Of a DNA stretch of 20,420 bases, positions 1 through 20,420 are shown piece after piece. Position numbers and translations under genes: made by a program. Position 1 is the first letter of the stretch; each line of letters opens with the position of its first letter. The notes under the pieces are model-generated. The model saw only the letters and a program-made list of their open reading frames with translations, was not told the DNA's origin and searched no databases. Origin of the DNA: a virus; the IMG/VR virus record IMGVR_UViG_3300007735_000451, positions 1 through 20,420 of that record; one strand, given 5' to 3'.

Positions 1-953
1 GTTCGCAAACCAACACAAACAGATTTACGGGAATCTTTTTTCCGTGGTCTGCTGGCGACCGTGATGAAGCATGGTACGAAGCTAAGAAACGTGATTTGCC
101 TGATTGGCAGATGGCACAAGAATATCCGTCCGACCCTGATGAGGCATTTATTCGTTCCGGTCGTCCCGTGTTTGATTTGGAAGCCTTACGCGCGTGCGAG
201 GTTGCAGAACCTCGCCGCGGTTACTTGCACAAAATTATGGGCAAAGGAATGTACGAGTTCCGTGAGGACGGCGGTGAACTTGCCGTGTGGGAGTTTCCAG
301 AGCCATCGCAGGTGTATGTGATTGGCGCTGACGTTGCTGAAGGTTTGGGGCACGGCGACTACAGCACGGCGCACGTTATTAATGTTGAGACCGGTGCTGT
401 GGTAGCACATTGGCATGGTCATGTTGATGCAGATATTTTTGGTGAAGAAGTATTGAATGCTTTGGGTTGGTGGTACAACCATTGTCTTATTGGTGTTGAG
501 TCAAACAACCACGGGTTGACAACCCTGAAAGGGTTGCAACGCGTGGGCTACAAAAACATGTATAGACAACGCCGTTTGGGTCAACGCAATCCAACTATTA
601 GCGAAACCCTGGGTTGGCGAACCACGTCGGTTTCTAAACCGTTAGCCATTGACGAACTAAACGCAAACATTCGTGATTCCGCTATTTGGTTAATGTGCAA
701 ATCTACTGTTGCCGAGCTGCGTACGTTTATTCGTCAAAGCAATGGCAAGATGCACGGTTCACCACACGATGACCGTGTTATGTCTTTGGCTATTGCTAAT
801 CAGATGTTGAAGTATGTTTGGCTGCCTGAATACCGCCCAAACATTATTCCAAAAAAGAATACGTTTGGTTGGTTTGAACAATTCATTCCGAAGGCTCAAA
901 GCCCTGAAAGAATGAAAATTGGGGCTAACAACATTAGGAAAGTAACGATTTAG
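1..953 (+). CDS. terL: Terminase large subunit, C-terminal part (5' truncated by window edge)
   Basis: The open frame runs in from the left edge (first full codon at base 3), so the N-terminal ATPase part is missing; 316 residues are visible. This is the DNA-packaging motor; the visible part is its RNase H-like nuclease domain, which cuts concatemeric DNA at the portal. Seen: a first acidic motif GADVAEG (Asp codon at 330) followed by DYS, a second acid in IGVESNNHG (Glu codon at 498), and a third motif HDDR (765-776) followed by VMSLAIA, the classic layout of the three metal-binding acids. The opening residues (GIFFPWSAGDRDEAWYEAKK, then EYPSDPDEAFI) match the usual linker between ATPase and nuclease domains. 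An internal ATG at 96 is not the true start. It lies upstream of the portal gene, as expected. Confidence 0.93.
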   Translation, partial: SQTNTNRFTGIFFPWSAGDRDEAWYEAKKRDLPDWQMAQEYPSDPDEAFIRSGRPVFDLEALRACEVAEPRRGYLHKIMGKGMYEFREDGGELAVWEFPEPSQVYVIGADVAEGLGHGDYSTAHVINVETGAVVAHWHGHVDADIFGEEVLNALGWWYNHCLIGVESNNHGLTTLKGLQRVGYKNMYRQRRLGQRNPTISETLGWRTTSVSKPLAIDELNANIRDSAIWLMCKSTVAELRTFIRQSNGKMHGSPHDDRVMSLAIANQMLKYVWLPEYRPNIIPKKNTFGWFEQFIPKAQSPERMKIGANNIRKVTI

Positions 954-963
954 GATTGTATTG

Positions 964-1191
964 ATGCTAAAAGTAACCTGCGAAGACTGTTCAACCGAGT
1001 TTTATGCACCAGAACTACCCAGAAGGGGTGCTATTTGTTTTAAATGCCATGTTGGTAGTCTTCGGTTTGGTTTTACTTACGGTAAAGACAATTTTCATGG
1101 TCCAACCATCAAAGAGCGTCAAGATAAACAGATAGCTGACGCTAAAGCTGGTGGATTGGACCCTCAGCCAATTGGCAGTCGTTGGATTTAG
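964..1191 (+). CDS. Small zinc-ribbon-like protein
   Basis: A 75-residue protein starting at ATG 964, ten bases after the terminase stop; AGGA at 952-955 gives a good spacing of 8. A TTG at 961 is a possible but less likely start. Near the N-terminus are two CxxC-type pairs, CEDC and CFKC, 15 residues apart, the pattern of a zinc ribbon. The C-terminal half is charged and looks flexible. Short zinc-ribbon proteins are common in phages and their roles are mostly unknown; nucleic acid or protein binding is inference. Position between terminase and portal suggests expression with the packaging genes. Confidence 0.72.
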   Translation: MLKVTCEDCSTEFYAPELPRRGAICFKCHVGSLRFGFTYGKDNFHGPTIKERQDKQIADAKAGGLDPQPIGSRWI

Positions 1192-1195
1192 TGCC

Positions 1196-1393
1196 ATGCC
1201 TGAAGTCTGGGTTCCGATTGTTGTTGCGGTCATCACGGGCCCAGTAGTGGTGGTACTTAGCAAACTGCGTAAAGAAAACTCTGAACAACATGCTGAGGGT
1301 CGAGAACTTTTGCATGCAATCGGCGCAAAGGTTGACAAGGTCGGTAGTAAGTTAGATAAACACATTGGGTGGCACGAAGGCAAAAAGGAATAA
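1196..1393 (+). CDS. Single-pass membrane protein, holin-like
   Basis: 65 residues from ATG 1196, which follows the upstream stop by four bases. A GTG at 1151 in the same frame would add 15 residues and overlap the upstream gene by 41 bases, so I prefer 1196; the ribbon ahead (GGAT, 1184-1187) is weak. Seen: a short outside segment, then one hydrophobic helix (VWVPIVVAVITGPVVVVL), then a charged, probably coiled-coil tail ending in GWHEGKKE. One helix plus a charged C-terminal tail resembles small phage holins that time lysis by permeabilising the inner membrane. Holin is inference; a membrane-anchored accessory protein is the alternative. The presumed endolysin is about 17.5 kb downstream, not adjacent. 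Confidence 0.6.
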   Translation: MPEVWVPIVVAVITGPVVVVLSKLRKENSEQHAEGRELLHAIGAKVDKVGSKLDKHIGWHEGKKE

Positions 1394-1396
1394 TAT

Positions 1397-1747
1397 ATGC
1401 CAATCCCTAATGAGCCAATTCCAGTTCCCGTAAAAACTGGAACAATTAATTTAAAAAATTGGAAAGTTCGTTATCGTAATCCTGATGGTTCTATTAGCAC
1501 TATTAAAAGCATGAGTTTTTCTGATGATAGTGGTTTGGAAATTTTAATACCAACTTTTTCCCCAGATGGAAAAAAATTAAATGAAAAACAAGCAATAAAT
1601 CAATATTATGCAACTGGAAAACATTTAGGAAAATTTAAAAACTCAACAGACGCAACAATCTATGCTGATTTTTTGCACAAAAACGAAGAAAAAAAAATCA
1701 ATAAAGAAAAACAATCAAAACTTAAAATTAAACAGGTTGGAAAATAA
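1397..1747 (+). CDS. Phage protein with LIPT...TGKHLG motif, function unknown
   Basis: 116 residues from ATG 1397, with AAGGAA at 1385-1390 as ribosome binding site. The middle holds a pattern I recognise from many phage virion-region proteins: an LIPT-type strand, then DGK, an acidic/Gln helix with AINQYYATGKHLG, then KF and an AxxYADFLHKNEE helix. In other phages this module is found alone or fused to internal virion proteins or lysozyme-type proteins; its function is not established to my knowledge. The C-terminal tail is very Lys-rich (positive). Its base composition is clearly more A-rich than the flanking terminase and portal genes (runs of AAA/AAT codons), a possible sign of separate acquisition. 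It overlaps the portal start by one base (TAATG). Confidence 0.72.
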   Translation: MPIPNEPIPVPVKTGTINLKNWKVRYRNPDGSISTIKSMSFSDDSGLEILIPTFSPDGKKLNEKQAINQYYATGKHLGKFKNSTDATIYADFLHKNEEKKINKEKQSKLKIKQVGK

Positions 1748-3582
1748 TGGCACGGATAACCAATACAGAACTGTTAACAAAGTATCGCAACAAGCTTGAG
1801 CAGTCGCGCCGTTGGCGAACAGAAGAACGCTACGACGACCTGTGGAGTCGTCTAATTGACTTGTACCGGGGCAAACATCATCGCACCGATATTAAAGAAG
1901 ACCAGTTATTGGTAAACATTGCGTTTGCAACCATCAACGTTATTTCGCCCGCTGTATCTATTAACCATCCAAAAATTGCGGTTAATGCTAAACGCCCCGA
2001 AGATGCGGATAAAGCAATTGTTACCGAAGCCATTATTAACTATTGGTGGCAACATTATGGTTGCCAAGAACAGTTTCGTCGCGCCGTAAAAGATTTTCTT
2101 ATCTGCGGACACGGCTGGGTTAAAACTGGTTATCGCTATGTTGAAGAAGAAAAAGCAAAAGACGACACACCAAACTTTGAATCATACGATGAATTAACCA
2201 CTCCTAGCCCAGAAGCAGCAATTGAGTCAGAATTAATTATTAAAGAAGATAGAGCGTTCTTGGAACGTGTTTCCATTTTTGATATGTACGTTGACCCAGA
2301 CGCAACATCAATGGATGACATTCGTTGGATTGCCCAACGTACTCGTCGTCCGATGGAAGATGTCAAAAAAGACAAACGTTATAATGCGTCGGCTCGCAAC
2401 GAAGCTGCGCCGTCGCATTATTCAAAGTGGGGACAAGACCAGTTTCGTCCACGCATGTCAACAGACAAAGATGACGCCTATGTAGAAGTTTGGGAATGGT
2501 ACGACATTGACCGCAACACAATGTCGGTGTTCTGTGATGGTTCGGACAAGTTCCTTATTTCACCAACAAAAATGCCATTTTTGTTTGGTCATCCGTACAC
2601 GATGATTCGCAATTATGATGTGCCGGATTATTTCTATCCAATGGGTGAACTGGAAGCGATTGAACCGCTACAACACGAATTGAACTTGACCCGTACACAG
2701 ATGATGAATCACCGTAAGCGTTTTAGTCGCAAGTGGTTGTACAAGGAAACAGCGTTTGATGCCGATGGGCGTAATGCGCTTGAATCAGACGAAGATAACG
2801 TAATGGTGCCTGTTATATCCGAAGAAGGCATCAACAATATTGTTGCGCCTATGCCAGCAGTTATTAACCCACCAGAGTTTTATAATCAGTCGTCATTGAT
2901 TTCTGACGATATTCGTTCAGTCTCTGGACTTAACGAATATCAAGGTGGTGGAATGCCAGAAATTCGTCGTACCGCCACAGAAGCAGCCATTATTCAAGAC
3001 GCAGCTAATGCCCGTGTTTCGGACAAGTTGGCTATTGTGGAGAAATCTATTGGCGAATGCGGTCGCCGTTTGATTATGCTTGCACAGCAATACATGACTG
3101 GCGAACAGGCTGTTCGTATTGTTGGTTCGGAAGCTGAACCTGTGTGGTTAAAATTTGACCGCGATTACATTCAAGGCGAATTTGACTTTATAGTTGAAGG
3201 TGGTTCAACCCAGCCAGTCAACGAGTCGTTCCGTCGTCAAATGGCTATGCAGGTTGTGGACGCTATGGCTCCGTTTGCTGGTGCTGGCATCCTTGATATG
3301 CCGAAACTTGCCACTTATGTGTTGCAGTATGGTTTTGGTATTCGTGGTGCTGCTTCGTTTGTGAACGCTCAACCGATGATGCCTGTGCCACCGCAAGGCG
3401 CCCCAGAGGCGCCGATGCCTCCACAGGGTCCACCGATGGAGATGCAGCAAGGTCCACCTGTTGATATGGGGCCAATGCCACCTACTGGTGGCATGGCTAT
3501 GCCGTCTAATATTCCACCAGAAATTTTGGCACAACTACTTGCACAAGGGGCTCCGTTAACAAATACTCAAGCACCCATGTAA
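1747..3582 (+). CDS. Portal protein
   Basis: 611 residues, starting at the ATG of a TAATG overlap. The portal is the dodecameric ring at one capsid vertex through which DNA is packaged and ejected and to which the tail attaches. Seen: an N-terminal helical part (YRNKLEQSRRWRTEERYDDLW), then VNIAFATINVISPAVS, a clip/stem-type middle with conserved FDMYVDPDAT, and a late motif around residues 395-440 with GLNEYQGG and RRTATEAA followed by a long helix, typical of podovirus-type portals. Residues about 545-611 form a Pro/Met/Gln/Gly-rich tail (PPQGAPEAP, PMPPQGPP), likely disordered. Length and position between terminase and scaffold agree. Confidence 0.92.
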   Translation: MARITNTELLTKYRNKLEQSRRWRTEERYDDLWSRLIDLYRGKHHRTDIKEDQLLVNIAFATINVISPAVSINHPKIAVNAKRPEDADKAIVTEAIINYWWQHYGCQEQFRRAVKDFLICGHGWVKTGYRYVEEEKAKDDTPNFESYDELTTPSPEAAIESELIIKEDRAFLERVSIFDMYVDPDATSMDDIRWIAQRTRRPMEDVKKDKRYNASARNEAAPSHYSKWGQDQFRPRMSTDKDDAYVEVWEWYDIDRNTMSVFCDGSDKFLISPTKMPFLFGHPYTMIRNYDVPDYFYPMGELEAIEPLQHELNLTRTQMMNHRKRFSRKWLYKETAFDADGRNALESDEDNVMVPVISEEGINNIVAPMPAVINPPEFYNQSSLISDDIRSVSGLNEYQGGGMPEIRRTATEAAIIQDAANARVSDKLAIVEKSIGECGRRLIMLAQQYMTGEQAVRIVGSEAEPVWLKFDRDYIQGEFDFIVEGGSTQPVNESFRRQMAMQVVDAMAPFAGAGILDMPKLATYVLQYGFGIRGAASFVNAQPMMPVPPQGAPEAPMPPQGPPMEMQQGPPVDMGPMPPTGGMAMPSNIPPEILAQLLAQGAPLTNTQAPM

Positions 3583-3595
3583 CGCTTTTGCGTTA
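3580..3595 (+). other. Small stem-loop over the portal stop codon
   Basis: TAACGC and GCGTTA form a perfect 6 bp stem around a TTTT loop, with the portal stop codon in the left arm. No U-tract follows, so it is not a convincing terminator; the scaffold ribosome binding site lies about 20 bases on. It may affect termination/reinitiation or be chance. Confidence 0.35.
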
Positions 3596-3623
3596 GGTAT
3601 AGAGCAAACCGTTGGAGGACTCT

Positions 3624-4400
3624 ATGAGTAATGATAACACCGTTGATAGTGCAATTGAAGCCCCAGAAGTTGGACAAGCAGAAGTTAGCACGGAAATAGG
3701 TGAAGCCCCTGAAGCGACTACCGATTATTTTACTTGGGACGAATACGCTGACAAACCTGTCAAGTTAAACGTTGCCGGTGAAGAAATTGATGTACCGCTA
3801 AAAGAGGCGCTTGCTGGATACCAGCGTCAAGCGGACTATACCCGTAAGACGCAGGAATTGAGCGAGCAACGGAAACAGGTGCAGTTTGGTGTTGCTTTGC
3901 AGGAAGCTTTGCAGAACGACCCGAAAAGCACTTTGGAATTGTTGAAACAACATTATGGGTTAGAAGAACAGCAATCATCGGAAGATGAACTGTTATTGGA
4001 CCCTGTTGAGAAACAGTACCGTCAATTGGAATCTCGTTTAAAGCAAATTGAGCAACAGAAAGCGTTGCAAGATTTGGAGAGAACAGTTGAGTCTCTGTCA
4101 AGGAAGTATGGCGACGCATTTGACGCAGATGAAGTAATTGCTAAAGCTTTGGCTACGGGCAATTCTAATCTGGAAGCCGTCTATAAACAGACAGCGTTTG
4201 ACCGTATCTTTGAACAAAGTTTGACTGCTAATCAGGTGAAAACCAAAAAGGCAGAAGAAGAAAAAGCTATTGTTCAAGCGAAACGGGAAGCGACTGTTGT
4301 GTCTAAGGGCGCTTCAGCTAAAAGCGCCGACGTGTCTTCTAAGCCCGTAACCACACTTCGCGATGCTTTTGAATTGGCTAAACGCCAACTTAACGGCTAG
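3624..4400 (+). CDS. Capsid scaffolding protein
   Basis: 258 residues. The start is ATG 3624, five bases after a strong GGAGG (3614-3618); a TTG at 3612 would put the ribosome site inside the gene. Scaffolding proteins direct procapsid assembly inside the shell and leave before packaging. Seen: an acidic, low-complexity N-terminus (EAPEVGQAEVSTEIGEAPEA), then the signature-like stretch VNVAGEEID-type / VPLKEALAGYQRQADYTRKTQEL, then long Gln/Glu/Lys-rich coiled-coil segments, and a basic C-terminal helix (TLRDAFELAKRQLNG) of the sort that docks on the capsid protein. Placement directly between portal and capsid genes is diagnostic. Confidence 0.88.
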   Translation: MSNDNTVDSAIEAPEVGQAEVSTEIGEAPEATTDYFTWDEYADKPVKLNVAGEEIDVPLKEALAGYQRQADYTRKTQELSEQRKQVQFGVALQEALQNDPKSTLELLKQHYGLEEQQSSEDELLLDPVEKQYRQLESRLKQIEQQKALQDLERTVESLSRKYGDAFDADEVIAKALATGNSNLEAVYKQTAFDRIFEQSLTANQVKTKKAEEEKAIVQAKREATVVSKGASAKSADVSSKPVTTLRDAFELAKRQLNG

Positions 4401-4423
4401 CACTAACAACAAAGGAAACCATA

Positions 4424-5359
4424 ATGGCCGCTAACGCCAATTTTGACAATCTACTCTCAACAACGCTTGCGAATTATCGCTCGACGTTGACCGACAACGT
4501 GTTCACCGCACGCCCATTGACTTACAAGTTGATGGAAAAGGGCCGCATTCGCATGCTCAACGGTGGCACAAAAATTGTTGAGCCACTCATCTACGGACAA
4601 AACGACACAGTTGGTTCGTACAGTGGGTACGACTCAATTGCCTTGACACCACAAACTGGCATTTCAGCTGCCGAATACGAGTGGAAGCAGTACGCTGCTT
4701 CAATCTCGATTTCGGGAATTGAAGAAGCCAAGAACAATGGTGAGCAAGAAATCATCAACCTTCTTGAAGCCAAAATCATGCAAGCAGAAGAATCGCTTCG
4801 TGAAGGTTTCAACCAAATGTTCTTTGCTAGCGGTACAGGTAACAGCAGCAAAGACTGGAACGGCTTGGGCAACCTTGTTGAGTCCGGTAACACAGTTGGT
4901 GGAATTGACTCAAGCGTTTACTCGTGGTGGCAGTCATATGAGGAGAACACATCAGCTGCTTTGACTCTCGCTCAAATGTCAACCGCCTACAACAGCGTTT
5001 CGGTTGGCAACGACCACCCAGACGTGCTTCTTACAACTCAAACTTTGTTTGAGAAGTATGAGGCTTTGTTGCAACCACAGTTGCGTTACACAGACACCAA
5101 GACAGCAGATGCTGGTTTCCAGAACCTTCTGTTCAAGGCTGCTCCTGTAATGTACGATGAGCATTGCACAGCTGGCGTGTTCTTCTTCTTGAACAGCAAG
5201 TACCTCACACTTGTTGGTCACTCAGGTAAGTGGTTCCAGCAGACAGAGTTCATCCGTCCAGAAGACTTGGATGCTCGTTATGCTCTTATCATGTGCTACG
5301 GTAACTTGACAGTCCGTAACCGTGCTAAGCAGGGTAAACTGACCGCTAAGACAGCTTAA
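4424..5359 (+). CDS. Major capsid protein
   Basis: 311 residues from ATG 4424, preceded by AAAGGAAA. Probably an HK97-fold shell protein: helical N-arm (FDNLLSTTLANYRSTLTDNVF), strand-rich E-loop region (GGTKIVEPLIYG, then SYSGYD), a long helix (EEAKNNGEQEIINLLEAKIM), and a C-terminal part with PDVLLTTQTLFEKYEALL, APVMYDEHCT, YFLNSKYLTL-like and RPEDLDARYALIMCYGNLTV, which is a recurring arrangement in phage capsid proteins. Codon choice is visibly smoother and C-ending codons are more frequent than in the neighbours, as expected for the most abundant virion protein. Position after the scaffold fits. Confidence 0.92.
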   Translation: MAANANFDNLLSTTLANYRSTLTDNVFTARPLTYKLMEKGRIRMLNGGTKIVEPLIYGQNDTVGSYSGYDSIALTPQTGISAAEYEWKQYAASISISGIEEAKNNGEQEIINLLEAKIMQAEESLREGFNQMFFASGTGNSSKDWNGLGNLVESGNTVGGIDSSVYSWWQSYEENTSAALTLAQMSTAYNSVSVGNDHPDVLLTTQTLFEKYEALLQPQLRYTDTKTADAGFQNLLFKAAPVMYDEHCTAGVFFFLNSKYLTLVGHSGKWFQQTEFIRPEDLDARYALIMCYGNLTVRNRAKQGKLTAKTA

Positions 5360-5387
5360 TCAACTTAACCAACAAGGAGAAACTACA

Positions 5388-5801
5388 ATGCCACTATTAG
5401 GAAATGATACAGACGGCGGCGTAACCCGCAAGCGTCTGGAAACTTGGGTAGCCAAGGAAGAAAAGGTAACAGTTGTTGCAGCAACCGATGCAGCAACAAC
5501 ACAATCAGCAGCCACGCTCGCAGCCGCAGGAGAAGTCATTTACACGATGACCCCAACAGCTGCTCGTGCCCTCACAACACCAACAGGTGCACAGTTGGGC
5601 GCAGCATTCACAGATGAAGCAGCTGGAACTTCTTTCAAGTTCTCAGTTGTTAATCTTGCTGCAGCAACACATGCAATTACCCTTACAGCTGGCGCTTCTG
5701 GTGTCACGCTTGTAGGTAGTGCAACGATTGCACATGCCAGCTCGGCATCATTCATTGGTGTGTTTACAGCTGCAGATACGGTAGTTATCTACCGCAAGTA
5801 A
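5388..5801 (+). CDS. Putative head decoration / fibre-like protein
   Basis: 137 residues from ATG 5388 with a strong AAGGAG nearby upstream. After a short polar N-terminus the protein is Ala/Thr/Ser/Val-rich with alternating strands: AARALTTPTGAQLGAAF, SFKFSVVNLA, HAITLTAG, GVTLVG and ADTVVIYRK. This beta-sandwich-like module (a TP-AARxLTTPT start and a FT-x-VxIYR end) recurs in phage capsid decoration and head-fibre proteins. The location right behind the capsid gene and similar optimised codon use suggest a highly expressed capsid surface protein. Decoration role is inference. The gene ends six bases before a 14 bp intergenic hairpin. Confidence 0.75.
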   Translation: MPLLGNDTDGGVTRKRLETWVAKEEKVTVVAATDAATTQSAATLAAAGEVIYTMTPTAARALTTPTGAQLGAAFTDEAAGTSFKFSVVNLAAATHAITLTAGASGVTLVGSATIAHASSASFIGVFTAADTVVIYRK

Positions 5802-5807
5802 TTGCTA

Positions 5808-5842
5808 TATTGGGTAAGGGGATAAAAGCCCCTTACCCAATA
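5808..5842 (+). terminator. Long perfect intergenic hairpin after the capsid/decoration genes
   Basis: Arms 5808-5821 (TATTGGGTAAGGGG) and 5829-5842 pair over 14 bp without mismatch around a 7 nt loop ATAAAAG. It starts six bases after the decoration gene stop and ends nine bases before the next AAAGGAG. No U-run follows, so a full intrinsic terminator is doubtful; a leaky terminator, an RNase processing site or a 3' stabiliser for the abundant capsid mRNA all fit. The structure would also form on the minus strand. Confidence 0.6.
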
Positions 5843-5864
5843 ACTATTAAAAAGGAGAAATGCA

Positions 5865-6131
5865 ATGCGTGGAATGGATGAAACTTACGGTATGGGCGCT
5901 GGTGCGTCTGTACGAAAAGGTAAAACAGCAAAACAGGTTCGTCGTGCAAGAAAAGCTATTGATGCTGCTAAGAAAACTGGTTCATCAAAACCAGTAACAA
6001 AACCAGCAACAAAACCAACTGCAAGTAAAACTTATGGTCAATCATCAAAGTCGTACAGTGTTGGTAAAGCCCCAATGAAGTACCGACAAACATCAGCAGG
6101 TAAACCAAAAAATTACCGTCGTAGCCAATAA
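5865..6131 (+). CDS. Small, very basic protein with KPxT repeats
   Basis: 88 residues from ATG 5865, with AAAGGAG (5851-5857) at a spacing of 7. The N-terminus (MRGMDETYGMGAGASVRKGK) leads into an Arg/Lys helix (VRRARKAIDAAKK) and then a Lys/Ser/Thr/Pro-rich, probably disordered tail. Bases 5989-6024 are three copies of a 12-base unit (AACCAGTAACAA type) coding KPVTKPATKPTA, so the tail grew by tandem duplication. I do not recognise a family. The charge suggests nucleic acid binding, for instance a minor virion or DNA-condensing protein, but this is inference. It sits alone between two long hairpins, so its mRNA level may be set separately from its neighbours. Confidence 0.72.
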   Translation: MRGMDETYGMGAGASVRKGKTAKQVRRARKAIDAAKKTGSSKPVTKPATKPTASKTYGQSSKSYSVGKAPMKYRQTSAGKPKNYRRSQ

Positions 6132-6137
6132 TTAATT

Positions 6138-6186
6138 CGTAATTTGGGGTGTGCCCACCACCTTCCGGGGCATACCCCAAGTAACG
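6138..6186 (+). terminator. Second long intergenic hairpin
   Basis: Arms 6144-6156 and 6168-6180 (TTGGGGTGTGCCC against GGGCATACCCCAA) form 13 bp with one G-U pair around an 11 nt loop. Weaker outer pairing extends it to 6138-6186 with one A-A mismatch. It fills the gap after the basic protein gene; the next AAAAGGA follows directly at 6187-6193. As with the hairpin at 5808, there is no U-tract, so partial termination or mRNA processing is likelier than a full stop. Confidence 0.6.
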
Positions 6187-6202
6187 AAAAGGACAACTAT
6201 TG

Positions 6203-6418
6203 ATGAAGAACGCAATGTTGTCTCACGAATATTACGGAACCCCGATACCAGGCATACGTCCTGCGGGAGAAGTTCCAGGTTCCAAACCAGCCCCAGCTAG
6301 TGGACCCTATCTTGGTAGAGGCAATTTCTGTGCCGCCAATGACGACACCTGTGAAGGGAGAAAAGCCAAAGGCACCGATTACTGCATGGGGCACTTGCGT
6401 AGTAGGGGAGAAGCCTAA
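6203..6418 (+). CDS. Cys/His microprotein (C-x6-C-x10-C-x2-H)
   Basis: 71 residues. ATG 6203 has AAAAGGA at 6187-6193 (spacing 9); a TTG at 6200 is possible. The first half is Pro/Gly-rich and looks unstructured (GIRPAGEVPGSKPAPASGP). The second half holds a compact C-x6-C-x10-C-x2-H pattern (FCAANDDTC ... DYCMGHLRS), with the right residues to bind one zinc ion. Small proteins with this NDDTC...YCxGH pattern are familiar from phage structural regions but have no known function that I can name. The stop overlaps the next start (TAATG at 6416-6420), which couples it to the adaptor gene and hints at a role in head-tail joining. Confidence 0.7.
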   Translation: MKNAMLSHEYYGTPIPGIRPAGEVPGSKPAPASGPYLGRGNFCAANDDTCEGRKAKGTDYCMGHLRSRGEA

Positions 6419-7113
6419 TGACAATGAGCCTTGCCGATGTGCGAACTATGGTTCGCGACATCTCGGACCTTGACACCACAGACGTTCCTAACAGCATTAT
6501 TGACAACGCTGTCAAAGAGGCGTTCCAACGCATTGTTGCGTTAGAACGCCGATATCCCAAATATCAAGAAACATATACTTTTAACACAGTAGCCAATCAG
6601 CGTCCGTACACAATATCTGCAATTGGCGATATCAGAGAAATCATTTCGCTTGTGGACACATCGTCGTCTGGCGCAAGACTGACGATGATTCCTTACGACA
6701 ACGCAGAAGAAATCTGGTTGGGTAATACAGATACGGCTTCGCGCCCATATTTTTATGCTGTGTGGGATAGTGCTTTGCATCTGTATCCAAAACCTGATGG
6801 TATTTATAGCATTACTGTGCGCGCGTACAGAAACCCTGTCTACACATGGTTAACCAACACATCTGAGGCAATTGACCTTGATGAATGGTTTCATGTATTG
6901 CTTGCCTACTTTGCTTTGGCTCGTGTTTATCAACGCCAAGAAGACCCAGAGCTTTCACAGATGTATATGCGCTCATTTGAAGAAGGCGTAGCCATGGCTC
7001 GCCGTGACTTGATGAAGACCCCTAGCGCACGTCCGTTGCTGTTGTCTGGTGGCAGACAGTACCCAACGATGAAGCGTTGGTTGCAAACTCTTGGTGCGAC
7101 GTTAGGTAACTAA
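6418..7113 (+). CDS. Head-tail adaptor (connector) protein
   Basis: 231 residues from the ATG of a TAATG overlap; GGGGAG at 6405-6410 gives spacing 7, so 6418 is preferred over the in-frame ATG at 6424. In podoviruses this protein binds under the portal and bridges to the tail nozzle. Seen: N-terminal helices (LADVRTMVRDISDL, IDNAVKEAFQRIVALERRYP), a strand-rich middle with RPYFYAVWDSALHLYPKP, and a C-terminal helical pair beginning LDEWFHVLLAYFALARVYQRQEDPE with a repeated Tyr/Phe pattern. This order (helix, beta insertion ending in xLxLxPxP, then W..LLAY..A) is typical of gp6/tail-tubular-A-like adaptors. Family placement is by pattern, not by alignment. Two 11 bp hairpins lie in its coding sequence. 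Confidence 0.78.
   Translation: MTMSLADVRTMVRDISDLDTTDVPNSIIDNAVKEAFQRIVALERRYPKYQETYTFNTVANQRPYTISAIGDIREIISLVDTSSSGARLTMIPYDNAEEIWLGNTDTASRPYFYAVWDSALHLYPKPDGIYSITVRAYRNPVYTWLTNTSEAIDLDEWFHVLLAYFALARVYQRQEDPELSQMYMRSFEEGVAMARRDLMKTPSARPLLLSGGRQYPTMKRWLQTLGATLGN
6436..6462 (+). other. Intragenic hairpin close to the adaptor start codon
   Basis: GATGT + GCGAAC (6436-6446) pair with GTTCGC + ACATC (6451-6462), 11 bp with one bulged G (6457) and a TATG loop. It begins 18 bases after the start codon. No terminator U-tract. Confidence 0.55.
6659..6687 (+). other. Intragenic hairpin in the adaptor gene
   Basis: CATCGTCGTCT (6659-6669) pairs with AGAC and GACGATG (6676-6687), 11 bp with one bulged T at 6680 and a 6 nt loop. 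Same architecture as the hairpin at 6436 (11 bp, single bulge) but unrelated sequence. Confidence 0.55.
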
Positions 7114-8720
7114 TGGCACAGATTCTTCTTGAGCGTTACGACGATTTTACTGGCGGCTTGAATCTTCGTGCCGACCAATTTTTGTTGGCCAGGAATGAAT
7201 CGCCTGACATGTTGAACGTTGAAGTTGACCCTAGTGGTGGTGTGTTTAGTCGTGGTGCTATGCAAAGAATAAACAGTACCGCTGTGTCAGGTACTTGGGC
7301 TCCTGATAAGTTGCATGCGTTTTATGGTGCTGTACCAACAATTATGTTGGCAAACAGCACAAAGGTTTATCGTTCTACCGGCACAAACTTTTCCACTTTA
7401 CAGTTTTCGTCTGGCAATGACATTGCTACAACGAATGCGCATGGCGCATCGTTTTCTAATTGGGGCGACACTCTTTACATCAGCACAGGAGCCTCTGCAA
7501 CGGCGGGATACAAGTGGAAAACAACGAACACATACGCAACAGCCTTAACCGCTTCTGGGCCTACCTGGCAAGCTTACGTAAGCCCTGTGGGCGGTTATAT
7601 GCCCAAAGCCGAACACAACATTGTTCATGCCAACAAAATGTTCGTAGCCAATACAAGGGAAGATGGCGTAAATTACCCTGACAGATTGCGTTGGTCGCAC
7701 GAGGGTTTGCCTGAGGATTGGATGGCAGATGACTTTATTGATTTCAAAGGTGGCGGTAGTGGTATTAACGGCTTGGCTGTTGTGCAGGGCCAGTTAGTTA
7801 TTTTTAAAACCAATGCAATCTATTTATTGGTTGGTACCGAATCTGACAATTTTAATGTTGTTGAACTAACAGCAACCCTTGGTTGCTCTAGCCGCAACAG
7901 CATCGCTGTTGCGGAACAGGGTGTGTTTTTTTATTCAACACCTGAGGGTTTGTTTTATTATGATGGCTCTGTTGTTAGAGATGTTTTTGACCAATTGCGA
8001 CCAATGGTTGACGACAAAGAATTGTCTACGTTAAGCACAGAACCTTTTAGCGTTTCTTATGTTGGTCGCCGTGTTTGGTTGTCGTTGCCTTACGACCCTG
8101 ATGGTTTGGCTACTGCCCCTACCGCCAGTTTTGTGTACGACCCAACTATTGGCGCCAAGGGTGCTTATATGAAGTTTGCCACCCATGACGGCAAAGGCGT
8201 CATTGGTGGCATTAACTGGACTGATTCAAACAACGAAAATTTAAGATTGTTTATTCACCCAACACAGGCGTATGTGTTGAAGGTTGATATGTACGACGAA
8301 GAACAAGACAACATTAATGGCACACCAGCCGGTTTTGTTTCGTTTTATCGCACAGGTTGGATTGATGGCAGAACTTATGCCCAGAAAAAAATGTTTCGTC
8401 GTCCAGACATAGCGTTCAAACAAGTTGACACACAACGCACAATCAATGTCAAAGTGTTCCATAATTATGAAGAATCATCTGGTTCTGAACGCAAACAATT
8501 TAATGCAATTCTTGGCGCTTCTGGCGTGGGTATGCAATGGGGCGTAGATAACTGGGGTACAGGTTTGTGGGGCAAAAAATCTGTTGGTGTGCAAATTTTG
8601 AATGGTTCTAATCTTGGGTTTGCTCGTTCAGTGCAACTTTTATTTACTGGACCGCTTTCTCAAGACTGGGGTTTTGACTCTATCGCTATCAAATACAACA
8701 ACCGAAAGATGACTGGATAA
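7113..8720 (+). CDS. Tail nozzle-type structural protein (beta-rich)
   Basis: 535 residues, starting at a TAATG overlap. The N-terminus (RYDDFTGGLNLRADQFLLAR, then NESPDMLNVEVDPSGGVFSRG) is the pattern of phage proteins that cap or extend the adaptor ring, of the T7 gp12 nozzle / P22 gp10 stabiliser kind: FxGGLN, then Q.SPDxLNxxxDPSGG. The rest is rich in short beta strands and turns, as in a propeller, with repeated WxD/YxxTG segments, KTNAIYLLVG, VFFYSTPEGLFYYDG and RRVWLSLPYDPDG. Its job would be to seal packaged DNA and form the tail tip. The assignment to the nozzle rather than another ring protein is inference from order and pattern. Three notable hairpins lie inside (7871, 7892, 8178). 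Confidence 0.76.
   Translation: MAQILLERYDDFTGGLNLRADQFLLARNESPDMLNVEVDPSGGVFSRGAMQRINSTAVSGTWAPDKLHAFYGAVPTIMLANSTKVYRSTGTNFSTLQFSSGNDIATTNAHGASFSNWGDTLYISTGASATAGYKWKTTNTYATALTASGPTWQAYVSPVGGYMPKAEHNIVHANKMFVANTREDGVNYPDRLRWSHEGLPEDWMADDFIDFKGGGSGINGLAVVQGQLVIFKTNAIYLLVGTESDNFNVVELTATLGCSSRNSIAVAEQGVFFYSTPEGLFYYDGSVVRDVFDQLRPMVDDKELSTLSTEPFSVSYVGRRVWLSLPYDPDGLATAPTASFVYDPTIGAKGAYMKFATHDGKGVIGGINWTDSNNENLRLFIHPTQAYVLKVDMYDEEQDNINGTPAGFVSFYRTGWIDGRTYAQKKMFRRPDIAFKQVDTQRTINVKVFHNYEESSGSERKQFNAILGASGVGMQWGVDNWGTGLWGKKSVGVQILNGSNLGFARSVQLLFTGPLSQDWGFDSIAIKYNNRKMTG
7871..7914 (+). other. Two adjacent intragenic hairpins
   Basis: AGCAACC-CTT-GGTTGCT (7871-7887, 7 bp) is followed four bases later by CCGCAACAGC-ATC-GCTGTTGCGG (7892-7914), a perfect 10 bp stem with a 3 nt loop. 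Both are within the nozzle gene and code for ordinary residues. Confidence 0.55.
8178..8210 (+). other. Intragenic hairpin in the nozzle gene
   Basis: GCCACC + ATGACG (8178-8190) pair with CGTCAT + GGTGGC (8198-8210): 12 pairs, one C-T mismatch, 7 nt loop. No U-tract. Confidence 0.5.
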
Positions 8721-9043
8721 TGGCTCTTACAGTACCTTACTCATTTACCAATGGAACTATTGCTGAGGCTGGTGAGGTTAACAGCAACTTTACTGCTATC
8801 AAAACTTTTGTTGATGCGTTGCAAAACGGCACAGGTTTTGATGCTGGCGCTATCGGCACAACCGATATCGCCAACGATGCAGTTACTGCTGACAAACTTG
8901 CCGACACAGCTGTTACTCCTGGTTCGTACACAACAGCCAATATTACGGTAGATGCGCAAGGTCGTTTAACGGCAGCATCGTCGGGCACAAGTGTTACTGG
9001 CGATAGCGACCAAGTTGTGTTGGGTTCGCAGGTGTTTGGCTAA
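8720..9043 (+). CDS. Tail fibre base / fibre-like protein
   Basis: 107 residues, coupled by TAATG to the nozzle gene. The N-terminus (VPYSFTNGTIAEAGEVNSNF, then TAIKTFVDAL) is a widespread phage motif that marks fibre and head-fibre proteins, where a short FxNGTxADAxxVNxNF strand-helix anchors the fibre. The middle has repeating DAGAIGTTDIANDAVTADKLAD units, which form a triple-stranded fibre shaft, then SYTTANITVDAQGRLTAASSG, a very common receptor-proximal fibre repeat. The protein is short and lacks a recognisable receptor-binding head, so it may be an anchor or a neck whisker; a larger receptor-binding protein is not visible in this window. Confidence 0.8.
   Translation: MALTVPYSFTNGTIAEAGEVNSNFTAIKTFVDALQNGTGFDAGAIGTTDIANDAVTADKLADTAVTPGSYTTANITVDAQGRLTAASSGTSVTGDSDQVVLGSQVFG
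8845..8873 (+). other. Intragenic hairpin in the fibre gene
   Basis: TGGCG + TATCGG (8845-8856) pair with CCGATA + CGCCA (8862-8873): 11 pairs with one C-T mismatch and a CACAA loop. Confidence 0.5.
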
Positions 9044-9216
9044 TGAGAACTTGGGCCAATCCGATTGTGAATGCTTTGAAGACAGATGACGCTGTTTCCT
9101 TGCAGCAAATTTTTTCTTCGTTGTCACAAGAGATTGGTCGCATGTATGAGGAAATCGAAAAGTTGAAAATTGAAGTTAATAAAAATAATCGCAAAGATTA
9201 TCAAAGGATTAGATAA
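9043..9216 (+). CDS. Coiled-coil microprotein (57 aa)
   Basis: 57 residues, bracketed by TAATG overlaps on both sides (9041-9045 and 9214-9218), which is strong evidence that it is real. Sequence begins MRTWANPIVNALKTDDAVSL and continues with a helix QQIFSSLSQEIGRMYEEIEKL and a basic end. The hydrophobic spacing (L, I, L, I, M, I, L, I) suggests a short coiled coil. Function is unknown; a bridging or chaperone role between fibre and internal virion proteins is only a guess from position. Confidence 0.72.
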   Translation: MRTWANPIVNALKTDDAVSLQQIFSSLSQEIGRMYEEIEKLKIEVNKNNRKDYQRIR

Positions 9217-9650
9217 TGGCTTACAATCCAGCTGACTACGAAGCGCGTAGGCGCGGGTATACGCAACAATATGCTGCGACTGGTGCGATGAATGCTTACG
9301 CTAATTTTCTTGCACAACAACGTGGCAATCGTGAACGTCAAGGAATTATGGAACAGTACAACAAAGCCCAACCGCAGGTTGTGGCTGGTTATTCTCGTCG
9401 TGGGATGGTTGGTCCCAATGTTCGTTCTGGTTTGTTTGCGCGTGGTTTACAAGATTTTGCAAAACAACGCGCTCGTACTTTTTCGGAGTTTGACCAAGGT
9501 TTACAAGAACAACAACGAGCTTACGATTTGGGTGAGGCTCAACGTCTTGAGGCATTTAAGAATCAGTTAGCAGATATGGAATCAGAAAAAGCACAAACTA
9601 TTGCTGAGGCTGCACGTCAGCTTTATCAAAGAAGGGTTGGAATGGTCTAA
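9216..9650 (+). CDS. Helical protein, probable minor virion protein
   Basis: 144 residues, ATG in a TAATG overlap with AAAGGA (9203-9208) at spacing 7. Tyr/Arg/Gln-rich and almost entirely helical by eye: YEARRRGYTQQYAATGAMN, then FLAQQRGNRERQGIMEQYNK, then a glycine-arginine turn (GYSRRGMVGPNVRSGLFARG) and a long Gln/Glu/Ala helix (SEFDQGLQEQQRAYDLGEAQ). The composition resembles small internal virion proteins that lie before the large ejection proteins in podoviruses. I do not recognise a named family. It ends in a TAATG with the next gene. Confidence 0.68.
   Translation: MAYNPADYEARRRGYTQQYAATGAMNAYANFLAQQRGNRERQGIMEQYNKAQPQVVAGYSRRGMVGPNVRSGLFARGLQDFAKQRARTFSEFDQGLQEQQRAYDLGEAQRLEAFKNQLADMESEKAQTIAEAARQLYQRRVGMV
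9365..9386 (+). other. Intragenic hairpin
   Basis: AGCC + CAACC (9365-9373) pair with GGTTG + GGCT (9377-9386): 9 bp with one bulged T (9382) and a GCA loop, inside the helical protein gene. Confidence 0.45.
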
Positions 9651-10837
9651 TGGCACACGAACCGGGACACACAGGGGTATATACCCGACCAGATATTTAT
9701 GTTGGCAAAGACATTAACCCCTACACGGGTGAGAAACAGGATTTTGGTAATGTCACAAGTCAAATCCCAAGCAATAGAACAACTAGGACTAGAAGTGCAC
9801 TTGGCGATATTTCCCCAGATTTGTTTGATTACGCTTATAGCGCACCTGATTCACAAAACCAATCTTGGTTGGATTTGGCAAATATGTTATCTGGTTATCG
9901 GTCTGGGTCTGGTTCTGGTGCATCTGACAAACTTGCTCGAGATAAATTTGAGTATGAAAAACGAAAAGATGCTTTGGAAAGGGCTGCTGATTTAGAAGCA
10001 ACTGCTCTTGCGCGTGCTCGTGAAGGACGTGTTGTTTCTGGTTTAGAAAATCTTTATGGTGGTGGACAAGGAACTTTTAATCAAGGTTTTGACCGTTTGT
10101 TAAATTTAATTGGCGAACAAGGCAAAGTTTCTGAACAAGCAACTCAAGATGCTTATGGTCGTGCATTGACTGGAATTAATGAAGGTTATGATGTTGCTTC
10201 TCGTTTGGGTCAAACTGGTTTTAACGCTTTAAATCAATATCTACAAGCAAACCCAAATAATCCTTATGCAACCATGCGAGCGCAAGTTGGTTCTGCACCA
10301 GATGCTTTAAGCAACTATTTGAGTGCCTATGGTGTGTCCGATATGCCTGTGCGTGGACAGATAGAAGCAGACCAATTGCAAGCACAACAAGGTGCTGCTA
10401 ATTATCAAAACCTGATTGACGTGTTAAGCGGTGTTGCTCAACAGGGTGCTGGTTCTCGTGGTGCAGAAGCCCAAATGGCAGAATTGTTGTTTGGTACTGG
10501 TTTGGGTCAAGAGCGTGCTGGCTATCGTAGTCAAGCTGAGAACGCGCAAGCGCAGGCGCTTGCTGCGTTGCAGCAGGCTATGTTCCAGTCAAGGTTTGGT
10601 GTTGAAGGAGACCGTGCCGCTTATGCTCGCCAGTTGGCTGAATCTGTTATTAACGCTGGCGGCAATACAGGTGGTGGCAATGGTGGTGGTGTTCAGCCAA
10701 CTGTTCCAACAGTTGTTCCGCCTGCACCGGTTGAACAGTTATTGCAGGAAATTGCTGCCCGTCAACAAGCAGGCACACAGGTAGACCCTGTATTGGCTAA
10801 TACTCCATTTAACCCATTTATGCAATACGCGGTTTAG
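9650..10837 (+). CDS. Gln/Ala-rich protein, probable internal virion protein
   Basis: 395 residues, ATG in a TAATG overlap. Order: a polar N-terminus (PGHTGVYTRPDIYVGKDINP), a Ser/Gly linker (SGYRSGSGSGAS, about residues 80-92), long charged helices (KLARDKFEYEKRKDALERAA), a middle with many Gln and Ala (EADQLQAQQGAANYQN; AENAQAQALAALQQAMFQ), a Gly/Asn linker near residue 336 (GGNTGGGNGGG), a Pro/Val stretch (PTVPTVVPPAPV), and a short end. Such Gln/Ala helical proteins are typical of the DNA-ejection assembly packed in podovirus heads. No enzymatic motif was seen. Function is inferred from composition and position. Confidence 0.68.
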   Translation: MAHEPGHTGVYTRPDIYVGKDINPYTGEKQDFGNVTSQIPSNRTTRTRSALGDISPDLFDYAYSAPDSQNQSWLDLANMLSGYRSGSGSGASDKLARDKFEYEKRKDALERAADLEATALARAREGRVVSGLENLYGGGQGTFNQGFDRLLNLIGEQGKVSEQATQDAYGRALTGINEGYDVASRLGQTGFNALNQYLQANPNNPYATMRAQVGSAPDALSNYLSAYGVSDMPVRGQIEADQLQAQQGAANYQNLIDVLSGVAQQGAGSRGAEAQMAELLFGTGLGQERAGYRSQAENAQAQALAALQQAMFQSRFGVEGDRAAYARQLAESVINAGGNTGGGNGGGVQPTVPTVVPPAPVEQLLQEIAARQQAGTQVDPVLANTPFNPFMQYAV

Positions 10838-10858
10838 GTAACGAAAGGACTTATAGAC

Positions 10859-11773
10859 GTGGACCCGCTCCAACAGTTTTACCTTGCCTTGGCGCAAGCA
10901 GGACAATTTGCAGGTAAACCTGGCTCCCAATTAAATACTGGGGATATGAGTAGCATTTTTTCGCCTTATCTTGGGCTTCTGACTGGTACTTTAACTAACA
11001 CAACTCAAAGCGATGAAGATATTTATGCTTCGGTTGCACCAAATATTTTTCGTGTCAAAAACAATCCAGATGCTGACCCGATTGCTACTTCAATAGTAGA
11101 AAATCTTGAAAGTGGATTTTCTTTGCCTCAAACCCTTAGTGAACTTCGCAAAAAAGTTTCTGGTGAAGATTTCAAAGCATATCAAGATTATGCAAAAGAA
11201 GTCAGTAAAGAAATGGGCGAATTTAAGTCTGCCATTGGTAAAAGAAAAACTCCTGCTTCTGAAGCCGGTTTGCCTGAACCTGGCGCACAGTATGACCCGA
11301 CCCCATTGATGTCAAGTATTTATAGTCGTTTCATGGAGCAGGCACAACCAATAACGCCTCCAGAAAAAGTTGCCGAAACAGAAAAGTCAAAAAATAAAAA
11401 ATATATATTTGACCCTAGAAAACAACAGTATTCACGCAATCCAGATTATGTTGAACCACCATCTAAATATGTGTTCGACCCACGCAGTCAAAAATGGTCT
11501 ATGACTCCAGAGGCAAAAGAAGCTGGAAGGATTGCCAAATTGCCTAAAGAAACCAAAGAGGCACAGACTGCAAGATATGAAAAAGCCAGTGAAGCTAGAG
11601 CAAAAATAGCCGGTCAAGAAGTTGAAGATATTAAAAATGTTTTAGCTAGCGCCATGCAACGCAACAGTCTTGCTGGAAGTCCCTTCATGGATGAAATTAT
11701 GAAACGTACGATTATGAAAAGGTTAATAGAAAACCCTAAGGCAATTAGCAAACTTATTAAACCGCAAGGGTAG
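10859..11773 (+). CDS. Probable internal virion protein with FDPR repeat
   Basis: 304 residues from a GTG start at 10859; GAAAGGA (10843-10849) gives spacing 9 and no in-frame ATG fits better. Helical and polar throughout. Residues 181-217 hold an imperfect tandem repeat with 22-residue spacing: KYIFDPRKQQYS at 181 and KYVFDPRSQKWS at 203, each followed by x-x-P. The C-terminal part is basic and helical (EIMKRTIMKRLIENPKAISK). The KY[IV]FDPRxQ[xx][YW]S unit looks like a small beta hairpin or docking peptide, and I do not know it from a named family. Between the Gln/Ala-rich protein and the giant protein, it probably belongs to the same ejection/internal group. Confidence 0.68.
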   Translation: MDPLQQFYLALAQAGQFAGKPGSQLNTGDMSSIFSPYLGLLTGTLTNTTQSDEDIYASVAPNIFRVKNNPDADPIATSIVENLESGFSLPQTLSELRKKVSGEDFKAYQDYAKEVSKEMGEFKSAIGKRKTPASEAGLPEPGAQYDPTPLMSSIYSRFMEQAQPITPPEKVAETEKSKNKKYIFDPRKQQYSRNPDYVEPPSKYVFDPRSQKWSMTPEAKEAGRIAKLPKETKEAQTARYEKASEARAKIAGQEVEDIKNVLASAMQRNSLAGSPFMDEIMKRTIMKRLIENPKAISKLIKPQG

Positions 11774-11775
11774 TT

Positions 11776-14700
11776 ATGGCTAAACCGCCAATTAGCGAAG
11801 AAGATTTCTTAAAAGCATTAGGTAAAATTTCTGGTAAAAAACAAACCCAAACCACTATAGGTGGTTTGGGTAAAAGCCCACTACAAAACTATTTTGAAAC
11901 AAAAGACGCTGAAGCCGCAAAAGCGGCAGAAGCGCTAGGTGTTGCTGGCAAAATTCTTAAACCAGTTTTTAAAGCTGTTACTATTCTTGATGCTCCGAGA
12001 CGAGCAACAATTTCTGGCGTTAGGGAAATTGTGGATGTTTTGGATGCTGACCCAAACACAAATGCAAGTTGGTCAGATTTTGTTAAACAATCAAAAGATG
12101 AAACTTATGGTTTTGGCACAGCGTTCCCTATAAAAAATAAATGGGGCGGAAGAATTGTTGGATTCATAGGCGATGTGGTGTTAGACCCTTGGACATATGC
12201 AACCCTTGGTGGTGCTGTGCCCGCCAAAGCGACAATGAAATCGATAATGTCGGGTGGCAAAATTATTTCTAAGGGTGGCAAAACAAGAGAAATATTGGGT
12301 GGCATTAAATATGTGCATGGTCGCGAAGGGCGACTCGCCCTCGCGAACCTTGCAAAATCACGCATGGAAGCAATGGGCGAGGCAGGGATTAGAAACTTTA
12401 CCAAAGATGAATTTGGTAAAGTTTTTAGAGATGTTGCTGCCAAAGGCAAAAAAGCACTTCCCGGATATTTGCGTGATGATTTGGGTATTCGTGGTCCTGG
12501 TATTTATTATTTTGGTTCAAGAGTAAAACTTCCTGGTTCTGGTCCGGTTGGCGGTCTTTTAGAAAATTTGGTTACAGGCGCACGTTTAGGACTTGTAAAA
12601 AATCCTGTTGGTCAAAAAGTGATGAAGTATGTGACACCAGATGGAACATTTCAAGCAGCCTACATTGACAATCAATCCGTATTAAGAGACAGGGTTGCTT
12701 TGGCTTCTGGAACCTTAGAAAACGGAGACATCTTAACTCCGCAAGAAGCATTGAATGCTGGTGTGCGTTTGCGTATGGCGCAAAATCAACGCATAGCAAC
12801 AGCCAAAAACGATGAGTATGTTACGCAAGAAGTTATCAGAGTTGTTAATGACCCCGATATGGAAGCAAACAGATTATCTCTTACTTCTGTTTTGGAACAA
12901 GAAGGCGGTATAGAAACTGCGGACAATGTTGTTGGTCCACTTGCCCAAAAAGTAAGAAACTTTTTGGACTCAAGACTTGGTGATGCTCAGCGAAAAGCAG
13001 ACGAAGTTTCTGAAGAATACGGTGCACAATTTGCAAGAAAAAGAAATTATGTTCCGCACATGGAATCAGATGAAGCTGTTGTAGACAGACTAAAAATGGG
13101 TGAAGAAGCTTGGAAGGCAAGAACTGGTGGTGCCGCTATTGATGACAGCCACAGGTTTGCTTCTTCGTACAGAAGAAGAAGTTTAGAGCCTGGAGATAAC
13201 TTTTTTGGACACACCATAGAAAACAGACCGTACATAATTGATGAATTGAATGATATGGCAAAAAATCCTGGGCCTCTTTTGAATGACGTAACAAAACAGC
13301 CATTTGAACCATTGACTTATAATTTTTACGAAAATGACATGGTTAAAATTTTGCAAAAATATTCTCGGCACTTTGCACAGCAACAAGGATTTACTGAATA
13401 TTTGCTAACAGCAAAACGAGAAGGTGGAGATTTTTTTAGAGTTCTTGCAAAAGACGCAGAAGCAGACCCGTTGGTTGCAATTGATACTAGCAACGCTGTT
13501 GGTGAACTTACTTCTCGCGCCGTAACATCTGCTGGCAGGGTTGGTATTGAGGCAACAACTGACGTTGCTGTTCCTACACCTGCGACCATTGCGTCCGCCC
13601 CTGTTGTGTCCGAACTAGCAACGCCTTTGCCGGTTAGTCAAAATTTGGTAAATGCGATAGATGAATTTGGTTCAACACTTAATGAATTAAACAATGTGTT
13701 TGAGGTTCCACCCAAAATGTTGTCAGACATTTTGGATGGATACGAAAAAGTAAGAGACAAACTTGTTAACAATTTGACAAAAGAAGGAATTGTTGCTGAA
13801 ACAGTTTCTGGGGTGCAGGCGTTGGCTCGCGACTTACAAAGAATGGTTGAGATGGGGAACTATGTTCCCAAACGGTCAACCGTTGTTAATAGCGCTGAAG
13901 CCGGTACTCGTTTGGGATTTGACAACGTAATAGATAAAAAAACAATTAATTCTATCCAAGCATTAATAAAAAACTTGTCTATAGCTGATGCGGACACAAT
14001 TGACAAAACAATTGCGTTTGCACTTAAAGATGTTTTTAACAAAGTTGACAAACAGCTATTTGCTTCATCTGAAACAAAATTTGGAGTATTGCAGGCTTTT
14101 TACGAGAAAACTAAAAGATTAAAAAATATAAGAAGGGTAAATCTTAAAAAACCAAATTTGTCTCGAGTCGAAATTGCTAAAAATGATTTGCGTTATGGTT
14201 TTGCTTTACAAGACATGCAAATTTTTGGAAACATAATTAAAGGAATTGACGAACGAATTAAACAGTATGTCCAATTTAATTTTGGTCCGTCTATTTTAAA
14301 TCAAACCGAAATAGAAGATATTGCCGCTGAAGTAACTTTGTTGTATGTGTTTCAGACACAAAGAGAGTTGGACCGTGTTGCAAAATTGCAAAATTTGCTT
14401 CAAAGAACAGTTACTGACGAAGGTGGTCTTGAGGAAGAAATTGCAATAATTAAAGGATTGATTCCAGATTTGGATTTGCCTTTAAGCACGGAAGATGACC
14501 TTGCACAATTTATCCGCGTGTATCTTGGCGATGCTGTGAATGATGGTTTGTTGGAAACTCAACGCAAATTATTGAAACAAAGAGTTTTGGATTTGGAAGC
14601 TAATTCTTTTTCTGGTGTTGCTATTGAAACGGTTTTGGGTCGGGAACCCAAAACCGCTTTAGAGATAAGCAATGAAGTAATAAAGATTAAAAAGATTGTA

Positions 14701-17700
14701 AACGTAAGAGCAACAAAAGTTAATACGGAAAGCCGTCGTGCGGCACAGCTAAAAAAGTATCCACAAAATGAACAAAAATTATTTAACGCACACTTGCAAC
14801 AATTGGAAACAAGAAAAAAAGATATTATAAAACGTCAGGAAAAAATTCTTGCAAGACAAAGAGAAGTTAAAAGAATTCAAGTAGACGAAGAAAATGTTCG
14901 TACCAGTATTTTTGTAAAGATACAAAAATACATCAATGAAACAAAACTAAAAGATTGGTTTCGTCCACAGCCAATTACGGCAACGGATGCAACCTTGTCA
15001 ACAAGATTTAGAGATTTTTTCCTTGAGTCCATGCCGCAGGTTTTAGGCAAAAATAAAAGATATTCCAATCTTGATGACATGACGCAAAAGTTTGTTAATG
15101 AAAACAACCTTGCCTTTGATGTGTTGGATATTCTTTTAACCAAAAATCCAAATGCAGTAATTGATGCCGCTGATTTTCAAACAGTATTAGATATTGCGTT
15201 TTCAAATTCGGCAAGAGCTAGAAAGTTTATTGCTGAAGCTCGCAAGGTTAGTGGGCGCACAGATATAGCAAACTACGACGATTTAAAGAATTTTCTTTTT
15301 AGTGAAGCGGGTGCCTCACAGAGAACAAACAAACAAGTTGCTGATGGTTTGTTTGCGTCTTTGATGAATGATTTTACTAATGATGTGGCTGAGGTTTCTA
15401 AATTAACCGTTAATGAATTGCGTAGGGATGTAGCAATTGCCAATAGGGCAATGCTTTTGGCAGAACAAGAAATAGAAAAATTAACAAATCAATTAAACGA
15501 ATTGTTGCCTGACGAATATTTTACAAGATTTCAAAATAGTATTTTACCGGAACAATCAAGACAGGCTTTGGAAACACCAACAGAAGTTCCGTTAGCTAAT
15601 CGCATTAATCCCGAAACTGGTGAAATTATTGGGCAACAAAATTTGGCTGCCAACAAACAAATGTTGTTGGAAGAAAATGATTTCTACCCACAAGCCAAGG
15701 CCGTTTTGAACCGTATGCAAAACTTGCAACAACTTGCCAATATTGATGGCAGCATGGTTGACTGGACTTTTGGGAAAAGAATACAGTTTTTATACAATAA
15801 TCAGCCAATGTCATTTACGCCCCAAGAGTGGGATGCGTTCGTAAACCCACGCAATACTGCTTATGTTCCAAACGACAAAATACAGTACATTGTTTCACGG
15901 CTAAAAGATGAAGATTTGCGTCGCATTGTTTTGGGTGATGATTACACCGACCAAACAATACCTGACGATGAGATGTTGCAAAGGTTTGTTTCGTATGTTT
16001 CCAAAAAACAACCTGATGCTTTTGCTAGTGAACCAACTTTTCTTGCACGACAAGAAAAGATTGGCGAGGTTTGGAATAAATCGGATGCCAATAAATTTTT
16101 ATTTGAACATACCAGAGTTAAGAATTTGGCTGCTGAAGAAGCAGCTAAAAGACAACCAAAGAATGTTGTTAGCGAATTGGATAGAGAAATTAAAGGTTTG
16201 GATAATCAAATTGATTATTACACCACGGAAAGAGTTAGGACTCAAGAGTGGTGGGAAACTTACGGGGCTAGTGAAAAACCCTTGAACGCTGTTGAAATCT
16301 TGCAACTACGAACAGACAGAATTAATAGATTAACTAATTTGGAATATAGCGACGTTTATCAACTTTCGCAAAAAGAAGTTCCTCAAGGCTTGAAAGCAAG
16401 ACCAAGACCTGGTAGCCCGGATTATGACAGTTTGGTCATATTGGGTGTGCCCGAAAATATTTTAAATTCTCCAAATGTCAAAGTTTTGAATGACTGGTTG
16501 AGGGAGCATCCAGAAATTTTTAATTCAATCTTGGCTAATTTTAACGATATCCAAATCAGTGATTTGGATGAGTTTATTTTTATGACGCCCACAACTCGCG
16601 CAATGCGCGATAAACAGGTTGAGGTTTTAAGAGCAATAAAAAGAAATGGTTTGGAAACTAACCGTACACGAAACAAGAGTATTAGCAAACTTATTAGGGA
16701 TAAAGAAAGACTGTTTAGAACGCCCGAGGAAGATAAGGTTCTTGCTGACACAATCGCTAAACGAGCACAGCAGCGGGCAAGAATAGAAGAAATTAAAAAG
16801 AAACAGGCTGCTGCAAAAGTTGTTGACCAACCAAAAGAAACACCACCGCTAACAAATACAGCCTTTGATTATGCGGGCGGTTATACCAATGCTGGCAAAG
16901 GAACGCCTAATGGCGATGGCAAAGATATTGCAATGCGAAAAGTTGCCGATAGTTCAATTGTTGAGCTTGCTAATAATAAACCAAGCAGTTCGTTGACAAC
17001 CGCAACAACGCTTGGTCGAGTCAATAACAACAGCAAAATTATTATGCTTGCTAGGAATAGCGAACTTCGTAACCAACCACTAAGAGAAGCAACTGTTGCC
17101 GAAATCAAAAATGCTCATGCTCGCGGTGCAAAATTTGTTGTAGGCGACATGCCTGGTGTTGATTCACAATTTATTAATTTGCTTGATGAAATTGGGGCTA
17201 ATTATACAATTTACCATACTGGTAATACTTCAAGAATAGTTAGACCTAGAACATCCGCAGCCCAAACACAAGCCGTTGTGCCTGAATACAATCCTGACCT
17301 TCCATACCATCAACAAGTAGCCAATGTTGAACGACGAACATTGCAATCTGTGGCAGATTTACCACCTGAAAAAACAGAAACAATCAATCGTCTTGTTCAA
17401 CAATTTGATTCACAATACGATGAATTTGACAAGGTCGCACAAGCAGAGGCACTTAAAGAAGCTCAACGAACAAAGGGCGTAATAGCGTCTGATTCAACGG
17501 TTGTTGATTTTGATGCCATGGGAAGAATAAGAGATACCGAAAACATTTTGGCAAGTGTTAAAAAACGTGGAACTGCAACACCTGTGGAAGAAGTTCTTTT
17601 GGATGCAGGAACAAAAGAAGCCGAGGCAATGGTTGTTGCTTCCCGACTTCCGCAAACGGAAGTCGAGGCAAGACTAATGGATGGTTTGGTTTCCATGGCA

Positions 17701-18873
17701 AAACCAGCAACACGAACCGTTCCATTTACCGCAAGAGAAACTGGTATTGCCGACATGATAACGGAAGGATGGAAACGTCTTGGTGCAAAGTTTGACGACA
17801 TCCAAGTAAGTCCAGAGTTTTATGAACTCTGGAAAAACGCAAAATATTTTGAAGACCCAGCATTTGTGCGCCAAATGGCAAATCTTGTTGGTGGATACAC
17901 AAAATTCCATAAAGCCTACGCAACGCTGACTCCAGGTTTTCATGTTAGAAACCTCATAGGTAACGTATTTCAATATGTGTTAGCCGGTGGTCAAATAGAG
18001 CACTACCGTCGCGCTACCGAAATATTTTTTGCATGGAACGAAGCATACAGTAAAGGTGTTTCGTGGAAAAAGTTTTTACGAACTTTGACACCAGAAGAAC
18101 AGGTATTTGCAACCAAAGCCAGAACCGCAACGCTTGGTTCTGGTGGCGGTATTTATAGTGACTTGTTCCAAAGTCTTGTTCCGGGCAACAAATCTTACGA
18201 TTGGGCGCTTACTCGCGCATCTCGTAATCTTGGTCAAAAATCGGACAACATGTCACGTTTTATTCTTGGATATGATTCTGCTGTCCAGGGCATGAGCGTA
18301 GACATGACAATAGCAAGAATCAAAAGATTTTATTTTGATTACGAAGACTTATCCAAACTTGATAGAGCAATGAGACAGTTTGTGCCATTCTGGATTTGGA
18401 CTTCACGAAACCTTCCACTACAATTACAAAACATGTGGCTTAACCCGAAGCCGTATCAAATATACAATTCTGTTGTACGCAACTTGCGAGACAAAGAAAC
18501 CGAACAAGAACAACCATTGCCTATTTGGTTGCAACAAATTAATGCATTCAGAATTCCAGGGTTGCCGCTTTATGCGGCACCCGACCTTGGCTTTACGAGA
18601 GTACAGCAACAACTCGAGCAATTGGCTATGCCAAAAAAGTTTGGTTCAAACCTCAACCCATTGTTGAGGGTTCCAATTGAACAAGCATTGGGTCAAAACC
18701 TATTTAATGACGAAAAATTGGAATCGCCAAGCGACAGAATAATAAACATTGTTCAAGGAAGTTTTGTGCCTGTTGCGACTACTGACCGTTTGTTAAACTC
18801 ATACGGTGATGCTAAAATTAATGCTTGGTTAGGATTCTTTGGTTCACCAATTAAAAAAATCAAAAAGGAATAA
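11776..18873 (+). CDS. Giant internal virion / DNA-ejection-type protein (2365 aa)
   Basis: ATG 11776 follows the previous stop by two bases; AAGGG (11766-11770) is the binding site. Seen in order: residues about 124-152, a Gly-rich hydrophobic part (GGRIVGFIGDVVLDPWTYAT); NYVPH at 424-428; Lys/Glu/Gln coiled coils through most of 640-1640; about 1696-1823, a compact alpha/beta domain with GDGKDIAMRK, KIIMLARNSEL (from 1754), FVVGDMPGVDSQF (1787-1799) and YTIYHTG, resembling a Rossmann-like SLOG fold; then a conserved C-terminal part with PGFHVRNLIGNVF (about 2053-2065), FYFDYEDLSKLDRAM (2185-2199) and FVPFWIWTSRNLPLQLQ (2202-2218). That C-terminal pattern recurs in giant phage virion proteins. 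Internal ejection protein is inference from size and place. No RNA polymerase or lysozyme motif was recognised. Confidence 0.82.
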   Translation: MAKPPISEEDFLKALGKISGKKQTQTTIGGLGKSPLQNYFETKDAEAAKAAEALGVAGKILKPVFKAVTILDAPRRATISGVREIVDVLDADPNTNASWSDFVKQSKDETYGFGTAFPIKNKWGGRIVGFIGDVVLDPWTYATLGGAVPAKATMKSIMSGGKIISKGGKTREILGGIKYVHGREGRLALANLAKSRMEAMGEAGIRNFTKDEFGKVFRDVAAKGKKALPGYLRDDLGIRGPGIYYFGSRVKLPGSGPVGGLLENLVTGARLGLVKNPVGQKVMKYVTPDGTFQAAYIDNQSVLRDRVALASGTLENGDILTPQEALNAGVRLRMAQNQRIATAKNDEYVTQEVIRVVNDPDMEANRLSLTSVLEQEGGIETADNVVGPLAQKVRNFLDSRLGDAQRKADEVSEEYGAQFARKRNYVPHMESDEAVVDRLKMGEEAWKARTGGAAIDDSHRFASSYRRRSLEPGDNFFGHTIENRPYIIDELNDMAKNPGPLLNDVTKQPFEPLTYNFYENDMVKILQKYSRHFAQQQGFTEYLLTAKREGGDFFRVLAKDAEADPLVAIDTSNAVGELTSRAVTSAGRVGIEATTDVAVPTPATIASAPVVSELATPLPVSQNLVNAIDEFGSTLNELNNVFEVPPKMLSDILDGYEKVRDKLVNNLTKEGIVAETVSGVQALARDLQRMVEMGNYVPKRSTVVNSAEAGTRLGFDNVIDKKTINSIQALIKNLSIADADTIDKTIAFALKDVFNKVDKQLFASSETKFGVLQAFYEKTKRLKNIRRVNLKKPNLSRVEIAKNDLRYGFALQDMQIFGNIIKGIDERIKQYVQFNFGPSILNQTEIEDIAAEVTLLYVFQTQRELDRVAKLQNLLQRTVTDEGGLEEEIAIIKGLIPDLDLPLSTEDDLAQFIRVYLGDAVNDGLLETQRKLLKQRVLDLEANSFSGVAIETVLGREPKTALEISNEVIKIKKIVNVRATKVNTESRRAAQLKKYPQNEQKLFNAHLQQLETRKKDIIKRQEKILARQREVKRIQVDEENVRTSIFVKIQKYINETKLKDWFRPQPITATDATLSTRFRDFFLESMPQVLGKNKRYSNLDDMTQKFVNENNLAFDVLDILLTKNPNAVIDAADFQTVLDIAFSNSARARKFIAEARKVSGRTDIANYDDLKNFLFSEAGASQRTNKQVADGLFASLMNDFTNDVAEVSKLTVNELRRDVAIANRAMLLAEQEIEKLTNQLNELLPDEYFTRFQNSILPEQSRQALETPTEVPLANRINPETGEIIGQQNLAANKQMLLEENDFYPQAKAVLNRMQNLQQLANIDGSMVDWTFGKRIQFLYNNQPMSFTPQEWDAFVNPRNTAYVPNDKIQYIVSRLKDEDLRRIVLGDDYTDQTIPDDEMLQRFVSYVSKKQPDAFASEPTFLARQEKIGEVWNKSDANKFLFEHTRVKNLAAEEAAKRQPKNVVSELDREIKGLDNQIDYYTTERVRTQEWWETYGASEKPLNAVEILQLRTDRINRLTNLEYSDVYQLSQKEVPQGLKARPRPGSPDYDSLVILGVPENILNSPNVKVLNDWLREHPEIFNSILANFNDIQISDLDEFIFMTPTTRAMRDKQVEVLRAIKRNGLETNRTRNKSISKLIRDKERLFRTPEEDKVLADTIAKRAQQRARIEEIKKKQAAAKVVDQPKETPPLTNTAFDYAGGYTNAGKGTPNGDGKDIAMRKVADSSIVELANNKPSSSLTTATTLGRVNNNSKIIMLARNSELRNQPLREATVAEIKNAHARGAKFVVGDMPGVDSQFINLLDEIGANYTIYHTGNTSRIVRPRTSAAQTQAVVPEYNPDLPYHQQVANVERRTLQSVADLPPEKTETINRLVQQFDSQYDEFDKVAQAEALKEAQRTKGVIASDSTVVDFDAMGRIRDTENILASVKKRGTATPVEEVLLDAGTKEAEAMVVASRLPQTEVEARLMDGLVSMAKPATRTVPFTARETGIADMITEGWKRLGAKFDDIQVSPEFYELWKNAKYFEDPAFVRQMANLVGGYTKFHKAYATLTPGFHVRNLIGNVFQYVLAGGQIEHYRRATEIFFAWNEAYSKGVSWKKFLRTLTPEEQVFATKARTATLGSGGGIYSDLFQSLVPGNKSYDWALTRASRNLGQKSDNMSRFILGYDSAVQGMSVDMTIARIKRFYFDYEDLSKLDRAMRQFVPFWIWTSRNLPLQLQNMWLNPKPYQIYNSVVRNLRDKETEQEQPLPIWLQQINAFRIPGLPLYAAPDLGFTRVQQQLEQLAMPKKFGSNLNPLLRVPIEQALGQNLFNDEKLESPSDRIINIVQGSFVPVATTDRLLNSYGDAKINAWLGFFGSPIKKIKKE
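11845..11871 (+). other. Perfect 11 bp intragenic hairpin at the start of the giant gene
   Basis: ACCCAAACCAC (11845-11855) pairs without mismatch with GTGGTTTGGGT (11861-11871) around TATAG. It begins 69 bases into the gene. Confidence 0.6.
12321..12346 (+). other. GC-rich intragenic hairpin
   Basis: TCGCGA + GGGCG (12321-12332) pair with CGCCC + TCGCGA (12336-12346): 11 bp, one bulged A (12327), ACT loop. GC-rich within an A-rich stretch. Confidence 0.55.
12390..12427 (+). other. Longest intragenic hairpin (13 bp perfect, up to 16 pairs)
   Basis: AAACTTTACCAAA (12393-12405) pairs perfectly with TTTGGTAAAGTTT (12412-12424) around a GATGAA loop. A G-U pair and two A-T pairs extend it to 12390-12427. 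The right arm ends in GTTTTTA, so the T-run is part of the stem; that resembles an intrinsic terminator but sits inside a 7 kb open frame. Confidence 0.6.
14630..14656 (+). other. Perfect 11 bp intragenic hairpin
   Basis: CGGTTTTGGGT (14630-14640) pairs without mismatch with ACCCAAAACCG (14646-14656) around CGGGA. Same dimensions (11-5-11) as the hairpin at 11845 and shares its ACCCAAA core. Confidence 0.6.
14906..14931 (+). other. Perfect 11 bp AT-rich intragenic hairpin
   Basis: GTATTTTTGTA (14906-14916) pairs without mismatch with TACAAAAATAC (14921-14931) around an AAGA tetraloop, in a coiled-coil-coding part of the giant gene. Confidence 0.55.
16980..17016 (+). other. Long double-bulged hairpin within the SLOG-like domain coding region
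   Basis: Left arm 16980-16995 (ACCAAGC, bulge A, GTT, bulge C, GTTG) pairs with 17003-17016 (CAACAACGCTTGGT): 14 bp with two single-base bulges and a 7 nt loop. Confidence 0.5.
17644..17665 (+). other. Perfect 9 bp intragenic hairpin
   Basis: CGACTTCCG (17644-17652) and CGGAAGTCG (17657-17665) flank a CAAA loop. No U-tract follows. Confidence 0.5.
17811..17833 (+). other. Perfect 9 bp intragenic hairpin
   Basis: TCCAGAGTT (17811-17819) and AACTCTGGA (17825-17833) flank a TTATG loop, in the C-terminal part of the giant gene. Confidence 0.5.
18559..18582 (+). other. Intragenic hairpin with one bulge
   Basis: GGGT + GCCGC (18559-18568) pair with GCGGC + ACCC (18574-18582): 9 bp, bulged T at 18563, TTTAT loop. 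Confidence 0.45.
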
Positions 18874-18874
18874 T

Positions 18875-19375
18875 ATGAGAGCAAAAAAAACATATACAGG
18901 AAACAAAGATGGCGTCGCCGCAGGCGAACGCCCAGGCTTAACGGAACTGGTTAAGCACCTTGTTTATTTAAGCGAAGGTGCATTGTGGAACAACGGCACC
19001 TTCGTAAACAGGCCCAAGAGGGGCTCTGAAAGCCTCTCTGTGCACGCTACAGGGCGTGCTGTGGACCTCAGTTATCGTAAAACCCCGACTAAAGGCAAAC
19101 GAAATGGTAGAGAAGTTGCCGCACACATCGCAGATTTTCTTGTTCGTCATTCAGATGAATTAGGCATTGAGATGGTGTTGGACTATTTCCCAGAACCACA
19201 CGGTCGTGGCTACAACTGGACCCGTGGCACTTGGCAGAAATACACTAAGCCAACAATACACGGTGCGCCAGGTGGTGATTGGTTGCATGTTGAGTTGAGT
19301 CCAGCTTGGGCTGACTCTAAGCAGAAGGTTCGGGATTCGTTTCTGAAGATATTTCCGCAGACTCAAATTTTGTAA
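18875..19375 (+). CDS. M15-type peptidoglycan peptidase, endolysin candidate
   Basis: 166 residues from ATG 18875; AAAAAGGA (18862-18869) is six bases upstream. An in-frame TTG at 18839 would run inside the giant gene and is rejected. Key residues match zinc D-Ala/LAS-type peptidases: SVHATGRAVDL with H57 and D64 as metal ligands (H-x6-D), and GGDWLHVEL with H138 as third ligand and D135 in the catalytic-acid region. The stretch ending in ...MVLDYFPEPHGRGYNW and YTKPTIHGAPGGDW is a pattern seen in actinophage-like lysins. No signal peptide and no separate cell-wall-binding domain are visible, so export would need the holin. It probably cleaves peptide cross-links in the cell wall at lysis; a virion-associated role is the alternative. 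It overlaps the convergent minus-strand gene by 59 bases. Confidence 0.8.
   Translation: MRAKKTYTGNKDGVAAGERPGLTELVKHLVYLSEGALWNNGTFVNRPKRGSESLSVHATGRAVDLSYRKTPTKGKRNGREVAAHIADFLVRHSDELGIEMVLDYFPEPHGRGYNWTRGTWQKYTKPTIHGAPGGDWLHVELSPAWADSKQKVRDSFLKIFPQTQIL
18911..19059 (+). other. Run of five consecutive hairpins in the lysin gene
   Basis: Going 5' to 3': 18911-18932 (9 bp, one bulge, GCA loop); 18936-18956 (GCTTAAC/GTTAAGC, 7 bp, 7 nt loop); 18973-19004 (CGAAGGTGC/GCACCTTCG, 9 bp, with an inner 4 bp TTGT/ACAA helix); 19017-19039 (9 pairs including one G-U, 5 nt loop); 19042-19059 (GCACGC/GCGTGC, 6 bp). The gaps between them are 2-16 bases. Confidence 0.55.
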
Positions 19376-19766
19376 ATGCTTTATCTAGTTCATTAATTGT
19401 TTTTGCATTTAAAACTTCGGTTATAAATTTAGACCCTTCATCATCAAAATTATAAACTTCGGGACGTTGAGCAAACTTGCCTTGCAAGTATTGCTCAAAT
19501 TCTTCTTTGTCTCCGTAAATTTTAGCTTCGCTTAAAATTTGCAAAGGCGCTACGTACACAACCATGTGGTACGGAATTGCCATAATGCCACAGCAGTTAC
19601 TGCCATCTTGGTCAATTGTTGAAGCAATGTGAACATAGTCGTTGTTGTAGGCAACAATATAACCAATAGAAATGTTTGGTGTTTCGGGCTTGGGGTTATA
19701 ATGCTCAATACTCATCCATTCGTCTTCCGAGTATGCGTCGTCCCAAAGTACAATTACTGGCCTCAT
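19317..19766 (-). CDS. Phage protein of unknown function, N-terminal VLWDDAYSEDEW motif
   Basis: 149 residues. The start at 19766 is chosen because its ATG overlaps the TGA of the upstream small gene (ATGA); an in-frame ATG six codons earlier (19784) would overlap that gene more and is less likely. The N-terminal half (PVIVLWDDAYSEDEWM, then ISIGYIVAYNNDYVHIAST and CGIMAIPYHMVVYVAPL) is a beta-rich pattern I recognise as a common small phage protein family (a W-x-DA-x-S start, GYxV-x-DYVxxAS, then IPxxxV), function unknown. The C-terminal part is helical and acidic and ends in an overlap with the lysin 3' end. Confidence 0.75.
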   Translation of the reverse strand: MRPVIVLWDDAYSEDEWMSIEHYNPKPETPNISIGYIVAYNNDYVHIASTIDQDGSNCCGIMAIPYHMVVYVAPLQILSEAKIYGDKEEFEQYLQGKFAQRPEVYNFDDEGSKFITEVLNAKTINELDKAFTKFESAEISSETNPEPSA

Positions 19767-19906
19767 TGTGGTTCTCTTTTCCATAGTTCTTGTTGTGCAA
19801 CGCGAAGCTCTGCTCGCATTGCTTCCAACATTAATTCCAGTTCTTCTACTCGGTCGCGAAGGTAGCGTTCCGTTTCTGCTTGCGTTTCTGACAGTTCATT
19901 TTGCAT
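19763..19906 (-). CDS. Coiled-coil microprotein (47 aa)
   Basis: 47 residues, ATG at 19906, TGA at 19763-19765. It overlaps the upstream gene by 11 bases and the downstream one by 4 (ATGA). The whole chain is one charged helix: MQNELSETQAETERYLRDRV then EELELMLEAMRAELRVAQQE, with heptad-like L/M/V spacing. AAGGG lies about ten bases before the start. Probably an oligomerising partner for a neighbour; function unknown. Confidence 0.65.
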   Translation of the reverse strand: MQNELSETQAETERYLRDRVEELELMLEAMRAELRVAQQELWKREPQ

Positions 19907-20180
19907 ACGGGTCTATCCCTTCTTCGTTTAGGTGTTCTTCAATTGTATCAATCAAAGCACTCAAGAACCCCATTATGTGTAGCCAGGCATCTAGATTGCC
20001 TTGTGTACCGTCATAGTAGGCGCGACACAACCTAATGGCACTATCGTTTGTGGCGGATAAAACAATGTTTACACCGTTGTCCAAATTTTGTTGAAGGCTT
20101 TTAGCTTTTGATTCTATTTCTTCAACTTGTTTGGCTGGGATAATGTCATATATCCAATCTTGCGATTCTTTACTTGACAT
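19896..20180 (-). CDS. Small helical protein, function unknown (94 aa)
   Basis: 94 residues from ATG 20180. A longer frame from 20264 exists but its first 28 residues would lie in another gene with a strong binding site, so the internal start is preferred. It overlaps the upstream gene by 11 bases, the same length as its overlap with the next gene. Seen: ESQDWIYDIIPAKQVEEIES, then a helical middle (LSATNDSAIRLCRAYYDG), a hydrophobic helix (LHIMGFLSALIDTIEEHLNE) and a DPYAK end. No family recognised. Confidence 0.7.
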   Translation of the reverse strand: MSSKESQDWIYDIIPAKQVEEIESKAKSLQQNLDNGVNIVLSATNDSAIRLCRAYYDGTQGNLDAWLHIMGFLSALIDTIEEHLNEEGIDPYAK

Positions 20181-20343
20181 GTTTTTTCTTTTTGTTATGA
20201 ACGTACAAACAATTGGTTTGTAAACCGTTTTCCAAAACTCCACGACCAATATCAATGGGTCCATAGTGTTTTTCTAAAATTGCCGCAATTTCGGATGCTG
20301 TGACGGGCATTTCAAATCCAATCACTAACTGACTCGTTCGCAT
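20170..20343 (-). CDS. Small protein, function unknown (57 aa)
   Basis: 57 residues from ATG 20343, TAA at 20170-20172. A strong AGGAGAG lies six or so bases before the start, the best binding site on the minus strand. It reads MRTSQLVIGFEMPVTASEIA, then AILEKHYGPIDIGRGVLENG and a Lys-rich end (HNKKKKHVK). The alpha/beta start and the basic tail are visible, but no family is recognised. Its start lies inside the end of the upstream partial frame (overlap 20312-20343). Confidence 0.7.
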   Translation of the reverse strand: MRTSQLVIGFEMPVTASEIAAILEKHYGPIDIGRGVLENGLQTNCLYVHNKKKKHVK

Positions 20344-20420
20344 AATTCTCTCCTAGTTCCAAATGAAATGTTTCGTCGTTAAGCATCAAAGCTATTACAC
20401 AATAGCCCACTATGTCTCGT
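20312..20420 (-). CDS. C-terminal end of a minus-strand gene (start outside window)
   Basis: The frame enters from the right edge (first full codon at 20419) and stops with TGA at 20312-20314; 35 residues are visible: RDIVGYCVIALMLNDETFHL then ELGENYANESVSDWI. The amphipathic helix DIVGYCVIAL is of the kind that ends small phage nucleotide-metabolism or MazG/DUF1599-like proteins, but 35 residues cannot decide this. It overlaps the next gene by 32 bases, longer than the others in this cluster, so one of the two may be shorter than drawn. Confidence 0.5.
   Translation of the reverse strand, partial: RDIVGYCVIALMLNDETFHLELGENYANESVSDWI

Follow-up and report, generated by a model that had tools for sequence, protein, structure and literature searches.

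Excess of short hairpins in the genes of a podovirus lineage and its probable origin in quasipalindrome correction

Hairpins in coding DNA and the systems closest to them

In bacterial coding DNA, short inverted repeats occur above expectation and with strong differences between lineages, an excess that Ladoukakis and Eyre-Walker attributed to sequence-directed mutagenesis (cited in PMC4060949). Template switching, or quasipalindrome correction, is documented in E. coli (PMC7202029). For the coding palindromes of nematomorph mitochondria, conversion or template switching has been proposed, with no function needed (PMC6649704). Template switching can also create and maintain RNA hairpins (PMC8794818) and has been seen in yeast coding genes (PMC8604942).

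We analysed a 20,420-nt IMG/VR virus contig, IMGVR_UViG_3300007735_000451 (the window, meaning this whole stretch), together with its relatives, a group of freshwater phages. Like the prokaryotic repeats, the stems described here are short (6–9 bp in prokaryotes), lie in protein-coding genes, exceed expectation and vary between lineages; however, the bacterial excess is described in PMC4060949 as small, whereas the phage clade holds about ten times as many stems of at least 9 bp as codon shuffles, with stems of up to 13–16 bp. With the nematomorph palindromes (PMC6649704) they share perfect inverted repeats across coding genes that are gained and lost between relatives, but those palindromes reach 284 bp with almost no imperfect copies, whereas the phage stems measure 7–16 bp and near-perfect ones are common. 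The resemblance to the events in PMC8794818 and PMC8604942 is that an arm is rewritten from its partner in a single step, which can look like compensatory change; the phage stems differ in that no spacer inversion was seen and no RNA function is implied. No earlier report of a phage hairpin excess of this kind was found in the literature searched, coverage of which was partial.

The virion RNA polymerase of bacteriophage N4 uses hairpin promoters. They resemble the window stems in being DNA hairpins with short stems and 3-nt loops in a podovirus that also encodes a giant virion protein. However, N4 shows little hairpin excess (3 stems of at least 9 bp versus 1.2–1.4 expected), and the stems of the phage clade have no shared sequence and occur throughout genes.

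Hairpin excess in the window and its relatives

For counting, a hairpin was defined as a perfect stem of at least 9 bp (or at least 11 bp) with a loop of 3–8 nt. Codon-preserving and codon-plus-dinucleotide-preserving shuffles served as nulls, both of them approximate (n = 300; a first-pass annotation of the window had proposed 1000). The genes from position 6418 onward hold 11 perfect stems of at least 9 bp, compared with 0.53 in codon shuffles and 0.68 in codon-plus-dinucleotide shuffles, and 4 of at least 11 bp, compared with 0.07 expected; none of the 300 shuffles reached either count. The excess is thus real and unusual, and the view of the first-pass annotation that the stems lie far above chance holds up under codon-preserving shuffling. 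The + strand gene set of the window includes terminase, portal, scaffold, capsid, internal virion protein-like and tail genes. Hairpins are densest in a giant virion-type gene, with 10 perfect stems of at least 9 bp versus 0.54–0.65 expected; its product has no Pfam match. The claim of four perfect stems of at least 11 bp inside genes is also correct, and all four are in this gene (at 11845, 12393, 14630 and 14906).

Nearly all of the stems listed earlier were found in place, those at 16980–17016 and 15432–15455 being imperfect, and the list had omitted the stems marked as new in Table 1. As stated before, they do not form a repeat family, since neither stems nor loops have a common sequence. 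The earlier remark that no U-tracts follow them, so that they are not ordinary terminators, is right overall: sites resembling intrinsic terminators (a GC-rich stem followed by a T-run) number 16 versus 17 expected.

Table 1. Genes and stems of the window
Position	Strand	Feature	Remarks
2565–2585		9-bp perfect stem, loop 3	New; in portal gene; one arm near-constant among relatives, other arm variable
3475–3494		8-bp perfect stem, loop 4	Most persistent in-gene stem; kept in nearly all relatives at 82–90% and in one at 70%
5808–5842	+	14-bp perfect stem, loop 7, intergenic	New; longest stem of the window; downstream of ORF ending at 5801; kept in relatives, with compensatory changes
6418–7113	+	Tail/structural protein gene, 231 aa	PHROG 399/10775; contains stems 6436–6462 and 6659–6687
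6436–6462		10–11 bp stem, one bulge	Place kept while sequence changes (covariation)
6659–6687		Stem	In the 231-aa gene
7113–8720	+	Internal virion protein-like gene, 535 aa	PHROG 511; contains stems at 7892 and 8178
7892–7914		10-bp perfect stem, loop 3	
8178–8210		12-bp interrupted stem	One compensated pair in relative L032 (ATGAC/GTCAT to ACGAC/GTCGT)
8845–8873		11-bp stem, one mismatch	
11776–18873	+	Giant virion-type gene, 2365 aa	Densest hairpins
11845–11871		11-bp perfect stem, loop 5	Folded model gives 12 bp and loop 3
12321–12346		11-bp stem, one bulge	Different perfect stem at the same place in relatives L011, L018 and L032
12390–12427		16-bp stem	13-bp perfect core at 12393–12424, loop 6
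12945–12967		9-bp perfect stem, loop 5	New
13712–13735		9-bp perfect stem, loop 6	New
14630–14656		11-bp perfect stem, loop 5	One compensated pair in 77% relatives
14906–14931		11-bp perfect stem, loop 4	
16037–16059		9-bp perfect stem, loop 5	New
16549–16569		9-bp perfect stem, loop 3	New
17644–17665		9-bp perfect stem, loop 4	
17811–17833		9-bp perfect stem, loop 5	
18559–18582		9-bp stem, one bulge	
18875–19372		ORF	92% identical to counterpart in G003, which itself has a weak M15 peptidase match
18911–19059		Five adjacent imperfect stems in a run	At start of ORF 18875–19372

No near DNA relative of the window was found in the phage collection searched, but IMG/VR yielded 80 relatives at 68–100% protein identity. 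All 40 relatives longer than 9 kb were profiled, and 22 larger records were analysed gene by gene. The excess is present in about 40 related IMG/VR podovirus contigs and in the MW202803 group, on both strands. Counting stems of at least 9 bp with open-ended genes included, we found 104 in the window clade (8 expected from codon and 24 from dinucleotide shuffles), 34 in a wider clade (12 and 22), 92 in the MW202803-like group (5 and 19), and 122 (10 and 31) and 140 (21 and 52) in two sets of AEP-bearing loci. The giant gene again shows the strongest excess, with 88 such stems among the relatives versus 7.0 and 10.8; opposite-strand genes of the relatives have 49 versus 5.2 and 29.6. The first-pass annotation had limited the hairpins to the late genes. 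This is right only in part: in the window, the genes before 6400 contain more stems of at least 7 bp than codon shuffles do (11 versus 2.9), although the count falls within the range of the stricter dinucleotide shuffle, and the relatives show a genome-wide excess on both strands.

With the same pipeline, no clear excess was seen in lambda, T4, N4, P22 or HTVC010P, nor in BUCT555-like phages (32 versus 32 and 37), and T7-like phages are depleted (0 versus 23 and 12). Because the excess is common to the clade and not seen in lambda, T4, N4, P22, HTVC010P or the BUCT555-like phages, it is a property of the lineage. Stem length follows a different habit in each subclade. Stems of the window clade continue beyond 10 bp, those of the MW202803 group drop after 9 bp (55 of exactly 9 bp versus 0 expected, then 14 of 10 bp), and the G013 group has 109, 35, 1 and 2 stems of 7, 8, 9 and 10 bp, respectively.

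Geometry, base pairing and turnover of the stems

Inverted repeats of at least 8 bp with spacers of 3–8 nt number 388 versus 153 expected, with a peak at spacers of 3–5 and most of the excess at 3–6. The excess is weak at spacers of 9–15 and gone at 16–60 (526 versus 525), and mirror repeats are flat. This short-spacer limit, together with the flat mirror repeats, is the geometry of a folding hairpin rather than of a spaced protein operator. The loops have no common sequence and are not enriched in stable tetraloops.

If the stems act as structures in mRNA, G.U should be far better tolerated than A.C. The window genes used in this comparison are all on the + strand. Near-perfect stems hold 60 G.U versus 74 A.C, and maintained stems 15 versus 26; in strand-certain genes the counts are 65 versus 91 for otherwise intact stems and 81 versus 105 for stems with one mismatch. 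Changed homologous stems likewise showed no consistent preference for G.U over A.C at any divergence. Mis-called strands were considered as the reason for the missing preference and excluded, as the result holds in genes homologous to window proteins. There is a slight surplus of A.C in these counts. Compensatory changes, which the first-pass annotation had named as a check in related phages, do occur: among 116 pairs in which both bases had changed at 80–88% flank identity, 85 are still Watson–Crick. Template switching also predicts such pairing.

Gains and losses were followed among 776 unique clade hairpins in 355 comparisons, polarised by the nearest outgroups rather than on a full tree. 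Where at least 3 changes accompanied a gain, 20 of 65 gains were confined to a single arm compared with 10.2 expected (asymmetry p = 0.0015), a moderate effect of the kind predicted by copying from the other arm. Losses provide an internal control, because they too would be skewed if one arm were more constrained than the other; only 5 of 46 were confined to one arm (8.0 expected). Second-codon-position changes make up 22.3% of the changes in gains, compared with 14.6% of those in flanks (p = 1e-6) and 14.9% of those in losses (p = 0.007). The opposite codon-position pattern would be expected if a useful structure were being tuned by silent changes. In strand-certain genes, 13 of 34 gains are single-arm (5.3 expected) and 62 of 275 changes fall at second positions. 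Individual gains carry as many as 4–6 changes in one arm (for example G018|26686 and L297|6582), and in the stem at 12390–12427, compared with relative L002, all three polarised completing changes belong to the 5' arm, ACA to AAC among them. Neither the 5' nor the 3' arm is favoured. Multi-change gains are a minority of events.

Most stems are gained or lost between relatives. Stems remain unchanged in 18.6% of cases versus 8.0% for displaced controls at 80–88% identity, and in 4.5% versus 1.8% at 70–80%, where stem positions are kept in 12.8% versus a 2.4% background. Decay is therefore only slightly slower than in the controls, which could reflect repeated correction or weak selection. Adjacent clusters of 3–4 changes are only weakly above mirror controls for templated inverted copy, with or without spacer limits, and the signal does not clearly rise over those controls as clusters grow. 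Genes for better-conserved proteins are no poorer in hairpins, contrary to the prediction that hairpins avoid such proteins. In aligned homologs, spacer inversion showed no excess (3 of 63 versus 1 mirror control), and apparent cases look like one hairpin read from opposite ORF strands. Spacer inversion is one known product of template switching, optional and expected of the interstrand version only.

Origin of the hairpins

It is most improbable that the excess is an artefact of the null model, of composition or of metagenome assembly. Beyond the approximate nature of the shuffles nothing favours this, and against it stand the recurrence of stems in contigs from independent samples (L013, L014 and L016 with the window), the reference phages run through the same pipeline and the mirror repeats. 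The first-pass annotation had instead read the stems as selected for RNA structure, with possible roles in mRNA protection, RNase processing or pausing. This reading would account for the excess over codon shuffles, the Watson–Crick compensation, the slower decay and the strong predicted folding of 18874–19316 (z −2.8), but it is not borne out by the wobble counts, the loops or the rapid turnover; in addition, the window has no Rfam match and hairpins also lie near the starts of genes, a region usually kept free of mRNA structure. We regard it as quite unlikely.

Selection could act on the DNA instead, with a hairpin or cruciform used, for example, by a phage primase, nuclease or packaging, so that DNA pairing is what is read. 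The lack of a G.U preference fits, as do the slightly slower decay and the typical stem length that a subclade such as the MW202803 or G013 group has of its own; however, stems and loops have no shared sequence, positions are not kept and gains affect the encoded amino acids more than ordinary changes, which leaves this explanation doubtful. A mixture of mutational background with a minority of functional hairpins (5808–5842, 3475–3494 and perhaps a few more) draws on the much longer retention of these two stems and on the compensatory changes at 5808–5842 between genes. The stem at 5808–5842 is probably a genuine hairpin with a regulatory/terminator or processing role, which sets it apart from the in-gene stems. 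As a general account the mixture is nevertheless rather improbable, since it leaves most in-gene stems unaccounted for and some persistent sites follow from protein sequence. At 6436–6462, for instance, the R-T-x-V-R required by the protein (CGN ACN xxx GTN CGN) forces much of the palindrome and accounts for at least part of the retention of this position.

The excess is most likely the mutational signature of a known process, unusually strong here. We consider that the hairpins are probably in the main scars of quasipalindrome correction (template switching, sequence-directed mutagenesis) in one phage lineage, and we infer template switching as its agent. At replication, the arms of an imperfect, closely spaced inverted repeat would fold together in single-stranded DNA, and the polymerase would briefly copy the opposite arm in place of the true template. 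One arm would thereby be rewritten to match the other, giving a perfect stem, amino acid changes included. Later point mutations would break the stem, and repeated correction would re-perfect some of them, which would look like covariation. Our confidence in quasipalindrome correction is moderate because of the lack of a clear cluster signal and of spacer inversion, a density independent of protein conservation and the subclade stem lengths. Subclade-specific stem lengths are not predicted by a plain mutation model. Further points against it are that neither arm is favoured over the other, that polarity comes from the nearest outgroups and that multi-change gains make up a minority.

If quasipalindrome correction is indeed responsible, a known mutation process that is usually weak is strong enough in this phage lineage to be noticed by eye and to alter protein sequences. 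The lineage would also offer a natural system for identifying the replication or repair enzymes behind template switching, given that close subclades vary both in the strength of the effect and in stem length, with the opposite seen in T7-like phages. Neither covariation nor a long perfect stem in coding DNA would then be proof of RNA function by itself, and the comparison of G.U with A.C separates such function from a DNA-level origin of coding stems.

Replication genes offer a lead on the cause. Among 17 records examined from hairpin-rich groups, all but G030, which is 24 kb long, carry an AEP-TOTE primase domain (16 of 17), and none has a family A DNA polymerase. The AEP domain is absent from all four BUCT555-like records, of which three have a family A polymerase. 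Over 180 residues, the AEP protein can be aligned with PDB 7nqd/7nqf, the structures of a primase-polymerase associated with CRISPR. PrimPol, the human enzyme, is error-prone and has a hotspot at a hairpin-capable sequence (PMC4333378). It is conceivable, if unlikely, that the AEP primase-polymerase-like protein predicted in this lineage, with no phage family A polymerase, drives palindrome formation that reshapes genes and proteins, the enzymes setting the stem length of each subclade, or that the DNA hairpins themselves have a use, such as priming sites. Host repair may equally be the cause of the strong palindrome formation; a host search in genome contigs gave no match. The AEP association is a lead rather than a result, because the groups rich in hairpins are themselves related and AEP homologs elsewhere occur without an excess. 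The primase was rejected as a sufficient cause, as five of six phages with distant AEP homologs show no hairpin excess. Five of these six are also annotated with DNA polymerase I/A in the stretch read, and one of the six, Pan1, has mildly raised hairpins.

Hairpin length and position across phage groups

Typical stem length depends on the subclade (records L283-L313; L044, L353, L366, L367 and L372 together with G013). In the hairpin-rich MW202803 group, 55 stems of exactly 9 bp were found against 0 expected, and in the G013 group stems nearly cease beyond 8 bp. Hairpins of at least 7 bp located 30-60 nucleotides past the start codon of clade genes number 56, versus 5.3 expected from codon-preserving shuffles. 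Their density in this interval is almost twice that in the remainder of the genes, although repeated counting of one site in related genomes, as with the 6436-6462 stem, accounts for part of the excess.

In-gene hairpins are avoided by T7-like phages (L126-L202): stems of at least 8 bp were seen 7 times, with 57-82 expected, and stems of at least 9 bp were absent, with 12-23 expected.

Stems and genes

Features located in the window and in the related record L085
Feature	Location	Strand	Remarks
14-bp intergenic stem	window 5808-5842		3' of ORF ending at 5801; kept in relatives, with compensatory changes
Giant gene, 2365 aa	window 11776-18873		homologs in relatives
AEP-TOTE primase	L085:11811-12692	-	homologs in clade
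Class II glutamine amidotransferase-like gene and neighbouring amidoligase-like gene	L085:17676-18677 and 18678-19799	-	relative G003

The 11-bp perfect stem at 11845-11871, inside the giant gene, could terminate antisense transcription, because a T-rich tail follows it on the minus strand (window 11871-11845).

The giant gene is without a Pfam match. Its homologs exceed 3000 aa in some relatives, and the gene can occupy up to about one quarter of a 40-kb genome. Across these proteins the N- and C-terminal regions are conserved and the middle is variable.

Replication genes and a possible modification pair

None of the 12 clade records examined carries a family A DNA polymerase. At the L085 locus and its homologs, the primase adjoins a DnaB-like helicase, and a PD-(D/E)XK nuclease is encoded close by. 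The adjacent amidotransferase-like and amidoligase-like genes of G003 are a possible pair for small-molecule or cell-wall modification.
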